NCBI RefSeq assembly: GCF_011317445.1
Contig: NZ_JAAAPL010000001.1
Span: forward strand, 992,001-1,056,000
Length of the DNA: 64,000 nucleotides
From: Chelativorans multitrophicus
GTDB taxonomy: Bacteria; Pseudomonadota; Alphaproteobacteria; Rhizobiales; Rhizobiaceae
Direction: 5' to 3'
Part shown: in pieces, positions 1-64,000 of the stretch
Layout of the letters: every line of letters begins with the position of its first letter
Position numbering within the stretch: position 1 is the first letter of the stretch
Notes under the pieces: generated by a model
Told to the model about the DNA's origin: nothing
Database searches by the model: none
Seen by the model: only the letters and a program-made list of their open reading frames with translations
Translations under genes and position numbers: made by a program

Positions 1-3000
1 TGGTCAGCGTCAGGGTCGTTGCCGTGAGCGCCTCGAAAGTGCCGCCAGCGGCATTGAGGGTCACGTTTCGGGCAGCGCTGAAGGAGGCGATGGTGTGCAG
101 CGTGCCGCCATTGAAGGTAAGCCCGCCGGCCGCGTTGCCGAGATTAGCATTGGCCGAGACCTCGACCCTGCCGCCATTGACGAAGGTTCCACCCTGATAG
201 GTGTTGGCGCCGGCCAGTACCAGCGTGCCAGCACCGGTCTTGGTGAGCGCGCCGGTTCCTCCGACCGCGCCATTGAGCGTGAGAGTATCGAGCGCCTCGA
301 AGGTACCGCCGCCGGTATTGAGCGTGACAGCGCGGGACGAAACCACAGCGGCCGTATTGCGCAGTGTACCGCTATCGAAGCTGAGCGCCCCGCCGGCCGC
401 GCCGAGATTTGCGTTGGAGGCGATCTCGATGACACCGCCGTTGATGGCGGTGCCGGACGTATAGGTATTGGTGCCCGAAAGCACCAGCGTACCAAGATCC
501 GTCTTCACGAGCTGGGTTGCGCCGGAAAGGTTCGAGGCGATGGTGGCGACATAACCTTCCCCGTCGGCGGTGCCGTCGCCGACGCGGATGACGGACTGCA
601 GACCCATCTGAGAGCTGTCGTCGATGAGCTCGATGCCATCGCCCTCGATCAGATAGCCGCCGGACGCGAACTGCATGCCCAGCGCCTCGACCTGACCGCC
701 GGTATTGTCGACGTCAACCGTTCCCGCCGTGCCCTGGAAGATGGCAAAGCTCGCATTGGCGAAGGGCGCAGCGAAGATGCCGGTGCTATCGGTCCAGTTG
801 TCGTCGCTGCCGGCGCGCCAGGTGCCGTCGCCGCCGTTGACGGCGCTGTTGGAATGCGGGCCAGCATCGCCGTCCCAGAAGCTCAGCGCCAGGCCCGTCG
901 AGTTGACGAGGTTGACTTGATTGGCAACCGCGGTCTGCACAAAATAGTCGGGCGAAGCGACATTAAGGCCATTGTTGGTGAGCGTCCCGCCATAGTTGAA
1001 GATGCGGTAGACGCCGGGACCGAACGTGCCGCCCGAGGACTGGGTGATGTTGATCGTGCCGTCCAGGGTAAGATTGCCCCCGACGGTGATCAGGTCGTTT
1101 AGAGCACCGCCGACCACACCCGCCTGGCCGAAATTGTAGTTGAGCGCCGCACTGCTGTTCAGCGACAGGTTTCCATTGATCGCAAGAGTACCCGGCGCGC
1201 TGCCGGCATTGCCGGGGCTGAGGGCGCCGAGGACGGTGACACTGCCACCGATCGTGCCGGTCCCGCCCAGGGTTCCCGCAAAGCCAACCGTGGTAGGTCC
1301 GGTCGCGCCGGATTGATCGCCGTTGATGATGAGCGTGCCGGCATTGACGCCGGTATTCCCCGCATAGCTGTTGTCACCGGTAAGCGTCGTGATGCCTGTG
1401 CCGGCCTTGAGCAGGTTGCCGGTGCCCGAAATCACGCCATCGAAGGTGTATTCGCTGTCAAGGTTGAAGACGAGCGAGCCGTTGTTAGTGACCGTCGGCG
1501 TCGCCAGCGCGCCTGCTGTCGCGCCATTGCCGACCTGCAGGGTACCGGCCGAAATGGTTGTGCCGGCACTGTAGCTGTGGTTGCCGGTCAGGAGGAGCAA
1601 ACCGCCCAAGGTTTTGTTGAGGCGCTCGAACCCGGCAAAACTGCTTCCCTGCAGGGTCAAGGTGGCAGCATTGTTGGCCTGCAGCGTATCGCTACCCGCG
1701 CCGCCTGTGACCCCGCCGGCAATCGTGGCGCCATCGTTGAGCGTCAGAGTATCGTTGCCGCCGCCGAGCGCCAAAACGCCCGCGCCCGTGTTAAGCGTGC
1801 CAGAGACATCGACCGCATCGTTGCCGCCGGCAAGATCGCCGGTTGCGGTAAGCGTGCCGCCGGTATTGACCTCGATGATGTTGGACGAACCGTCGCCGGT
1901 GATCACGGCCGGCAGGCCGTTGCCCTGTATCGAACCATTGACGACAAGGGTAGTCGCCTCGTCGTCGTCGAAGACGATCGTGTCGGCCGTCAGACTCCCG
2001 TCGACCTGCAGCGTGCCCTCGGAAATCTTCGCCGTGCCGGCACTGTTCACCGCGGTGAGGACCGTCGTGCCTTCGCCCATCTGCTCGATGATGCCCGGGC
2101 CGCTGATCTTTCCGGCGAAATTGACCGTGTCGCTGCGGTTGAAGCCGAGCACGCCCGTCGAGAAGGCGAGGATCACCTCGCCGGTGCCGACATTGCCCGT
2201 GGTGCCGCCATTGCCGATGATCAGCTTGCCGTCATTGATGACGGTGTTTCCGGTATACGTGTTGTTGCCGGTCAGGATCCAGGTGCCGGCATCGTTCTTG
2301 GCAAGCGTCGTCTTGCCGGCGGTGGCGTCCTGGTCCTGTATGACGACGCCCATGATGTTGTCGCCGGTATAGGTGCCGCCCAGCGCCAGAGTACGCGCGC
2401 CGGCGCCCGCGAAACCCATCGTGCCGCCGCCCGTGCCTGTGAAGTTGATTGCGCCGGTGCCCGAGGATTCGATGTAGGTCGCGCCGGTACCGAGCCTGAA
2501 CAGGCGGTTGGTGCTGTCGCCCGCGCCGACATAGCGAAGATGGCTTCCGGTGTTGATGACCAGACGGGTGTTGTCAGCTGTAGCCGCGCCGATGCTGCTG
2601 GCCTGTCCGCCATCGGCGAGCTTCACGACCTCCAGCACGCCACCATTTTGGATCGTGGTGATGCCGGTGTAGGTGCTGGTGGTGTTGGTGAGGCGCCAGG
2701 TGCCGGCATTCTCCTTGACGAGGCTCGTCTCCGAGGCGCCGTTGTTGACGATCTGCGCGGCCATGATGTTGGTGGCGGTGTTCGAGCCGCCGAGGCGGAA
2801 CTGCCGGGTGCCGGTGCCGGCAAAGGCGACGGCAGCCGTGTTGGTGAACTCGAGCGCTCCGGTGCCGTTGTTGTAGATATAGCCGGCCGACGCACCCAGG
2901 GTGAAACGGCGGTCGGTGGTATCCCCGTCGCCGACATATTCGAGGCCGGCATTTGCCGGGGCGCCGATGACGAGGTTCGCCGCGTCGTTGGATGATGCAC

Positions 3001-4735
3001 CGATGGAGCTGTCCTGGCCGCCATCCGCGATGCAGGTGACGCGGAGCCAGCCACCGCCAATCGTGGTGGAACCCTCGTAATCGTTCCCGCAGCCGCTAAG
3101 AACCTGCGTTCCTCCGCCAATCTTGACGAGATCGCCGGTCGTGCCTGTGATCTTGCCGGCGAAAGACGCGCCGCCGGCGCTCAGCGTCAGCGTTCGCGCG
3201 CCGATATCGATCACGCCGCCGGCTGTGTTGTTGTCGCTCAGGGCTTGAACCGTGTTGTTGAAGCCCGTCGTGTCCACCAGGGTACCAGCGAGACTATACA
3301 GTAGGCCGGAACCGAAGGCCTGGGCTGAGCCCGCGACCAGGGTGCCGGCTTCCACGGAGGTGGAACCTGTGGAGGTGTTCGTGCCCGAAAGTATCAGCGT
3401 GCCGGCGCCGCGCTTGGCCAGACTTCCCGCGCCGACCACGCCGCCTTCGAACTCGAGCTCGGCGGCAGCTTGCACAACGTCGATAACGCCCCAGCCGCCT
3501 TGGAGCGTGAAACCGCGGTCTGTCGCCACGTCGCCGCCGGTGTATTGGAGGACGCCGCTGCTCGCCAGCACCAGATTCGTGGAGGCCGCGCTGGACGCGC
3601 CGATGCCGCTGGCCACCATGCCGTCGCGGATGCAGTTTGTGATGATCGTGCCGCCGTTGATTGTGGTCGGCCCGGTATAATCGTTGGCGCATCCGGAAAA
3701 TGTCTGTGTGCCGCCGCCCTCCTTCGTCAGGCCGCCAGTACCGCTGATCGTTCCCGAGAAAGTGGAGCTGTATCCGTTCGTGAGTGTAAGCGTGGCGGAG
3801 CCGAGCGACACGGCACCTGTCCCGATAAGACCGCCTATGCTGTTGTTGAAACCGGCGAGGTCCAGCGTGCCACCGGAATTCACCGTCGTCCATGTCGCTG
3901 TGTTGCCGAAAGCCTGGGTGGATCCCGCCCGCAGGATGCCGCTGTTGACAAGATTGCCGCCGGTATAGGTGTTGATCCCCGAAAGGACGAGCGTGCCGGG
4001 ACCTTCCTTGCGCAGCCTGCCGGTTCCCGTCACCGCGCCGCTCATCGTCAGCGTGGTGCCGGCGTTGGCCACGCCAAAGCCACTTCCCAGATCGGCTAAG
4101 CCACTCAGCGTAAAGCCTCGGTTGCTGGCTGCAGTGGCGCCGGTGCCGATATAATTGAGAGTGGCGCCGTTCTGGATGACTAAATTGGCTGAATCGGTAC
4201 TTGCGGCACCGATGCTGCTGTTTTCGCCGCCATTGGCGAGGTATGAGGCCGCCAGCGTGCCGGTGCTGACGGTGGTAATGCCAGTGTAGTTGCTACTGGT
4301 GCTGGTGAGCGTCAGCGTGCCCGCGCCTTCCTTGGTCAGGCCCGCCGCGTCATCGCTGACGATCGCACCGCCGATCGTCAGATTCGTGCCGGCCTGCGTG
4401 ACACGGATCAGGTTCTCGGCGACGGCGCCGGAGCGCATGAGGGTCATGCCGCGATCGGTTTCGTCCGTGCCGCCGGTATAGCTGAACCTGCTGGCCTCAA
4501 GGACGAGATTTTGCGGATCCGCCGACGACATTCCGATGCTGCTGGCGACACCGCCATCAGCGAGCGTACCGACCTCCAGCGTACTGCGCGTGACCCACGT
4601 GGCACCCTCATAGGTATTGGCGGCATTGCCGAGCACGACCTTGCCGGCGGCCGTTCCCGTCCCCATCACGGTGAGCCCTGTCGCCCCGCCATTGTTGACG
4701 ATGGTCGAGCTGATGGTGAAGGTGCCGGTGCTGTT
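1..4735 (-). pseudogene. C-terminal continuation of giant autotransporter, after an in-frame TAG; runs off the left edge
   Basis: Read on the minus strand in the same frame as the upstream part, this stretch encodes about 1578 further codons. I found no other stop in the places I checked across it. It is made of repeats of the autotransporter-associated beta-strand type (GAGTLTLSG, NTYTGxTxVxxGTL, the ADGGxxSSIG family), which form the secreted beta-helix passenger of type V autotransporters. The first codons after the stop (NSTGTFTISSTIV) continue the repeat without any signal peptide or start signal, so this is the broken remainder of one gene. The C-terminal beta-barrel would lie beyond position 1. 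Two repeats carry paired cysteines (codons at 3689/3632 and 3089/3032), unusual for this secreted class. Long plus-strand open frames over this region are shadows of the biased repeat codons. Confidence 0.85.
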
Positions 4736-7360
4736 CTACTGGATGCCCAGGACGCCGCCGGCGGCCCCGCGTATCGAGCCGCCCTGGATGGCCAAGCTGT
4801 TGCTGCCCACTTGGTCGCCCACGATGATAGCGCCGTCGACGCCGAGTGTCTTTTCGTCGGCGACCGTCACCGTGGAATCCCGCGCCGCCGCGTAGCGCAA
4901 GCCGCCGAGTTGCACCACATCATCGCCGCCGGCCTCGTCCACGATGCCGTAGAACGGCGTATTGGCGTCGCCATCCGTGTCGGCGACGATTTCGCCGTCG
5001 CTCCACGACGCCGCGTCGTCCCCCAGCGCGTAATTGGTGAAGGCCACGATCTCGTTCTGGTCGTTCACATCGGCATAGTCGCGGCCGTTGACGGTGGCCC
5101 AGCCGCCGAGCTCGGTGTCTGCCGAAACGGTCATCTTGGCGCCAGCGCCGATGCTGAAGTCGACGATGCCGGCGTCGCGGGTGACCTCGCCCAAATTGAC
5201 GGTCGCATTGGTGGCGCTGATCGTGTTGCCGCCGCCCCCGATCTCGAGCCCGTTGAAGGTCTGGGTGTTGCCTTCGCCGGCGACGCCCGTCACCGTCAGC
5301 GTGCCGCCCGACATGTTGAGCGCCGAGGAGGCGGAGATGATATCGGACGTGGGGCCGCCGGTCCCGACGAAGCTCAGTTCCAGCGTGCCGCCTGAGATAT
5401 TCGTCGCGCCCGCATACGTGCTCTGTCCGGTCAAGGTCTGCTTGCCGGCGCCGGTCTTGTAGAGACCGCCGTCGCCCGTGATGCTGCCGGCATAGACCGC
5501 GTTTACGCCGTCGGCGGTGTCGAGCGTAAGGTTGCCGGTGCCCAGCTTCACCTCGCCGCCCAAGCCATCAAGCCTGCCGAAGGTGTAATTGTGATTGTTG
5601 AGGTCGAGCACGCCGCCATCGACCACGACGGTTCCCGACGCGCCCAAGGCCGATGCGCCGCCAGCGCGTAGCGTGCCGCTCTTGACGGTGGTGCTGCCCG
5701 TATAGGTGTTGGCGCCGGAAAACACCCAGGTACCGGCGCTGTTGATGACGACACGGCCAGTGCCACTGATGGGGCCTTCTATCCTGTTTTCATCGTCGGA
5801 GGTGCCGCTGAGCGTGAGCACTTCGACGGTGGGGCCGGGATTGAACACCATTGCGCCGGAGAGAGTCAGCGCGCCGTCGCCGTCGTGCTGCAAAGTGGCG
5901 GCAGTCGAGAAATACCACGTGCGGTCGCTGCTGTCGCCGTCGCCCGTATATTGCAGCGTGCCATTGTTGATAATTATATCGTCGCCGGTTCCCGCGCCGA
6001 GCGAGCTGTTCACCCCGGCGTTGGAAAGCTTCCCGACGCTGACGACGCCGGCCCCGGTTATGGTCGCAGTTCCCGTGAAGCTGTTGGCGTCGCCCAGAGT
6101 CATTGTGCGACCCGAAGCCGCGGTGAAGACAGCTGAGCCGGCGCCGCTGATTTCGCCCTGCAGATCGAAGTCCGCGCCGACGGCTTCGAAATTAGTGCGC
6201 TGCAGCAGGCTGATGTCGCCGCTGAGCGTCAGCGTTCCCGTGCCTTCATTGAGGAAACGACGAGCCCCGTCACCCGACATTACCCAGTCCCGGTTCGAGC
6301 TGTCGCCGCCGCCAATATAACGTAGGAGCGAAAGATCTCCTCTGGTGAACGTAATCGTTCCGCCGGCGCCCAGCGAACTCGCGTCGCCGACGTCACCAAC
6401 AGAGGTGAAAAAGATACTAGCGTTGCTCCCGAAATAGCCGCTGAGCGTCGTCGTACCGGTAAAGTCGTTCTCATCATTGTTGAGCGTCACCCCGCCAAAG
6501 GCGTTGAGATTGCCCGAACCTGTGAACTTCGCCGATCCCACGCCGTTGCCCTGTACGGAGAGCGTCGTGCCTCCCGCAATCAATACGACGCGGTCCTCCA
6601 TCGAGCCCGACTCGACGTTCAGTATTGCGTTGGCCGTGGTCGTGATCGTGTTGCTGGCTGCGCCGAGCGCGGCATTGCCACTGGCCTGCAATGTGCCGCC
6701 GCTCAGCGTTATCCCGCCGCTGAACGTGTTCGTCCCAGTCAGGGAAAGCGTGCCCGTGCCGGTCTTGGTCAGGCCTGCCGACCCGGCGACGACAGAGTTG
6801 ATAGTCTGGGTGCCAGTGCCTGTATCGATGGTGGGCGTCGCGCCGGCCAGGGTGAGCGTATTGCCGGTAAACGTATAGCCGCCGGTTTGGAAAGTGATGT
6901 TATGGACGGTAATGGGTGCGCCGAGCGTCACCGTGCCCGCAGTGCCGCCGAAGATGGCGTTGTCGATCGTACCGGGGACGATGCCTCCGTTGTTCCACGC
7001 GGCGTTGAAAGGGCCGCTGGTCCCGTCACTGTTGGGACTCCAGTTAAAGTTGCTGACATCCCAGACGCCGGTGCCGCCCCAGCCGGCGCCGTTCTGGTTG
7101 GCGTCCCAGTATCTGTCGGCAGCTTCCGCTGGATTGGCGAGGGCACCAAGCAATACCGCAGCCAGCATGGCGGCTGACGCGCGCGCCGCGCATGAGAATA
7201 GCTCCGCGGCATGCGGCGCATAACTCGCCGCCATGCCCTTCCACTTGGTCATGCGCCCGCCGCGCAGAAGACGCGAGAACCCAGCATGGCGCATCGCCTG
7301 CCCTGCCCGATCTGATCTGCTCAGCCCGGCACAAGCCGCACCCTCGGAGTTCCGCCGCAT
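4736..7360 (-). CDS. Autotransporter-type repeat adhesin, N-terminal part ending at in-frame TAG
   Basis: This encodes 874 residues from the ATG at 7358-7360, which has a GCAGGA ribosome site close upstream. Later ATGs at 7250-7252 and in between are possible. The N-terminus carries a basic region, a hydrophobic core (AAMLAAVLLGALA) and a cleavage-like NPAEA-A, so export through Sec is likely. After that come tandem passenger-associated transport repeats (GGTLTVTG, GxGTLSLTGTNTFSGG, ANTYTGSTTVKSGTL). The frame ends with LGIQ-TAG and then resumes at once with the same repeat in the same frame. One substitution, for example CAG to TAG, would explain it. Intact, the protein would exceed 2450 residues. 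It is probably a surface adhesin. Secretion should fail if the TAG is real and not read through, because the barrel lies downstream. Confidence 0.85.
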   Translation of the reverse strand: MRRNSEGAACAGLSRSDRAGQAMRHAGFSRLLRGGRMTKWKGMAASYAPHAAELFSCAARASAAMLAAVLLGALANPAEAADRYWDANQNGAGWGGTGVWDVSNFNWSPNSDGTSGPFNAAWNNGGIVPGTIDNAIFGGTAGTVTLGAPITVHNITFQTGGYTFTGNTLTLAGATPTIDTGTGTQTINSVVAGSAGLTKTGTGTLSLTGTNTFSGGITLSGGTLQASGNAALGAASNTITTTANAILNVESGSMEDRVVLIAGGTTLSVQGNGVGSAKFTGSGNLNAFGGVTLNNDENDFTGTTTLSGYFGSNASIFFTSVGDVGDASSLGAGGTITFTRGDLSLLRYIGGGDSSNRDWVMSGDGARRFLNEGTGTLTLSGDISLLQRTNFEAVGADFDLQGEISGAGSAVFTAASGRTMTLGDANSFTGTATITGAGVVSVGKLSNAGVNSSLGAGTGDDIIINNGTLQYTGDGDSSDRTWYFSTAATLQHDGDGALTLSGAMVFNPGPTVEVLTLSGTSDDENRIEGPISGTGRVVINSAGTWVFSGANTYTGSTTVKSGTLRAGGASALGASGTVVVDGGVLDLNNHNYTFGRLDGLGGEVKLGTGNLTLDTADGVNAVYAGSITGDGGLYKTGAGKQTLTGQSTYAGATNISGGTLELSFVGTGGPTSDIISASSALNMSGGTLTVTGVAGEGNTQTFNGLEIGGGGNTISATNATVNLGEVTRDAGIVDFSIGAGAKMTVSADTELGGWATVNGRDYADVNDQNEIVAFTNYALGDDAASWSDGEIVADTDGDANTPFYGIVDEAGGDDVVQLGGLRYAAARDSTVTVADEKTLGVDGAIIVGDQVGSNSLAIQGGSIRGAAGGVLGIQ

Positions 7361-7639
7361 TTTCCTGCCCCCATCATACATCGCAGCCGAATGCCGCGCC
7401 CGCCAACCGATCTCACCCTCGCTCAGGATGCCGACTCTTGCCTCAGGCGGGTTTGTCTGAACCCGGTGAGATCGGTGTTTCCTCGAATCATCTCCGCAGA
7501 GACAATCCGACGGCAGAAGGCAACACGTCGGCGTCGGCGGGTCTTTCAAGAAAACTTGGTTTTTACAAAATACTCCGGCGCATCAATCATATGCTTTAGA
7601 AAAGCTTATTGATGTTGCGGACAAGTCACTGCCTGCGCT

Positions 7640-7903
7640 GCGAATTCTTCCGAGCGATGTCGAGTTGCGCGTAGCCGAAAGCTGCTCCCGGCGCGCCAAA
7701 CCGCGATCGTGCAGCATCGCGGCGGATCGACCAATGGCAAGTGGTCACTGGAAATCGACGCCGACAATCCGCAGATCTTAAACTTTCCATCATCCGCCGC
7801 ACTGGCACGGACAGCGTATGACGGCATGGCCTACATCACGCCGCGGGTGAAGCTGGAGTTTGGCCCGCGCGGCGCCCCAATGGCCCGATTCCGGAAATCG
7901 TGA
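7640..7903 (+). pseudogene. Remnant of an AbiEii-like nucleotidyltransferase toxin
   Basis: The frame ending at 7903 reads DADNPQILNFPSSAA and then YITPRVKLEFGPRG. This matches the pattern 'DPDDPQTLLFxYPSA ... YVxPxVKLEFGxR' that I know from the middle of AbiEii/AbiGii-type nucleotidyltransferases, the toxins of type IV toxin-antitoxin and abortive-infection systems. Neither the N-terminal GG-T...DxD catalytic part nor the C-terminal domain is present. The frame stops just after the conserved block and no plausible start lies upstream. I read it as a decayed fragment. The assignment rests on motif memory only. Confidence 0.4.
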
Positions 7904-7993
7904 CAAAGAAAGGCCCAATGCTCGTTGGATGTAATAGGAAGCCGGACCAAGACACGCGGTTCACCAGAAAGCTTGGAACCTTTAGGGGGCACA

Positions 7994-8596
7994 ATGATCG
8001 AACAGTTCTGCACCATGCGTCGCGAGAAATTGAACAATTCCGCAATCGTCGCTCTCGGCCTTGTGGTCGCCCTTTCTCTGCCCGGTCATCGGGCGCTGGC
8101 ACAATCGGCGCCATCGGGCGGCACTTTTGCCCCAAACGGCCTCATCCGCATAGCGCATGACAACATTGTCACGGTGATTGCTTCCCAAAGGTGCCGTGCG
8201 CAGGTGGAGTCGACTCTCGCCACGACGGTCGCCGCGGAACTTCATGCTGACGCAACACAGATCCGTGTCGAAACAGATCCAAGCGACACGAACAAAAGCA
8301 AGCCTGCCCCCGAAGGATCTGCGACGGTCAACGGCCACGAGTGCCGCCAATCTTGGGACGAGTACCGCCGTGCCGCTGCCATGGCACGTATGATGCTCGT
8401 TGCCGGTGCGGCAGCCAAGTGGGACGTTGCGGCGAGCGAAATCTCCATCCGATGCGGCGTGGTGCGGCATGAAGCATCGGGTCTGGAAACAACCTTCGGC
8501 CCATTGGCGCCAGTCACTGCTGTCATGCCGACCCCTACTCAGGTCGTACTTGCCGATCGACGAGACGAGTGCGTCCGCCCTCCAGTGCAGCGTTGA
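7994..8596 (+). pseudogene. Truncated molybdopterin-subunit (isoquinoline oxidoreductase beta-like) remnant with signal peptide
   Basis: An ATG with an AGGGGG ribosome site opens a 200-residue frame. It starts with a signal-like segment (VALGLVVALSLPGHRALAQ) and then FAPNGLIRIAHDNIVTVIA. This matches the start of IorB-type molybdopterin-binding subunits of the xanthine dehydrogenase superfamily, where APNxxIRIxxDGxVTV is followed by VEMGQG. Further blocks also fit: TQIRVETDPSD, then WDEYRRAAAMARMMLVAGAA and then the GVVRHEASG region. The VEMGQG motif is lost (QRCRAQ instead), and the protein ends about 500 residues short of the family's roughly 730. The frame is clean, but it cannot bind the cofactor. 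It lies 0.5 kb before an intact molybdenum hydroxylase operon. A secreted protein reusing the fold start cannot be excluded. Confidence 0.55.
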
Positions 8597-9089
8597 GCGG
8601 ATTCAGCACACGACAAAATGCTCCAAATGCACACTGAACCATGTGCGCCGGAACCTTAAGTGCCTCTGCAGCCCCTGCCCTGAGACTATTGGGATACCGT
8701 AAATCACCAATTTGATCGGCATCCGGAGTCGACAACGCGGCACGTCACGCCTCAAGTAGACGGGACAGCTTGAAAACCGCCAAGATCAGCAAAAAGCGTC
8801 GGGCAGCATATGGCGCTCATTGGCCCGGCGAGGCACCACGCGGACGCTGCAGATGTCGCGCTGGCGGGGAAGCGCTTGGCAGAATTCAGCCGCACAAATG
8901 TCATTTCAGCCACCGCCAATCCGCTACAAAATGAAACATGTGAGGCTCGGCACCTGGATCAACAAAGATGCCAGTCTTGAAGAGCTTCGACAGCAAGAAT
9001 GTTCAATACAAGCGTGTCCGATGCGCCAACCATAGGAACGCACGCAAGACGAATAGAAGAACAGCCAGAAACACGATCGTGAGCCGGTT
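8597..9089 (+). other. Non-coding gap before paoA-like operon
   Basis: Read in the frames tried, this stretch gives only short frames with no recognised motif. It may hold further debris of the truncated gene upstream, and it should contain the promoter of the operon starting at 9090. I see no convincing promoter or hairpin. Confidence 0.4.
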
Positions 9090-9689
9090 ATGAGTCCTTC
9101 CGAAATTACGAGACGTCAGCTGATGGAGCTCAGCGCAGTAACCAGCGCGGCCGCGCTCCTTCCCACCATCAGTGTTCGCCGGGCAGAGGCCACTGCTCAG
9201 CCGTCGCCCGCCGCGGCCCAAAAAACCACGCTCGATTTGCACGTCAATGGCGCGGTGCATCCGGTCTCCGTCGAGAATCGAGCAACGTTGCTCGATGCTC
9301 TTAGAGACACAATTGGCCTGACCGGCACGAAGAAGGGCTGCGACCGTGGCGAGTGCGGTGCCTGCACGATTCATATCGACGGGCGCAGAGTTCTCTCCTG
9401 CCTGACGCTTGCCGTCATGACGGATGGGCGGGAAATCACCACGATCGAAGGGCTTGCAGAGGGCGATCAGCTTCACCCCGTGCAGACCGCTTTCATCGAA
9501 CATGATGCGTTCCAATGCGGCTTCTGCACCTCCGGACAAATCATGTCCGCCGTGGCGTGTATCCGGGAAGGTCACGCCGCCTCGGATGACGAGGTCCGGG
9601 AATTCATGAGCGGAAATATCTGTCGTTGTGCCGCCTATCCGCAGATCGTAGCGGCCGTTCGCTCTTGCTCCGGGATGGAGGAGATCTGA
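9090..9689 (+). CDS. paoA: Periplasmic aldehyde oxidoreductase, [2Fe-2S] subunit (PaoA-like)
   Basis: This 199-residue protein has a twin-arginine leader (TRRQLMELSAVTSAAALLP, residues 7-25) and the two iron-sulfur domains of the xanthine dehydrogenase family. Cys84, 89, 92 and 104 (CDRGECGAC...C) form the ferredoxin-type cluster, and Cys143, 146, 178 and 180 (QCGFC...CRC) form the cluster nearest the molybdenum. The Tat signal on the small subunit fits the E. coli PaoABC (YagTSR) type, which is exported folded and oxidises aromatic aldehydes in the periplasm. The stop codon is followed directly by the ATG of the FAD subunit, so the three genes form one operon. The symbol is assigned by architecture; other three-subunit hydroxylases with the same layout remain possible. 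Confidence 0.85.
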   Translation: MSPSEITRRQLMELSAVTSAAALLPTISVRRAEATAQPSPAAAQKTTLDLHVNGAVHPVSVENRATLLDALRDTIGLTGTKKGCDRGECGACTIHIDGRRVLSCLTLAVMTDGREITTIEGLAEGDQLHPVQTAFIEHDAFQCGFCTSGQIMSAVACIREGHAASDDEVREFMSGNICRCAAYPQIVAAVRSCSGMEEI

Positions 9690-10679
9690 ATGGGGCCGTT
9701 CGCGATTGCAAGAAGCTCCTCCCTCGATGATGCTTTGGAGGCGACCGCACAACCCGGCGCCATGCTCATCGCAGGTGGCACCGAAGTCCTCAACTGGCTG
9801 AAGGAAGGGATAGTCGCTCCCTCCCTACTCGTCGACATCAATGCCGTTCCGGGCTTGGCCGACGTCCAGGCGGACGCCAGCGGCCTTCGGATCGGCGCCT
9901 TGGCACGGATGAGCGATGTTGCCGCTCATGAGCTCGTGCAGCGGGACTATCCGGCTATTTCGCAAGCGCTCCTGAAAAGTGCTTCGCCCCAGATCCGCAA
10001 CATGGCGTCCATGGGCGGCAATCTGCTTCAGCGGACCCGTTGCGCCTATTTCCGGGCGGACACGCCGCTGCCCTGCAACAAGCGGGTAGGGGGAACCGGC
10101 TGCTCGGCCCGGCTGGGGGAAGACCGCGCAGCCGCCATCTTCGGCTGGACCGACCATTGCATCGCCACCCATCCCTCCGACGTGGCGGTCGCGTTCGCTG
10201 GATTGGATGCCTCGGTTGAGCTCCTTTCAGCGCAGGGCGTGCGGACCGTCGCTTTGGATGGCTTTCACCTCGTGCCGGACAGAGCCCATGCATCCGAAAC
10301 CGTTCTTCAACCGGGCGAGATGATCCGGGCGATCCATGTACCGGCATCTGCGGCAGCACGAAACTCTTGCTATTTGAAGGTGCGCGAGCGCGCTTCCTAT
10401 GAGTTTGCTTTGGTCTCTGTCGCGACGGCCTTCGAGAACGACGCCGGTACTATTCGAGGCGCGCGCCTGGCAATGGGTGGCGTGGCGCACAAACCATGGC
10501 GCCTGCGCGCGGCGGAGGCCGCACTCGAAGGCACGTCGATCGCTGACGATGCCGCTCTCCGCCGGGCCATCGAGCAATCCTTCGCCGAGGCGCGGCTGGG
10601 ACGTCACAACCGCTTTAAGGTCGAATTGGGCATACGCGCTGCGGTGCGGGCCGTCCAAATTGCAGGAGGACGCGCCTGA
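9690..10679 (+). CDS. paoB: Periplasmic aldehyde oxidoreductase, FAD/[4Fe-4S] subunit (PaoB-like)
   Basis: The 329-residue FAD-binding subunit has the two flavin loops of the CoxM/PaoB family, IAGGTEVLN (27-35) and MASMGGNLLQRTRC (105-118). Unusually, as in E. coli PaoB and 4-hydroxybenzoyl-CoA reductase, it also has an insertion with Cys118, Cys129 and Cys138 (RTRCAYF...PCNK...TGCSA) and a further Cys157, consistent with an extra [4Fe-4S] cluster. The gene begins at the base after the paoA stop and ends in a TGATG overlap with the molybdenum subunit, so translation is coupled. It has no signal of its own and is presumably carried through Tat by its partner. Confidence 0.85.
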   Translation: MGPFAIARSSSLDDALEATAQPGAMLIAGGTEVLNWLKEGIVAPSLLVDINAVPGLADVQADASGLRIGALARMSDVAAHELVQRDYPAISQALLKSASPQIRNMASMGGNLLQRTRCAYFRADTPLPCNKRVGGTGCSARLGEDRAAAIFGWTDHCIATHPSDVAVAFAGLDASVELLSAQGVRTVALDGFHLVPDRAHASETVLQPGEMIRAIHVPASAAARNSCYLKVRERASYEFALVSVATAFENDAGTIRGARLAMGGVAHKPWRLRAAEAALEGTSIADDAALRRAIEQSFAEARLGRHNRFKVELGIRAAVRAVQIAGGRA

Positions 10680-12793
10680 TGAGTGCTATCGGCGTCGCAA
10701 CAAACAGGGTCGAAGGGCGAGCAAAGGTCACCGGCGCTGCCCGCTACACGGGCGATATCGTGGCCGAAGGCCTGGTCCACGGCTTCATCGTCGGAAGCAC
10801 CATCGCCAGCGGGCGCGTGCTCGATATCGACTTTTCGAGGGCGCGCGAGGCCGGCGGAGTTCTCCGGGTGTTCACCCATCTGGACATGCCGAGGCTGCGG
10901 AGCCTCGCGAGTCCGCCCGCAGGCGACACGCATCTCCCGATGCAAGACGACAGGGTTCTCTACGAGGGTCAGCCGGTCGCCGTGGTGGTGTCAGAAACCT
11001 TCGAGCAGGCGCGTGAAGCCGCGCGGCTGGTTGAGGTTACCTATGATCGGAGTGACTTCCTAACCGACTTCGCGGGCAATCTCTCGCGAGCGGAGCACAG
11101 GCCGCTCTACGGCATGCCCCCGGACACGCAGCACGGCGATCCCGACACGTTCATGCAACGTGGTGACGTCGTCGTCGGAGCCACCTATGCCACCGCGGAC
11201 CGGCATCATGTGCCGATGGAGCCATCCGTCACCATGGCAATGTGGCATGGAGAGCGGCTGATCCTGCGTGATGCCGTACAAGGAGTGATGTTGACCCGCA
11301 ACACCGTCGCGCAGGCGCTCGGGATTGAACCTTCACAGGTTGAGGTCCAATGCGAGTTCGTCGGCGGTGCATTTGGCTGCACGGGTTTTATTTGGTCGCA
11401 TCAGCTCCTCGCGGCAGCTCTTTCTCGCGAAATTGGGCGACCACTTCGTCTCACCCTCACGCGTGCACAAACCTTCACGGCGCATGGCTATCAGCCAGCC
11501 TCCGTACAGACCGTTCGGCTGGCCGCCACTCAAGATGGGGCACTTCTCGCCACACGCCACGACAGCCTTCTGGCGGGCTCGGTCGCAGGCGGGCACGTTG
11601 AGCCCGTCGGTTGGGGCACGCGCTCGGTCTATGCGTGTGACAATGCCGCGGTCACCCATCGCGTCGTCCGGCTCAACAAGGGCAATCCGACGCCGATGCG
11701 ATCCCCGATCGAGGGTATCGGCATGGTCGCTACCGAAATCGCAATGGACGAACTCGCATTCGAGCTGGGAATGAACCCGCTGGAACTCAGGCTGCGGAAC
11801 TACACTGATACGGATCTTGCGCATAATAGACCCTTCTCACTGAAGCGGCTGCGCGAATGCTACTCGGAAGGGGCGCGCCTGTTCGGCTGGCCGCAAACCC
11901 TCCCACCGCCGGCCACGCTCCAGGACGGGCGGGAGCTCGTCGGCTACGGCATGGCCACCGCGATCTTCCAGACATTCCGGAGCGAAGCCTCAGCCCGTGT
12001 CACAGCACTTCAATCCGGTCGCATTCGGGTGGAGACCGGAACACAGGAGATCGGCGGCGGTACCTATACGGTGCTCGCGCAAGTGGCCGCTGAGGTTCTC
12101 GACGTGCCTGTGGCCAACGTGGACGTGGTGATCGGCGACACCCGCCTGCCGGAAGGACCGATTTCGGCGGGCTCGCGCGTGACGCTTAGCGCGGGCTCAG
12201 CGGTCCAAGCCGCGGCTCGAAACCTCCTGACCCGCTTTGGTGAGGTCGGGCGGCCCAACGGCGAAAGTCTCGCGGCAGCGTTGCAGCGGCTCAATCTTGA
12301 CGAACTCTCAGCGGATGGCCGGTGGCAACCCGAGCAGGAGAGCCGTTTCTCGCTCTACAGCTTTGGCGCTGTTTACGCGGAGGTCGGTGTCGACAAGGAC
12401 CTGGCCATTCCGCGCGTCCGGCGGGTTGTTGGCGTCTACGACGCAGGAAAGATCATCAATCCGAAGGCAGCACGAGGTCAGATGACCGGCGGCATCATCT
12501 GGGGGATCGGCCAGGCGCTCTTGGAGAAATCCGAGATGGATCATACGCTTGGCCGGTTTCTCAGCAAGAACCTCGCCGGCTACCTGGTGCCGGTGAACGC
12601 TGACGTGCCCGACATCGAAGTCCAGTTCATCGATGGCTTTGACGCCGAGGCAGGACCGCTCGGAGCGCGGGGGATCGGCGAGCTCGGCGGCATCGGCATC
12701 GGAGCCGCTATCGCCAATGCCGTTTTCCACGCGAGCGGTCGCCGTGTGAGATCGCTTCCCATCCTTCCCGAGCATTTCCTCGGACAGACATGA
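10679..12793 (+). CDS. paoC: Periplasmic aldehyde oxidoreductase, molybdopterin subunit (PaoC-like)
   Basis: The 704-residue large subunit binds molybdopterin and carries the active site. The N-terminal half has the aldehyde oxidase hammerhead (KVTGAARYTGDI near residue 15). Cofactor-contact regions follow (VGGAFGCTGF, ETGTQEIGGGTYT, GSRVTLSAGSAVQ). The catalytic glutamate sits in GARGIGE at residue 668, 36 residues from the end, as in PaoC and xanthine dehydrogenases. It has no signal peptide, as expected for Tat hitch-hiking. Its start overlaps the paoB stop (TGATG). The dedicated maturation factor PaoD/XdhC, which follows paoC in E. coli, is absent; the next gene is convergent and unrelated. 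Substrate cannot be read from sequence; aldehydes are likely. Confidence 0.85.
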   Translation: MSAIGVATNRVEGRAKVTGAARYTGDIVAEGLVHGFIVGSTIASGRVLDIDFSRAREAGGVLRVFTHLDMPRLRSLASPPAGDTHLPMQDDRVLYEGQPVAVVVSETFEQAREAARLVEVTYDRSDFLTDFAGNLSRAEHRPLYGMPPDTQHGDPDTFMQRGDVVVGATYATADRHHVPMEPSVTMAMWHGERLILRDAVQGVMLTRNTVAQALGIEPSQVEVQCEFVGGAFGCTGFIWSHQLLAAALSREIGRPLRLTLTRAQTFTAHGYQPASVQTVRLAATQDGALLATRHDSLLAGSVAGGHVEPVGWGTRSVYACDNAAVTHRVVRLNKGNPTPMRSPIEGIGMVATEIAMDELAFELGMNPLELRLRNYTDTDLAHNRPFSLKRLRECYSEGARLFGWPQTLPPPATLQDGRELVGYGMATAIFQTFRSEASARVTALQSGRIRVETGTQEIGGGTYTVLAQVAAEVLDVPVANVDVVIGDTRLPEGPISAGSRVTLSAGSAVQAAARNLLTRFGEVGRPNGESLAAALQRLNLDELSADGRWQPEQESRFSLYSFGAVYAEVGVDKDLAIPRVRRVVGVYDAGKIINPKAARGQMTGGIIWGIGQALLEKSEMDHTLGRFLSKNLAGYLVPVNADVPDIEVQFIDGFDAEAGPLGARGIGELGGIGIGAAIANAVFHASGRRVRSLPILPEHFLGQT

Positions 12794-12854
12794 CGGCGCC
12801 AGATGACAGCAGAAGATGACACCATCATCCGAGTGAGCCGCCTTCAAGCGTCTG

Positions 12855-14216
12855 CTATTGCCCGCCGGCGATGTCGACGTGGTGAACACCGTGCGGCAAC
12901 GGAATGCGGCCGAGACGTTCCAGGGCAGGATTATCGCCTTTGATGACGTGGAACACTTCGAGGCCCGAGCCTACGCTGTCATCCGCGCCGTCATGCCCAT
13001 GAAATACCGTGGCCAGGAAGTGATCGCCCGTGAGATCAAACGTGCCGCCTTCAGGAAGAACGCCCTCGAACGGATAGTCACCGATCTTTGTCAGGGCGCC
13101 GGCTGAGCTGTCGAAAGCGAGCAAGGTGACTGTTCCCTCCGGCTGGAAACGATCGGTATCGGTGGGAAAAGCGGTGCCGCGCATGTTCACCGTTGCGACA
13201 AACCTGCCGTCAGGACTGACGGCCAATCCTTCGGCGGCGACATCCGTTTCGACGCTGGCGATCCGCTCGTGACGTTCGTCGTCGCCTCGGCGAGTGCGAT
13301 CGGCCAGGCGGATAACACTGATCGCCGACGGCCTGTCCGGGATGCGGCCGGCCAGGTCGGTGGCGGTGAAGTTCCTACCCCAGTCGGAGGTGAGATAGAA
13401 GCCGCCGTCCGGTGTGAACCGCCCGACGAAGGGGTCTGCTCCTGTCTCGACTATATTGCCCCACGGGCGCAGGCCCGGTCTTCCGTCCTCATCCGTCAGC
13501 TCGAAGAAGGCGACGCGGTTCTGCGTGTTGATATTGACGGCAAGGAAGCGTCCGGAGGGGTGCCACTGCACGTTGGTCGCCGTCACGCCGCCTCGCGGTC
13601 CGCCAGCCGAGCCCCGCACGCCGAGTTCATCCAGATCGATCCGCGTCACCTCGCCGAACCTGCCGCCGTCGTAGGGCACGATCTGCAGAAAGCTCGCTTC
13701 CGCCGTGTTGGACACCACGGCGACCAGTCGGCCATCTGGACCGATCGCAAGAGCCTCCGGAAAAGCGGCCAGTTCCGCCGTATCGGCGAGCCGCGGTTTT
13801 GCCTCGTCTGTAAGGTCTGCCGCGAACAGCCTGTTGCCGGGCGGCAGATCGGCCACCGTATCCCCTCCCTCCAGGCGTTCGCCCAGGCGCTCGGTTACAA
13901 AGGCCGTCCGGCCATCGCGCGTGAGCGCTAGAACCTCCGGCGCGGCGGTCACCGAGTTCGACAGCGGAAGGCTACCCGAGACAAGACGACCATCAGCGAT
14001 GGACAGGATGGTGAGAAGATCGCGATGACCCGCCTCGCGCGGCGCAAGACGTCCGGTCGCGTAGGTCTGGCCGACGAAGTCGCCGTCGGAAATCACAGCG
14101 ATCGTCGATCCGGATATGCGGCCGACGAGTTCGGCCGGATCAGCCATCGCCGGGAAGCTCAAGATGCTGCTCATCAATGCGGCCGCAAGACCTGCGGCAA
14201 GGCGATTTCCGGGCAT
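12855..14216 (-). CDS. Exported beta-propeller protein (YncE/lactonase-like), function unknown
   Basis: The 453-residue protein starts with a signal peptide (AAGLAAALMSSILSFPAMA) after an ATG preceded by AAGGAG. The rest shows regularly spaced propeller-blade motifs: LALTRDGRTAFVTE, ALAIGPDGRLVAVVSN, VQWHPSGRFLAVNI, GRFTPDGGFYLTSDW, LAVSPDGRFVATVN. These resemble the YncE and 6-phosphogluconolactonase seven-bladed families. Each 'PDGR..AV' block marks one blade. No catalytic residue set is recognisable. It is divergent from the LysR gene at 14332 across a 115-base gap holding the palindrome ATTCGAAT at 14288-14295, so that LysR protein may control it (inference). A periplasmic binding or scaffold role is likely. 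Confidence 0.7.
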   Translation of the reverse strand: MPGNRLAAGLAAALMSSILSFPAMADPAELVGRISGSTIAVISDGDFVGQTYATGRLAPREAGHRDLLTILSIADGRLVSGSLPLSNSVTAAPEVLALTRDGRTAFVTERLGERLEGGDTVADLPPGNRLFAADLTDEAKPRLADTAELAAFPEALAIGPDGRLVAVVSNTAEASFLQIVPYDGGRFGEVTRIDLDELGVRGSAGGPRGGVTATNVQWHPSGRFLAVNINTQNRVAFFELTDEDGRPGLRPWGNIVETGADPFVGRFTPDGGFYLTSDWGRNFTATDLAGRIPDRPSAISVIRLADRTRRGDDERHERIASVETDVAAEGLAVSPDGRFVATVNMRGTAFPTDTDRFQPEGTVTLLAFDSSAGALTKIGDYPFEGVLPEGGTFDLTGDHFLATVFHGHDGADDSVGSGLEVFHVIKGDNPALERLGRIPLPHGVHHVDIAGGQ

Positions 14217-14331
14217 AGAACGCTCCTTCTGTTCGACGAGGCTTCGTCAGATTGAGTGGACGATGCCACGGGTACTGATTAGTATCCAATTCGAATACCC
14301 CGCCCTGTGATAAGGCAATGCTTTCTCCGCC

Positions 14332-15228
14332 ATGGACATTCGTTCGCTTGCTTGCTTTGTTGCCGTCGCTGAAGATCTCCATTTCCGGAGGGCTGCCGAA
14401 CGCCTTCACATCACGCAACCGGCTTTAAGTCAGCGCATTCGAACACTTGAGCACGAGGTTGGAGCGGCGCTTCTGGAGCGAGATCGACGCCATGTGCAGC
14501 TCACGGCAGCCGGTGCAGCGTTCCTCGAGCCCGCGCGTACGGCGGTGGCCAACGCCGCCCAGGCAAAGGCACAAGCACTGAGAGCCGTCCGTGGTGAGGT
14601 CGGCCGGCTCCGGCTCGGGTTTACGGTGATAGCCTTCTACAGCGCTCTTCCCGAGGCCGTGCGGCTTTATCGGAATCGATTCCCGGATGTTGCCGTCGAA
14701 CTCGCGGAGATGAACTCCCCAACGCTGGAACGATCTCTCGCTGCCGGCGAAATCGATCTCGGCATTCTTCATCCGCCAATCGAGACTCCTGGTCTGTCGG
14801 TTCGAGCGCTTCGATCGGAGAGGCTCATGCTCGCCTTGCCGGAACACCACGTTTTGGCGGCACAGCAAACCATTTCCGTGCGTGATCTCGACCGTCAGCC
14901 GTTCCTCATGGCACCTCGGGAAATCGGGCCCAGTATCCACGATCGAACTGTCGCTCTGTTCAGGAACGAGGGCATCAGCCCGCACATCGTGCAGTATGTC
15001 ACCCCGATGACGACCCTGGTCGGGCTGGCCGCGGCTGGTACCGGCGTCGGGTTTGTAACGGAAGGCATGGCCAACGCAGGCCGGCCCGGAGTGGCATTTC
15101 GTCCCGTATCTCCCGCCGCTCCGTCTTTACCGGTTGCCGCCGCTTGGGCAGGATCGTTACCTTCTGTGACTGCGGAACGATTTTTCGAAGTGGTGGCCAG
15201 CCTTGAACCCGAACTGGACGAGCGCTGA
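14332..15228 (+). CDS. LysR-family transcriptional regulator
   Basis: The 298-residue protein has the canonical LysR winged helix at residues 1-60 (MDIRSLACFVAVAEDLHFRR, then AAERLHITQPALSQRIRTLE) and a substrate-binding domain from about residue 90 (GRLRLGFTVIAFYSALPEAV...). LysR proteins act as tetramers and usually control a divergent neighbour. Here that is the propeller gene whose start lies 115 bases away. Its ligand is unknown. It ends 20 bases before the convergent AraC gene. Confidence 0.9.
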   Translation: MDIRSLACFVAVAEDLHFRRAAERLHITQPALSQRIRTLEHEVGAALLERDRRHVQLTAAGAAFLEPARTAVANAAQAKAQALRAVRGEVGRLRLGFTVIAFYSALPEAVRLYRNRFPDVAVELAEMNSPTLERSLAAGEIDLGILHPPIETPGLSVRALRSERLMLALPEHHVLAAQQTISVRDLDRQPFLMAPREIGPSIHDRTVALFRNEGISPHIVQYVTPMTTLVGLAAAGTGVGFVTEGMANAGRPGVAFRPVSPAAPSLPVAAAWAGSLPSVTAERFFEVVASLEPELDER

Positions 15229-15247
15229 GGTTCGCTAGTCCCTTTAG

Positions 15248-16228
15248 CTAACACGCAGGAGCCTGCGGTTCGAAGGAGCGGTTCCAGTGCAGCCATGCGT
15301 CCAGGTAGCGCTGCGGCGTGACGCCGACTTGGCGGCGGAAATGGCGAATGAAATGGGGTTGGTCGCTGAAGCCGAGATCGTGGGCGATTGCGGCTGCTGA
15401 ATTCCCGCCTTTCAAGAGCTCCTTCGCACGCTCGATGCGCAGGTGGTTCTGGTAGGCATGCGGCGGTAGACCGAACGTCTGGCGGAACAACCTGCTGAAA
15501 TGGAATGGACTCAGTCCCGCTATTGCGGCGAGTTCCTCGAGCGATGGATTCGCCGCGATCTGATCATGCAGATAGCTGCGCACGATCTCGAGTCCGCTGG
15601 AGTGGCGCGTGCAACGGGGCACACGAGTGCTGCTCAGATTCCGGGCAAGAAGTTGGACAACCAAGTCGCGAAGCAGCGATGAGGCCTCGAGCCTGCTCAT
15701 CGGACTTGTGAGTTCCGCGTGCGTGCAGGCGAACGACTGCCAGATCGCTGGGTCCGCAATAATGTGATCTCGGAAGTGCGGCGCATTCGATGGACGCCCC
15801 GTGATATCCTCATAAATCGCCTGAAGCGCGGCCGGGCTGATGACGATGACCCGATAGCTTGAATCGTTCACGCCGTCGAAGGCGCAGAAGCTTGTCTCGC
15901 CCGGCTCTGCATACTGGAGGTGCCCCGATGTCACGATGTGATCGATACCTCGGTATCGACACGCCCAGTGGCCTGATCCGGCAATTCCGAAGCGATAATC
16001 CTCATGAAGATGCCGCAGGGACGACCTGGCGGTGTTCGTTCCCCAGCAGAGCTCGACGGGGGCTCCACCCTGTAGCTGCCTCACAGCGAAGGTCGGTTCT
16101 ACGGTGGACCTTGCCGATGGATGAGTTTCTGAGGGCTGAACCTCGCGCTCGGCCACCACCGCAGAGAGCGGAGCCGAATGCGTTTCCATCCGTGAAGAGG
16201 AATCGGTGCGGCCGGATTCCTCATCCAT
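15248..16228 (-). CDS. AraC-family transcriptional regulator
   Basis: This has 326 residues from the ATG at 16226-16228, chosen because AGGAG lies eight bases upstream; in-frame starts further out lack one. The N-terminal half is a cupin-like sensor of the AraC_binding_2 type (HLHEDYRFGIAGSGHWACRY). The C-terminal part, after about residue 220, holds two helix-turn-helix units (SLEELAAIAGLSPFHFSRLF and SAAAIAHDLGFSDQPHFIRHF) and ends RYLDAWLHWN. Effector and targets are unknown. It lies downstream of the SUMF1-like and aldo/keto reductase genes on the same strand with only about 70 bases between, so it may be part of, or control, that unit. Confidence 0.85.
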   Translation of the reverse strand: MDEESGRTDSSSRMETHSAPLSAVVAEREVQPSETHPSARSTVEPTFAVRQLQGGAPVELCWGTNTARSSLRHLHEDYRFGIAGSGHWACRYRGIDHIVTSGHLQYAEPGETSFCAFDGVNDSSYRVIVISPAALQAIYEDITGRPSNAPHFRDHIIADPAIWQSFACTHAELTSPMSRLEASSLLRDLVVQLLARNLSSTRVPRCTRHSSGLEIVRSYLHDQIAANPSLEELAAIAGLSPFHFSRLFRQTFGLPPHAYQNHLRIERAKELLKGGNSAAAIAHDLGFSDQPHFIRHFRRQVGVTPQRYLDAWLHWNRSFEPQAPAC

Positions 16229-16300
16229 TTGGCTACTCCTGCACGATGGGTTGCATCGTGGCATCAAGTCGAGCGCGAGATTCGGCGTCCGGCCGCCAGA

Positions 16301-17017
16301 TCATGAAGGGGGCGGGTATACACAGCGGAACCCGACATAGACTGCGTAGAAATCAGATGGCTTCCACTGCATGGCCTCGGCTGTCGCCTGTTCGCTGCCG
16401 TACCACCACGAGCCCCCAGCGGTGAGTGCCTCGTCACCCTGCCGATCCGCGATCCATTCCCAGACATTCCCTCCCATGTCGTGGAGGCCGTTGACACCTG
16501 GAGGCGTCGATCCGACCGGCGCATGGCGCGGCCAAGGATCGTCCTCCCGCGTGTTCATGCCCTCCGCGGTTTCGCCGGAGGGAAAGCGATAAGTTCGGCC
16601 GGTCTCGAAGCCGGCCACCGACGATCGCGTTTCTGTGTAGGCGGCAAGGCGCCACTCCTGTGCAGTTGGGAGTCGGCCGCCCCGCCAGCGGCAATAGGCG
16701 GACGCCTCTTCCCAGCTCACATGCACGGCAGGCTCATCGAGTGAGGCCGGTTCAGCGCCGAACGGGCGATAGACGATCCACCCGGACCGGCGCTCCCAAC
16801 CCGAGCCCCATTCGAAGCCGCCGCCGGATTTCTCGGCTGCGGTCTCGAGCCCGGTCGCATCGGCAAATTCGCGGAACTGCCGGATTGTGACCTCGGTCGC
16901 ATCGATTTCGAACGCGCCGATCGTGACACGTTCGCCGTCTTCCGACCGCGCCGGTGATCCAATGCCAACAATGATGCCGATCACCAGCAGGGCTTTGCTT
17001 CCGAGTCGACCGCCCAC
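16301..17017 (-). CDS. SUMF1/formylglycine-generating-enzyme-fold protein lacking the catalytic cysteines
   Basis: The 238-residue protein begins at GTG (17015-17017) with GGAGG at an ideal distance inside the end of the aldo/keto reductase gene, so the two are coupled. A hydrophobic N-terminus (KALLVIGIIVGIGSPARS) suggests export. The body is a C-type-lectin-like FGE-sulfatase domain: FEIDATEVTIRQFREFADAT, VSWEEASAYCRWRGGRLPTA, GLHDMGGNVWEWIAD, ALTAGGSWW, and a final VGFRCV. In true formylglycine-generating enzymes a cysteine pair follows the GGS region. Here the residues are GGSWWYGSEQATAEA, with none. It is therefore unlikely to activate sulfatases and is better seen as a structural or ligand-binding member of the fold. 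Confidence 0.75.
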   Translation of the reverse strand: MGGRLGSKALLVIGIIVGIGSPARSEDGERVTIGAFEIDATEVTIRQFREFADATGLETAAEKSGGGFEWGSGWERRSGWIVYRPFGAEPASLDEPAVHVSWEEASAYCRWRGGRLPTAQEWRLAAYTETRSSVAGFETGRTYRFPSGETAEGMNTREDDPWPRHAPVGSTPPGVNGLHDMGGNVWEWIADRQGDEALTAGGSWWYGSEQATAEAMQWKPSDFYAVYVGFRCVYPPPS

Positions 17018-17019
17018 CT

Positions 17020-18060
17020 TCAGGTCCTCCTGAATGGCCAGGTGACGACCCCGCCATAGTTCTTTCCCGGATACGGCGGCTGACGTAGCGTGGCGCCAAA
17101 TCCCTCGATCCCTTCCATGTGCTCGACCATCCTCGCTCGCATGGCCTGGTCCGGCAGCTCACCGTAGAGCGCGCCCATGTTATCTGTCAGATGCTCGGGA
17201 TTGCTCGTCGCAGGTATGACATTGGTGACGGCCGGATGCGCGATGATGAACTTGAGGAAGAACTGCGCCCAGGTTTCCGCACCGAAGTCGGCCGCGAATT
17301 CGGGTAGCGGCCTGCCTTCTACACAGGTGAAGAGCCGCGCCTTCTCGAACGGAATGTTGATCTGGACGGCAACGCCGTTGTCCGCGCAGGCCGGCAAGAT
17401 GCGCTCCTCCGCCTGGCGGGAGAAGATCGTGTAATTGACCTGCACGAAATCGAGATCACCGGTGCGGATAAGCCGCTCCATCGTGTCGTAGTATTCCGGG
17501 CTCCACTGCGTGACACCGATGTACCGGACCCGCCCTTCACTCTTCCATCGCCGAAGCGCGTGCAGGACTTGATCGACGTTCTCCAGACTGTGAACTTGCT
17601 GGACGTCCATTCTGTTGCGCCACAGCCGTTCCATCGAGCGGCGGAGCTGCGCCTCGGAATGGCTGTCATCCGAGAGCCATTCGCCAGTCGTCCATGTCTT
17701 GTTGGTGATGAAGAGGTCGTCGGCGATGCCGAGCTCGGTGGCAAAGTCGCCGACGCTCACTTCCGACATGCCATAGAGCGGCGACGTGTCGACTACCCGT
17801 CCGCCAGCCGCATGAAAGCGGCGCATGATCTCTCGGATGTGCTCGCGCGGCTCGCCGGGCAAGACATCGAACGTCTCGAAGGTGCCAAGGCCAACGACAG
17901 GAATTTCCTCCCCCGTCTTGGGGATTGCGCGCCTGATGATTGGCCGCTCAGTTGCCTGCTGCGCAAAGGCTTGGCCGCCAGCCAGCGAACCAATCGCCAT
18001 CGATCCAATCGCTGCACCCGCAGCCTGCAGGATTGTGCGCCTGTGAACTCGTGTCATCAT
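17020..18060 (-). CDS. Tat-exported aldo/keto reductase
   Basis: The 346-residue protein opens with a twin-arginine leader (HRRTILQAAGAAIGSMAIG, cleavage likely after AFA), so it probably works in the periplasm. The mature part is an aldo/keto reductase TIM barrel with the catalytic tetrad visible: Asp in GGRVVDTSPLYG, Tyr in SPLYG, Lys in ITNKTW and His in QQVHSLE. An NADPH-dependent enzyme in a compartment without free NADPH is odd, and cofactor may be bound before export. Start choice between two adjacent ATGs (18060 or 18057) is open; GGAGAG lies just upstream. The SUMF1-like gene follows after two bases and is translationally coupled. Confidence 0.85.
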   Translation of the reverse strand: MMTRVHRRTILQAAGAAIGSMAIGSLAGGQAFAQQATERPIIRRAIPKTGEEIPVVGLGTFETFDVLPGEPREHIREIMRRFHAAGGRVVDTSPLYGMSEVSVGDFATELGIADDLFITNKTWTTGEWLSDDSHSEAQLRRSMERLWRNRMDVQQVHSLENVDQVLHALRRWKSEGRVRYIGVTQWSPEYYDTMERLIRTGDLDFVQVNYTIFSRQAEERILPACADNGVAVQINIPFEKARLFTCVEGRPLPEFAADFGAETWAQFFLKFIIAHPAVTNVIPATSNPEHLTDNMGALYGELPDQAMRARMVEHMEGIEGFGATLRQPPYPGKNYGGVVTWPFRRT

Positions 18061-18117
18061 GCTCTCCGTACCTGGTTTACAGGCCTGGGGAGTAGACCTT
18101 TTGCTGCGGATGGTCGC

Positions 18118-19053
18118 TCACGATCCTGACCTGGGTCGCACAGAGCTGATGTTTTCCGCAATTGTGCCTGCAGATTCTCGAACACGTTTGATTGATACTG
18201 GATAATTCGAGGGGGAGCAGCCGACGGCCTTACGGAAAACACGTGAAAAGTAAGTTGGACTTGAAAAGCCGACCGCCACTGCAAGTTCAGCGGTATTGAT
18301 CGGGTGCTGGTTGAGTATTTGAATGGCGCTTTGGATACGCAGCTCATTTATGAACTGCAGAGGCGTTTTTCCGGTCGTCGCGCGGAAGGCGCGATGAAAA
18401 TGACCCTCCGACAGCCCCGTCAGTTTGGCCAGCATCGAAACCCGGACCTCTCCCGGCAACTGAGCCACGATGTAGTCCGTGATGCGGCGGATCGCCCATG
18501 AGGGCAACCTACGAAGACGCTCAGTAACCGCTCTGCTTTCAGTCTGATAGCGGACCCGTAGGTGGTGAATGAGAGCGGTTAGCATCGCGTCAAGATATGG
18601 GAGATTGAGATGACCATCCCGAACTTGGTACCACGCGAGTTGACCCAGAAGGGCACTCAGGAAACGGTCGTCGCGGGTGCTGAACGCATCGATATGCACG
18701 CCCCCTGTCATGTCCTCGAAATGATCAGGCGAGATCGCAATGCTGGCCCAGCGCCATGACACGGCTTCAAGTCTCAGGCGACGCTGGGAATTCGCGGGTA
18801 AGAAGGAAACCGATCCTGGCGCGTCAATACCGTCGTACCGATACCCGCAATCGGTCACGTAAGAGTGGCGAGCGGCACCGCCTTCCAAGGTGACCATGAG
18901 GAGATGGCAGGTAGAAAGGATCGAGCCCTCAACTAGTTCTGTGTAATCGCGACGCGCGACGTCAAATTGCCCGCTTGACCAAAGAAAGGTGCTTTGTTCG
19001 TGCGCCCGTGAGCTGAGGTTTCGCAAATAACTCGTATGCGCAACGGCATTCAT
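18118..19053 (-). CDS. AraC-family transcriptional regulator
   Basis: The 311-residue protein has a variable sensor domain (about 1-190) and a C-terminal AraC DNA-binding domain. The first helix-turn-helix is RVSMLAKLTGLSEGHFHRAF and the second is NTAELAVAVGFSSPTYFSRVF, followed by the closing SPSNYP. It lies upstream of and on the same strand as the aldo/keto reductase gene (57-base gap), so it is a natural candidate controller of that enzyme. It is also divergent from the GlxA-type regulator at 19339. Confidence 0.88.
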   Translation of the reverse strand: MNAVAHTSYLRNLSSRAHEQSTFLWSSGQFDVARRDYTELVEGSILSTCHLLMVTLEGGAARHSYVTDCGYRYDGIDAPGSVSFLPANSQRRLRLEAVSWRWASIAISPDHFEDMTGGVHIDAFSTRDDRFLSALLGQLAWYQVRDGHLNLPYLDAMLTALIHHLRVRYQTESRAVTERLRRLPSWAIRRITDYIVAQLPGEVRVSMLAKLTGLSEGHFHRAFRATTGKTPLQFINELRIQSAIQILNQHPINTAELAVAVGFSSPTYFSRVFRKAVGCSPSNYPVSIKRVRESAGTIAENISSVRPRSGS

Positions 19054-19338
19054 CGTGTTTACCTTTTGACGCCCTCACGTGGCGACCTTGGCATCGCCTT
19101 TGCATAATTCTAATTCGTAGACTCGCTGCTGTGATAGCGATGCCTAATCAGAATCCGCGCCTTCGCCCTGCTGAGACAGGATTTCGTCACGATGGCGTTG
19201 ATACTGCGGACCGAGGCGGTTGGTTGGGGGTAGTGCCTCAACTCACACTGCGCGAGAATGACATAGGAGATGCACTTTTCTGCCAAAGGCTGAAAGTCGG
19301 CGGTGAGAGCTTGACAGGCAGTTCGCGCAAAATAAGGA

Positions 19339-20379
19339 TTGGCCAGAAAGTTGCTGAACCGAGAGTTTTCTGCCGTGCCAGGTCCGATCTCCCCGATCGA
19401 CGTTCTTTTTCTAGCTTATCCTGGCGTCTCCATGCTTGATCTCATCGGGCCGATGGAGGCACTCCAAGGAGTGGCGCTGCACCAGTCCAATCCGGCGGGA
19501 TACCGGTGCACTGTCGCTTCTATGACAGGCGGTCCTGTTCAGACATTCAACGGCCTCAGCATCGACACTGTAGAGGTGGGTGCGTTGAAAACGCCCTACC
19601 GCACCGTTGTTGTCCCAGGCGCTATTCAGCCCGATCTGATTATCGGCAACACGGCCTTGGTTGAATGGCTGCGAGAAAACGCCGGCAGAGCGGATCGGGT
19701 GTGTTCGATCTGCGCGGGCAGCTTCATACTGGCCGAAGCCGGGCTCCTGCGTGGCCGCCGTGCAACCACGCACTGGTTTCATTGTGATCGTTTGAGCAGG
19801 GATTACGAAGACATCACCGTCGACGCCGACGCAATCTTCGTGCGAGACGGACGCGTTTGGACTTCGGCAGGAGTCACCACCGGCATCGACCTCGCGCTCG
19901 CGCTCATAGAGGAGGATTTCGGGCGCGACCTGGCAATGTTCGTAGCGCGGTTGCTGGTCGTCTATCTTCGACGCACTGGCGGGCAGTCTCAATTCAGCGC
20001 CATGCTTGCCGCCCAAACCTCTTGCTCAACCGACCGGTTCGCTGACCTTGAGCGCTGGATGCTGGAGAACCCGACTGAGGATCTCCGCGTTGAGCGGCTT
20101 GCCGCGCGCGCTGGCATGAGCCCGCGCAACTTTGCGCGGCGATATAGTGATATGCGAAAGGCAACGCCCGCTCGTGCCGTCGAGGCAATTCGCGTCGAGG
20201 CGGCTCGCCGCATTCTGGAAGAACACGATTTGAGGCTGATCGAGGTCGCAAACCGCTGTGGCTTCAGTGATGAGGCACATCTACGCAAGGCTTTTCATCG
20301 GCAGTTAGGCATTTCGCCCAACGATTATCGCCAGCGCTTTGCAATTGGCGAGAGAACGCTGGCTGGCGTCCAGCAGTGA
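19339..20379 (+). CDS. GlxA-family transcriptional regulator (DJ-1/PfpI domain plus AraC HTH)
   Basis: This is up to 346 residues from a TTG at 19339 with AAGGAT upstream; a GTG at 19375 (MPGPISPIDVLFLAYPGV) is an equally good start. The N-terminal half is a class I glutamine-amidotransferase-like DJ-1/PfpI domain, with the nucleophile-elbow cysteine in VCSICAGSFILAEAG. The C-terminal third is an AraC domain (LRVERLAARAGMSPRNFARR and LIEVANRCGFSDEAHLRKAF, ending SPNDYR). Such proteins sense nitrogenous or small organic ligands. The 285-base gap upstream, shared with a divergent AraC gene, shows no clear operator. Confidence 0.88.
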   Translation: MARKLLNREFSAVPGPISPIDVLFLAYPGVSMLDLIGPMEALQGVALHQSNPAGYRCTVASMTGGPVQTFNGLSIDTVEVGALKTPYRTVVVPGAIQPDLIIGNTALVEWLRENAGRADRVCSICAGSFILAEAGLLRGRRATTHWFHCDRLSRDYEDITVDADAIFVRDGRVWTSAGVTTGIDLALALIEEDFGRDLAMFVARLLVVYLRRTGGQSQFSAMLAAQTSCSTDRFADLERWMLENPTEDLRVERLAARAGMSPRNFARRYSDMRKATPARAVEAIRVEAARRILEEHDLRLIEVANRCGFSDEAHLRKAFHRQLGISPNDYRQRFAIGERTLAGVQQ

Positions 20380-20496
20380 GCCCGAGCCTCTAACGGTAAG
20401 CCATATGTCAGCGTCAAGGCCCCGCGTCGCAGAATGGAATGCCGGGGCGCGAACGTCCCGGCATGAATTGCTAGTGAGTCTTTCGCAGAAACCTGA

Positions 20497-21519
20497 TCAC
20501 GCGAGATGATTACCGAAGTGACGGGCGACGGCATCTGTCGCTTCCGACACCTTCGCGCCGTCGTAGAACTCGAAATGAAGACCGTCGGTCCAGTGAAGCA
20601 TTTTGGGTCCCTGCAACAGATCGTAGGCTTTGCGTGCCTGGTCCGGTAGCGCGCAGCCATCGGAGTGGACGATCAGCGTGGGCGCCGTCACCCGCTCGGC
20701 TTCGCTGATGGGATCGAAGTCGAGCCAGGGCTCCCATGACATGACGGCGAAGGCGTTTGTCCATTCGGCGATACCGCCGCCGCGCGACGTATCCATGTAG
20801 TATTCCATCGGTCCGACATGGGAGGCGCTCTGGTCGGTGTTGTGGTAGGCGAGGATCATTCGGTTCTGGCCCGTGCGCTCGTACTCTGCGCGGGCTTCAC
20901 GGCCCGCCGCACGGCGCTGCTCAACCCCTTCCGGACCGCCATAGAGCAATGGCGTGATCGACGGCTCTGCAAGATGGCTGGCGACGGACGCAATTGCCGC
21001 AACTCTTTTGTCGCGGGCGCCGGCATAGAGCACCGTGCCGCCCGAGGTGCAGACGCCGAGGAGGCCGATGCCGTCCGGGCGCACGTCCTCGCGTGAAGCA
21101 AGATAGGTGACCGCAGCTGCCAGATCATCGGCCTTGCTGTTCGGGTCCTCGTATTGTCGGGCACCGCCGCCGCTCTCGCCGTAGTGACGGTAGTCGATCG
21201 ACAGGGTGAGATACCCGCGGCTGGCCATTTCGGCCGCGTAAATGCCGCCCATCATCTCCTTGACGGCTGTGAGCGAACCACCGACGACCACTGCTGGGTA
21301 GCGCACACCTGCGCGGTAGTCCGTGGGCAGGTAGAGGTTGCCGACAACGAAGCTGTCGCCCGCCGTAAAACGGACCTTCTGAATCGCGCTTTCGGCGGCG
21401 CTGGCCGAAGGGGCCGCTTTGGCGAAGCCGGAAAGCCCCAGTGTGGCAATGGATGCGGCTGCAATCGCCGACTGTCCGAGGAAGGCACGCCGGGAGGGAC
21501 GAAGAAGGGAAGAAGTCAT
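20497..21519 (-). CDS. Tat-exported alpha/beta hydrolase (dienelactone-hydrolase-like)
   Basis: The 340-residue protein begins with a twin-arginine leader (SRRAFLGQSAIAAASIATLGL, then AKA-A). The mature domain resembles YcjY/dienelactone-hydrolase-type alpha/beta hydrolases: YPAVVVGGSLTAVKE (oxyanion strand), LSIDYRHYGESGG, the nucleophile elbow GLLGVCTSGGTVLYA, an acidic region PTLIVHSDGCALPD and a late histidine in LHWTDGLHFEFYD. In the elbow the nucleophile position holds Cys as in dienelactone hydrolase (GxCxxGG), with Ser two residues on. A ribosome site GGAGA precedes the ATG. It is divergent from the frameshifted LysR gene at 21618, which may have regulated it. Confidence 0.8.
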   Translation of the reverse strand: MTSSLLRPSRRAFLGQSAIAAASIATLGLSGFAKAAPSASAAESAIQKVRFTAGDSFVVGNLYLPTDYRAGVRYPAVVVGGSLTAVKEMMGGIYAAEMASRGYLTLSIDYRHYGESGGGARQYEDPNSKADDLAAAVTYLASREDVRPDGIGLLGVCTSGGTVLYAGARDKRVAAIASVASHLAEPSITPLLYGGPEGVEQRRAAGREARAEYERTGQNRMILAYHNTDQSASHVGPMEYYMDTSRGGGIAEWTNAFAVMSWEPWLDFDPISEAERVTAPTLIVHSDGCALPDQARKAYDLLQGPKMLHWTDGLHFEFYDGAKVSEATDAVARHFGNHLA

Positions 21520-21617
21520 TGTAGGTCTCCTTGGGTTTGCGTCCAGAAGAGACTGCCACTTCCCAGCATGCGGAAAAATCGGCTATGTTCTACTGAGTTA
21601 TTCGGAAATTCCTTATA

Positions 21618-22506
21618 ATGAGACTGGATCAGCTCAGTGGCGTTATCGCCTTCCTGAAAGTTGCGGAGACGAAGAGTTTCACCCGCGCGGCGGTCGAGCT
21701 CGGCGTCACTCCACCCTCGCTGAGTGAGGCGGTGAAGGGATTGGAAGAACGGCTCGGCATTAGGCTGCTGAACCGCACGACCCGTAGTGTCGGTCTGACA
21801 GAGGCCGGCGCGGCCTACCTGGAACGGGTCCGCCCGGCAGCGGAGGACGGCCGGAACCGCCCTTGCCGACACCAGAGACCGCCCCGCGGGCGTGCTGCGC
21901 CTCAGCTTGCCCTGGATCGTCGGGCCGCTCCTGATAGAGCCGTTGATGGGCCGCTTCCTCGACTCCTATCCCGACATTAGGCTCGATCTCGTCTTCAATG
22001 ACGGCCTTGTGGATATCGCGGCAGAAGGGTTCGACGCTGGAGTTCGCATCGGCGAGCTGCTGGAGAAGGACATGATCGCCGTTCGGATCGGAGGACCGAT
22101 GCGCATGGCAGTCCTGGCGAGCCCAACCTATCTCGCCGAGTTTGGCATGCCGCAGCGGCCAGCCGACCTCGCCCGTCACCGCTGCATAGCCTACCGCTTC
22201 GCATCGACCCGCGCGATCTCATCGTGGGATCTTATCGAAAATGGCCGCGAGATCGCATTCACACCAGATCCGCGCCTCAGCGCAAATACAATGCCGCTCG
22301 TCGTCGAGGCGGCTGCGCAAGGTGTTGGACTCGCCTACACTATCGAGCATCTCGCCAGGCGACGCTTGGAGGAAGGCAGCCTGCTCAAGGTTTTGGAGCC
22401 GTTCCTACCCGCTTTGGATCCGCTTCACCTCTATTATCCCAGTCGCCGGCTCATTCCCACCAAGCTCAGGGCGTTCATCGATTTTCTCCGCGCAGAGGAG
22501 AAGTGA
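21618..22506 (+). pseudogene. LysR-family regulator broken by a single-base frameshift
   Basis: The frame from ATG 21618 encodes a typical LysR helix-turn-helix (FLKVAETKSFTRAAVELGVT, then PPSLSEAVKGLEERLGIRLL) and reaches LERVRPAAED at about 21848. It then loses homology. The effector domain continues in the +1 frame (GTALADTRDRPAGVLRLSLP and onward to 22506). Removing one G from GACGGCC around 21849-21850 joins them as AED-A-GTALADT, the normal family sequence. So one base was inserted, by mutation or by sequencing error. Both halves are otherwise intact, which favours a recent event. It faces the exported hydrolase gene 98 bases away. Confidence 0.85.
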
Positions 22507-22576
22507 TTACGAGGATTCGCGACCACGACAAGCAAGCGGACTACCGGTGCGCGCCACTCGTGGTCTGAGTCCTGGG

Positions 22577-22590
22577 TCATTCCCACTCGA
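22577..22590 (+). repeat. Left copy of guaA-type attachment repeat (att)
   Basis: TCATTCCCACTCGA here is identical to 40293-40306, the stop codon and last codons of guaA, in the same orientation. Identity continues loosely (GTCC at 22593-22596 matches the guaA copy). There is no guaA gene at this site, so the repeat is best explained as the distal att site of an element integrated at the guaA 3' end. An 8-base inverted repeat (22521-22528 with 22558-22565) lies just outside it. Confidence 0.7.
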
Positions 22591-22849
22591 CTGTCCAAAC
22601 CACATCTAAGTCTTTGAAATCGCAGTCAAATTTTCCTCTAACGTCGGAAATACCGACGCGCAGGTCGCCAAAAAGTTACTATCTTGATTTTAAAGGGAAA
22701 TCGCCCGAAAAATTTTTTGAGGGTTCAGCGACCATCGACGTCGATCGCCTGTTTCGACCTCTGGCAGGCACTTCTGCCGGGCGCTTGTGAGGCCATAAAA
22801 TACCCGTCATCCACCGATGGTCAAGCGTCAGCCGACCGATACAAATCCT

Positions 22850-22923
22850 CGACTGCAGGGCTATGCCAGTTCGATCCCGCTTATCAGATCACCGTGCCGA
22901 AAGAGCTGGGCGAGGCACGCTGA
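22850..22923 (+). pseudogene. Tail of an AbiEi-type antitoxin
   Basis: The frame ending in TGA at 22921-22923 closes with CQFDPAYQITVPKELGEAR. That resembles the C-terminal strand of AbiEi-family antitoxins, which ends near '...Y.ITVP..L'. The stop overlaps the ATG of the next gene (TGATG), as is normal for abiEi-abiEii pairs. Upstream sequence in this frame shows no helix-turn-helix domain, so only the tail remains. The stretch from 22591 to 22850 otherwise shows nothing beyond a small hairpin (CGTCGG/CCGACG at 22642-22658). Confidence 0.35.
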
Positions 22924-23443
22924 TGGCTTTTGCTGATGCCTACCGCAACCAGGTCGCACTCCTGATCCGCACGCTACCTTCCGTCGCAGCGGAAGAGTGT
23001 TTCGCGATGAAGGGCGGCACGGCTATCAATCACTTTATCCGCGACCTGCCTCGGCTCTCGGTGGATATCGACCTCACCTATCTGCCTGTTCAGGATCGTG
23101 CGACCTCGCTAACCGCGATCGATGTGGCGATGCTGCGCATCGCCGAGCGCATCACTAAAGTCGTCCGTGGCGTCCACGTCGCACCTTCGCGCTCGCGTGA
23201 GAATGTCGTCACCAAGCTCGTAGTCCGGAGCGACGGTGCGCTGATCAAGATCGAGGTCACGCCGGTCCTGCGGGGCTGCGTGTTCGAGCCGGGGATGCGT
23301 CCAGTCTCATCCAGTGTCGAAGACGAGTTCGGCTTTGCGGAAATGCGGATCGTCTCCTTCGCCGATCTCTATGCTGGGAAGATTGTGCCGCACTCGACCG
23401 GCAGCATCCACGCGATCTCTTCGACGATCGTATTGTTTACTAG
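22923..23443 (+). pseudogene. AbiEii-family nucleotidyltransferase toxin, frameshifted and truncated
   Basis: From ATG 22923 the sequence shows the family core: ECFAMKGGTAINHFIRDLPR, then LSVDIDLTYLP (nucleotidyltransferase GG-T and DxD), then IKIEVTPVLRG and EDEFGFAEMRIVSFADLYAG. Family members continue KIVAALDRQHPRDLFDV. Here the original frame turns to nonsense after KIV, while AALDRQHPRDLFDDRIVY follows in another frame from 23387 and meets TAG at 23441-23443. One base is therefore missing near 23385-23387, and about 100 C-terminal residues are gone. These toxins act in type IV toxin-antitoxin and phage-abortive systems and often ride on integrative elements, which fits this site. Confidence 0.75.
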
Positions 23444-23493
23444 TAATTTGCGCGACACGTAGGGAACTGGCGTAGAAACACCACCTAATCCTG

Positions 23494-23543
23494 TGCGAGT
23501 CTAAAACCGGCTGGATTTTCGACCTCAGACGTCTAGACTCGCA
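23494..23543. repeat. Perfect 10-base inverted repeat before integrase remnant
   Basis: TGCGAGTCTA (23494-23503) is exactly complementary in reverse to TAGACTCGCA (23534-23543), with 30 bases between. It sits immediately before the start of the integrase remnant at 23555. It could be an autoregulatory operator, a recombinase or excisionase site, or a cruciform at the junction with the broken toxin gene. Confidence 0.6.
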
Positions 23544-23554
23544 GGAAATACGCC

Positions 23555-23899
23555 ATGGCCGACCTCCTTAACGACAGAGCGATCAGCGACCTCGAACCAC
23601 CTGGTTCAGGCCAGTACCGCGCACGCGATACACAGCTGAAGGGCTTCCATGTCGTGGTCGCGAGGCGGAGGAAGATCTTCGCAGTCCATGGCGATCTGCG
23701 AAGAAACGGCAAGCGCGTCGCATCGATCTCTGTCCGTATAGGTGACGCAGTATCGATCTCCACTCGCGAGGCACGCGCGACCGCGAAGACGTATCTCGCT
23801 CAGATCTCGAAGGGTGAGCATCCTTCCCGAGGATATCACGGCACACGCAGACGAGATCGCTCTGACGCAGGATTATTGGTGGATGTACTCGAGCATTGA
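23555..23899 (+). pseudogene. N-terminal remnant of a tyrosine integrase (DUF4102-type)
   Basis: The first 90 or so residues (LLNDRAISDLEPPGSGQYRA, then GFHVVVARRRKIFAVHGDLR and REARATAKTYLAQISKGEHP) match the arm-type DNA-binding domain of P4-like phage and island integrases. After about 23822 the family similarity stops and the frame closes at 23899, overlapping the end of the neighbouring GNAT-fusion gene. Core-binding and catalytic domains (R...HxxR...Y) are absent. It is a deletion scar, about 1 kb inside the left att copy. Confidence 0.75.
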
Positions 23900-25063
23900 A
23901 CTGTATGGCGTGAAGCCAACCCGCATCCAGAACACCCTGCCGCCAGGATTGTTTTCGATCACCTCGAGAACAACACGTTCGCCTTCCTGGAATCTGGCGG
24001 CAGCTAGTGCATCGAACGCTGCCTTTCCAAAATTGTCTCGCCGATAGTGGCGCACAATGTAGAACTGCTTCAGAAATACGCACTGACGGTTGGGATTGGT
24101 GGGGTCATTGTCGCGGCGATGTGTGGCGTAGCCAACAATCTCGTCGCCGACCTTAAATAGATCGACACTCCAACCCTCTTTGTTTACAAAGTGGCGGAAT
24201 CGCTCCTCCATTTGCGCTACCGTCATTGGATTGCGGTGACCTTCATCGTCAGCCAATTCGCGATTCATCCGCGCCAAAAGCGGGTAGTCTTTCGCCGAGT
24301 GCCTGCTGATTATGATCTTGCCCGTGAACCGGGTCTCTTGGGGACCGTCGACTCCCCTGGGCGAAACCGACGATCCTGTATTGCTTCCATGGGGGGCCAG
24401 GTATTGCAGGACGACATCGCGCTCGCCAGTAATATGGCTACGCAGAGCGTCGACCACATGTTGTGCGTTCCGACTCCGCAATGCGCGTAGGATCGCCGCA
24501 TGGTCCAACGCCGCGGCTCTCAGCTGCTCGGGGTTCGGGCTCATCATCAGGTGCACCAATCGCAGTTCGGTCGCCAGTCTCTTGAAGGTTTCAGTGATCC
24601 TATCGTTCTTGCCGGCACGGCAAAGTGCTGTATGAAATGCGGCATCGGATTCCATCATTCGACTGCGTGAATTCGAGAGTGCGGCCGTTTCAGTGTCGCG
24701 CATTGCAACTTCGATGGCGTTCAGATCGCTGGGCGTCGCCAATCGTACAGCTTCGAGCGCTGCGGTGGATTCGAGAATCTCACGCAAGCTGTAGATGTCG
24801 GCAACCTCTCTCTGGCTGAACTTCTTCACGTATGAGCCACGGAAGGCATGCGTTTCCAGGAGACCCATCTCCTCCAGCTGCCTTGCCGCCTCACGCACGG
24901 GGCCCCTGCTGACCTCGAGGCGCCCAGCGATCTCCATCTCGTTCAGTTTGTCTCCCGGCTTCAGTTCCCCGTTCAAAATTATGTTTGAGATCTGCTCTCG
25001 GACGGTTTCGGCCAACGGCCGCCGCTTCACACTCAAATCTGTCCCCTTGCCTTCAATTTTCAT
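23873..25063 (-). CDS. GntR/FCD regulator fused to a GNAT acetyltransferase domain
   Basis: The 396-residue protein joins two domains rarely seen together. Residues 15-80 are a GntR winged helix (AETVREQISNIILNGELKPG, EMEIAGRLEVSRGPVREAAR). Residues 85-220 are an FCD effector domain with metal-ligand candidates Asp140, His144, His188 and His210. Residues 250-396 are a GNAT domain close to the stand-alone GNAT of the facing operon (28037-28516): both share EGHRNPMTV, VDLF/IDLF, VGYAT, QFY, VLEV, NPGG and FTPYS/FAPYS, about half of positions by eye. The acetyl-CoA loop differs: RGGGVG in the enzyme, RRDNFG here (341-346). It is divergent from the operon at 25193 and probably its regulator. Confidence 0.9.
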   Translation of the reverse strand: MKIEGKGTDLSVKRRPLAETVREQISNIILNGELKPGDKLNEMEIAGRLEVSRGPVREAARQLEEMGLLETHAFRGSYVKKFSQREVADIYSLREILESTAALEAVRLATPSDLNAIEVAMRDTETAALSNSRSRMMESDAAFHTALCRAGKNDRITETFKRLATELRLVHLMMSPNPEQLRAAALDHAAILRALRSRNAQHVVDALRSHITGERDVVLQYLAPHGSNTGSSVSPRGVDGPQETRFTGKIIISRHSAKDYPLLARMNRELADDEGHRNPMTVAQMEERFRHFVNKEGWSVDLFKVGDEIVGYATHRRDNDPTNPNRQCVFLKQFYIVRHYRRDNFGKAAFDALAAARFQEGERVVLEVIENNPGGRVFWMRVGFTPYSSMLEYIHQ

Positions 25064-25119
25064 GGCGATCCACTCCCTTCAGCCATTTATGCGCTACGCC
25101 GTAATTTTGCAAAGTTTTT

Positions 25120-25131
25120 ATTGTTGACAAT
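25120..25131. promoter_or_regulatory. Putative GntR operator overlapping a -35 box
   Basis: ATTGTTGACAAT is a perfect ATTGT-TG-ACAAT dyad between the divergent GntR-GNAT gene and the catabolic operon. The TGT-n-ACA core is the known GntR/FCD operator form. TTGACA at 25124-25129 could serve as a -35 for the rightward operon, though the -10 is weak. Binding here would repress the operon and probably the regulator too (inference). Confidence 0.55.
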
Positions 25132-25192
25132 TTAACGACTTCGAACCAAGCTCTCTCCATCGGCACCAAGACCGACGAAGTGCAGGGGACAA

Positions 25193-26500
25193 ATGCAGCG
25201 CGACATATTCAAGAGCGAGTTCAAGGAGGAGCCTTACTGGTGGGATTTGGCACGGCCATTCTCATCGGTCGCGAGCCTCCCGGCGCGCAGCGACCTCGTT
25301 ATAGTCGGAGCCGGGCTTTGTGGGCTCAGCGCCGCTTTGCGCGCCTTGGAGCTGGGCGTCCGTCCGCTCGTGCTTGATGTCGGCTTCATAGGCGGCGAGG
25401 CCAGCTCGCGCAGCGGCGCTATGGTTTCAAGTGGACAGAAATTTCTGATCAGCGGCGCGGCTCAGTCACTAGGAAGCGAAATTGTCAACGAACTAATAAA
25501 CGTGCATGCCGATGCGTTTCGCTATGTGCGAACCTTGGCGACGAAGGGTGGAGTGGAAGGGCAGTTTCGAACTTCCGGAAGGCTCTTTCTTGCTGCTGTA
25601 CCAGAGCACTTCCAACGCTTCGCGCAGTACGCAGAGATACTGAATGAAATTGCGCAAGTCACCGCGCGGACGGTTTGCAAACAGGATCTCCGTTCTGAAC
25701 TGGCAAGCCAGCGGTATTACGGCGGCCTGTTGGTAGAGGAATTCGGCGGTCTGCATCCCTCGCTCTTCGCCTGCAACCTCGCGCGGGAAGTTCAGCGGAA
25801 AGGTGCAGAACTTCGTTCGCATACTCGGGTGCTGGCCGTGAAAGCCCGCGGGTCGGAATTTATCGTCGAGACCGACGCGGGGTCGGTGCGGGCTGGGCAG
25901 GTACTGTTCGCCACTAACGGCTACACCGACAATGCAATGCGCCTTGTCCGGCGTCGCATCGCGCCTGTCGGCTCATTCATGATCGCGACCGAAGAATTGG
26001 GTACCGACCAGGTTGCCGCGGCGATGCCCGGGCTTCGCATGTATTCAGACACGAAGCGTAATCTTTGGTTCTTCCGGCCGTCGCCCGATGGGAAGCGAAT
26101 ACTATTCGGCGGACGGCCTGGAATTCTGCCTCGCGCTCCTCGCCAGGCGGCAATTAAACTACACCAATACATGTCCTTGGTTTTTCCGTCATTGCATGAT
26201 GTGAAGATCACCCACGCCTGGACGGGGACCATCGCGATGACACGGCGGCAGGTCCAGCACATCGGTCAAAGAAAGGGAATCTGGTTCGCCGTCGGCTGCA
26301 ACGGCAGCGGCGTCGCCATCATGCCATGGGTTGGCCGGCTGGCGGTCGAGCGAATGCTTGGCACGCGGACGGAGTCGACGGTTTTCGAACGAATCGCCTT
26401 CGATGTAATGCCGACCATTGAAGGCAAACCATGGTTTGTTCCGTTCGCGGCTGGATGGTTCGGCTTAAACGATTGGATCGATCGCATGCGGCATGCGTGA
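25193..26500 (+). CDS. FAD-dependent amine oxidoreductase, DAO/PuuB-like
   Basis: The 435-residue protein has an N-terminal Rossmann FAD site (LVIVGAGLCGLSAALRALEL, about residues 35-54), then GEASSRSGAMVSSG, and a C-terminal half of the DAO family (VGSFMIATEEL, TKRNLWFFR, ILFGGRP, THAWTGTIAMTRRQ, GCNGSGVAIMPWVGRL). The arrangement parallels PuuB, the gamma-glutamylputrescine oxidase of E. coli, as does the PuuC-like dehydrogenase next to it. I infer oxidation of a primary or N-acylated amine to an aldehyde with release of ammonia and peroxide. The ATG follows GCAGGGG. It is the first gene of the operon and is separated from the divergent GntR-GNAT regulator by 129 bases. Confidence 0.85.
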   Translation: MQRDIFKSEFKEEPYWWDLARPFSSVASLPARSDLVIVGAGLCGLSAALRALELGVRPLVLDVGFIGGEASSRSGAMVSSGQKFLISGAAQSLGSEIVNELINVHADAFRYVRTLATKGGVEGQFRTSGRLFLAAVPEHFQRFAQYAEILNEIAQVTARTVCKQDLRSELASQRYYGGLLVEEFGGLHPSLFACNLAREVQRKGAELRSHTRVLAVKARGSEFIVETDAGSVRAGQVLFATNGYTDNAMRLVRRRIAPVGSFMIATEELGTDQVAAAMPGLRMYSDTKRNLWFFRPSPDGKRILFGGRPGILPRAPRQAAIKLHQYMSLVFPSLHDVKITHAWTGTIAMTRRQVQHIGQRKGIWFAVGCNGSGVAIMPWVGRLAVERMLGTRTESTVFERIAFDVMPTIEGKPWFVPFAAGWFGLNDWIDRMRHA

Positions 26501-26525
26501 AAGCAGAAACATCGGAGGCAAAGCA

Positions 26526-28040
26526 ATGGCTGACATAACAGATACGAACAGAGACGAATGGAAGGCAGCCGCCCAGAAAGCCTCCATCGAAGGCCGAGCC
26601 TTTATAGGTGGCAGATATATTGACGCGGCGGACGGAGACAGCTTCGATTGCATAAATCCTGCAACCGGGCGGGTTCTTGGGAAGATTGCCTCTTGCAAAT
26701 CTACCGACATCGACCTGGCCGTGAGATCAGCAAGACGCGCCTTTGATGGCGGCGCCTGGTCCTGCTGTGATCCGAGCGAACGTCGGAAGGTTCTCATTCG
26801 GCTTGCCGATCTCATCGAAGCAGCGAGGGACGAACTCGCGCTGCTTGAGACTCTAGATACCGGAAAGCTCATCAGGGATTCCGTAACCCTGGATATTCCT
26901 TCTTCGGCGGCCGTTTTTCGCTTTTATGGGGAAGCCTGCGACAAGCTGCTTCACGAGGTGGTTCCAGTAGGCCCTTATGCCTTTGCCTCGATTACAAAAG
27001 AGCCTGTCGGCGTAGTCGGCGCTGTGATCCCCTGGAATTTTCCCTTGAAGATGGCAGCATGGAAATGCGCGCCTGCTCTCGCCGTAGGCAACAGCGTGGT
27101 GCTGAAACCGGCAGAACAATCACCCTTAACGGCGTTAAAACTGGCCCAGCTCGCGGTAGAGGCGGGAGTTCCGGAAGGCGTTTTCAATGTCGTCCCGGGC
27201 TTTGGCCCGGAAGCCGGAGCTGCGATTGGACTTCATTCAGGAATTGATTGCGTAGGCTTCACGGGCTCGACTGAAATTGGAAAACGATTTCTCGCCTATG
27301 CCGGGCAGTCAAACATGAAGCGTGTCTGGCTGGAGTGCGGTGGAAAAAGTGCCTGCATCGTATTTCCGGACGCAAAAAATCTCGAGGCGGCTGCGAAAGC
27401 CGCGGCGCTGGGCATTTTTTTCAATCAGGGCGAAGTCTGTTCGGCGACGTCGCGATTGTTCGTTCATCGAGACCTGCTCGACGATTTTACAACCCTGTTA
27501 GTAGAAGCGAGCAATTCCTTCAAACCCGGCGATCCGCTGGAAGTCAGTTCCGGCATGGGTTCGATGATCAGTGAAGAGCAGACGACAAGGGTCATGTCGT
27601 ATATCGAAAAGGGCAAGGAGGAGGCAGACCTGATCGCCGGTGGCAGTCGGGTTCTCCAGGAGACCGGAGGGTATTTCATCGAGCCCACGATCTTCCGGAA
27701 TGTGGATCCGCGAAGCGTAATCGCATGCGAAGAAATCTTCGGCCCCGTCTTGTCCATCATTCCTTTCGGGTCGGAGTCTGAGGCTGTGGAGCTGGCGAAT
27801 GCGTCAATCTACGGGCTGGGCGCTTCCGTTTGGACAGGCGATCTTGATCGCGCGTTCCGCCTTTCGCGCAGACTGCATGCGGGCAGTATCAGCATAAACG
27901 CGGTCGACCATGTTGATTTACGGACGCCGTTCGGAGGCGTGAAGCAATCTGGAAACGGCCGGGATCTTTCGCTCCATGCGCTCGACAAATATTGCGACTT
28001 AAAGACGACGTGGATGGCCGTTCAAGGGAGTGCCGCATGA
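26526..28040 (+). CDS. NAD(P)-dependent aldehyde dehydrogenase, PuuC-like
   Basis: The 504-residue enzyme starts at ATG 26526, chosen for GGAGG nine bases upstream over an earlier in-frame start. All aldehyde dehydrogenase hallmarks are present: Asn171 in PWNFP, FTGSTEIGKR, the base Glu270 in WLECGGKS and the nucleophile Cys305 in FFNQGEVCSATSR. The C-terminus (FGGVKQSGNGRDLSLHALDK) is very like E. coli PuuC, which oxidises gamma-glutamyl-aminobutyraldehyde. This suggests the same step for the aldehyde made by the upstream oxidase. Its TGA overlaps the ATG of the GNAT gene (ATGA), so the two are translationally coupled. Confidence 0.92.
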   Translation: MADITDTNRDEWKAAAQKASIEGRAFIGGRYIDAADGDSFDCINPATGRVLGKIASCKSTDIDLAVRSARRAFDGGAWSCCDPSERRKVLIRLADLIEAARDELALLETLDTGKLIRDSVTLDIPSSAAVFRFYGEACDKLLHEVVPVGPYAFASITKEPVGVVGAVIPWNFPLKMAAWKCAPALAVGNSVVLKPAEQSPLTALKLAQLAVEAGVPEGVFNVVPGFGPEAGAAIGLHSGIDCVGFTGSTEIGKRFLAYAGQSNMKRVWLECGGKSACIVFPDAKNLEAAAKAAALGIFFNQGEVCSATSRLFVHRDLLDDFTTLLVEASNSFKPGDPLEVSSGMGSMISEEQTTRVMSYIEKGKEEADLIAGGSRVLQETGGYFIEPTIFRNVDPRSVIACEEIFGPVLSIIPFGSESEAVELANASIYGLGASVWTGDLDRAFRLSRRLHAGSISINAVDHVDLRTPFGGVKQSGNGRDLSLHALDKYCDLKTTWMAVQGSAA

Positions 28041-28516
28041 CCCTCCATCCTGAAATACGCGTTCGACCGGCCACTAGGGCCGACCTGAAACTTGTAGCGC
28101 GGATGAACAAGGAACTTATCGAAGATGAGGGCCATCGAAATCCGATGACTGTCGATCAGTTGGAGCAAAGAGCTGCCGGGTTCATGGATGAATCCGGGTG
28201 GAGGATCGATCTATTCGAGCAGGCGGGGAGCGTTGTTGGATATGCAACCTGGAAACTCGAGGACGACAACACGGAACCGAGCGGAAAGCGCGTCTATCTC
28301 CGGCAATTCTATGTGGCGCGCGAATCGAGGGGCGGCGGAGTTGGACGGCAGGCTCTTAACGCATTGATGGGTCGCGAATTTCCGGCCGACACGCGGGTGC
28401 TCCTCGAAGTGATGCAGTCGAATCCCGGCGGGCAGCAATTCTGGAGCAGGATGGGATTTGCTCCCTATTCCCACCTCCTGGAAAGCAGGTCCGTGAACTC
28501 ACCCAGAAGCAAATAG
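28037..28516 (+). CDS. GNAT-family N-acetyltransferase, paralogue of the regulator's C-terminal domain
   Basis: The 159-residue single-domain protein starts at an ATG overlapping the aldehyde dehydrogenase stop. Motif A is intact: QFYVARESRGGGVGRQALNA, with the acetyl-CoA pyrophosphate loop R98-GGGV-G103. Motif B follows (VLLEVMQSNPGGQQFWSRMG). The best match in view is the C-terminal domain of the divergent GntR fusion. In this operon I infer N-acetylation of an amine or amino acid before the oxidase and dehydrogenase act, doing what gamma-glutamylation does in the Puu pathway. Acetylation of a toxic intermediate or a protein is an alternative. A 12-base gap leads to the lyase gene. Confidence 0.88.
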   Translation: MTLHPEIRVRPATRADLKLVARMNKELIEDEGHRNPMTVDQLEQRAAGFMDESGWRIDLFEQAGSVVGYATWKLEDDNTEPSGKRVYLRQFYVARESRGGGVGRQALNALMGREFPADTRVLLEVMQSNPGGQQFWSRMGFAPYSHLLESRSVNSPRSK

Positions 28517-28528
28517 AGAGAGCAATCG

Positions 28529-30037
28529 ATGAACATTAATGTCCCGGATGCCACCCGGATCGGCCGCGCCACGGGAGCAAAAGCGCCTGAGTTCCAAGAG
28601 CTATATGACTTCGACGCGGCAGCGCTGACCCTTACGAGCGCGGTCTTTCCCTACGACAGTCAAATACATCGTGCGCATGTCGTGATGCTGACGGAACAGG
28701 GAATTCTCACTGTAGAGGAATCAGCAACCATTCTCAGTGGACTGGCCCAGGTGGACGAGCTCGCCGCCACTGATGGGTCATTGCGCACCTATCTTCCTTA
28801 CGAGGCTGCGTTGAAGCGAACAATCGGCTCGGTTGCGGGAAAAATGCATATCGGACGAAGCCGTAACGATCTCGCAAATGCCGGAAAGCGGATGTTTCTG
28901 CGCGATCAGCTCTTGCGCACTATTGAGGCGGTGATCGGCTATCGCGAAGCGGTTGTGCACAAGGCGGCCGACCATCTCGATACGGTGATGGTAGTATATA
29001 CTCAGCGCAAGGAGGCGCAGCCTATTACGCTCGGCCATTATCTCATGGCGATAAGCGAAAATCTTGCGAAGAACCTCGACAGATATCGCGAACTATATGC
29101 GCGCATCAACCTGTGCCCGTTGGGAGCGGCTGCCACCGCCGGCACAGGCTGGCCGTTGAACCGCGACCGCACGTCAGCTCTGCTGGGTTTTGATGGGTTG
29201 GTCGTGAATTCGATCGAGGGCGTCGCGGGCTGGGACCACGTCGCGGAGCATGCCTTTGTCAATGCCGTCTTCCTGAGCGGCCTCAGCCGTCTGGCTTCGG
29301 AAATCCAGCTCTGGTCCACTGACGAATATCAAGTAGCGGAACTGGATGCGTCATTCGCAGGCACGAGCAGCATCATGCCGCAGAAGAAGAATCCAGACTC
29401 GCTGGAACGCAGCCGAAAAGCGGCATTTGCAGCGATGGGTCCGCTTGTAGGTATCCTCACCTCGCTAAATGCCATCGAATATCAATATAGCGCTGCCCGC
29501 GTTGAGTTGGAACCACGCTCCATCGACGCCTTGATCGCCGCAACGCACGCGATGACAGGGGTAGTGCGGACACTGCATCCTAACAAGGAACGCATGCGGC
29601 AATACGCTGCAGAAAACTATTCGACCATGACCGACCTCACCGACATGCTCGTTAGACGCGTGGGAATCGACTATCGCGAAGCGCACGAGATAGTGGCTCA
29701 TGTCGTGATCACAGCCATCGAAAAAGGCATCAAGGCAAACAAAATTGGTCTCGATCTGGTCCAGGAGGCGGCAGTTGCCCAGACCGGCGCGGGAATAAAT
29801 GTGAGTGCCGACGACATCAAGGACGCGCTCGACCCGTGGCAGAACGTCCTACGGCGCGAAGGCAAGGGAATGCCGGCCCCGATGTCCGTGAAGGCCAGCA
29901 TCGATGATGCAATGGCGGAACTTCACAAAGATCGTGCATGGCTCGCAAATGCGACGCAAGCTCTTGCGAACGCAAAGCAAACACTGGCGGACAGCGTGCA
30001 GCAGATCATCCAAACCGACAGAAAATACCTGCGCTGA
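28529..30037 (+). CDS. Argininosuccinate-lyase-like C-N lyase (EDDS-lyase-like)
   Basis: The 502-residue member of the aspartase/fumarase superfamily has all three signatures: HIGRSRND (107-114), YTQRKEAQPITLGH (157-170) and TSSIMPQKKNP (279-289, catalytic Ser in the flexible loop). It fits argininosuccinate lyases (CPLGAAATAGTGWPLNRD) but is some 40 residues longer. Its R112, N113, T158, S281, M283 and N288 coincide with positions I recall for ethylenediamine-disuccinate lyase of Chelativorans. Residue 159, normally the conserved His of YTHLQ, is Gln. No arginine gene is nearby, and an importer follows, so catabolic C-N cleavage releasing fumarate plus an amine is more likely than arginine synthesis. 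Substrate is inferred only. Confidence 0.85.
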   Translation: MNINVPDATRIGRATGAKAPEFQELYDFDAAALTLTSAVFPYDSQIHRAHVVMLTEQGILTVEESATILSGLAQVDELAATDGSLRTYLPYEAALKRTIGSVAGKMHIGRSRNDLANAGKRMFLRDQLLRTIEAVIGYREAVVHKAADHLDTVMVVYTQRKEAQPITLGHYLMAISENLAKNLDRYRELYARINLCPLGAAATAGTGWPLNRDRTSALLGFDGLVVNSIEGVAGWDHVAEHAFVNAVFLSGLSRLASEIQLWSTDEYQVAELDASFAGTSSIMPQKKNPDSLERSRKAAFAAMGPLVGILTSLNAIEYQYSAARVELEPRSIDALIAATHAMTGVVRTLHPNKERMRQYAAENYSTMTDLTDMLVRRVGIDYREAHEIVAHVVITAIEKGIKANKIGLDLVQEAAVAQTGAGINVSADDIKDALDPWQNVLRREGKGMPAPMSVKASIDDAMAELHKDRAWLANATQALANAKQTLADSVQQIIQTDRKYLR

Positions 30038-30121
30038 GGCTGATGGATGATCGGTCACTTCAAGGAGAAAAAAGGTCTAGTTATCCAATGAGTTAGAATA
30101 ACTAAAAACAGGGGATTCGCA

Positions 30122-31732
30122 ATGCGCATTCAAATGGGAATGAAAGCAAAGGCGGCGTTCATAACTATCGGGGCAATAATTACCGTCGCCAACAGCCTAA
30201 GCAACGCCTCCGCTCAGACGAGCGGAGGAGATCTGGTCACCGTAATGCGGGCGGATCCAAAAGGTCTTATACCTGCATTTCCCCACGGAGGTGACGCTCG
30301 GATCATCGCAGCAAAGATCTTTGAGGGCCTGATATCCTACAGCACGGATTTAAGGCCGCTCCCAGGGCTCGCCAAGAGCTGGGAAATCTCGAGCGATGGC
30401 TTGACCTATACGTTCAAACTCCAAAACGGCGTGCATTGGAACGATGGCAAGGAGTTCTCGTCGGCCGACGTCCTATTCAGTCTGAACGAAATGCTTCCCG
30501 CCACCAATGCGGCGGCGAAGCAGGCGCTTGAAGAGGTGAAATCCATTGAGGCGCCCGACGCGGAAACGGTCGTGATCACCCTCAAGCGGCGCGTGCCCTA
30601 CTTCCTTATGCTCTTCCCGGGCCAACAGATGCCCATCATGCCTAAGCATATCTATGAGGGCACCGACTACATAAAGAATCCAGCGAATCTAATGCCAATC
30701 GGCACGGGTCCATTCGAGTTGGTCGAATGGAAGCGTGGTTCCTACGTTCGTCTTGAGAAGAACGAGAATTACTGGAAGAAGCCGGAACCCTACCTGGATT
30801 CAATCACCTATCGGATCATGCCGGATGCATCTTCGCGCGCGATCGCCCTGGAAAGTGGCGATGTCAATGTCGCGACGTCGGGAGAATTGAGCAGTTCGGA
30901 CATTGCGCGCTTCAAGACATCCGGCGAGTTTCGGATGGATTCCAAAGGTTGGGAATATTTCGCCAGCCAGGCGCTTCTGGTCATCAATGTGCGGAACCAC
31001 GTTCTACAGGATGCCCGGTTCAGACAGGCACTCTCCTATGCACTCGACAAGAGATTCATCCTAGATCACGTGTGGAACGGCACCGGTGCAATTTCGACCG
31101 GGCCCGTTAGCCACTCTATCCCGTTCTATACCGATAAAATTTCGAGCTACAGCTTCGACCCCAAGAAAGCGAGCGCCTTGCTCGACGAGATTGGGTTGAG
31201 GGCAGGTGCCGACGACAAGAGGCTCGATGCCCAAGGCAATCCGATTACTGTTAAACTGCTGATATTGCCCGGAGAACCTTATGGCAGGTTGGCGGAGTAT
31301 ATTAGGGAGGCGTGGCGCGGCATTGGCATCGCCACGGATCTGCAGGCAGTCGACCTAGGCAACTGGTATGACCGCATGGCCAACTGGAACTTCGATGTCG
31401 CCATCGCAAATCTAGGCCAATTTGCCGATCCCGGGATCGGAGCTAGGAGCTACTATCATTCGGGCAACATCAAAAAAGGTGTGATGTTCTCGAACATGGG
31501 CGGCTACAAGAACGGGGATGTCGACGCACTGTTTGATCAGGCTTCACTCGAGATGGATCCTGAACGCCGCGGCGAGATCTATCACCAGATCCAGCAGAAG
31601 ATCGTCACTGATGCTCCCGCAATCTGGTTAATTGACCTCGAGCGCTTCACCGTCAGCCAAAAGAATGTTCACAACCTGGTGACGGACGCGTTCGGACCAT
31701 GGGGTTCATGGGCAAGCGCCTACATTGAATAG
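30122..31732 (+). CDS. ABC importer substrate-binding protein, peptide/opine family 5
   Basis: The 536-residue protein has a signal peptide (AKAAFITIGAIITVANSLSNASA-Q). The rest is of the DppA/OppA/NikA family, with YTFKLQNGVHWNDGKEFSSA, PIGTGPFELVEWKRGSYVRL, and late EMDPERRGEIYHQIQQ. Proteins of this family take up peptides, opines, nickel chelates and, in EDTA degraders, metal-chelate aminopolycarboxylates. The gene is 84 bases after the lyase and is followed by two permeases and a fused ATPase, so the importer is complete. The likely ligand is the substrate of the upstream enzymes. Confidence 0.92.
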   Translation: MRIQMGMKAKAAFITIGAIITVANSLSNASAQTSGGDLVTVMRADPKGLIPAFPHGGDARIIAAKIFEGLISYSTDLRPLPGLAKSWEISSDGLTYTFKLQNGVHWNDGKEFSSADVLFSLNEMLPATNAAAKQALEEVKSIEAPDAETVVITLKRRVPYFLMLFPGQQMPIMPKHIYEGTDYIKNPANLMPIGTGPFELVEWKRGSYVRLEKNENYWKKPEPYLDSITYRIMPDASSRAIALESGDVNVATSGELSSSDIARFKTSGEFRMDSKGWEYFASQALLVINVRNHVLQDARFRQALSYALDKRFILDHVWNGTGAISTGPVSHSIPFYTDKISSYSFDPKKASALLDEIGLRAGADDKRLDAQGNPITVKLLILPGEPYGRLAEYIREAWRGIGIATDLQAVDLGNWYDRMANWNFDVAIANLGQFADPGIGARSYYHSGNIKKGVMFSNMGGYKNGDVDALFDQASLEMDPERRGEIYHQIQQKIVTDAPAIWLIDLERFTVSQKNVHNLVTDAFGPWGSWASAYIE

Positions 31733-31741
31733 TGATCAGCT

Positions 31742-32710
31742 ATGCAGTTTCTCGGTTACGTCTCCTGGCGCCTGCTGAAGGCTGCCGCTTTGCTGGTGGC
31801 CGTGATATCCTTGAATTTCCTGTTGATCAGGATGGTTCCTGGAGATCCCGCGACCGTTATTGCCGGTGAAAGCGGCATGGCCGACGCGGATTTCGTAGCA
31901 CGAATCCGTGAAATATATGGGTTGGACCAGCCTTTGCTGGTCCAACTGAAAACCTACCTCGTGAATACGCTTTCTCTGGATTTCGGCCATTCGTATCGCC
32001 TCCAGACGGATGTACTTGCGCTGATCATCGAACGGCTTCCGGCAACGATCGCCCTAACTGGCGCCGCATTCATATTCTCATTGGTGGTGGGGGTGAGTCT
32101 TGGCGTGATCGCGGGTTCGCGCCCAGGCAGCAAAGTGGACGTCGCCATCCAGTTCGTATCCGTCGCGCTTTATTCCGTTCCTGTGTTCTGGATCGGCTTG
32201 ATGTTGATACTCGTGTTCTCGCTGAAGCTACATTGGCTTCCAGCATCAGGTACGGGATTTGAATACGGACAAATCCCCGGTGTGCTGGAATTTCTGAGTC
32301 ACCTGCTGTTGCCGATGATCACGCTGTCGCTGTTCTACATCGCCGTCTACATTCGGCTTGCGCGCACCTCAGTCGTCGACGTAACGCATCAGGATTTTGT
32401 CAGGACCGCGAAGTCGAAGGGCCTCCCTTCGGCGTTCATTCTGCGCAAGCACGTGCTCCCGAACGCCATATTGCCGGTAGTCACCATGGCTGCGCTTCAG
32501 GCGGGGCACCTCGTCAGTGGATCGATAGCCGTCGAAACGATCTTCGCTTGGCCAGGCATCGGGAGACTTGGCTACGAGGCACTCGTTCAGCGCGACTATA
32601 ACATGCTGTTGGGTGTGTTCCTGGTCACGGCAACCATGGTCGTTCTGCTGAATCTCGTCGCTGACGTTCTGTATGTTGTCGTTGATCCAAGAATAGAGCT
32701 GGTGCGATGA
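31742..32710 (+). CDS. ABC importer permease, DppB type
   Basis: The 322-residue membrane protein starts with the typical YVSWRLLKAAALLVAVISLN, LIRMVPGDPA and the external YGLDQPLLVQ segment. Further membrane segments follow, and the EAA loop is near RTAKSKGLPSAFILRKHVLP. It ends DVLYVVVDPRIELVR, the usual C-terminus of DppB proteins. The stop overlaps the next ATG (ATGA at 32707-32710). It forms the translocation pore with the DppC-type partner. Confidence 0.92.
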   Translation: MQFLGYVSWRLLKAAALLVAVISLNFLLIRMVPGDPATVIAGESGMADADFVARIREIYGLDQPLLVQLKTYLVNTLSLDFGHSYRLQTDVLALIIERLPATIALTGAAFIFSLVVGVSLGVIAGSRPGSKVDVAIQFVSVALYSVPVFWIGLMLILVFSLKLHWLPASGTGFEYGQIPGVLEFLSHLLLPMITLSLFYIAVYIRLARTSVVDVTHQDFVRTAKSKGLPSAFILRKHVLPNAILPVVTMAALQAGHLVSGSIAVETIFAWPGIGRLGYEALVQRDYNMLLGVFLVTATMVVLLNLVADVLYVVVDPRIELVR

Positions 32711-33561
32711 GGTATTTTTATTCGGTTCCCAGGAGTGTGCTTACCTTTTGCGGTTTTAATTGGCAGATCGCAAATGGCGCGGGCATCATCGCCCTATTGG
32801 CGCTGGTTGCATTTGGCGCATCACCAATCTCGCCTTACGGGGCGTGGGAGATTGCGGGCACTCCATGTCTTCCACCGCTTTCGCCGGAACATCTGCTCGG
32901 CACCGATATGCTGGGTCGCGACGTCCTTTCCGGCGTGATCTACGGTGCTCAATCGTCGTTGCTGGTCGGACTCGCTTCAGCAGGCGCGGCAATTGTCTTG
33001 GGAATCGTTGTAGGCGCATTTGCCGGCTACTATGGCGGAATCGTCGACGATATTTTGATGAGGTTCACCGAGTTCCTGCAAACTATGCCAGGCTTGGCAC
33101 TCGCGCTTGTTTTGGTCGCCGTTCTTGGGCCATCGATCTGGTCCGTCGTGATCGCCATCACAATTGTGAGCTGGGCACCGGTCGCCCGTTTGATCCGTGC
33201 TGAATTCTTATCGCTGCGCGGTCGGGAATTCGTTCTGGCTGCAATCGTGCTCGGTCAGCGAAACACAAAAATCATTCTTTCCCAAATGCTACCGAATGCG
33301 CTCGGGCCAATTGTGTCTACGGCATCCCTGAAGGTGTCGAGCGCCATACTGACAGAGTCGACGATAAGCTTTCTCGGGCTCGGCGACACGACTAGAATGT
33401 CGTGGGGCATGATGATCGGTAACGCGCAGGGGCAACTCCGGGAAGCATGGTGGATGAGCGTTTTTCCGGGGGTTGCGCTGTTTGTGACCATACTCGGACT
33501 TACGCTTCTCTCTGACGGAATTGCGCGCTCAGGTAGTGCACGCAAGCAAAGCATGCTGTGA
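32707..33561 (+). CDS. ABC importer permease, DppC type
   Basis: The 284-residue partner permease has the DppC hallmark segment LSPEHLLGTDMLGRDVLSGV and the following YGAQSSLLVGLASAGAAIVL. The EAA loop is near LRGREFVLAAIVLGQRNTKI, and SFLGLGDTTRMSWGMMI lies towards the end. Start codon and upstream stop overlap by four bases. It is followed within a few bases by the fused ATPase. Confidence 0.92.
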   Translation: MRYFYSVPRSVLTFCGFNWQIANGAGIIALLALVAFGASPISPYGAWEIAGTPCLPPLSPEHLLGTDMLGRDVLSGVIYGAQSSLLVGLASAGAAIVLGIVVGAFAGYYGGIVDDILMRFTEFLQTMPGLALALVLVAVLGPSIWSVVIAITIVSWAPVARLIRAEFLSLRGREFVLAAIVLGQRNTKIILSQMLPNALGPIVSTASLKVSSAILTESTISFLGLGDTTRMSWGMMIGNAQGQLREAWWMSVFPGVALFVTILGLTLLSDGIARSGSARKQSML

Positions 33562-33568
33562 GGACAAA

Positions 33569-35197
33569 GTGCTCGAGATAGAAAAGCTTAGCATCGTTCT
33601 TCCTTCCGGCGCCGACAGGGCTCTCGCGATTAAGGACGTTTCGTTCAGCGTGAAGTCCGGTTCAACGCTTTGTCTTGTGGGCGAATCCGGGTCGGGGAAA
33701 TCGGTTATCGGACAAGCCGTTGCAGGGCTCCTACCGCAAACCCTTCACTGTTTGAAACAGAGTTCCATACGCCTTGGCGGCCGAAACTTGCTGTCGCTAG
33801 ACGAATGTGCGTGGCGCCGTATTCGAGGGCGGGAAATCGGAATGGTGTTTCAGGAGCCGATGACTGCCTTGAATCCGCTGATGCCAGTCGGGCAGCAGAT
33901 TGCTGAAGTTTACCGGTCACACGGCTTGCGCCTCAGGAAGGCGGAAGTCCGGGACCGGGTTGAAGGTTTGCTCGAGCGTGTCGGGATAAAGGACCCGGCC
34001 CGCATCTCGAAATCCTACACGTTCCGCATGTCAGGCGGTCAGAGGCAGCGTGCTATGATAGCCATGGCCGTGGCAATGAAGCCCAAGGTGCTTATTGCCG
34101 ATGAGCCGACCACAGCGCTCGATGTGACGACGCAAAGACAGGTTCTTGACTTGTTGGCCGACTTTCAGGCTGAAACCCGAATGGCACTCATATTCATCAC
34201 GCATGATTTTGGGATCGTGGCGGATATTGCCGACGAAGTCGCTGTCATGGAAAGCGGAAACCTTGTCGAGTTCGGCTCGAAGGAAGATGTTTTGGCTCGC
34301 GCGCAGCACCGCTACACTCGAAAATTGCTCGCAGCTGTTCCGCGCCTTCATGAGCATAAGGCTTCGGTTGCCGAGCGATCGACACCGGTGCTCGAAGTGC
34401 GCGGCTTGAGCAAAACGTATGGAGTGGCAACGAGCATCTTCAGAAGGCAGGACATGAGGGTCCTGAACGATGTCAATTTCAAGGTTTGCAAAGGCGAGGT
34501 TGTCGCGCTTGTAGGGGAGTCCGGATCCGGCAAATCAACAATTGCAAAATGCCTGACGCGTCTCACGTCGATAGACACCGGTTCGATCCGTCTTGACGGG
34601 GCAGATATGCTGAGCCTCAAAGGAGAGGCCCTAATGAAACTGCGCCGCAAGGTGCAGATCGTATTCCAAGATCCGTACGGATCTCTGAATCCTCGCCAGA
34701 AGATCGTGGATGCGGTATCGGCCGGACCAATTGCGCAGGGGGTTGCGTCACGCGAAGCCCGTGAACTCGCGGAGCACCTGCTCACGATTGTCGGTCTGGG
34801 ACGAAATGCACTCGACCGTTATCCTCATGAGTTCTCCGGCGGGCAACGTCAGCGCATTGGTATCGCCAGGGCTCTCGCCGCGAAGCCGGAGGTTCTTATT
34901 GCGGACGAAGCTGTCTCTGCTCTCGATGTTACGGTTCAAGCGCAGATTTTGCGACTTCTTGCGGACCTAAGGGATCGACTTGGACTCACCATGCTTTTTA
35001 TCACGCACGACCTGCGCGTCGCCGGTCAAGTGAGCGATCGCATAATCGTCTTGAAGGCTGGGAATGTAGTTGAAGAGGGTCCCACTCAAGCAATATTCAC
35101 CAAGCCATCAAATCAGTACACTTACTCTCTTCTGCAGGCAATTCCCGGAATCTCATCAAACGAGTCCGCGTTGGTTCGGAATAAGTGCGTGTGCTAA
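33569..35197 (+). CDS. ABC importer ATPase, two fused nucleotide-binding domains (DppD-DppF type)
   Basis: The start is placed at GTG 33569 with AGGA from the previous stop region just upstream (542 residues); an in-frame start at 33521 would overlap the permease by 40 bases. Two complete ATPases are fused. The first has Walker A GESGSGKSVIG, signature MSGGQRQRAM and Walker B VLIADEPTTALD. The second has GESGSGKSTIAK, FSGGQRQRIG and VLIADEAVSALD. A linker with SVAERSTPVLEVRGLSKTYG separates them. Fused DppDF proteins are common in rhizobia. This completes the importer. Confidence 0.92.
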   Translation: MLEIEKLSIVLPSGADRALAIKDVSFSVKSGSTLCLVGESGSGKSVIGQAVAGLLPQTLHCLKQSSIRLGGRNLLSLDECAWRRIRGREIGMVFQEPMTALNPLMPVGQQIAEVYRSHGLRLRKAEVRDRVEGLLERVGIKDPARISKSYTFRMSGGQRQRAMIAMAVAMKPKVLIADEPTTALDVTTQRQVLDLLADFQAETRMALIFITHDFGIVADIADEVAVMESGNLVEFGSKEDVLARAQHRYTRKLLAAVPRLHEHKASVAERSTPVLEVRGLSKTYGVATSIFRRQDMRVLNDVNFKVCKGEVVALVGESGSGKSTIAKCLTRLTSIDTGSIRLDGADMLSLKGEALMKLRRKVQIVFQDPYGSLNPRQKIVDAVSAGPIAQGVASREARELAEHLLTIVGLGRNALDRYPHEFSGGQRQRIGIARALAAKPEVLIADEAVSALDVTVQAQILRLLADLRDRLGLTMLFITHDLRVAGQVSDRIIVLKAGNVVEEGPTQAIFTKPSNQYTYSLLQAIPGISSNESALVRNKCVC

Positions 35198-35376
35198 GAA
35201 GATAATAGATAATATAAGAAGACCTTTGATCGTAATGTGTGCCTGATGGGCCGTATCGGTTCACCGGGATGATTTATCTGTTGCGCCAAGTATTTGGGAC
35301 GACTCTATCGTCATCGCGATTTTCTTCCACTACCAATTTAATTTTCAGAGACGATAAGAAATATCCTCTTGATCCC
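35198..35376 (+). other. AT-rich intergenic stretch after the importer operon
   Basis: No frame here looks coding. The sequence turns AT-rich directly after the ATPase stop, and the change of base composition marks the join between the catabolic cargo and the metal module. I see no classical terminator hairpin with a T-run. Confidence 0.4.
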
Positions 35377-35394
35377 ATCCCCCCTCATAGGATA
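35377..35394 (+). promoter_or_regulatory. C-tract operator-like motif upstream of rcnA-like gene
   Basis: ATCCCCCCTCATAGGATA matches 12 of 18 positions of the motif before the DedA gene (37206). RcnR, DmeR and CsoR-family sites typically consist of a C/G tract flanked by AT-containing half-sites, so a role as operator for the regulator encoded at 36878 is plausible. Confidence 0.45.
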
Positions 35395-35433
35395 TAAATG
35401 GGTCGAATTTGACGTAGGAAGGCATCACTTCAA

Positions 35434-35455
35434 CGCAGAGAGCAGGCTCTCTGCG
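35434..35455. repeat. Perfect 10-base inverted repeat in the rcnA-like leader
   Basis: CGCAGAGAGC and GCTCTCTGCG are exact inverted repeats separated by two bases, 113 bases before the exporter start. As RNA this would form a strong hairpin in the leader; as DNA it could be a protein site. No T-run follows, so it is not a standard terminator. Confidence 0.5.
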
Positions 35456-35567
35456 CAGCGGCATTCTTTTGAATTCTCGCGGACGAGGGGATCCGTCTGC
35501 TGGCGCCGTTCAAAAATTTCAGTGTGCCGCTGTCTATGTGGCGTTCTGAGCAGATTGGAGAGAGGAT

Positions 35568-36764
35568 ATGGAATCTTTCAGTTCACTTCTTGCCCAGGGA
35601 GGCAGTTCGGCTTGGCTATTCATTCCTAGTGCGATCCTGTTGGGCGCGCTGCATGGTCTGGAGCCCGGTCATTCAAAGACGATGATGGCAGCGTTCATTG
35701 TAGCGGTCAGGGGAACCGTCGTGCAGGCTGTCTTGCTCGGACTGGCCGCTACGGTGTCTCACACGCTGGTGGTTTGGGGTATCGCGTTAGGCGGCATGTA
35801 TCTCTTCTCAAATCTGGACGCTGAGGTCGCCGAGCCTTACTTCCAGTTGGTTTCAGCAATCATAATCATAGGTGTCGCCGCCTGGATGTTCCGCCAGACC
35901 TGGAGGGAGCGGGTAGCTGCAAAGCAGTATGAGCGCGACGTCGCGCGGTGGGAGAAGACACGCGACAAATCCGTGATCACGCAAAAAGTTGATACCGGAC
36001 ACGGGTTCATGTCCATGGAGATCACTCCGCAGAAGCCAGCGTTCTGGCGCCTGAAGGTCGTGAGTGGTGATAAGTGGCTTGCCGATGACGTGATCGTTAC
36101 CACCGAGCGGCCAGACGGATCGAAGCAGAAGTTCACCTTCGTCGACCGTGACGGTTACATGGAATCGATCGAAACGATTGCGGAGCCATATAATTTCACC
36201 GCGCGCCTGAGCCTGGATCATGGCGACCATGAGCATGATTACGATCTGGCATTCCAGCAGGAATCGACCGCTGTTTCCAAGGATGATTCCGGATTGAACC
36301 TGCAGACGGAGGGGTACCAGGACGCTCATGCCCTCTCGCACGCCAATGATATCCGCAAGCGTTTCGCAAACCGGCAGGTTACGACCTGGCAGATCATCCT
36401 GTTCGGTCTTACCGGCGGTCTCATTCCCTGTCCCGCTGCGATCACCGTTCTCCTGCTGTGTCTCCAGCTTGAGAAGCTATCGCTCGGCGCGGTTCTTGTT
36501 CTCTGCTTCTCAATCGGATTGGCAATCACATTGGTCGTGGTCGGAGCAGTGGCTGCGGTCGGCGTCAGGAAGGCGACCCAGAAGTTCAGCTGGCTTTCGA
36601 CGGCGGCCGCGAGAGCACCATATTTTTCCAGCGCACTGATCGTGCTGGTCGGGCTCTACATGGGCTATCACGGCATCGAAGGAATTATGAACCCGCACCA
36701 TGAGGAGGAGGCGGCCTTGAGCAGGACGAATCCCGTTGTCGAACGGGTGCAGTCTTCAATGTGA
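35568..36764 (+). CDS. RcnA-like nickel/cobalt exporter with a globular insert replacing the His loop
   Basis: The 398-residue membrane protein aligns with E. coli RcnA at both ends: FIPSAILLGALHGLEPGHSK near the start, then the AATVSHTLVVWGIA region, and YQDAHALSHANDIRKRF and GLTGGLIPCPAAITVLLLC after the loop. RcnA exports Ni and Co. E. coli has a short histidine-rich loop between segments 3 and 4. Here about 130 residues (roughly 125-250) form what looks like a beta-rich domain from GHGFMSMEITPQKPAFWRL to YNFTARLSLDHGDHEHDYDL. Only its end keeps a few histidines. Similar domains occur twice in the protein at 38013. It heads the metal module, with the regulator next. Confidence 0.88.
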   Translation: MESFSSLLAQGGSSAWLFIPSAILLGALHGLEPGHSKTMMAAFIVAVRGTVVQAVLLGLAATVSHTLVVWGIALGGMYLFSNLDAEVAEPYFQLVSAIIIIGVAAWMFRQTWRERVAAKQYERDVARWEKTRDKSVITQKVDTGHGFMSMEITPQKPAFWRLKVVSGDKWLADDVIVTTERPDGSKQKFTFVDRDGYMESIETIAEPYNFTARLSLDHGDHEHDYDLAFQQESTAVSKDDSGLNLQTEGYQDAHALSHANDIRKRFANRQVTTWQIILFGLTGGLIPCPAAITVLLLCLQLEKLSLGAVLVLCFSIGLAITLVVVGAVAAVGVRKATQKFSWLSTAAARAPYFSSALIVLVGLYMGYHGIEGIMNPHHEEEAALSRTNPVVERVQSSM

Positions 36765-36877
36765 TCTCCTCCAGCCTGGAAAGCGCGGTCATGGGGATTT
36801 CGCCATTGTAAGGAATTTCGTATGAGAACAGTGTTTGGTGAACTGACCAAAAACCGAAAACTGGATGCTGCGCTAAT

Positions 36878-37168
36878 ATGAAAAAACGTTCCGATGGCCA
36901 CACCATCCATCATCATCACGAAACGATCGCCAAGAGGTTGAAGCGTGCCAATGGACATTTGAGGATGGTAGTCGAAATGCTGGAGGATGGGCGGGAATGC
37001 CTAGATATCGCCCAACAACTGTTCGCTGTTGAAAAGGCGATCACCCAGGCCAAGAAGACCCTCATCCAGGATCATCTCGATCATTGCCTCGAAGAGGTGG
37101 TCGGAACGCTTCCTAGAGAGGAACGTAGGCCGATCGACGAGTTCAAGGCGATCACCAAGTATCTTTAA
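36878..37168 (+). CDS. CsoR/RcnR-family metal-sensing repressor
   Basis: The 96-residue all-helical repressor fits the family in length and in the KRLKRANGHLRMVVEMLEDG region that contacts DNA. Candidate ligands are Cys41 (GRECLDIAQQ), His66 and Cys70 (DHLDHCLEE), with spacings of 25 and 4 as in CsoR and RcnR. The Cys-His-Cys set is that of copper-sensing CsoR; Ni/Co-sensing RcnR has Cys-His-His with an N-terminal His. This protein also has an N-terminal HHHH stretch (residues 11-14), which could supply RcnR-like ligands. It lies between an RcnA-like exporter and a DedA gene and presumably controls both. Confidence 0.9.
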   Translation: MKKRSDGHTIHHHHETIAKRLKRANGHLRMVVEMLEDGRECLDIAQQLFAVEKAITQAKKTLIQDHLDHCLEEVVGTLPREERRPIDEFKAITKYL

Positions 37169-37205
37169 AATGTTCGCTGTCTCAATGACAGGTGCGTAGA
37201 TCATC

Positions 37206-37221
37206 ATCCCCTCCTACAGGA
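37206..37221 (+). promoter_or_regulatory. C-tract operator-like motif upstream of the DedA gene
   Basis: ATCCCCTCCTACAGGA is identical in 15 of 16 positions to 37941-37956 before the next gene. It ends at the ribosome site (AGGA) of the DedA start, so a bound repressor would also block translation initiation or early transcription. It is likely a site for the CsoR/RcnR-family protein, although a shared leader function is an alternative. Confidence 0.5.
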
Positions 37222-37228
37222 AGTGATA

Positions 37229-37927
37229 ATGGATCAGCTTATCGAGTATGCGGTGCTCTTTATCGAACACAATTCGGTCTATGCGACGGTGGCAGCGTTT
37301 CTGATCGCATTTGGAGAGTCGCTCTTCATAATCGGATTCGCCATACCAGCCACCGCTCTGATGATAATCCTCGGAGGGCTAATTGGCAGCGGGACCATTG
37401 AAGCCGGGCCGATCGTCGGTTCCGCAATTTTAGGTGCGATCCTAGGAGACGCCGTTTCGTACTGGCTGGGACGTAAGCTGGGTTGGCAATTCGCCTACAG
37501 GTGGCCGTTGAAGAAATATCGAAACGGCACTGCGCGCACACGACTCTTCTTCAGGAAATACGGGCTGGCGTCCATCTTCCTTGGCCGCTTCCTTGGACCG
37601 ATACGTTCCACCGTTCCGCTCCTGGCCGGCATGATGGTGATGAGTCATTTCCGCTTCCAAATTGCGAATGTTTTGTCTGCGATCGCGTGGAGCATCTGCA
37701 TGCTGATCCCCGGCTGGATAGCCGGACAGAGCGCTGCTGAATTTGAAGACGGCACATATCTGGAGCGTGGAATGATCATCGCTGCGGTCAGCCTTGCGAT
37801 CGTGTTCGTGTCCGGAGTTGTCGCGAAGCGAATATTTCGGCCCTCCCATGATGAGGTGAGATCCAGGCGCGCAAGAGTACACGGCTGCTGCGGAGGCGCG
37901 CATGCCTCGTGCTCGCATCATCATTAA
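37229..37927 (+). CDS. DedA-family membrane protein with Cys/His-rich tail
   Basis: This has 232 residues from ATG 37229, which sits seven bases after AGGA; a GTG six bases earlier is less likely. DedA motifs are clear: FGESLFIIGFAIPATALMII, ILGDAVSYWLGRKLG and FLGRFLGPIRSTVPLLAGMM (the G-R-F-x-x-x-x-R motif). DedA proteins are lipid transporters or proton-dependent flippases that affect envelope stress and metal or drug resistance. The last 20 residues (VHGCCGGAHASCSHHH) form a compact Cys/His cluster not typical of the family and fit metal binding. The gene shares its upstream motif with the next gene and belongs to the metal module. Confidence 0.88.
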   Translation: MDQLIEYAVLFIEHNSVYATVAAFLIAFGESLFIIGFAIPATALMIILGGLIGSGTIEAGPIVGSAILGAILGDAVSYWLGRKLGWQFAYRWPLKKYRNGTARTRLFFRKYGLASIFLGRFLGPIRSTVPLLAGMMVMSHFRFQIANVLSAIAWSICMLIPGWIAGQSAAEFEDGTYLERGMIIAAVSLAIVFVSGVVAKRIFRPSHDEVRSRRARVHGCCGGAHASCSHHH

Positions 37928-37940
37928 TGTGTCGTGAGCT

Positions 37941-37956
37941 ATCCCCTCCAACAGGA
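37941..37956 (+). promoter_or_regulatory. C-tract operator-like motif upstream of the two-repeat protein
   Basis: ATCCCCTCCAACAGGA differs from the copy at 37206-37221 by one base. It lies 57 bases before the ATG at 38013. A shorter match, ATCCCCTCC, follows the stop of that gene at 38662-38670, and a looser one (ATCTCCTCCAGCCTGGA, 36764-36780) precedes the regulator gene. Confidence 0.5.
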
Positions 37957-38012
37957 TTGGTTCAAGCGCATCAACTGTCCAACGCGATACACAGCTTGAA
38001 AGGAGAACTGGA

Positions 38013-38660
38013 ATGCAAGACAAGCCATTCATTGACATGGGACATGGTCAGTTGGTCAATGTCATCGACAAGGGTTCCGGCCAATGGGAAATCGTTTTCA
38101 GCGAGGAGGGGAACTCAAGCTACTCTGCGCCTCCCGTCGCTGAAATCGGGGTAGACGCAATCGACATCGCCGGCAAGGTCACCCCACTTCAGGTATCGGA
38201 GGGACCGAATCCTTCAACTGTGATTGCTAGTGGCGATACAGCCAACGCCTATCGTGTACGCGTGCGAGTGTGGCACGATACGCATTTCCATACGCGCGAA
38301 GCATTTCTGCGCGGCTCGCGGCCAATCGAAGCGACGAAGGGTCCAAACGGCGGCACGGTAGCCGTGTTCAACGATGGGCTGCAGGTTGAAGTGCGTTCGC
38401 TGGAGCCGAGTAAATGGGAACTGATCTTCCTGAACGAGAACAAGCCGACCTCACCGCTGCCCGCAGATCAGGTGGTGGTTCAGGCGATCGGACCCATTAC
38501 GGAAAACTCACAGGTTAGAAATCTGGCGATAACGCCGTCTTCCGAAGGAAACTCGTTGATCGCGGAAGGAAAAATCCGGGATGCGACGTACGCGCGCGTT
38601 TCCATCGGTGCTTCCGAGCAACCAATGGTGCGCAGCATTCCACTCATTCCAGCCGCCTGA
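38013..38660 (+). CDS. Unknown protein with two internal beta-rich repeats, metal-module member
   Basis: The 215-residue soluble protein has no signal peptide or membrane segment, and I recognise no named family. It contains two related halves. The first is GHGQLVNVIDKGSGQWEIVF ... AYRVRVRVW. The second is PNGGTVAVFNDGLQVEVRSL, WELIFLNENK ... TYARVSIGA. The first half also resembles the insert of the RcnA-like exporter, sharing the GHG start, a central Trp strand and an end rich in His (HDTHFHT here, DHGDHEHD there). A cytoplasmic metal-binding or exporter-partner role is a reasonable guess from context. It shares an upstream motif with the DedA gene. Confidence 0.7.
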   Translation: MQDKPFIDMGHGQLVNVIDKGSGQWEIVFSEEGNSSYSAPPVAEIGVDAIDIAGKVTPLQVSEGPNPSTVIASGDTANAYRVRVRVWHDTHFHTREAFLRGSRPIEATKGPNGGTVAVFNDGLQVEVRSLEPSKWELIFLNENKPTSPLPADQVVVQAIGPITENSQVRNLAITPSSEGNSLIAEGKIRDATYARVSIGASEQPMVRSIPLIPAA

Positions 38661-38949
38661 AATCCCCTCCCACTATGCTGGCCGTTCGCTCTCCGGTTAC
38701 TTCCGGGGAGCGAACTGTTCGTGCATCATTTCAATATCGTCATGACACGTGGGTGCGCCCAAAAAAACGCGCAACTTGGAAAGGCTGGCAAGTTTTGCGC
38801 TTGACACAGTGATGGGGCACCCGCTGGTGACGTGTCGTCATTGGGTCCCGGTTTAAAGTTATGGTTCGATGGGCTGTCCGTGGTCTTCGAGAAAGTCGAG
38901 GAACTCGTCACTTGGCTTCCGCCAATCAGGTCTTCGATAGTTAAACGTC

Positions 38950-39195
38950 CCCCCCGAATCGCGCTCGAACCGGGTGGAAGCTTGACCGGCGCTGGACCCA
39001 TCGCCGCCGGCGACACCGTCCGCTGGATCATCGGCGACACCGAGAGCGGCAGCGGCGCCACACGGCGCGTCCATGTGCTGGTCAAGCCGACCCGCACCGA
39101 CATCACCATCAACCTCGTCATCACCACGGATCGCCGCACTTACCTTATCGACTGCGCTTCGGCGAAAGCCCCCTACATGCCGGCAGTCGCCTGGG
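38950..39195 (+). pseudogene. trbG: trbG fragment (conjugative transfer, VirB9-like)
   Basis: The reading IALEPGGSLTGAGPIAAGDT, VRWIIGDTESGSG, RRVHVLVKPTRTDITINLVI and TTDRRTYLIDCAS, then YMPAVAW, matches the C-terminal half of TrbG/VirB9, the outer-membrane ring protein of P-type conjugation systems. Family members continue SWTYP; here the sequence switches after AVAW to the reversed end of an integrase gene. The start of the gene is also missing. It is a deletion product joining two ends of a former conjugative element. Confidence 0.8.
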
Positions 39196-39997
39196 CTGTC
39201 GACCGCTTCATCCTCTCCTTCGGTATCGTCCAGACAGCATTCTCAAAATCCACCTCGTCCCAGACCGCATCCTGGAGTTCGCTCTTTCGCACCATTGTCA
39301 GCAGGAACAATTTCATACACAGCCGAATGGTCGGCAGCGTCGGTACATGCTCAAGCTGCCTCAGCATGATCCGGATTTCGGTCGGGGAGAGCGCCCGATC
39401 CCTCGGCGCGAACATCGCGATCGCGGCGGGTCCAACCTCATCCGCTGGGTTGGGCACCTTCTCTCCATGCAGAATCCGAAGCCGTAGATCTGCTTCAGGA
39501 TGTCCCGAACATGGATCGCTGTGGCCGGGGCGCCGCGCTCGACGATCTTGGCACAGTGCGCTCGCAGATCGTCCGGCGTGATTTCCGTAAAGGCGATTGC
39601 GCCAGACAGGGAGCAGCTCACGCTCGAAGATGGCGCGCGCGCATGCTCTGGTGCTGTCTGCCATCGGGGCATTCACCAGCCATTTCTCGCCGAACTCGCC
39701 GAAGCTCTTGGCCTCCTTCAGGCGGCGCTTCTCGCGCTGCTTCTCGATCGCCGGTGAACGTCCCTCTCTGATCGCCCGCCTTGCATCCAGGCACAGCTCC
39801 CGCGCCCGCGCGAGAGAGATGCCATCACGCCCATACTTGCCGAGATAGACCGTTTCCCGTCGGCCATGCAGCCGGTATTCCAGCCGGAAAGATGTGGCTC
39901 CTGATGGCATGACGCAGACATACATGCCGTCGCGATCCGCGACCTTGTATATTTTGTCTTTTGGTTTTAGCGCCTGGAGCGCGGCATCCGTCAGCAT
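39196..39997 (-). pseudogene. Integrase adjacent to guaA (IntG-like), frameshifted and truncated
   Basis: From the start at 39997 (MLTDAALQALKPKDKIYKVA) this is a tyrosine integrase with the DUF4102 arm-binding domain (ATSFRLEYRLHGRRETVYLG), then SFGEFGEKWL. Around 39600 the frame shifts. The expected TEITPDDLRAHCAKIVERGA, then ATAIHVRDILKQIYGF, appears in another frame, and the first frame resumes near 39480 with HGEKVPNPADEVG. The catalytic first Arg region is present (LFLLTMVRKSEL), but the gene breaks off at KERMKR, fused to the trbG fragment, so the HxxR and Tyr motifs are lost. The start faces guaA 300 bases away, the normal layout for integrases that use guaA. Confidence 0.8.
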
Positions 39998-40019
39998 TGC
40001 CGTATCACCTCCGAAAAAC

Positions 40020-40223
40020 TACCGTAACGCGGGTTTTTGGGAGGCTCGCGCCTAAAACATGCGCATTCTTACAATGGCTTAAGCCATAGAAAGTACCGTC
40101 ACGAGCCTCATTTCCCGTGACGGTACTTTCGAATTCAGCAGGGATCAATATAGGCAAGGGCCGTCAGCCGTGACGGTACATGCGATCTATGCCCACCGAT
40201 AGGCATTGATAGGCACCGTCACA
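40020..40223. repeat. Cluster of TACCGTCACG repeats (integrase arm-type sites)
   Basis: TACCGTAACG (40020-40029), TACCGTCACG (40094-40103), its reverse complement CGTGACGGTA at 40116-40125 and 40169-40178, and CACCGTCACA (40214-40223) lie between the integrase start and guaA. The second and third are part of a perfect 15-base inverted repeat (40089-40103 with 40116-40130). Such a set beside an att core is what arm-type binding sites of a tyrosine integrase look like. There is no gene in 39998-40292. Confidence 0.65.
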
Positions 40224-40292
40224 AACATTCTATATTTCAGTGTGTTAGGTCGAACTCTGGCGCAAAATCGGCGGCGTTCGGATGGGCGAGAA

Positions 40293-40306
40293 TCATTCCC
40301 ACTCGA
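40293..40306 (+). repeat. Right copy of attachment repeat within guaA 3' end
   Basis: TCATTCCCACTCGA is the reverse complement of the last codons and stop of guaA and is repeated exactly at 22577-22590. Integration here leaves guaA intact because the element restores its end. The guaA 3' end is an established target of Mesorhizobium tripartite symbiosis elements (attG/IntG). Confidence 0.75.
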
Positions 40307-41852
40307 TAGTCCCAGGTGGCTTGGACGTCACATCGTAGACCACGCGATTGATCCCGCGCACTTCGTTGATGATGCGGGTGGCGGCGCGGCCAAGGAACTC
40401 CATGTCGAAGTGATAGAAATCAGCCGTCATGCCATCGACTGACGTCACCGCGCGAAGCGCGCAGACATATTCATAGGTGCGGCCGTCTCCCATCACCCCG
40501 ACGGTCTGTACCGGCAAAAGCACGGCGAAGGCTTGCCAGATCGCGTCGTAAAGGCCCGACTTGCGGATCTCGTCGAGGTAAATGGCGTCGGCCGCGCGCA
40601 GGATTTCGAGCTTCTCGCGCGTGATCCCGCCGGGACAGCGGATGGCAAGGCCGGGGCCCGGGAAGGGATGACGGCCGATGAAATGGTCGGGCAGGCCGAG
40701 CTTCCTGCCGAGCACCCGCACCTCGTCCTTGAAGAGCTCGCGCAGCGGCTCGACCAGCTTCATGTTCATGCGCTCGGGCAGGCCGCCCACATTGTGGTGC
40801 GATTTGATGGTGACCGAGGGGCCGCCCGTGAAGGAGACACTCTCGATCACGTCCGGATAGAGCGTGCCCTGCACCAAAAAATCAGCGCCACCCAGCTTTT
40901 TTGCCTCGTCCTCGAACACCTCAATGAAGAGACGGCCGATCGTTTTGCGCTTCTTCTCGGGATCGGTTTCACCCTCGAGCGCGCTTAGGAAACGGTCGGA
41001 AGCATCGACCAGCACGAGCGGCACATTATAGTGCTCGCGGAACATGGAGACCACTTCCGCCGCCTCGTTCTTGCGCATCAGGCCATGGTCGACAAGGATG
41101 CAGGTGAGCTGCTCTCCCACCGCCTCATGGGTGAGAAGCGCGGCGACGGAGGAATCGACGCCGCCGGAGAGCGCACAGATCACCTTGCCGGAACCAACCT
41201 GGGCGCGGATCGCATCCACCGCCTGTTCGCGATAAGCGGCCATGGTCCAATCGCCCTTAAGGCCCGCGATCCTGTGAACGAAGTTGGCAAGCAGCTTTGC
41301 GCCATCGGGTGTGTGGACCACTTCCGGATGGAACTGCACACCGTAATATTTGCGCTTATCGTCGGCGATGGCCGCAAAAGGCGCGCCCGCTGAAGTTCCG
41401 ACAACCTTAAAGCCGGGCGGAAGCGCCGTCACGCGGTCGCCATGGCTCATCCAGACCTGATGGCGCGTGCCGGGCGCCCAGATGCCGGCGAACAGCCCGC
41501 AATCCTCCTCGATCTCGAGGAAGGCGCGGCCGAACTCGCGATGATCACTGGATTCGACCTTGCCGCCGAGCTGGGCGCACATGGTCTGCTCGCCATAGCA
41601 GATACCGAGAACCGGCACGCCTGACTGGAAAATCACATCGGGCGCACGAGGACTGTCGATCTCGACGGTCGAGGCCGGGCTGCCGGAAAGGATGACCGCC
41701 TTCGGCTTGAGCCGCAGATAAGCCTCTTCGGCTGACTGAAAGGGAGCAATTTCGGAATAGACGCCGGCCTCGCGGACGCGCCGGGCGATCAGCTGCGTGA
41801 CCTGGCTGCCGAAATCGATGATCAGAACAGTGTCGGGATGGGTAATGGTCAT
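40293..41852 (-). CDS. guaA: GMP synthase (glutamine-hydrolysing)
   Basis: The 519-residue GuaA converts XMP to GMP with glutamine and ATP, the last step of guanylate synthesis. The N-terminal class I amidotransferase has its nucleophile Cys in [13 protein letters not shown] and its His-x-Glu in GVQFHPEV. The ATP-pyrophosphatase P-loop is [10 protein letters not shown], and the C-terminal dimer domain holds [16 protein letters not shown]. Length and order are standard and the C-terminus GTIEWE is complete, so the gene is functional even though an element abuts its stop codon. Confidence 0.97.
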
Positions 41853-41958
41853 GGCGAGGCTTTAAAGAAGGAAGCGATCCCGCGCAACGGGTTCGATAGG
41901 GGTTTTTTGCCGCAATCCGTTCAGCACCATGCGTTTTCCGCCACCCGATCAGATCCGA

Positions 41959-42624
41959 TCAGGCGGAATCGGGATTTCTCGAGCAGCATAGCAAATCGCC
42001 ATCGCAGATCGCTGTATCCAGCCGGTCCACCGCAGCTGCGAGCTTCTCGTCTATAATGTGCAGATATTGCGTCCAATTACCGACATGACGAAGTTCTTCC
42101 GCGCCATCGGAAATGCCGCGAAGTGCTACTAGCGGCACGCCGAAATGCTGACAGGCGCGCAGGCAGGCATATGTTTCCATGTCGACCATGTCCGCAGCGA
42201 TGGTGTCATACGCACCGCCGCTGACGATACCGCCGCCCGTCGAAAGGGTAGCCGTCTTGATCCCCGGAATGCGGAAAGGCAGCGGCATCTCCTTCGGAAG
42301 GCCTAGGAAGGGCGTTACTCCTTTTTCGAAGCCCAAGGGAGAAGCATCCATGTCCCGGTAGGAGACGGAGCTTGCCTGATAGATCTCGGTTTGCTCGAGC
42401 ATGCGGCTGCCGGCGGAGCCGAGCGAGACAACCAGTTGCGGCGCTTCGCCTTCGGATTTGAGCTGTGAAAGCGCAGCCGTAAGCTCAACCGCAGCCTCCA
42501 CCGGCCCGACACCCGTTATGAGCGGCCGGAAACGCTTTTTGAGATGCGCGCCATATTCCGGCTCCGCCGCCATTGCGAAAAGCACGCGCTGGCCCCCGAG
42601 CCTTGTGAGCGGAACTTCCCTCAC
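41959..42624 (-). CDS. MTA/SAH nucleosidase-like phosphorylase-superfamily protein
   Basis: The 221-residue protein starts at GTG 42622-42624, overlapping the stop of the thioesterase gene upstream (GTGA). It shows the nucleosidase/phosphorylase fold: VLFAMAAEPEYG at the start, the GVGPVEAAVELTAAL helix, VVSLGSAGSR and the ribose-binding DMVDMETYACLRACQHFGVP with the Glu of the MET motif, followed by LRGISDGAEE. This fits 5'-methylthioadenosine/S-adenosylhomocysteine nucleosidase. The N-terminal acid and general length fit MtnN (about 230). Confidence 0.8.
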   Translation of the reverse strand: MREVPLTRLGGQRVLFAMAAEPEYGAHLKKRFRPLITGVGPVEAAVELTAALSQLKSEGEAPQLVVSLGSAGSRMLEQTEIYQASSVSYRDMDASPLGFEKGVTPFLGLPKEMPLPFRIPGIKTATLSTGGGIVSGGAYDTIAADMVDMETYACLRACQHFGVPLVALRGISDGAEELRHVGNWTQYLHIIDEKLAAAVDRLDTAICDGDLLCCSRNPDSA

Positions 42625-43076
42625 CCCGCAATCTCCTGCCGACCAACGATCGTCATCATGGTGCCGGTCATCGTGGCGATCAGCTTTGCCTCTCCGTCCC
42701 CGTCATAGGCGTAGGCCTGACCGTCGGCGACGATAATGGTTCGGCCAGGCTTCGTGACCGAACCCCTAAAAAGAAACCGCTCTCCCCTACCCGGCGCCAG
42801 CAGATTTACCTTGAACTCGATTGTGAGCACGCCCGCATCGGTGGGCATCAGCGAATAGGCAGCATAGCCGCAGGCGGCGTCGAGTGCCATGGAGATAACG
42901 CCGGCATGAAGGAACCCATGCTGCTGGGTGAGGCTTTCGGAATAAGGCATCTCTATCTCGACGATGCCGGGGGTAACCAATGTAAGCTCGGCGCCGATGG
43001 TGGCCATCGCCTTCTGCCGGGCAAAGCTTGCGCGCACCCGGGCTTCAAAATCGCCTTCCACTCGTGGCTGCTGCAT
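42621..43076 (-). CDS. PaaI-family hotdog thioesterase
   Basis: The 151-residue hotdog-fold protein contains QQHGFLHAGVISMALDAACG, the HGG-x-like active-site helix of PaaI/YiiD-type acyl-CoA thioesterases, preceded by MPYSESL and followed by LTIEFKVNLLAPGRGE. It likely hydrolyses an acyl- or phenylacetyl-CoA-type thioester as housekeeping. It is coupled to the nucleosidase gene by a four-base overlap. No promoter is evident in the 264-base gap towards the glycosyltransferase gene. Confidence 0.85.
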   Translation of the reverse strand: MQQPRVEGDFEARVRASFARQKAMATIGAELTLVTPGIVEIEMPYSESLTQQHGFLHAGVISMALDAACGYAAYSLMPTDAGVLTIEFKVNLLAPGRGERFLFRGSVTKPGRTIIVADGQAYAYDGDGEAKLIATMTGTMMTIVGRQEIAG

Positions 43077-43340
43077 CGGTCCCTTCCCTCTTCACCGCCT
43101 TTATGACAAAGCGGATTGTGCGGGGCAATCGGGCAGATCGTCGCCAAATACTGCCGATTCATGGGTGAGATCGTAAAGCCATTGGCTCGTTTCGGCTCGC
43201 GGCAACGCCAAACGCCAATGCCTTGCGGTGCATGTGAACGCGTTTCTGTGGAGCGGGTCGAAAGATCCCGCGATGTTAGCTCCACAGGGCGGCACAATTT
43301 CTAATCTCTGACGCGATGAAGGCAGAGGAACATTGACCGA

Positions 43341-44573
43341 TCAAAGCTTTTTACTTGCCACCTTGACTATGTGATCTGCTATGTCGCGATAAATTTTCCG
43401 TGCGTCGAAGCGGGTGTTGAAGATCGCGATGCGTTCCTCTCGCGCCTTGATCAGACGGCTATCGGAGAGCACTGCTTCGATGGCATTTGCAAGTTCAAGC
43501 GGTGATGCATTCGGAACATTAAGGCCGGCTGCCGTCTCCCTATATAGGTGCTCCGCTTCTTCTCCCAGGATGGCAAGTTGGAAGGTGCCGAATGCCAAAT
43601 ACTCGTAAACCTTGTTGGGTAGCCCCTGAGGAGCCTGTTTCGCGTATGGCAGCAGCCCGATAGAGGATCGCGTTAAAAGCGCGCTGACCTCGGGCTGGCT
43701 TATCCAACCGAGGAGGACAGTGTTGTCCAGTTTTCGAAACGAACGCTCTAGATCAGGCCTTTCAGCGGCATTGCCCGCCAGGGCGAAGACGACGTCTTTT
43801 CTATGCGCAAGTAGACGGGCTGCTTCCAAAACGAGGGACAGATCGTATGTGGCACCCCACGATCCGACGAACGAGACGATGTGCTGATCTGAACTGATCC
43901 CCATTTGACCGAGAATCTTGTCGATTTCATCACTCTCGAGCTGTCGTGGTTTGAGATAGCCAAGCGGGAAGATGCGATCGTGTTCGACGGAAGTGCGACC
44001 GCCCTTCTCCCTCCCCCATTCAAGATATTGCTCGGAGATCCCCACCAAAGAGGTCGCGTGGCGGCAGGCGAACCGTGCCTGCATTTCAAGAGGCAATGTA
44101 GCGAGTTTCGCAAACGGGCTTAACGCGGATGGAACGAAATCAGCAAAGAAATCCGGCCACAAATCTCTGATGGTAATTACGGTCGGAATTCCTCTCCGCC
44201 GGGCGAATTGAACTGCGGCAGCGGCTGCGTCGGTGGTCGGCAGGTCCGCGACGAGAATATCCGGCAGTTCCTGCGCCGCATTTGCTACAGTCAGAAATGC
44301 CTGCGCAAAGCTCCGATTGTGGAAAACGCGCTTCACACTGATGTTCCGGCTGTAGCCGGGGGCCGGAAGGACCCGGATGCTCAGGTTCTCGCTTGGCCGG
44401 AGTATCTCGGCTTTCCGCTGCCGTCGCGAATAGTGGTTGAAGGTGGAGGTGTACCAAGTAGTTTCATGTCCGAGAGAAGAAAGTGTCGTGGCTAGCAGAC
44501 CAGCACGTAAGAGCCGCGGATTGCCGGGATCCGTAGGAACCGGCTCGAGATCACGGACGTACCAGATTTTCAT
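43341..44573 (-). CDS. Glycosyltransferase, GT4 family
   Basis: The 410-residue GT-B enzyme has an N-terminal acceptor domain (NPRLLRAGLLATTLSSLGHE) and a GT4 donor domain with FVGSWGATYDLSLVLEAARL, FALAGNAAERPDLERSF, VLLGWISQPEV and the E-x7-E-like SIGLLPYAKQ...GLPNKVYEYLAFG. Members use UDP- or GDP-sugars to build surface polysaccharides. It is divergent from the ABC-2 permease gene (226-base gap) and begins the polysaccharide locus that extends to 56526. Confidence 0.87.
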   Translation of the reverse strand: MKIWYVRDLEPVPTDPGNPRLLRAGLLATTLSSLGHETTWYTSTFNHYSRRQRKAEILRPSENLSIRVLPAPGYSRNISVKRVFHNRSFAQAFLTVANAAQELPDILVADLPTTDAAAAAVQFARRRGIPTVITIRDLWPDFFADFVPSALSPFAKLATLPLEMQARFACRHATSLVGISEQYLEWGREKGGRTSVEHDRIFPLGYLKPRQLESDEIDKILGQMGISSDQHIVSFVGSWGATYDLSLVLEAARLLAHRKDVVFALAGNAAERPDLERSFRKLDNTVLLGWISQPEVSALLTRSSIGLLPYAKQAPQGLPNKVYEYLAFGTFQLAILGEEAEHLYRETAAGLNVPNASPLELANAIEAVLSDSRLIKAREERIAIFNTRFDARKIYRDIADHIVKVASKKL

Positions 44574-44799
44574 TTTACTCAGCTTTCACCGGATTTGTCA
44601 GATCCAACACGGGCCTGATATCTCTTGCTTGCCCGCTCCGCAAATCGCTTTTGACGGTGCAAATCAGCTTTATAGATCTTGGTTCTCGTTGGGGCACCAG
44701 CGATGCATTCCGGAGAGCCAATGCGGGCAAGCACCGTTGCGGTTGCCGCCGCTAGGCTGTAAGCGACCCAACCAACTTCAAGTCTCAAGTGGATGGATC

Positions 44800-45585
44800 A
44801 TGGTAATCTGGAAAAGCATCCGGCCATACCTCTCGGGCCTCATACGCTTCTTCCACATCAGCTATATAGAGGCGAAATCGCAGAATCGCGGAAGTCACTT
44901 GGGGATTCTGTGGGTGCCATTATCCTCGCTAATTTTCTCGGCGATGCTTGCACTTGTTTTCCGCCACTCCGATACGATGCCGCTGACCGATTTCTTTTTC
45001 TACGTCCTAGTCGGTTACATCTTTTGGGGTTTTATCTCCGACTCTATCACCGGCAGCACCGATGTGATCCAAAGCCGCTTCGAGTTCGCGGTCCATAACA
45101 ATCTTACGCTAGCGGGTCTTTTCGGAAAGCTTCTTGTCGATCGGCTTTTCGAATTTTTTCTGAACCTGGCATTGGTGGTCGTCCTTATTCTGGTAATTGA
45201 TCCAGGGAAATTCGGAACTAGACTTGGCCTCTTCCTGCCGTTCATCGCACTCATTGTCTTGACTTCAGTCGGCACGGCTTACCTGGTGAACCTAACCACC
45301 ATCTTCTACCCTGACATGAAGTCGCTGTTTCGTGTCGGAACGCGCTTCATGTTTTTCGCCTCGCCGGTATTTTGGAGCGCGGCTGACACCACAGGTGGAG
45401 CCCGCGCCTTTCTGGTGCAATATAACCCCGCGGCCTACTACCTTTCGCTGCCGAGACAGGTTTTCGGCATTGAGGCCTTGGATTTGAAGGCGTGGCTTAT
45501 TGCGGCCATTCTGTCAGTTATTGTTTGCGTGGCAGCTTACATCGCCTATCACCATTCCCAGGCCTTTGTGAGGAATCTGAAATAG
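44800..45585 (+). CDS. Polysaccharide ABC exporter, ABC-2 permease (Wzm/KpsM type)
   Basis: This has 261 residues from ATG 44800; an open frame extends upstream without homology. It has six predicted membrane segments, including HLGILWVPLSSLIFSAMLAL, FFFYVLVGYIFWGFI, FFLNLALVVVLILVI and FLPFIALIVLTSVGTAYLV, and a late periplasmic PVFWSAADT. Wzm/KpsM permeases export a finished O-antigen or capsule chain from the cytoplasm. The partner ATPase begins two bases after the stop. Confidence 0.88.
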   Translation: MVIWKSIRPYLSGLIRFFHISYIEAKSQNRGSHLGILWVPLSSLIFSAMLALVFRHSDTMPLTDFFFYVLVGYIFWGFISDSITGSTDVIQSRFEFAVHNNLTLAGLFGKLLVDRLFEFFLNLALVVVLILVIDPGKFGTRLGLFLPFIALIVLTSVGTAYLVNLTTIFYPDMKSLFRVGTRFMFFASPVFWSAADTTGGARAFLVQYNPAAYYLSLPRQVFGIEALDLKAWLIAAILSVIVCVAAYIAYHHSQAFVRNLK

Positions 45586-45587
45586 CC

Positions 45588-46361
45588 ATGGCCAGGATCA
45601 ACATCAGGAACGCCAGCGTCAGTTACTTTCTCAGAAAGTCTGGCGCCAAGGTAAAAAGTCTGGAGCGCGGCGCAGTCGGTGCGCAAATCGTGGCTGGGAG
45701 GCGTTATCTTGAAATAACGGCGCTGAAGAACATCACGCTATCGCTCAACGATGGCGATCGCGTCGGTCTTGTCGGCATCAACGGCTCGGGGAAATCAACC
45801 CTGCTAAAGCTCTGCGCTGGCGCGCTCGCCGCGCAATCCGGAACGGTGGCAATCGAAGGCAGGGTGAGCCCGCAATTCGCACTCGGATCAGGCATGAAAC
45901 CGGCGCTGACGGGGCGGCAGAATACGGAGCTGAAATGCCTCTATATGGGTGTGCCGCAGAGCGCAATCGCCGCCCATGTGGAAGAGGTGAAAGCGCTTTC
46001 CGGGCTCGGCGGGTATTTTGAGTTGCCAATACAAAGCTATTCGGCCGGAATGCGGTCACGACTCGTGATGAGTCTGCTGCGTCTGGTGCGCGGCGAAATT
46101 TTGATCATGGATGAGTGGATAAATGCAGCCGATCCCTCGCTTAGCACCAAGGTAAGCGGTTTGCAGGCACAGCTAGTGGAAAGGGCAAAGATCCTCTTGC
46201 TCGCCAGCCACTCACGCCGTGTCCTTGAGGAATGGGTGGATACTCTTGCATGGCTCGATCAAGGCGAAATTCTTGCATTAGGCAGAGTAGGTGAGGTGTA
46301 TCCTGAATACCAGACGTGGATGAAAACCCGGAAGATAGAGCGACAGAACTCACCGACTTGA
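45588..46361 (+). CDS. Polysaccharide ABC exporter ATPase (Wzt/KpsT type)
   Basis: This has 257 residues from ATG 45588. Walker A is GINGSGKST (about 63-71), the signature is YSAGMRSRLVMS, the form typical of Wzt/KpsT, and Walker B is ILIMDEWINAADPS. No C-terminal carbohydrate-binding domain follows, so it is of the KpsT or short Wzt class in which chain length is not capped by the ATPase. It pairs with the upstream permease. Confidence 0.9.
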   Translation: MARINIRNASVSYFLRKSGAKVKSLERGAVGAQIVAGRRYLEITALKNITLSLNDGDRVGLVGINGSGKSTLLKLCAGALAAQSGTVAIEGRVSPQFALGSGMKPALTGRQNTELKCLYMGVPQSAIAAHVEEVKALSGLGGYFELPIQSYSAGMRSRLVMSLLRLVRGEILIMDEWINAADPSLSTKVSGLQAQLVERAKILLLASHSRRVLEEWVDTLAWLDQGEILALGRVGEVYPEYQTWMKTRKIERQNSPT

Positions 46362-46502
46362 ATTCTGGGCTGCGATGAGGCGAGCACCGGCTCGGCAGAC
46401 TATTTCAGTTTGCGGTTTCGGATCGAAGCTGAAATGAGAAGCTCACTTTGTGCAAATGTGAAGCGGCTCTCTACTGAACGGTTCTAAAGAGTAGCAATTC
46501 CA

Positions 46503-47369
46503 ATGAGTCCGAGCATCTCTGTTATCGTACCGATTTATGAACAGTGGGGCTTGGTAACTAAGCTTTGTGACGCCTTGTCCAATCAAGATTTCCCGGCATT
46601 AGACTACGAGGTCCTTCTGGTTGACAACGGCTCACAAAGCATCAGCATTCCCCAAAACATGCGAGCAAACTTTCGTGTCTTACGTTGCGACACGGCAGGT
46701 TCCTATGCGGCCAGGAACTTCGGCATTGAAAATGCCAAAGGGCAGTGGCTGGTTTTTACGGATGCAGACTGCAGACCGCATCGGCAGTGGTTGTTTTCAA
46801 TCGCAGCTGGCGCTGCTCGCTTCGGTCCGGATTATCTGATCGCAGGTCGTGTCGAGATGGTTCCTGGATCCTCCAGACCGACACCGTATGAAATCTATGA
46901 TATGTTGCGCGGCATACCTCAAGATCAATACGTTCGTAACGGCTATGCGGCTACCGCCAATCTCGCGTTTCATCGCAGTCTTGTTGATCGGATCGGCAGT
47001 TTCGATTGCCGCCGATTTTCAGGAGGGGATGCTGATATCTGCAGACGAGCCCGAGCAGCGGGCTTCAAAATCGTTTTGATTGATGAGGCTCTTGTCAGCC
47101 ATTCATGCCGTTCCACTTGGGACGAGGTCGCAGTTAAGGCAAGGCGCATACGTGGAGGGCAACTCACCGCAGGTTCCCCGCGCCGATACCGATCTTTCGT
47201 TACTGGTGTGACTCTACCGACAGTAAAGGTTTTCTGGCGCTTCCTTCGCCAAACACAGTTTCCGATCAGGCATCGCTTGATTGCATGTCTGGTGCTCTTG
47301 CGAGTGTGGGGAGTACAACTTGCAGAGACTTTTCGCCTGAAGATCGCCTCCTCTCCCGAACGCCGATAG
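46503..47369 (+). CDS. Glycosyltransferase, GT2 family
   Basis: The 288-residue GT-A enzyme has SISVIVPIYEQWGLVTKLCD at its N-terminus, VLLVDNGS, AARNFGIENAKGQWLVFTDA with the metal-binding acidic pair (TDAD) and the later acceptor-region GGDADICRRARAAGF. It is an inverting transferase of surface polysaccharide assembly. Its tail overlaps, in another frame, open sequence before the next gene, whose start is placed just after its stop. Confidence 0.9.
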   Translation: MSPSISVIVPIYEQWGLVTKLCDALSNQDFPALDYEVLLVDNGSQSISIPQNMRANFRVLRCDTAGSYAARNFGIENAKGQWLVFTDADCRPHRQWLFSIAAGAARFGPDYLIAGRVEMVPGSSRPTPYEIYDMLRGIPQDQYVRNGYAATANLAFHRSLVDRIGSFDCRRFSGGDADICRRARAAGFKIVLIDEALVSHSCRSTWDEVAVKARRIRGGQLTAGSPRRYRSFVTGVTLPTVKVFWRFLRQTQFPIRHRLIACLVLLRVWGVQLAETFRLKIASSPERR

Positions 47370-47383
47370 CCAAACGGATCGAC

Positions 47384-49288
47384 ATGGATTCCGCAACATA
47401 TCTCCTGAAGACATGCACTGAGGGCGCTAAATCACGTTGGCAAAGCCTACGTGACGGCATGCGATTGCTTCCCATGAAGTTACGGCGAGCACTCATCAAC
47501 AGAATACCTCCAGGCATGCGGCCCCTCGTGAGGCGCCTCTACGAAAAGTTGCCGCGTAAGGGTGGGCTCGCGGCACGACGCATCCGCCAGCACAGATTTC
47601 GCATGCTGAATCTTGGATACCTTGAGCGCGGCTACCGCGAGCTCGCGCACTTGGCAGAGAGTTCCAGGAGTCGGGAGATAAGACGTCGCGCTTGCTGGGA
47701 ACTCATCAGTTGGCACACCGGACAAATTTCCATTGAGGATGCGAGAAAGGTTCTTAGTTACGCCGACATGCTGAAGCGCGTTGAGTGGCGGCGCGGTCGG
47801 CTGATCCACTTGGCAACAGCACGATCTACCGCACTGTGCACACTTGGGAACTTGGCAGAAGCGGCTCGAAGCTTTGAAGACCCCTCGCTCTCGCAATCAC
47901 ATCCCGACTTCATTCTGGCACGTAGTGGTCTTATTGACGAACTGGACGGGCGTTTGGCCGCGGTCAACCAGGTTCTACAACAGGAAAAACTTAGTGCTGT
48001 GAGGCTTTTACCTGGATCAGAGCCTGCCTTCGACCGATTGACCACGGGCTTGCGGCCGGAAGCCGATCAAAGCGGGCGCCCGTTGGTGTCGGTGATCGTA
48101 CCCGCGTACAATGCACAATACACCATTGCTACTGCCATCCGCTCCCTGCAGGAGCAGACCTGGCGCAATATTGAAATCCATGTAGTCGATGACTGCAGCA
48201 CTGACGAGACGGTGTCGATTGTAACTAAGCTTGCAAACAAGGATTCTCGCATTCAGGTGCTCCGTATGGAGCGGAACTCTGGAGCTTACTGTGCACGCAA
48301 TCTGGGTTTGAAGAACGCTAGAGGAAAGTATGTGACGTGTCACGACTCAGATGACTGGTCTCATCCTGAGAAATTGCAAATTCAAGCAGAGCACCTCGAA
48401 AGGCACACTGATAGAATTGTAGCGAATTACTCATATTTGTATTTCGTTGATGACGATTTACGTGTTCGAGCGCGCCGCCTCGGATCATATCTTCGGCTGA
48501 ACACGTCCTCTCTCATGTTCAGGCGCGAGCCGGTTCTTTCGGAACTTGGGTTTTGGGACGAGGTGCGATTTGCAGCGGATAGCGAATTTTTGGAGAGGCT
48601 GTATGCGGTTTTTGGACGGATATCCGTTATCAGCATCGCCAAGCCATTGTCGCTGGTTCGATATCGGGAAGACAGTCTTACCGCGTCTAAAGCGTTCGGC
48701 TACCATGGTTTTCGCATGGGTGCTCGTCAATTTTATCGGGAGCGGTACTTGCGATTTCATCGCTCAGGGCTGCCGCTCCGATTCAGAGGAAATGCGCAAG
48801 ACCGGCCATTCTACGTTCCTGAACCTATGCTGCCGGCGCGATCGCCCCGAGGAGCTAGGCGCTATTTTGATGTTGTTCTTGTTCTTGATTGCAGGCTTGG
48901 TGGACGCGAACTGAGGAATGCAGTTTCCGTCCTGCAAAGCTACCGGCGTCAGGGCATGTCGGTAGCAGTTTTCCACCTTCCGATTTTCGAGCTCGACCCG
49001 GAAAAGCCGATACAAGAGGCACTAATTGCCGCCCTGGATGCCGGGTTGTTTCAGTATGTGGTGACGGGCGAACAGGTCGATTGCGAAAAGCTGCAAATAC
49101 TGGGCTGGCGGCCATTACGGGACTATAATCGCTTCTTCCTCGATGTAAGCGCCAAAACGATCGAGGTGACCACAACGAGAAGCGACATATTCCACAAAGC
49201 GCCCACTGCGCGTGAACGCGAAATCTGCGAGGCAACCCTGCGCCGTTATTGTGATGCACCGGTGACATGGCGCGATTTACGACAGTGA
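47384..49288 (+). CDS. Large GT2-family glycosyltransferase with helical N-terminus and partial GT4-like tail
   Basis: This has 634 residues from ATG 47384; an in-frame start at 47285 would overlap the previous gene by 85 bases. Residues 1-230 are helical with no family recognised. Residues 235-450 form a GT2 domain (PLVSVIVPAYNAQYTIATAI, HVVDDCSTDETVS, ARNLGLKNARGKYVTCHDSD with the DxD-like DSDD). After about 500 comes YFDVVLVLDCRLGGRELRNA and SYRRQGMSVAVFHLPIF, which resemble the first half of GT4-like modules of rhizobial multidomain transferases; no donor half follows before the stop. It probably adds a sugar during capsule or O-chain assembly. Confidence 0.82.
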   Translation: MDSATYLLKTCTEGAKSRWQSLRDGMRLLPMKLRRALINRIPPGMRPLVRRLYEKLPRKGGLAARRIRQHRFRMLNLGYLERGYRELAHLAESSRSREIRRRACWELISWHTGQISIEDARKVLSYADMLKRVEWRRGRLIHLATARSTALCTLGNLAEAARSFEDPSLSQSHPDFILARSGLIDELDGRLAAVNQVLQQEKLSAVRLLPGSEPAFDRLTTGLRPEADQSGRPLVSVIVPAYNAQYTIATAIRSLQEQTWRNIEIHVVDDCSTDETVSIVTKLANKDSRIQVLRMERNSGAYCARNLGLKNARGKYVTCHDSDDWSHPEKLQIQAEHLERHTDRIVANYSYLYFVDDDLRVRARRLGSYLRLNTSSLMFRREPVLSELGFWDEVRFAADSEFLERLYAVFGRISVISIAKPLSLVRYREDSLTASKAFGYHGFRMGARQFYRERYLRFHRSGLPLRFRGNAQDRPFYVPEPMLPARSPRGARRYFDVVLVLDCRLGGRELRNAVSVLQSYRRQGMSVAVFHLPIFELDPEKPIQEALIAALDAGLFQYVVTGEQVDCEKLQILGWRPLRDYNRFFLDVSAKTIEVTTTRSDIFHKAPTAREREICEATLRRYCDAPVTWRDLRQ

Positions 49289-49424
49289 TTTTGCACCTGT
49301 TGTCCAGCTTTATGTTGCCTGGAGAAAGCAGCTGTCGTAGTCACCACTCCGAAATTGTGGATTTGTGCCCCTCACGGCCGGAATCCCTGGTTAGATCCCG
49401 TTTCCAACATGGAGGTCCTCCGAC

Positions 49425-50768
49425 ATGGACACGAGCGTCGTAAGCGCCGAAAACATCAAAATCAGGATCGAGTCTCGCGCGGCGACCGCGGGCATCATCG
49501 GTCTGGGTTATGTCGGGCTGCCTTTGGCCGTGGCCGCGGCCAAAGCGGGATATGCGGTATTAGGTTTTGACGTCGACCAATCCAAAGTCGAAGCCCTGAA
49601 CGCCGGCAACTCCTATATAGAGGCAGTGCCTGAGCCGTCCTTGCGCGAACAGGTTGCTGTTGGCCGCTTCGAGGCGACTGCCGATTTTGCGCGCCTCGCC
49701 TCATGCGACGTCGTCGTCATTTGCGTGCCGACGCCGCTCACGAAGCAGCGGGAGCCCGACTTGAGCTTCGTAGAGCAAACCGCATCCGCAATTGCCAGGA
49801 ATCGCAAGCCCGGTGCCCTCATCATCCTCGAATCGACCACTTGGCCCTGGACGACCGAGACGGTCGTCAAGAACATCTTGGAAGCCGACGGCACGAAGAG
49901 CGGGCGTGACTTCTTCCTCGGCTTCTCGCCTGAGCGGGAAGATCCCGGCAATGCCAGCTTCCGAACGGTCACAATCCCGAAGATCGTTTCGGGCGACGGG
50001 GCAGATGCGCAAGCCCTGGTTGAGGCCTTCTATGGCAATGTAGTGGAGCGCATCGTGCCGGTGTCTTCTCCTCGGGTAGCTGAGGCAGTGAAGATTACGG
50101 AAAACATCTTCTGCGCAGTCAACATCGCGCTCGTCAATGAGCTCAAGATCATCTACGACGCGATGGACATAGACGTTTGGGAGGTGATCGATGCCGCGGC
50201 CACCAAGCCCTTTGGTTTCATGCCTTTCTATCCGGGCCCCGGACTCGGTGGGCATTGCATCCCAATCGACCCGTTTTATCTCACCTGGAAGGCTCGGGAA
50301 TACAACGTGCCCACCCGCTTCATCGAGCTGGCGGGCGAGATTAACGTTGCCATGCCTCGCTATGTGATCAGCCGGCTTGAGGTCGCGCTGGATAAGAGCT
50401 TCGCCAAATCGCTGAGTGCTTCGAAGGTGCTCATCCTCGGCCTGGCATACAAGAAGAACGTCCCCGATATCCGCGAAAGCCCGGCCTTCGCCATCATGGA
50501 CATGCTGAAAGCACGCGGCACGACATTTGACTATCATGACCCCCATGTGCCGAGCATTCCACGCACGCGCGAGCACGAGCAGTACTACGGGCAGCGTTCG
50601 GTGGGGCTGGATGCGGCGACGATCTCAAGCTACGACGCAGTCGTCCTCGTGACCGATCATGACGATGTGGACTACGGGCTAGTGGCGGCTAAGGCCAAGC
50701 TGGTGCTGGACACACGGAATGCTTTAGGAAAGCGTGGTTTTAGCGGCGAGACGGTTGTGAAGGCGTGA
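49425..50768 (+). CDS. UDP-N-acetyl-hexosamine dehydrogenase (WbpA/WecC-type)
   Basis: The 447-residue nucleotide-sugar dehydrogenase has Rossmann GIIGLGYVGLPLAVAAAKAG (23-42), VVVICVPTPL, ESTTWPWTTE, the sugar-binding EDPGN and the catalytic Cys278 in GPGLGGHCIPIDPFYL. The HCIPIDP form marks UDP-GlcNAc or UDP-ManNAc 6-dehydrogenases, in contrast to the SCFPKD of UDP-glucose dehydrogenase encoded at 55186. It oxidises the sugar C6 to a uronic acid with two NAD+. GGAGG precedes the ATG. It supplies an acidic N-acetylated residue for the polysaccharide. Confidence 0.9.
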   Translation: MDTSVVSAENIKIRIESRAATAGIIGLGYVGLPLAVAAAKAGYAVLGFDVDQSKVEALNAGNSYIEAVPEPSLREQVAVGRFEATADFARLASCDVVVICVPTPLTKQREPDLSFVEQTASAIARNRKPGALIILESTTWPWTTETVVKNILEADGTKSGRDFFLGFSPEREDPGNASFRTVTIPKIVSGDGADAQALVEAFYGNVVERIVPVSSPRVAEAVKITENIFCAVNIALVNELKIIYDAMDIDVWEVIDAAATKPFGFMPFYPGPGLGGHCIPIDPFYLTWKAREYNVPTRFIELAGEINVAMPRYVISRLEVALDKSFAKSLSASKVLILGLAYKKNVPDIRESPAFAIMDMLKARGTTFDYHDPHVPSIPRTREHEQYYGQRSVGLDAATISSYDAVVLVTDHDDVDYGLVAAKAKLVLDTRNALGKRGFSGETVVKA

Positions 50769-50898
50769 ACTGCAAAGTGAGGTAAGTGGGCCAAATGGCC
50801 ACTCGGCAAAGGCAAAGATTAGGCTGTAGCCGCTTTGGGATTGTCCTGTGCTACGCTTGGTAGCCGCTACCATAATTACTGATAAATGGAGAGTACTC

Positions 50899-52029
50899 GT
50901 GTTTCGAGGAGCGAAAGAAGGATTGAAATGGCTGCTCAACAAGCTCCTTCTTCGCTCTCTCATCTGGGAAACCCGCAATAACGCAAGAGGTATCCTGAAA
51001 AAGTCCAGCCGCACGCACCAAACGTTGGACTACGTCAGCGACTCCGTGCTCATCATCGACAAGAAGATTGAATATCTATCTGCTAAAATAGACGCGCATG
51101 CCGATGTTGAGGACCAATTCAAGAATTTGGTGCTTTCCACGTTGCGCGACATCAACTTGTCCATAGAACAAGCAAAACGCCTCACCGCCGAACTCAGAGA
51201 GAGCATGGCTGGCGAGTTTCTCGATCAAATCAACGCCAAACTATCGATGCAGGCCGACGGTGCGATTGCCGAAATCGACAAGAGGTTCACTCGACTCAGT
51301 GAGCAGATTGACGAGAGCACCCGCGCTGTCGTTGCCGGTGTCGAGAAGACCGCCCTCAATGAGTTTCGGCAGACGGAAGCACTTGGCGCCCTCTCAAAGC
51401 TATTGAGCTTGGACTTGCCGTTGCCTCCCACTCGAGGCTGGGCCGCCTCGCCCGATTTTCTTCTCCATATCTACCAGCACATCTCCGAACATAAGCCGAA
51501 GCTGGTGGTGGAGCTTGGCAGTGGCGTCTCGACAGTAGTTATTGCCGCTGCGCTGAAGGCCAATGGCGACGGCGGACTGTTGCACAGTCTGGATCATGAG
51601 GCGACCTTCGCGGAGGCGACCTCAAAGCTACTCGCCAAGCATGCATTTGCCGATATTGCTACTGTGCACCATGCGCCGCTAGCACCGTGGAGGCCCACCA
51701 AGGAAACAAAACTCGGTACGGAGTGGCAGTGGTATTCCGTGCCTGAAACGGTGGGTTCGCTACAGGACATCGATCTGCTGGTCATCGACGGACCGCCTAA
51801 GGCAACGGGGCCTTTTGCGCGTTACCCTGCAGTTCCGCATTTCCGCGATCGAATGGCATCAAACTGCACCGTCCTTCTGGACGATGCGTCCCGCGAGGAA
51901 GAAAGAAAGGTCGTTAAGGCGTGGGCCTCTGATCGTGGCCTCAGGCTTTATCATCACCGCGAGTTCGAGAAAGGCCTCGCTGTGGTTATCGCGGAAGGTC
52001 CGCTTCCCGTCGAAGAATCAAATCAGTAG
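50899..52029 (+). CDS. Coiled-coil protein with class I methyltransferase-like domain
   Basis: This has 376 residues from GTG 50899, preceded by GGAGAG; a GTG at 50848 is in frame but lacks a good site. Residues 30-165 are helical and probably coiled-coil (KKIEYLSAKID, EQAKRLTAELRES, RFTRLSEQIDESTR). From about residue 204 a Rossmann domain begins (LVVELGSGVSTVVIAAALKA, motif I; HSLDHEATF, motif II; IDLLVIDGPPKATG). It resembles class I SAM-dependent methyltransferases found in exopolysaccharide loci. Methylation of a sugar or chain terminus is likely. The coil may set a distance or oligomer state, as in chain-length-control proteins. Confidence 0.75.
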   Translation: MFRGAKEGLKWLLNKLLLRSLIWETRNNARGILKKSSRTHQTLDYVSDSVLIIDKKIEYLSAKIDAHADVEDQFKNLVLSTLRDINLSIEQAKRLTAELRESMAGEFLDQINAKLSMQADGAIAEIDKRFTRLSEQIDESTRAVVAGVEKTALNEFRQTEALGALSKLLSLDLPLPPTRGWAASPDFLLHIYQHISEHKPKLVVELGSGVSTVVIAAALKANGDGGLLHSLDHEATFAEATSKLLAKHAFADIATVHHAPLAPWRPTKETKLGTEWQWYSVPETVGSLQDIDLLVIDGPPKATGPFARYPAVPHFRDRMASNCTVLLDDASREEERKVVKAWASDRGLRLYHHREFEKGLAVVIAEGPLPVEESNQ

Positions 52030-52090
52030 TAAGCCAGTCGCAAGAGATGGGGCACTACGTCAGTTAAGCTGATTGGATGAGCAGTGTGGC

Positions 52091-52366
52091 TCATGCGAGC
52101 CGCTTTGCAGCCAGTCGCCTTTCCAGTTTCTCAATTTCGGCAGCCAAATCGGAAAGGGACTTAACCTTTGCAATAAGCTATCGCCGTGTGAGGATTTTGA
52201 ATGCCGGCGTTTGATCATCCAGTGCCGCGGCAGCCGCAATCTGGGTGCGCAATGATGCCACTTTAGTGCGAAGGGCGCGATTCTCCTCCTGCAGTATCCT
52301 CAACTCGATCTCATGCGACTGCCCTGCAATTTTCCGATTACCCGGTTGTGACCTAACCTTCTCAGT
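52091..52366 (-). pseudogene. Remnant of a coiled-coil protein with an in-frame TAG
   Basis: On the minus strand the frame ending at TGA 52091-52093 reads ILQEENRALRTKVASLRTQI and then, after an in-frame TAG at 52178-52180, SLSDLAAEIEKLERRLAAKR. Heptad-like leucines continue on both sides of the stop, so this looks like the broken tail of a coiled-coil protein. Upstream in another frame LKLARELRRLGHNRV may belong to it. I do not recognise the family. It is the only sign of decay in the polysaccharide locus. Confidence 0.4.
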
Positions 52367-52841
52367 TCACGTGCAAGCTTCAGCTTAGGGAAAACCGGCA
52401 AGGTGTTGTTTCCCGGTGAACTCCTGCAACACGTCATTCTCGAGGAATCGAAATGAATGTCATCGAGTAATTATTATGCTTCTCGAACGCCGCAGCCGAC
52501 ATCTCCCGGAGCCGCCCTTCATCAGTCTACCTCACTTGTTCGACAACATTCCGCGCCGGAAAAGTCGTCAAGCATGAAGCCGGTTTTGGGACGCCCAACC
52601 AGCTCGGTAGATCCTGGCATATACATCGACCATTTCCATAAGGCGTGGGAAATCGACACTCGAAGCAGCATCTTGGGCAGCCTATATTGCGGACACGGTG
52701 CTTCGGCAAGAAATCGCTTAGAGGGCGGTGTATTTCGAGAAAAGACACGAGCCTAGCAAGCCGCCCACTCGGGTTTACCAACTTGACTCCTCAGCATTGA
52801 TAATTCAAGCACACCTTTATTGCAGCCGGGGCGAAGTCTAC
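52367..52841. other. Gap before the acyltransferase gene
   Basis: Only short unconvincing frames are seen on both strands. The minus strand between about 52370 and 52640 may hold further debris of the coiled-coil remnant. The promoter of the acyltransferase gene should lie here. Confidence 0.35.
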
Positions 52842-55175
52842 GTGAACCCAACCCGATCTATCCTTCCAGAAATCCAAGGCCTGCGCGCGGTGGCCGTTGC
52901 GCTTGTCGTGCTTTTTCACGTCTGGCCACATGCGGTGCCGGGAGGCTATGTCGGTGTTGACGTTTTCTTTGTCATCTCCGGTTATCTGATCACCGGCCTC
53001 CTGGCGCGCACGGCGCTGCGGGAGGGCAGGATCTCCCTGGTCCAATTCTATTCGCGCCGGGCGCGCCGTCTTCTGCCAGCTGCTACGGTCGTCCTTATAG
53101 TGTCCCTTGCCGGGTCGTTGCTCTTTCTGCCCGAGGCCCGCTGGGAGGAGACGGCGACTCAGATCGCCGCGAGCGCGCTTTACGTGCAAAACTGGGCGCT
53201 GGCATGGCTCGCCGTCGATTATCTCGGCGCGGAAAATGCAGCGAGCCCCGTCCAGCACTATTGGTCGTTGTCCATCGAGGAACAGTTCTATTTCGTCTGG
53301 CCGCTGGTGATGATAGCAGCACTGGCGTTCGCGCGCCGGCTAGGCTTTCAGGTGGGCCGCGTCTTCACCATTGCCCTTGCCGCGATTTCCGCCGCCTCCT
53401 TTGCTGCCTCCATGATTATAACGGCGGATGAGCCGGCTCGCGCCTACTTCGTCACCCATACACGGATTTGGGAACTGGCGCTCGGTGGGATCCTGGCACT
53501 GACGATACACCGCCTCAGCATTGGCGCGGCTGTGAGGCCATTGATAGCGGTTGCCGGTTTCGCGGCCATTGTTTGGTCGGCCTTCGCCTACTCGCCCCAG
53601 ACGGCATTTCCAGGCTGGGCGGCGCTGGTGCCGACGCTGGGCACTGTGCTGGTAATCTTGGCCGGTGACGTGCGCCTGGGTTGGTGGCGCTGGTTCGAAG
53701 CCAAATGGCTTCTCTATTTGGGTGACCGCTCCTACTCAATTTACCTTTGGCACTGGCCGCTTATCACCTTCTATTCGGTAGGCTCCGAGAGCATCGGCCC
53801 GTTGGATGGCATCGCACTGATCGCCCTAACGCTTATCCTCTCGCATTTTTCCTATCAGCACATTGAGCAGCGTTACAGGCATGCGCGAGCCCCCATTGAG
53901 TGGCGCCCGCTAGGTTACGGCCTCGCATCCATTGCAGCCTGTGTTGTTGCTTCTTCCATGGTGCAAATGTTCGTTGCGATGCAGGCAGATGCCCAAGTGG
54001 ATCTGGATGACCCTCGATATCCAGGTCCTGCCGCTCTGATGTCAGCCGTTCCCTCGCCGGACGGGGTTGAGTTCATTCCCGCGCTTGCTCAACTGAAACG
54101 CGACCTGCCCGTCGTCTACCGCCAGAAGTGCCATCAGGATCAAGAAAGTGCTGAGCCGATAAGCTGCACGCTGGGCGACCCTAATGGCAGCAAAACGATG
54201 GTCATTACCGGCGATTCCCACGCCGCCCAGTGGGTGCCTGCGTTGGAGAGGATCGCTGCCGCCCAAGGCTGGAAGCTTGTCACCCTCACGAAATCGGCAT
54301 GCGCCTTCAGCCGCGTCGACGTTATAAAATCAGGAAAGCCGTATCCGTCATGCTCGGAATGGCGTGAGAATGCGATACGAAAGATAAAGGAAATAGGCAC
54401 CGACATCGTGTTCACGACTCAGTCGCGGTATGGGAACATAGACCGCAATGCGATGGCGGAAGGGCTGCGGAGCGTGTGGCGAGAGCTGACGGAAGCAGGC
54501 GTCAAGGTGATTGCTATCCACGACACGCCGTGGATGCCGTTCGAGCCCGGCGACTGTCTGGCGGGCGATCAGGACGAATGTCTGGCGCCGCGCGCCGAGG
54601 TGGTCGCGGGCGATCTATTTGATTATGCGGCTAGCGCCATCGAGGGCGTCCGGGTGGTCGATCTCACGGATGCGATCTGCGGTAAGGAAACATGCAGAGC
54701 AGTGGTTGGCAATGTCATCGTGTGGCGCGACCGCCACCATATGACCGCCACCTATGCTGCAGCTCTCGCCCCCTATCTCGCCGAGAAGGCGGGGCTGTCC
54801 TTTTCGGCCGGTGAAAGCTCTTCGATCGTGCAGAATGGCGCGAAACAAGGCGACGTCTTGGCGGCAATCCTCAAGTGCGGTCCTGTAGGATCAGACATCG
54901 CTTTCAGCCGGCAGGTCGAGATAAAAGTGGAGGATGGCACCCTCTTACTTCGTCAGGGAGATTGGCAGCAGCGCGAAAAGCGTTTCGAAGTGTGGACTGG
55001 CACTGTTGAGGGATCGGACGTCGTTATTGAAGGTGTCTACCGGCAAGGTGCGGGAGGTATAAAGAAGATTAACCTCACCGGTAAGATCGCGAGCGGGGAG
55101 ATCTCCTTGCGCGGCACGCGCGGCCCGAGAACATGCACGCTGAAGGGCGAGCTGGGGGAGAGTGCACCAGCCTGA
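52842..55175 (+). CDS. OafA-type acyltransferase with SGNH domain and extra C-terminal domain
   Basis: This has 777 residues if started at GTG 52842 just before EIQGLRAVAVALVVLFHVWP. An earlier in-frame start adds 38 residues without homology. Residues 1-370 are the acyltransferase-3 membrane domain (GYVGVDVFFVISGYLITGLL, SIEEQFYFVWPL). A periplasmic SGNH domain follows, with GDSHAAQW near residue 455 and the catalytic D-x-x-H in WRDRHHMT near 630. This pair transfers acetyl groups to surface sugars. After about 665 another 110 residues, rich in beta strands (EIKVEDGTLLLRQG, VEGSDVVIEGVYRQG), extend beyond the usual OafA end and are not recognised. It ends 10 bases from the convergent dehydrogenase gene. 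Confidence 0.88.
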   Translation: MNPTRSILPEIQGLRAVAVALVVLFHVWPHAVPGGYVGVDVFFVISGYLITGLLARTALREGRISLVQFYSRRARRLLPAATVVLIVSLAGSLLFLPEARWEETATQIAASALYVQNWALAWLAVDYLGAENAASPVQHYWSLSIEEQFYFVWPLVMIAALAFARRLGFQVGRVFTIALAAISAASFAASMIITADEPARAYFVTHTRIWELALGGILALTIHRLSIGAAVRPLIAVAGFAAIVWSAFAYSPQTAFPGWAALVPTLGTVLVILAGDVRLGWWRWFEAKWLLYLGDRSYSIYLWHWPLITFYSVGSESIGPLDGIALIALTLILSHFSYQHIEQRYRHARAPIEWRPLGYGLASIAACVVASSMVQMFVAMQADAQVDLDDPRYPGPAALMSAVPSPDGVEFIPALAQLKRDLPVVYRQKCHQDQESAEPISCTLGDPNGSKTMVITGDSHAAQWVPALERIAAAQGWKLVTLTKSACAFSRVDVIKSGKPYPSCSEWRENAIRKIKEIGTDIVFTTQSRYGNIDRNAMAEGLRSVWRELTEAGVKVIAIHDTPWMPFEPGDCLAGDQDECLAPRAEVVAGDLFDYAASAIEGVRVVDLTDAICGKETCRAVVGNVIVWRDRHHMTATYAAALAPYLAEKAGLSFSAGESSSIVQNGAKQGDVLAAILKCGPVGSDIAFSRQVEIKVEDGTLLLRQGDWQQREKRFEVWTGTVEGSDVVIEGVYRQGAGGIKKINLTGKIASGEISLRGTRGPRTCTLKGELGESAPA

Positions 55176-55185
55176 CGCGGCGTCT

Positions 55186-56526
55186 CTAGCTCGCGTTTCC
55201 AGTCGTTCGGCCGATGCTGCAGTATTCCAGGCCGTACCTTGCCACCATGCGCGGGTCGTATAGATTTCTTCCGTCGAAAATGACGGGTGCCTTCAGCTTC
55301 CGCCGGATGAGAGCGAAGTCAGGTGCGCGGAAGCTTTTCCATTCGGTGGCGATCGCTAGCGCGTCAGCCCCCTCCAATGTAGCTTCTTTTGTCTCACAGA
55401 AAGTCAAACCTTGTCGTTCGCCGTAGATCTTCCGACACTCTCCCATTGCGTGTGGATCATATGCCTGCACTTGGGCTCCGGCATCCCATAGCGCTTCCAT
55501 GAGCACGCGTGAGGGTGCTTCACGCATGTCATTGGTATTCGGTTTATAGGCGAGTCCCCATAGCGCGATGACGCGCCCCGAAAGATCCCGGCCGAAATAA
55601 TCCCGTATGCGCTCGAACAGCACCCATTTCTGCCGCTCATTTCGGTCGCTCACCGCCCGAAGTATCTTCGGCTCCAACTCCGCCTGCTCGGCCGTGCGGA
55701 TCAGCGCCCGCACATCTTTAGGAAAGCACGAGCCGCCATAACCGATACCGGGATAGATGAAGTCGTAGCCGATACGTGGATCGCTGCCGATCCCAAGCCG
55801 CACCTGCTCGATGTCAGCCCCCAACCGATGGGCAATATTCGCCATTTCGTTCATAAAGCTGATCTTTGTCGCCAGCATGCAATTGGCGGCATATTTTGTG
55901 AGTTCGGCACTCCGCACATCCATCAAGATCATCTTTTCATGGTTGCGGTTGAACGGCGCGTAGAGTTCACGCATGACCGCCTCAGCTTCCGGGCTGTTAG
56001 TGCCAACGATAATTCGATCGGGCTTCATGCAGTCGGAGACAGCGGAGCCCTCCTTCAGGAATTCCGGGTTCGACACAACATGGAAGGCGATGCGCTCGAG
56101 GCCCCTGTCGGACAGCGCCGCGCTGATCGTCTCCCTTATCCTGTCACACGTGCCCACGGGCACTGTCGACTTGCTGATGATAACCTTGTCTGCGGCCATG
56201 TTCTGGCCGATTGTGCTTGCGACCGCCAAAACGTGCTTCAGGTCAGCTGAGCCGTCTTCTTCGGGTGGCGTACCAACGGCGATAATAATGACCTTGCCGT
56301 GATTGATGCCCGCTGCAGCATCGGTGGTAAAGTGCAATCTACCAGCGGCGCAGTTCTCGTTCACCAGCCTCTCTAGCCCGGGCTCATAGATCGGTATGAC
56401 TCCATGTTGGAGCTGCTCCACCTTTTTCTCATCTACATCGATACACAGAACGTCATTTCCGACTTCCGCAAGAGCAGCAGCTTGCACCAACCCCACATAA
56501 CCCACACCGAATACAGTGACTTTCAT
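55186..56526 (-). CDS. ugd: UDP-glucose 6-dehydrogenase
   Basis: The 446-residue enzyme makes UDP-glucuronate from UDP-glucose. The Rossmann motif is [19 protein letters not shown], the substrate region includes SKSTVPVGT and [12 protein letters not shown], and the catalytic Cys267 lies in [16 protein letters not shown]. The length and the [17 protein letters not shown] block are standard. It supplies glucuronic acid for the polysaccharide, alongside the HexNAc dehydrogenase at 49425. Confidence 0.95.
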
Positions 56527-57034
56527 CCAACCATCCTATTCTTCAAGGTTCAATACCATCCAGCATTGATGATCCCCATTATCAAGCGCGGGTATTTCGG
56601 GCGCCCCAGACGATGGGAAGCACTGGAACGTCGGCTTCTTCGACAGGCCTGCACGCCAATTTAGTCTCCGGCTCCTGCACCGGCCCATATCATGTCCGAT
56701 TGAAAGCTAACATCCGGAAGAGTGCAAAACATCAACCGCTCCAAAGGAGCTGCTCTGCTTTCGCATGAAGACGGCGCAAAAGCCGCCGGGCGAGTATCGT
56801 CCCGAATGGCTCGTGCGCGGTTGAAACGCCGCCGCGCAGCGACGTAAGCACGGGCCGAAAACTTCGCAACGCCCCTCCCCCCCCCACCGCCAGCTTCGTA
56901 TGGGATTCAGGTTGCGCCATGGGTTTGCGATTCTTGCGAATGCTTGAAAAAAATGTCGCGAAGAGCTTGCGTGTTAACGCAAAGTAAAGAGGCGTAAGTT
57001 GGCTCGAGTGACGTATTAGATGATTGTTTTGATG
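56527..57034. other. Non-coding gap after ugd start
   Basis: No convincing frame on either strand. It should hold the ugd promoter. It contains a run of cytosines near 56876-56890 and no recognised repeat. Confidence 0.4.
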
Positions 57035-57201
57035 GATTTTGTTGGCCAGGGAACCTGGCCCTTACGCGATCCGGCTTTCCGAAGGCATAAACTCAAAGAT
57101 GCCAACAGGCCTCGGGCGCTCAGGCAAAGGGAAGAGGAATGAGCGAAGGGGAAAACAGGAGGGAGGAAATTTTCTTCCCCTTACCGGTAAATCACGAGTG
57201 A
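57035..57201 (+). promoter_or_regulatory. Structured leader-like sequence with glycine-riboswitch-like motifs and a 20-codon frame
   Basis: CCGAAGG at 57079-57085 and CTCAGGCAAAGG at 57119-57130 recall the two conserved blocks of glycine aptamers, and GGCAT/ATGCC can pair between them. An inverted repeat CGCTCA/TGAGCG (57117-57122 with 57140-57145) would mask the start codon of a small frame at 57139-57201 (MSEGENRREEIFFPLPVNHE) whose AGAGGA ribosome site lies in the loop. Upstream GGCCAGG/CCTGGCC forms a hairpin. No longer plus-strand gene follows before 61440, so a functional riboswitch is doubtful; it may be the head of a deleted gene. Confidence 0.3.
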
Positions 57202-57252
57202 TCAGTTTTTTCAGCTGAAACTACTGCCAGTGCTACAGCGTTTTCTACGCTG

Positions 57253-57930
57253 TTAAGCGCGATGCGCAGACTCTCTTGAAGAACGCACTGACGAGCCATT
57301 AATGCCAAGGGTTCGGATACCGGCCGCCGTGTACCGAATAGCGTTATCTTTCACTCTACGTAGGCGGGTCTCGCTCAGAGGTTTGCCAGTTAACCGCTCC
57401 GGGCGCCCCGTGTGTGCATAGATTTGCATGCGTGCGGAATGAGCAAAGAGGTACGCCCAAGCGGCATCTTCCTGGCTGAGTTTCGGCGTTTCGAGTTTCA
57501 TGAATGCCTCCATGAACCGCCGAGCAATCGGGTCGTAGTGCTTGATCATTAGTGCGCGGGAGCGTTCATCTCCGCCCGCGACTAATGCAGAAACCATTTG
57601 CGTGAATGCCTCGCTCTGTGTGCCGCTGCCAAGCGCATCTGATGCTGGGCAGAACATCACCTCCAGCACATCCTCAAGTTCAGGTTTTCGCTCCCCGGCG
57701 AACAATTCGTCGAGGAGTTGTGCACGGTATCCATTGATGATCCTGGCACGGCGCGCAAAGATCTCTTCGTAGAGATTGTCCTTGCTTTGGAAGTGGTAGT
57801 GCAGCAGCGCCTGGGATATGCCCGATTCATTGGCAATCTCACGCATGCTTGCCCCTTCGAACCCAAAGGTTGCGAAGACCTTCTCGGCCGCATCGAGAAT
57901 CACGTCCCTGGACGACTGCTTCTGACTCAT
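57253..57930 (-). CDS. TetR-family repressor
   Basis: This has 225 residues from the ATG at 57928-57930, preceded by AAGGA at good distance. The open frame extends upstream but overlaps other sequence. The N-terminal helix-turn-helix is SSRDVILDAAEKVFATFGFE, then ASMREIANESGISQALLHYH. The C-terminal ligand domain ends at about 205. It is the last gene of the minus-strand catabolic unit and the obvious reader of the two palindromes at 61167 and 61357. The effector is probably the pathway substrate or a CoA thioester. Confidence 0.9.
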   Translation of the reverse strand: MSQKQSSRDVILDAAEKVFATFGFEGASMREIANESGISQALLHYHFQSKDNLYEEIFARRARIINGYRAQLLDELFAGERKPELEDVLEVMFCPASDALGSGTQSEAFTQMVSALVAGGDERSRALMIKHYDPIARRFMEAFMKLETPKLSQEDAAWAYLFAHSARMQIYAHTGRPERLTGKPLSETRLRRVKDNAIRYTAAGIRTLGINGSSVRSSRESAHRA

Positions 57931-58028
57931 GCGCGCATCCTTCTCATTGACTGAATCACGGGTCAAGAAGGTGTCCCTCGCTGAGCCAGATCTTCTTCGC
58001 GAGACTTTGCGCGCTTGTTCAAATACCG

Positions 58029-59504
58029 TCATGCCGACCGAGCCAAGATGGATTGGCCGGCGATACGGCCGAAGACCATCGCTTCGGTGATGTTGCCGCC
58101 GCCGGGATAGAGGTGACCCCAAATTGAGCCGAACTCGCCGGCGGAATAAAGGCCAGGGATAGGCTGGCCACGTGTATCTATCACGCGGGCCGCGGCATCA
58201 CGCTTTGCGCCGCCCTGGGTATTAAGAGCTACGGGATGAAGCTCTATCGCGTAGTAGGGAGGCTCGAGTGTCTTTAACGTTTCGCCGGGTCGACCGAATT
58301 CCGGATCAATGCCCGAGGCACAGCCAGAATTGTAGCGGCCCAAGGTTTCGGTGAGCGTCCGTTCATCGATATTGGTGATCTCGGCAAGGGCCTCTATCGT
58401 CTCAGCGCGCCGTATCCAACCCTTCTCCAACTCGACCGAGTTGTCGTCGCTCCACCGGTAGGTCTCGCGGTTGTAGCCAGCGATTGGCCAGGTTAGCGCT
58501 CCCCCGTTCCGAGTCTCTTCATCAAAGATGCCCCAGGTGGGAATGCGCGGAAACTCAACCTTGTCGGGATCGATGTAACCAAAAACGCGATCGAAATCGT
58601 GCAGCTCCACGCTCGTTTCGTCTATATAACGCCGTCCATACTTATCTACCCAGATAAAGCCGGGACCAGGGAAGAAGATGCAGAACGCAGCTTCGTAATC
58701 TGGTGACTGAAAGCCAATGAACGTCGACGTGCGCGTCATGTGCCAGAGATCTGCTCCAGCGCGGATCGCCATGCCGATGCCGTCCCCGGTATTGCCAGGG
58801 TTGCCGGCGAATTTGAGGGGTTTTGGCGCAGCGTAGTCCCAACGCATGGCAGGATTTGCAATAAAGCCTCCGCAGGACATGACGACGCCCTTGCGTGCTC
58901 CAATCCGGATCGTCTTCCCGCCCGCCGCGGCAGAAACGCCGACTATTGAGCCATTATCGTCACGAATTAGATCTGTCGCCGGCGTCTGGTAGCGGACGTT
59001 GATGCCCCGGCCGGCAACCGCTTTGGAGAAGAGTTCCCATAGCCGTCGAGATGGTGGCACATCGTCTGGACCTTCCAAGCAGCGCTTGTCAAACATCGAT
59101 CGAGTTGTCGCAATTTCCGGAAAGTTCGGCCCCTTCACTGCGCTTGGATACCGGCCTGTCAACATCTTGGTCTTCGGTACGCTGAATTCTCCACCGAGGG
59201 AGCGTAGAAACGGGGGAAGATCCCGCGTCCCCCGTGCGAAGGCTTCGAGTACATCCCGGGGCGTAGTCTGGAGGCACATCGCGTCCAACCAATTAACGAG
59301 ATCCTGAATCGCTTGATCGCCCGGGAGAGCGACGAAACCTTGACCGGCACTCACACGAGAGTTGCCGCCGCCGTGCGGCATCTTCTCTAGAATAATAACG
59401 CTGGCGCCACCGTCATGTGCGGTGATCGCCGCACATGCACCGGCGAAGCCGTAGCCTATGGCTACGACGTCCACCACTTCGTCAAAATCTGCCGCTGCTA
59501 CCAT
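58029..59504 (-). CDS. FAD-dependent dehydrogenase, fumarate-reductase/ketosteroid-dehydrogenase type
   Basis: The 491-residue flavoprotein has an N-terminal dinucleotide motif (VVAIGYGFAGACAAITAHDG), HGGGNSRVSAGQG and a C-terminal FAD closure (GLYSAGEFGSIWGHLYPGGG). This family comprises fumarate reductase-like proteins, 3-ketosteroid dehydrogenases and tricarballylate dehydrogenases, which move hydrogens at a C-C bond next to a carbonyl or carboxylate. With a beta-diketone hydrolase homologue upstream, oxidation or desaturation of an alicyclic ketone is plausible (inference). A gap of 31 bases separates it from the hydrolase gene. Confidence 0.82.
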   Translation of the reverse strand: MVAAADFDEVVDVVAIGYGFAGACAAITAHDGGASVIILEKMPHGGGNSRVSAGQGFVALPGDQAIQDLVNWLDAMCLQTTPRDVLEAFARGTRDLPPFLRSLGGEFSVPKTKMLTGRYPSAVKGPNFPEIATTRSMFDKRCLEGPDDVPPSRRLWELFSKAVAGRGINVRYQTPATDLIRDDNGSIVGVSAAAGGKTIRIGARKGVVMSCGGFIANPAMRWDYAAPKPLKFAGNPGNTGDGIGMAIRAGADLWHMTRTSTFIGFQSPDYEAAFCIFFPGPGFIWVDKYGRRYIDETSVELHDFDRVFGYIDPDKVEFPRIPTWGIFDEETRNGGALTWPIAGYNRETYRWSDDNSVELEKGWIRRAETIEALAEITNIDERTLTETLGRYNSGCASGIDPEFGRPGETLKTLEPPYYAIELHPVALNTQGGAKRDAAARVIDTRGQPIPGLYSAGEFGSIWGHLYPGGGNITEAMVFGRIAGQSILARSA

Positions 59505-59535
59505 CGTCTTCCTCCTCTAGAAATGGTCGAGACGG

Positions 59536-60300
59536 TCACTTTTCGTCCATTTTGATGCGTGCTAGGCCCTCAAGAGCCAGGCCGTAGCCGAGCAGTCCCT
59601 GCATGCGTTCCTTTAGGTCCTGGGTCAGCACAACCCGGCTGTATCGGCGTACGAGACGCGGCTGCTTCATGAGTTGGCGGGCAAGCTCCCATGCGCGTGG
59701 CAATACCTCGTTGGCGGGTAGGACCTCGTTCACAAGGCCCACTGCCTTCGCCTCGTCTGCTGGGATTTTCTGACCTGTCAGAAGGTAATATCGCGCACGG
59801 TTGGCGCCCATCAGCAGCGGGAAAATGATGTGCACGCCGTCCCCAGGCACCATTCCACCCTGGTAGTGTGCCGAATCCATGAAATAAGTTGTATCACTAG
59901 CCAGAACGATGTCGCTCAAGAGCGGGATTTCGGCATGCCGGACAGCCGGGCCGTTGATCGCGCTGATCACTGGCACCTCAATGTTGAGCAGGTTGTTGAG
60001 GAGGTGCTTCGCTTCCCAGTAGATGCGGTCGTAGCGGTTTGGGGTGGCATTAGCTCGGTTAGGATGGCCCCCCTCCTTGACCAGCGGGCCGCAATATTCG
60101 TCGCCGGTGCCCGTAAGGATTACAACCTCGTTGTCGTAATCACGGCCCACATCGAGGAAAGCTTGTTCAAGCTCGGCGTGTGGAATAAGGCTCCACTGAA
60201 AAGGACCTCCGTCCGTGTGGAAGCGCATCTCAAGGATACCATCCTCGCGACGCATCTTAATCATGGAGTATTTTTCGGCGTAATCGGCAAAAGTGCTCAT
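59536..60300 (-). CDS. 6-oxocamphor-hydrolase-like crotonase (beta-diketone C-C hydrolase)
   Basis: This has 254 residues from the ATG at 60298-60300. It belongs to the crotonase superfamily, but the match is closer to 6-oxocamphor hydrolase than to enoyl-CoA hydratase. His122 (AVRHAEIP), His145 (SAHYQGG), Asp154 (PGDGVH) and Glu244 (LALEGL) fall on the same residue numbers as the known catalytic and dyad residues of that enzyme. Also shared are LTGTG, LLNNLLNIEVPVISAINGP and the end region PRAWELAR. That enzyme splits a cyclic 1,3-diketone by retro-Claisen cleavage. A similar ring-opening of an unknown alicyclic substrate is inferred. Confidence 0.85.
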   Translation of the reverse strand: MSTFADYAEKYSMIKMRREDGILEMRFHTDGGPFQWSLIPHAELEQAFLDVGRDYDNEVVILTGTGDEYCGPLVKEGGHPNRANATPNRYDRIYWEAKHLLNNLLNIEVPVISAINGPAVRHAEIPLLSDIVLASDTTYFMDSAHYQGGMVPGDGVHIIFPLLMGANRARYYLLTGQKIPADEAKAVGLVNEVLPANEVLPRAWELARQLMKQPRLVRRYSRVVLTQDLKERMQGLLGYGLALEGLARIKMDEK

Positions 60301-60305
60301 GTGTC

Positions 60306-61091
60306 TCAATCCCCGGGTTCGTCGATAATGGCGACTGCGCGCGTCCACCCCGCGGAGCCGCCGGTGATTTTCACTGGGAAACAGGCCACGTCGAAGCCGA
60401 AGGCTGGCAAGCTTTCCAGATTGTGCAGCTTCTCGATGTGGCAGTATGCTGTCTTCCGTCCGGCCCGGTGTCCTTCCCATATGATGCTTGCATCACTAGT
60501 GGCTTCGTAAACCTTGGCCATGTGTTCGTAGGAAGCGTCCCAGGACCAGCTGTCGATACCGGCCACCCGAACTCCCTGCGAGGTCAAGTAGAGCGTTGCA
60601 TCCCGTCCGATTCCGCAGCCACGCTTGTGATATCCGGGTTTGCCAAAAGCGGCGCCGGCAGCAGTGTTAATGACTACAATGTCGAAGGGCTTCAGCTCGT
60701 ATCCGATGCGAGCGAGTTCCGCCTCGATATCGCGAGGCTGCACCACGTAACCGTCCTCAAACTCACGAAAATCGAGCTTAACTCCCGGTCGAAAGAACCA
60801 GTCGAGCGGCATCTGGTCGATCGTTAATGACCGTGACCCATCTTCCATGGTCGAGCTATAATGCCATGGCGCGTCAACATGGGTTCCATTGTGCGTGGAC
60901 AGCTTGATATGCTCATTGGCGAAGGCTTCGCTGTTCGGCAGGTCCCTTGCGCTTAGCCCCTTATAGCGGCCGAGCAGCATAGGGAGCGTGTCCTGATGGC
61001 TCTTGTAGTCGATGGAAAGCTCGTACCCGGGCGGATCAGCCGGGAGGTCGTTCTCCAAAGGGACGGATAGGTCGATAAAGCGTCGCGCCAT
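60306..61091 (-). CDS. Cyclase-family metal hydrolase (kynurenine-formamidase-like)
   Basis: This has 261 residues from the ATG at 61089-61091; an upstream in-frame start lies in the operator region. The metal motif HxGTHxDxPxH is present as H67-NGTH71-VD73-APWH77, and DSWSWD lies near residue 190. The family covers kynurenine formamidase, cyclases and 1,2- or 1,3-diketone hydrolases. It is the first gene of the minus-strand unit and is followed after five bases by the diketone hydrolase gene, so both probably serve one ring-cleavage route. Confidence 0.85.
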   Translation of the reverse strand: MARRFIDLSVPLENDLPADPPGYELSIDYKSHQDTLPMLLGRYKGLSARDLPNSEAFANEHIKLSTHNGTHVDAPWHYSSTMEDGSRSLTIDQMPLDWFFRPGVKLDFREFEDGYVVQPRDIEAELARIGYELKPFDIVVINTAAGAAFGKPGYHKRGCGIGRDATLYLTSQGVRVAGIDSWSWDASYEHMAKVYEATSDASIIWEGHRAGRKTAYCHIEKLHNLESLPAFGFDVACFPVKITGGSAGWTRAVAIIDEPGD

Positions 61092-61166
61092 TCGTAAATC
61101 TCGCTTGTCAGTGTCATCCGCGCAGCCCACGAACGTGCCGGCCACGGCTCCAAAAGAAAGTCACTA

Positions 61167-61180
61167 ACTGATCGATCAGT
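61167..61180. promoter_or_regulatory. TetR operator, site 1
   Basis: ACTGATCGATCAGT is a perfect 14-base palindrome 76 bases upstream of the cyclase-family start codon. It is typical of TetR-family operators and repeats at 61357-61370 with 12 of 14 bases identical. Confidence 0.7.
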
Positions 61181-61356
61181 CAAGTATGATACGACTAAGA
61201 CATGTGATTATTGGCCAATTCCCGCTCGCGCGCACCAGGGCGTCAGCACAATAAATAGTTATATATCAATCTCTTGTAAAAAATTTGGCAATGCGCGCAG
61301 AAGTGGCCCGAATCCGCCCCTTGACGTTAAGGCCGAGACTGCAGTAACAAATACTG

Positions 61357-61370
61357 ACTGTTTGATCAGT
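61357..61370. promoter_or_regulatory. TetR operator, site 2
   Basis: ACTGTTTGATCAGT lies 70 bases before the importer binding-protein start codon and directly after a possible promoter (TTGACG at 61321-61326, TAACAA at 61345-61350). It matches site 1 at 12 of 14 bases. A single repressor could thus switch both divergent units. Confidence 0.65.
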
Positions 61371-61439
61371 TAATGTCGTGCGTCAATGGGAGTGAGGCTT
61401 CATGCGCACGTCGGGTTCAGACGATTGGAGGAGAAGGCA

Positions 61440-62612
61440 ATGAAATCCGCAATGCGCAACTCTATTTTGGCCGCTGCGCTGCTGGCAGGCGTTTCGTCTG
61501 CGGCGTTGGCTGAGCCTGGCGTAACCGATGATAAAATTCGAATTGGCACGTTCGGCCCCCTGACTGGACCCGTCTCGATCTATGGCTATCCAATCATCAA
61601 CGGAGCAGTGGCCGTCTATAACGAGATCAACGCGAAGGGTGGAATCCACGGCCGTAAAATCGAAATGGTCTATGAAGATGACGCTTGTGACGCGGCGAAA
61701 ACCCGCGCGGCCGTAAAGAAGCTGGTTCATAGCAGCGACGTTTTCGCCATTCACGGCGGCACATGCAGCTCCGCGGTGAACGCGGCCAGGGACGAAATCA
61801 TTGCAAGTGAAGTGCCCTACATGGTGATGGCGATGGTTCTCGATTCCATCACCTCGCCTGTCGCTAAAAATATGTTCACTACCACGCAAACCGGCACCCT
61901 CGATGGAGTCACTATGGTGAACTTCGTGAAGTCGATTCCAGACGTCAAGAAGGTGGTAATCGTCAAGAATACCGACGACTGGGCTGATTCACACTTGTCG
62001 ACGATTTACCCGGGCCTCAAAGAGGCAGGCATTGAGGTCGCCGCAGACATTGTTCTGGAGCGCAATGCGTCGGACGCAACGACCCAAGCACTTCATAGCC
62101 TTGAGGCGAATGCCGATGCCGTCATTCTCGTCACCTATCCGAATGAGACGGCTGTCTTCCTGCGTGAGGCAAAGAAGTATGGGCTGAAGGGTCCCTTTGT
62201 CGGCGCCAGCTCCCAAATGGACATGCTCGCAGTTGCGGATCGGGCCGGGGGTATCGATGCGATCTCAGAGCTCTATGTAAGTTCCTATCTCCTTGAGCCG
62301 GTGGATGGCGAGAAGATGAAGGAGTTTTCTGAACTCTACGCCAAGCACTTTCCGAACGATAAGCTGCAGACTCTGTCGTTCTACGGGATGTCGGGTGCGT
62401 ATGCATTCGTCGATGCGTTGGAGCGGGCGGGGCCGGATCTCACGCGGGAAGGTTTCATCAACGCGCTGGAGAGCACGTCCGACGGCTTCGCTGGTCCCGC
62501 TTACTGTAAGATCTCGTTCTCTCCCGAAAATCACCAGGGCTGCACAGAAGGGCATATCTGGGCGGTACGCGACGGTAAGGTTGTTGCTATCGGGGAGACC
62601 TGGCCTCAATAG
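61440..62612 (+). CDS. Liv-type ABC importer substrate-binding protein
   Basis: This has 390 residues from ATG 61440 behind GGAGGAGAAGG; an earlier frame start adds 18 residues before a signal peptide (RNSILAAALLAGVSSAALA-E). The body is a periplasmic type I fold of the LivJ family (IRIGTFGPLTGPVSIYG, AVAVYNEINAKGGIHGRKIE, MVYEDDACDAAKTRAAVKKL). In rhizobia such importers often take up aromatic or alicyclic acids as well as amino acids. It is divergent from the ring-cleavage operon and shares its operator pair. Confidence 0.92.
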   Translation: MKSAMRNSILAAALLAGVSSAALAEPGVTDDKIRIGTFGPLTGPVSIYGYPIINGAVAVYNEINAKGGIHGRKIEMVYEDDACDAAKTRAAVKKLVHSSDVFAIHGGTCSSAVNAARDEIIASEVPYMVMAMVLDSITSPVAKNMFTTTQTGTLDGVTMVNFVKSIPDVKKVVIVKNTDDWADSHLSTIYPGLKEAGIEVAADIVLERNASDATTQALHSLEANADAVILVTYPNETAVFLREAKKYGLKGPFVGASSQMDMLAVADRAGGIDAISELYVSSYLLEPVDGEKMKEFSELYAKHFPNDKLQTLSFYGMSGAYAFVDALERAGPDLTREGFINALESTSDGFAGPAYCKISFSPENHQGCTEGHIWAVRDGKVVAIGETWPQ

Positions 62613-62653
62613 CCCAAGCTCCGCCGGCGGCAGTAATACTCGGGAGGTTATAA

Positions 62654-63526
62654 ATGGGGTTCATGACCCTTTTAACGGCAGGACTAGCGCATGGAGGACT
62701 CTATGCGCTAGTCGCCTTGGGACTGGTGTTGATCTACAAAACACAGGGCATCGTCAACTGGGCCCATGGCGAATTGCTGATGGTGGGAGCCTTCTCCGGC
62801 TATACTGCCTTCGTGCTTGTCGGCCTCCCTTATCCGCTTGCCTTCCTCATCGCTGTCCTGGCCGGTGCGTTGCTAGGGGCGGTGATGGAGCGGGTCGCCT
62901 TTCGCGGCATCGTACATGAGCATCATGCAACGCTTGCTTTGGTGGCGATCGGTTTCTCCGTCATCATCAAAGGGCTGGCGCGCATCCCCTTTGGTGCAGA
63001 CGTGTACACCTTGCCGCCGGCCGTAGATGCCGGACCACTTCGCTTCGCTGGCGCGATAGTCACGGCGCAGAGTGTCCTGACGATCACTATTTCAGTTGGC
63101 ATCGCGCTAATGCTGCTGGCGATCTTCCGTTACACCCGTACCGGAAGGCAAATGCAGGCAACCCAACAGAACCTCAACGGCGCCCGCATCGTGGGCGTCA
63201 ATACGGGACGGATTTTCTCTATCACGTGGGCGCTTGCCGCCGCCGTCGGCGCAGTGGCTGGCCTTCTGGCTGGCCCGACCTCCCTCCTGTATCCTGACAT
63301 GGGCAGTGAATTCCTGCTGAAGGGCTTCGCAGCCGCAGTTCTCGGCGGCTTTTATAGCGTCACCGGGGCGATAGTCGGCGGCTTGCTCGTTGGGGTGATC
63401 GAAATGCTGATCGGAGGCTATATCTCAACGGCGTTCCAGCAGGTATCTCCGTTCCTCATCATTATTATCGTCTTGTTCGTCCGTCCTCACGGCCTGTTTG
63501 GACGCCGACCGGTGGAGCGAGTTTGA
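62654..63526 (+). CDS. Liv-type ABC importer permease, LivH-like
   Basis: The 290-residue membrane protein has LivH features: ALVALGLVLIYKTQGIVNWA, GELLMVGAFSGY, a central MQATQQNLNGARIVGVNTGR (cytoplasmic EAA-type loop), and GFYSVTGAIVGGLLVGVIE. It is separated by 41 bases from the binding-protein gene and overlaps the next permease by TGATG. Confidence 0.92.
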   Translation: MGFMTLLTAGLAHGGLYALVALGLVLIYKTQGIVNWAHGELLMVGAFSGYTAFVLVGLPYPLAFLIAVLAGALLGAVMERVAFRGIVHEHHATLALVAIGFSVIIKGLARIPFGADVYTLPPAVDAGPLRFAGAIVTAQSVLTITISVGIALMLLAIFRYTRTGRQMQATQQNLNGARIVGVNTGRIFSITWALAAAVGAVAGLLAGPTSLLYPDMGSEFLLKGFAAAVLGGFYSVTGAIVGGLLVGVIEMLIGGYISTAFQQVSPFLIIIIVLFVRPHGLFGRRPVERV

Positions 63527-64000
63527 TGGATCGAACCGCTATTATGAAGAAGCCCCTGATTTATGGCGGATTGGCCGCAGCTCTTCTTGCGGTCCCGTTG
63601 CTGACCAACGGCTACACGCAGTATGTTGTCAATCTCGTGACCGTCTATGTTGTGCTTGGAGTCGGCCTTAACATACTGCTTGGCTATGCTGGGCAGTTCG
63701 CCTTCGCCAACGCTGCGTTCATGGGCATCGGCGCCTATATAACTGCGATATTGTCCAGTCAGCTCGGCTTGCCGTTCTGGGTGTGCATTCCAGCCGCAGG
63801 CGTCGTGACCGCATTGATTGGGACAGCTTGCGCCGTGCCGGCAATGCGGATGGCCAGCATCTACCTTGCACTCGTTACCTTCGCTTTCGCCGAGCTAATG
63901 GTGTGGGTCTTCATCAACTGGAAGGGTGTAACGAACGGATCGAACGGCATTGGCGTCAGCGCTCCGGATCTTTTCGGCTATGTGTTTCGCGGCGACCAAC
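63526..64000 (+). CDS. Liv-type ABC importer permease, LivM-like (partial, right edge)
   Basis: The gene starts at ATG 63526, overlapping the LivH stop, and 158 codons are visible before the window ends. The visible part has the LivM segments VVLGVGLNILLGYAGQFAFA, NAAFMGIGAYITAIL and MRMASIYLALVTFAFAELMV. The remaining permease and the two ATPase genes are expected beyond the edge. Confidence 0.92.
   Translation, partial: MDRTAIMKKPLIYGGLAAALLAVPLLTNGYTQYVVNLVTVYVVLGVGLNILLGYAGQFAFANAAFMGIGAYITAILSSQLGLPFWVCIPAAGVVTALIGTACAVPAMRMASIYLALVTFAFAELMVWVFINWKGVTNGSNGIGVSAPDLFGYVFRGDQ

What the first reader, a model, noticed from the sequence alone, without database searches (positions are those of the whole stretch)
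23873..35197. Candidate undescribed catabolic system: import, C-N cleavage, N-acetylation, oxidation
The operon encodes a PuuB-like oxidase, PuuC-like dehydrogenase, GNAT, EDDS/argininosuccinate-lyase-like enzyme and an Opp-type importer. Read together: the importer brings in an N-succinyl-type amine or aminopolycarboxylate, the lyase releases fumarate and a free (di)amine, the GNAT caps one nitrogen, the oxidase makes the aldehyde and the dehydrogenase the acid. This would be an acetyl-capped counterpart of the gamma-glutamyl Puu pathway. Opp-type binding proteins and lyases of this kind are known from chelator-degrading bacteria.
Basis: inference. Interest (0 to 1): 0.85.

Follow-up and report, generated by a model that had tools for sequence, protein, structure and literature searches.

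The report
EDDS-chelator degradation operon on genomic island
This is the home operon of an already known enzyme that cuts the metal-binding compound EDDS; what looks new is a likely acetyl-protected route for the leftover diamine, an unusual fused regulator, and signs that the whole set arrived as an inserted DNA island.

Summary
The gene order is as reported, but the lyase is not a candidate. All 502 residues are identical to EDDS lyase of Chelativorans sp. BNC1 (PDB 6G3D-6G3I), reported to split (S,S)-EDDS reversibly into ethylenediamine and two fumarates. The genome also carries an EDTA-monooxygenase gene cluster, so it is very likely an EDTA degrader. Import, N-acetylation and oxidation remain inference. 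I favour an acetyl-capped route: the GNAT caps the aminoethyl nitrogen of N-(2-aminoethyl)aspartate or ethylenediamine, the flavin oxidase gives N-acetylaminoacetaldehyde, and the PuuC-like dehydrogenase gives N-acetylglycine. My searches of the held papers listed no description of these steps.

(1) The operon lies in a 17.7-kb island at the 3' end of guaA: a 14-bp guaA-end repeat occurs exactly twice in the genome, at the two edges, and 3 of 12 testable relatives carry a related integrase just after guaA. (2) The GntR regulator is fused to a GNAT domain homologous to the operon's acetyltransferase; this domain has lost an acetyl-CoA-loop glycine, which suggests a sensor. The island also carries a nickel/cobalt efflux pump and a metal-sensing repressor.

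The parts
22577..22590 (+). left island border: 14-bp direct repeat of the guaA 3' end
   Evidence: exact match to 40293-40306; 19 of 22 bases over 22; the 14-mer occurs 2 times in the 4.82-Mb genome, reversed control 0
22863..23462 (+). AbiEii-type nucleotidyltransferase, island passenger
   Evidence: Pfam PF08843, 3.9e-23; no NCBIfam match
23555..23899 (+). remnant of an integrase N-terminus (Arm DNA-binding domain)
   Evidence: Pfam PF13356, 1.1e-7
23873..25063 (-). GntR/FCD regulator fused in one ORF to a C-terminal GNAT domain (residues about 250-392)
   Evidence: Pfam GntR, FCD, Acetyltransf_1; in the model block pLDDT is 72-95 from residue 251 on, the rest of the model is poor; FCD part holds D140-x3-H144 plus H188 and H210 (sequence; their role as metal ligands is recalled)
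25120..25131 (.). candidate operator, perfect palindrome ATTGTTGACAAT in the divergent intergenic region
   Evidence: 1 match in the window, 0.05 expected; 5 of 100 shuffles had one
25193..26500 (+). FAD-dependent amine/amino-acid oxidase (DAO family)
   Evidence: Pfam PF01266, 5.1e-51; 26% to PuuB, 41% to two plasmid-borne oxidases
26493..28040 (+). aldehyde dehydrogenase, PuuC-like
   Evidence: NCBIfam PuuC 614 bits, cut-off 850 not reached; 51% to E. coli PuuC, motif NQGEVC present
28037..28516 (+). GNAT N-acetyltransferase with canonical acetyl-CoA loop RGGGVG
   Evidence: Pfam (from the upstream TTG start), alignment, model pLDDT 85.6; nearest structures include polyamine acetyltransferases
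28529..30037 (+). EDDS lyase
   Evidence: 502/502 identical to 6G3D-6G3I; [quoted passage not shown]
30122..31732 (+). Opp/Dpp/Nik-type periplasmic binding protein
   Evidence: Pfam PF00496, 7.8e-86; no NCBIfam cut-off reached
31742..32710 (+). ABC permease B
   Evidence: Pfam PF00528
32707..33561 (+). ABC permease C
   Evidence: Pfam PF00528
33521..35197 (+). fused double ATPase of the importer
   Evidence: two ABC_tran stretches; 43% to the ATPase of the EDTA cluster
35568..36764 (+). nickel/cobalt efflux transporter (NicO type)
   Evidence: NCBIfam NF007454 414.7 bits, cut-off 195; Pfam NicO
36878..37168 (+). metal-sensitive transcriptional repressor (Trns_repr_metal family)
   Evidence: Pfam PF02583, 6.8e-21; NCBIfam RicR, RcnR and FrmR all below cut-off, so the metal is not fixed
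37223..37927 (+). DedA-family membrane protein
   Evidence: Pfam VTT_dom; NCBIfam DedA below cut-off
39173..39997 (-). tyrosine integrase ORF, shortened at its catalytic end
   Evidence: Arm-DNA-bind_3 (5e-19) and positions 3-66 of 172 of Phage_integrase, the latter at 23.8 bits, under the 27.1 cut-off
40293..40306 (+). right island border = 3' end of guaA (guaA is 40293-41852, - strand)

Best explanation
An EDDS catabolic operon carried on a guaA-integrated island. The Opp-type importer takes up EDDS or a related aminopolycarboxylate (inferred). EDDS lyase splits it reversibly into fumarate and N-(2-aminoethyl)aspartate (AEAA), then fumarate and ethylenediamine (published for the identical enzyme; the name of the intermediate is recalled). 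The GNAT acetylates the free aminoethyl nitrogen of AEAA or ethylenediamine, which pulls the reversible lyase forward and stops AEAA or the later aminoaldehyde from cyclising (inferred). The flavin oxidase then makes N-acetylaminoacetaldehyde, either by cutting N-acetyl-AEAA to aspartate or by deaminating N-acetylethylenediamine (inferred). The PuuC-like dehydrogenase oxidises it to N-acetylglycine (inferred), which a deacetylase from elsewhere would turn into glycine. The GntR/FCD-GNAT protein controls the divergent operon, probably at ATTGTTGACAAT, and responds to a pathway ligand (inferred).
For: Lyase identical to EDDS lyase, reported to give ethylenediamine plus two fumarates reversibly. 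Overlapping gene order. GNAT with intact acetyl-CoA motif and nearest structures among small-molecule GNATs, including SSAT, PaiA, thialysine acetyltransferase and Dpa with 1,3-diaminopropane. ALDH 51% to PuuC, whose annotated substrate is a gamma-glutamyl-capped aminoaldehyde. The same genome has a 923.6-bit, near-full-length match to EDTA monooxygenase 5DQP and beside it a binding protein with all four reported EDTA contacts of EppA. The EppA paper (passages) says that BNC1 uses EDDS. Perfect palindrome in the divergent promoter region.
Against: No enzyme but the lyase has a known substrate. The GNAT fold matches are tied with aminoglycoside and protein acetyltransferases and cannot fix a substrate. 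The oxidase is only 26% to PuuB. No deacetylase was recognised among the operon and island proteins scanned. No second genome with the same gene set was found (lyase at E 1e-100 in 1 of 397 genomes of the order; at 1e-80 in 1 of 16 of the genus), so conservation of the neighbourhood gives no support. The binding protein shares 23% with the EppA-like protein and clearly only one of its four EDTA contacts. The promoter scan found nothing in the divergent region.
Confidence: 0.5

Rival explanations
1. The oxidase and dehydrogenase degrade uncapped AEAA or ethylenediamine (to aspartate or ammonia plus aminoacetaldehyde, then glycine). The GNAT is an accessory that detoxifies excess diamine or modifies a protein, and is not in the main route.
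For: Relatives of the oxidase sit near amino-acid ABC transporters (L128, L129), one of them next to an aspartase-type lyase (L128), and none of the 9 oxidase neighbourhoods searched holds a relative of the GNAT, so the oxidase family does not need an acetyl cap. No deacetylase was recognised in the operon.
Against: The GNAT gene overlaps the ALDH gene by 4 bases and ends 12 bases before the lyase gene. Free aminoacetaldehyde is unstable (recalled).
Confidence: 0.25
2. The natural substrate is another N-substituted aspartate (toxin A, aspergillomarasmine or an unknown metallophore); EDDS is a fortuitous substrate.
For: EDDS lyase makes toxin A from 2,3-diaminopropionate and fumarate and accepts many amines.
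Against: A crystal structure with bound (S,S)-EDDS exists. EDDS is itself called naturally occurring. An ALDH suits an aminoethyl product better than diaminopropionate (inference).
Confidence: 0.17
3. Ordinary argininosuccinate lyase in an unrelated amino-acid operon.
For: NCBIfam's argH model scores it 344.8 against a cut-off of 279.5, and the PDB entries carry that name.
Against: Identical to EDDS lyase. The genome has a far better argH match on contig C12, 547.8 bits over a partial 386 aa.
Confidence: 0.02

Closest known systems
EDDS lyase of Chelativorans sp. BNC1 (PDB 6G3D-6G3I)
   Same: 502 of 502 residues identical
   Different: nothing in the protein; the passages I saw of three papers on it (PMC12363623, PMC10792612, PMC9486952) do not describe the operon around it
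EDTA cluster of the same genome (G000:C8, about 468-478 kb; epp/emo/ida names taken by analogy with PMC7312458)
   Same: Opp-type importer with fused ATPase next to catabolic enzymes, a GntR-type regulator and a DAO-type oxidase (regulator and oxidase labelled by eye and BLAST)
   Different: monooxygenase instead of lyase; no GNAT or ALDH seen by eye in the ORF list; binding proteins share 23%; no BLAST match between the two oxidases at E 1e-3
E. coli Puu pathway
   Same: cap the amine, oxidise, dehydrogenate; ALDH 51% to PuuC
   Different: no gamma-glutamyl ligase or hydrolase among the proteins scanned; oxidase 26% to PuuB; the cap would be acetyl
N-acetylputrescine route of diamine breakdown (recalled)
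   Same: acetyl cap, oxidase, aldehyde dehydrogenase
   Different: C2 diamine, fed by a lyase from a chelator
Fosfazinomycin/kinamycin acetylhydrazine pathway (recalled)
   Same: GNAT paired with a fumarate-releasing lyase of this superfamily
   Different: biosynthetic, hydrazine chemistry

Membership tests
EDDS lyase | sequence of the characterised enzyme, including R112, N113, Q159, N288, D290, Y320 | tested here: met
   100% over 502 aa; all six residues present; residue list from PMC12363623, passages
EDDS lyase | cleaves (S,S)-EDDS | not testable with these tools
   published for the identical protein
Argininosuccinate lyase | best argH match of the genome | tested here: not met
   contig C12 copy scores 547.8 bits, this one 344.8
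Puu pathway | glutamate-putrescine ligase (PuuA) and gamma-Glu-GABA hydrolase (PuuD) | tested here: not met
   neither among the operon proteins scanned or the island proteins scanned; the rest of the genome was not searched for them
Puu pathway | PuuB-type oxidase and PuuC-type dehydrogenase | tested here: inconclusive
   26% and 51% identity; NCBIfam PuuC cut-off not reached
EppA-type aminopolycarboxylate-binding protein | cationic residues R56, R74, K470, R480 | tested here: inconclusive
   R at the R74 column, R one column off R56, H and F at the other two, at 23% identity
GNAT N-acetyltransferase | fold and [QR]xxGx[GA] acetyl-CoA loop (motif recalled) | tested here: met
Catalytic GNAT (regulator's C-terminal domain) | [QR]xxGx[GA] loop (motif recalled) | tested here: not met
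   RRDNFG: the first glycine is Asn; activity itself not testable here
Polyamine N-acetyltransferase | acetylates a diamine | not testable with these tools
   resemblance only
guaA-integrated genomic island | direct repeat of the guaA 3' end at both edges | tested here: met
guaA-integrated genomic island | integrase beside the attachment site; site used in relatives | tested here: met
   window ORF 39173-39997; related integrase after guaA in 3 of 14 other genus genomes with guaA, 12 of which have 1.5 kb of flank held; one of the three is fragmentary
guaA-integrated genomic island | intact integrase, able to excise | tested here: inconclusive
   ORF matches only positions 3-66 of the 172-position catalytic-domain profile, under the cut-off
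guaA-integrated genomic island | empty site with conserved flanks in relatives | tested here: inconclusive
   one protein from each flank had no match at E 1e-60 in the 15 other genus genomes

The most novel reading that the evidence does not exclude
The regulator is an enzyme turned sensor. A GNAT relative of the operon's own acetyltransferase, with its acetyl-CoA loop spoiled, is fused to a GntR/FCD repressor and reads the diamine or its acetylated form. The operon is thus controlled by a catalytically dead relative of its own capping enzyme, on a mobile island that turns chelators into food and also carries a pump for the nickel/cobalt the chelator brings in.
Probability: 0.25. Interest if true: 0.7.

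Novelty: new variant of a known kind. Interest (0 to 1): 0.5.

Why it matters
EDDS is promoted as a biodegradable replacement for EDTA, and its lyase is a much-used biocatalyst, but what happens to the diamine after the cut was not described in any passage I could read. The operon makes that question directly testable and may also explain how EDTA-derived ethylenediamine is used. The island borders suggest how the trait arrived and why it is rare in the genomes searched. The GntR-GNAT fusion offers a clear case for testing whether a metabolic enzyme became a sensor.

Tried and rejected
Argininosuccinate lyase: rejected on identity to EDDS lyase and a better argH elsewhere. Conserved neighbourhood as evidence: none found. 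The only near lyase (L009, Bradyrhizobium LTSP885, 61%) has none of the other operon genes in its 14.8 kb except ABC ATPases at 29-30% (the contig ends 3.4 kb from the lyase) and differs at three of the six active-site residues (N113D, Q159H, Y320F). GNAT relatives: 4 of 397 genomes in the order including our own at E 1e-20, 2 of 385 in the class including our own at E 1e-15, plus one plasmid record of 72,556. In the five loci with such a GNAT (L094, L095, L096, L127, L140) tblastn at E 1e-5 finds no relative of EDDS lyase or of the oxidase; L095 and L096 have a 32.5% ALDH. In 9 oxidase neighbourhoods (L117-L123, L128, L129) tblastn at E 1e-8 finds no relative of the GNAT enzyme or of EDDS lyase; the aspartase-type lyase of L128 is a distant relative only (27% over 217 aa). 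The regulator's GNAT is closer to a stand-alone GNAT, L094 (52-53%), than to the operon enzyme (46-49%), so a recent duplication inside this operon is not supported. Whole-regulator model: mean pLDDT 67.7, pTM 0.42, so I drew no domain arrangement from it. Sigma-70 scan: no hit in the divergent region; promoter-like (1, expected 6.0) and terminator-like (8, expected 10.7) sites did not exceed shuffles. The EDTA cluster stretch lacks the palindrome core TTGTNNACAA. tRNA scan of the window: none. Flanks outside the island: the two proteins tried had no match at E 1e-60 in the 15 other genus genomes, so the empty site was not shown by synteny. Literature: 10 of 10 searches used; no listing showed a paper on the downstream steps; I opened passages of six papers (PMC7312458, PMC12363623, PMC10792612, PMC9486952, PMC8979120, PMC10311521). 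Two subscription papers on the lyase are not held, so 'undescribed' is limited to the held library. My notebook entry 1 wrongly lists 6RX8 as identical: that chain differs at residues 290 and 320; entry 2 gives rougher GC numbers.
Full report
WHAT IS THERE. Eight + strand genes run from 25193 to 35197 with gaps of -8, -4, 12, 84, 9, -4 and -41 bases, divergent from a regulator at 23873-25063 across 129 bases.

THE LYASE IS KNOWN. Its 502 residues are identical to the chain of PDB 6G3D-6G3I; the chain of 6RX8/6RXA differs at residues 290 and 320. [quoted passage not shown] BNC1 as the source. PMC9486952 (passages) says that the enzyme reversibly deaminates (S,S)-EDDS to ethylenediamine and two fumarates. 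The best argininosuccinate lyase match of the genome is on contig C12 (547.8 bits over a partial 386 aa).

THE HOST. The window lies in a 4.82-Mb, 15-contig genome that carries a 923.6-bit match over 412 residues to EDTA monooxygenase 5DQP. Upstream of it is a binding protein with Arg56, Arg74, Lys470 and Arg480 exactly where they are published for EppA. The EppA paper (PMC7312458, passages) states that BNC1 and its relative DSM 9103 use EDDS, and that ethylenediamine from EDTA can serve as nitrogen source. I did not establish which strain the window is.

RARITY. At E 1e-100 the lyase is in 1 of 397 genomes of the order, the window's own, and at 1e-80 in 1 of 16 of the genus.

THE ISLAND. The 14 bases at the very end of guaA (40293-40306) recur at 22577-22590 in the same orientation and nowhere else in the genome; the reversed-pattern control gives 0. 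The stretch is 17,730 bases. Between the copies lie the operon, an integrase ORF next to guaA with a shortened catalytic domain, a second integrase remnant, an AbiEii-type gene, a nickel/cobalt efflux transporter, a metal-sensitive repressor and a DedA protein. GC content per kilobase is 0.52-0.58 from 22 to 39 kb, against 0.56-0.64 from 14 to 22 kb and 0.55-0.62 from 39 to 44 kb, so the ranges overlap and the contrast is clearest on the left. guaA was found in 15 of 16 genus genomes. Of the 14 that are not our own, 3 have a related integrase just after guaA (63%, 50% and a fragmentary 41%), and 2 of the 14 had under 600 bases of flank to look at. The empty site was not shown: one protein from each flank had no strong match in the other 15 genus genomes.

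THE REGULATOR. One ORF joins a GntR/FCD repressor, with D140, H144, H188 and H210 at places where FCD proteins hold a metal (recalled), to a GNAT domain 46-49% identical to the operon enzyme. In the acetyl-CoA loop it reads RRDNFG; the enzyme, L094, L140 and L127 keep the glycine, and the frame-broken L095 does not. A spoiled loop with a kept fold suggests ligand sensing, but a residual enzyme is not excluded. The domain is closer to the stand-alone L094 (52%) than to the operon enzyme. A perfect palindrome, ATTGTTGACAAT, lies in the divergent region; the promoter scan found nothing there.

THE IMPORTER. The binding protein is Opp/Nik type. Against the EppA-like protein it shares 23% and has an arginine at the Arg74 column, the position that the EppA paper finds most sensitive in binding (26-fold) and highly variable in homologues; the Arg56 equivalent is one column off, and the other two cations are not there. 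This is inconclusive.

LIMITS. There is no expression, activity or growth data. No second instance of the operon was found. The literature claim is limited to the open library searched.

Noticed in passing
G000:C8, L124 7000-17600 (contig about 27-38 kb): Two argininosuccinate-lyase-like genes about 1.4 kb apart in a cluster with tripartite-tricarboxylate-type transporter parts, an enolase-superfamily-like gene, an M24-peptidase-like gene and an octopine-dehydrogenase-like gene (labels other than the lyases by eye): possibly another catabolic cluster for N-substituted amino acids.
   Followed up: partly
G000:C8 49106, 68727, 449257: Three further proteins over the cut-off of the nitrilotriacetate-monooxygenase family besides the EDTA monooxygenase; the first two lie on either side of a third lyase paralogue at 63409.
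   Followed up: partly
window 28529-30037 and L002, L003, L004, L005: NCBIfam's argH equivalog cut-off (279.5) is passed by EDDS lyase (344.8) and by three more paralogues (322.6, 279.9, 315.9; partial translations) besides the likely true ArgH (547.8), so automatic annotation could call five argininosuccinate lyases.
   Followed up: yes
window 35568-37168: Nickel/cobalt efflux transporter followed by a metal-sensitive repressor right after the operon, perhaps to handle metals that arrive with the chelator.
   Followed up: partly
L095 9197-13007 and L096: GNAT relative whose two matching pieces lie in different frames, beside a 32.5% ALDH and what reads like a class III aminotransferase: another amine-type setting for this GNAT family (aminotransferase label by eye).
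   Followed up: partly
L128 7986-12253: Relative of the oxidase (41%) directly before an aspartase-type lyase on plasmid pRACO34Ab: a second pairing of this oxidase family with a lyase of the fumarase/aspartase superfamily.
   Followed up: partly
window 21618-22506: LysR-type regulator split over two overlapping frames just outside the left island border (substrate domain, HTH part by eye).
   Followed up: no
window 22863-23462: AbiEii-type nucleotidyltransferase just inside the left border; no partner gene was looked for.
   Followed up: no
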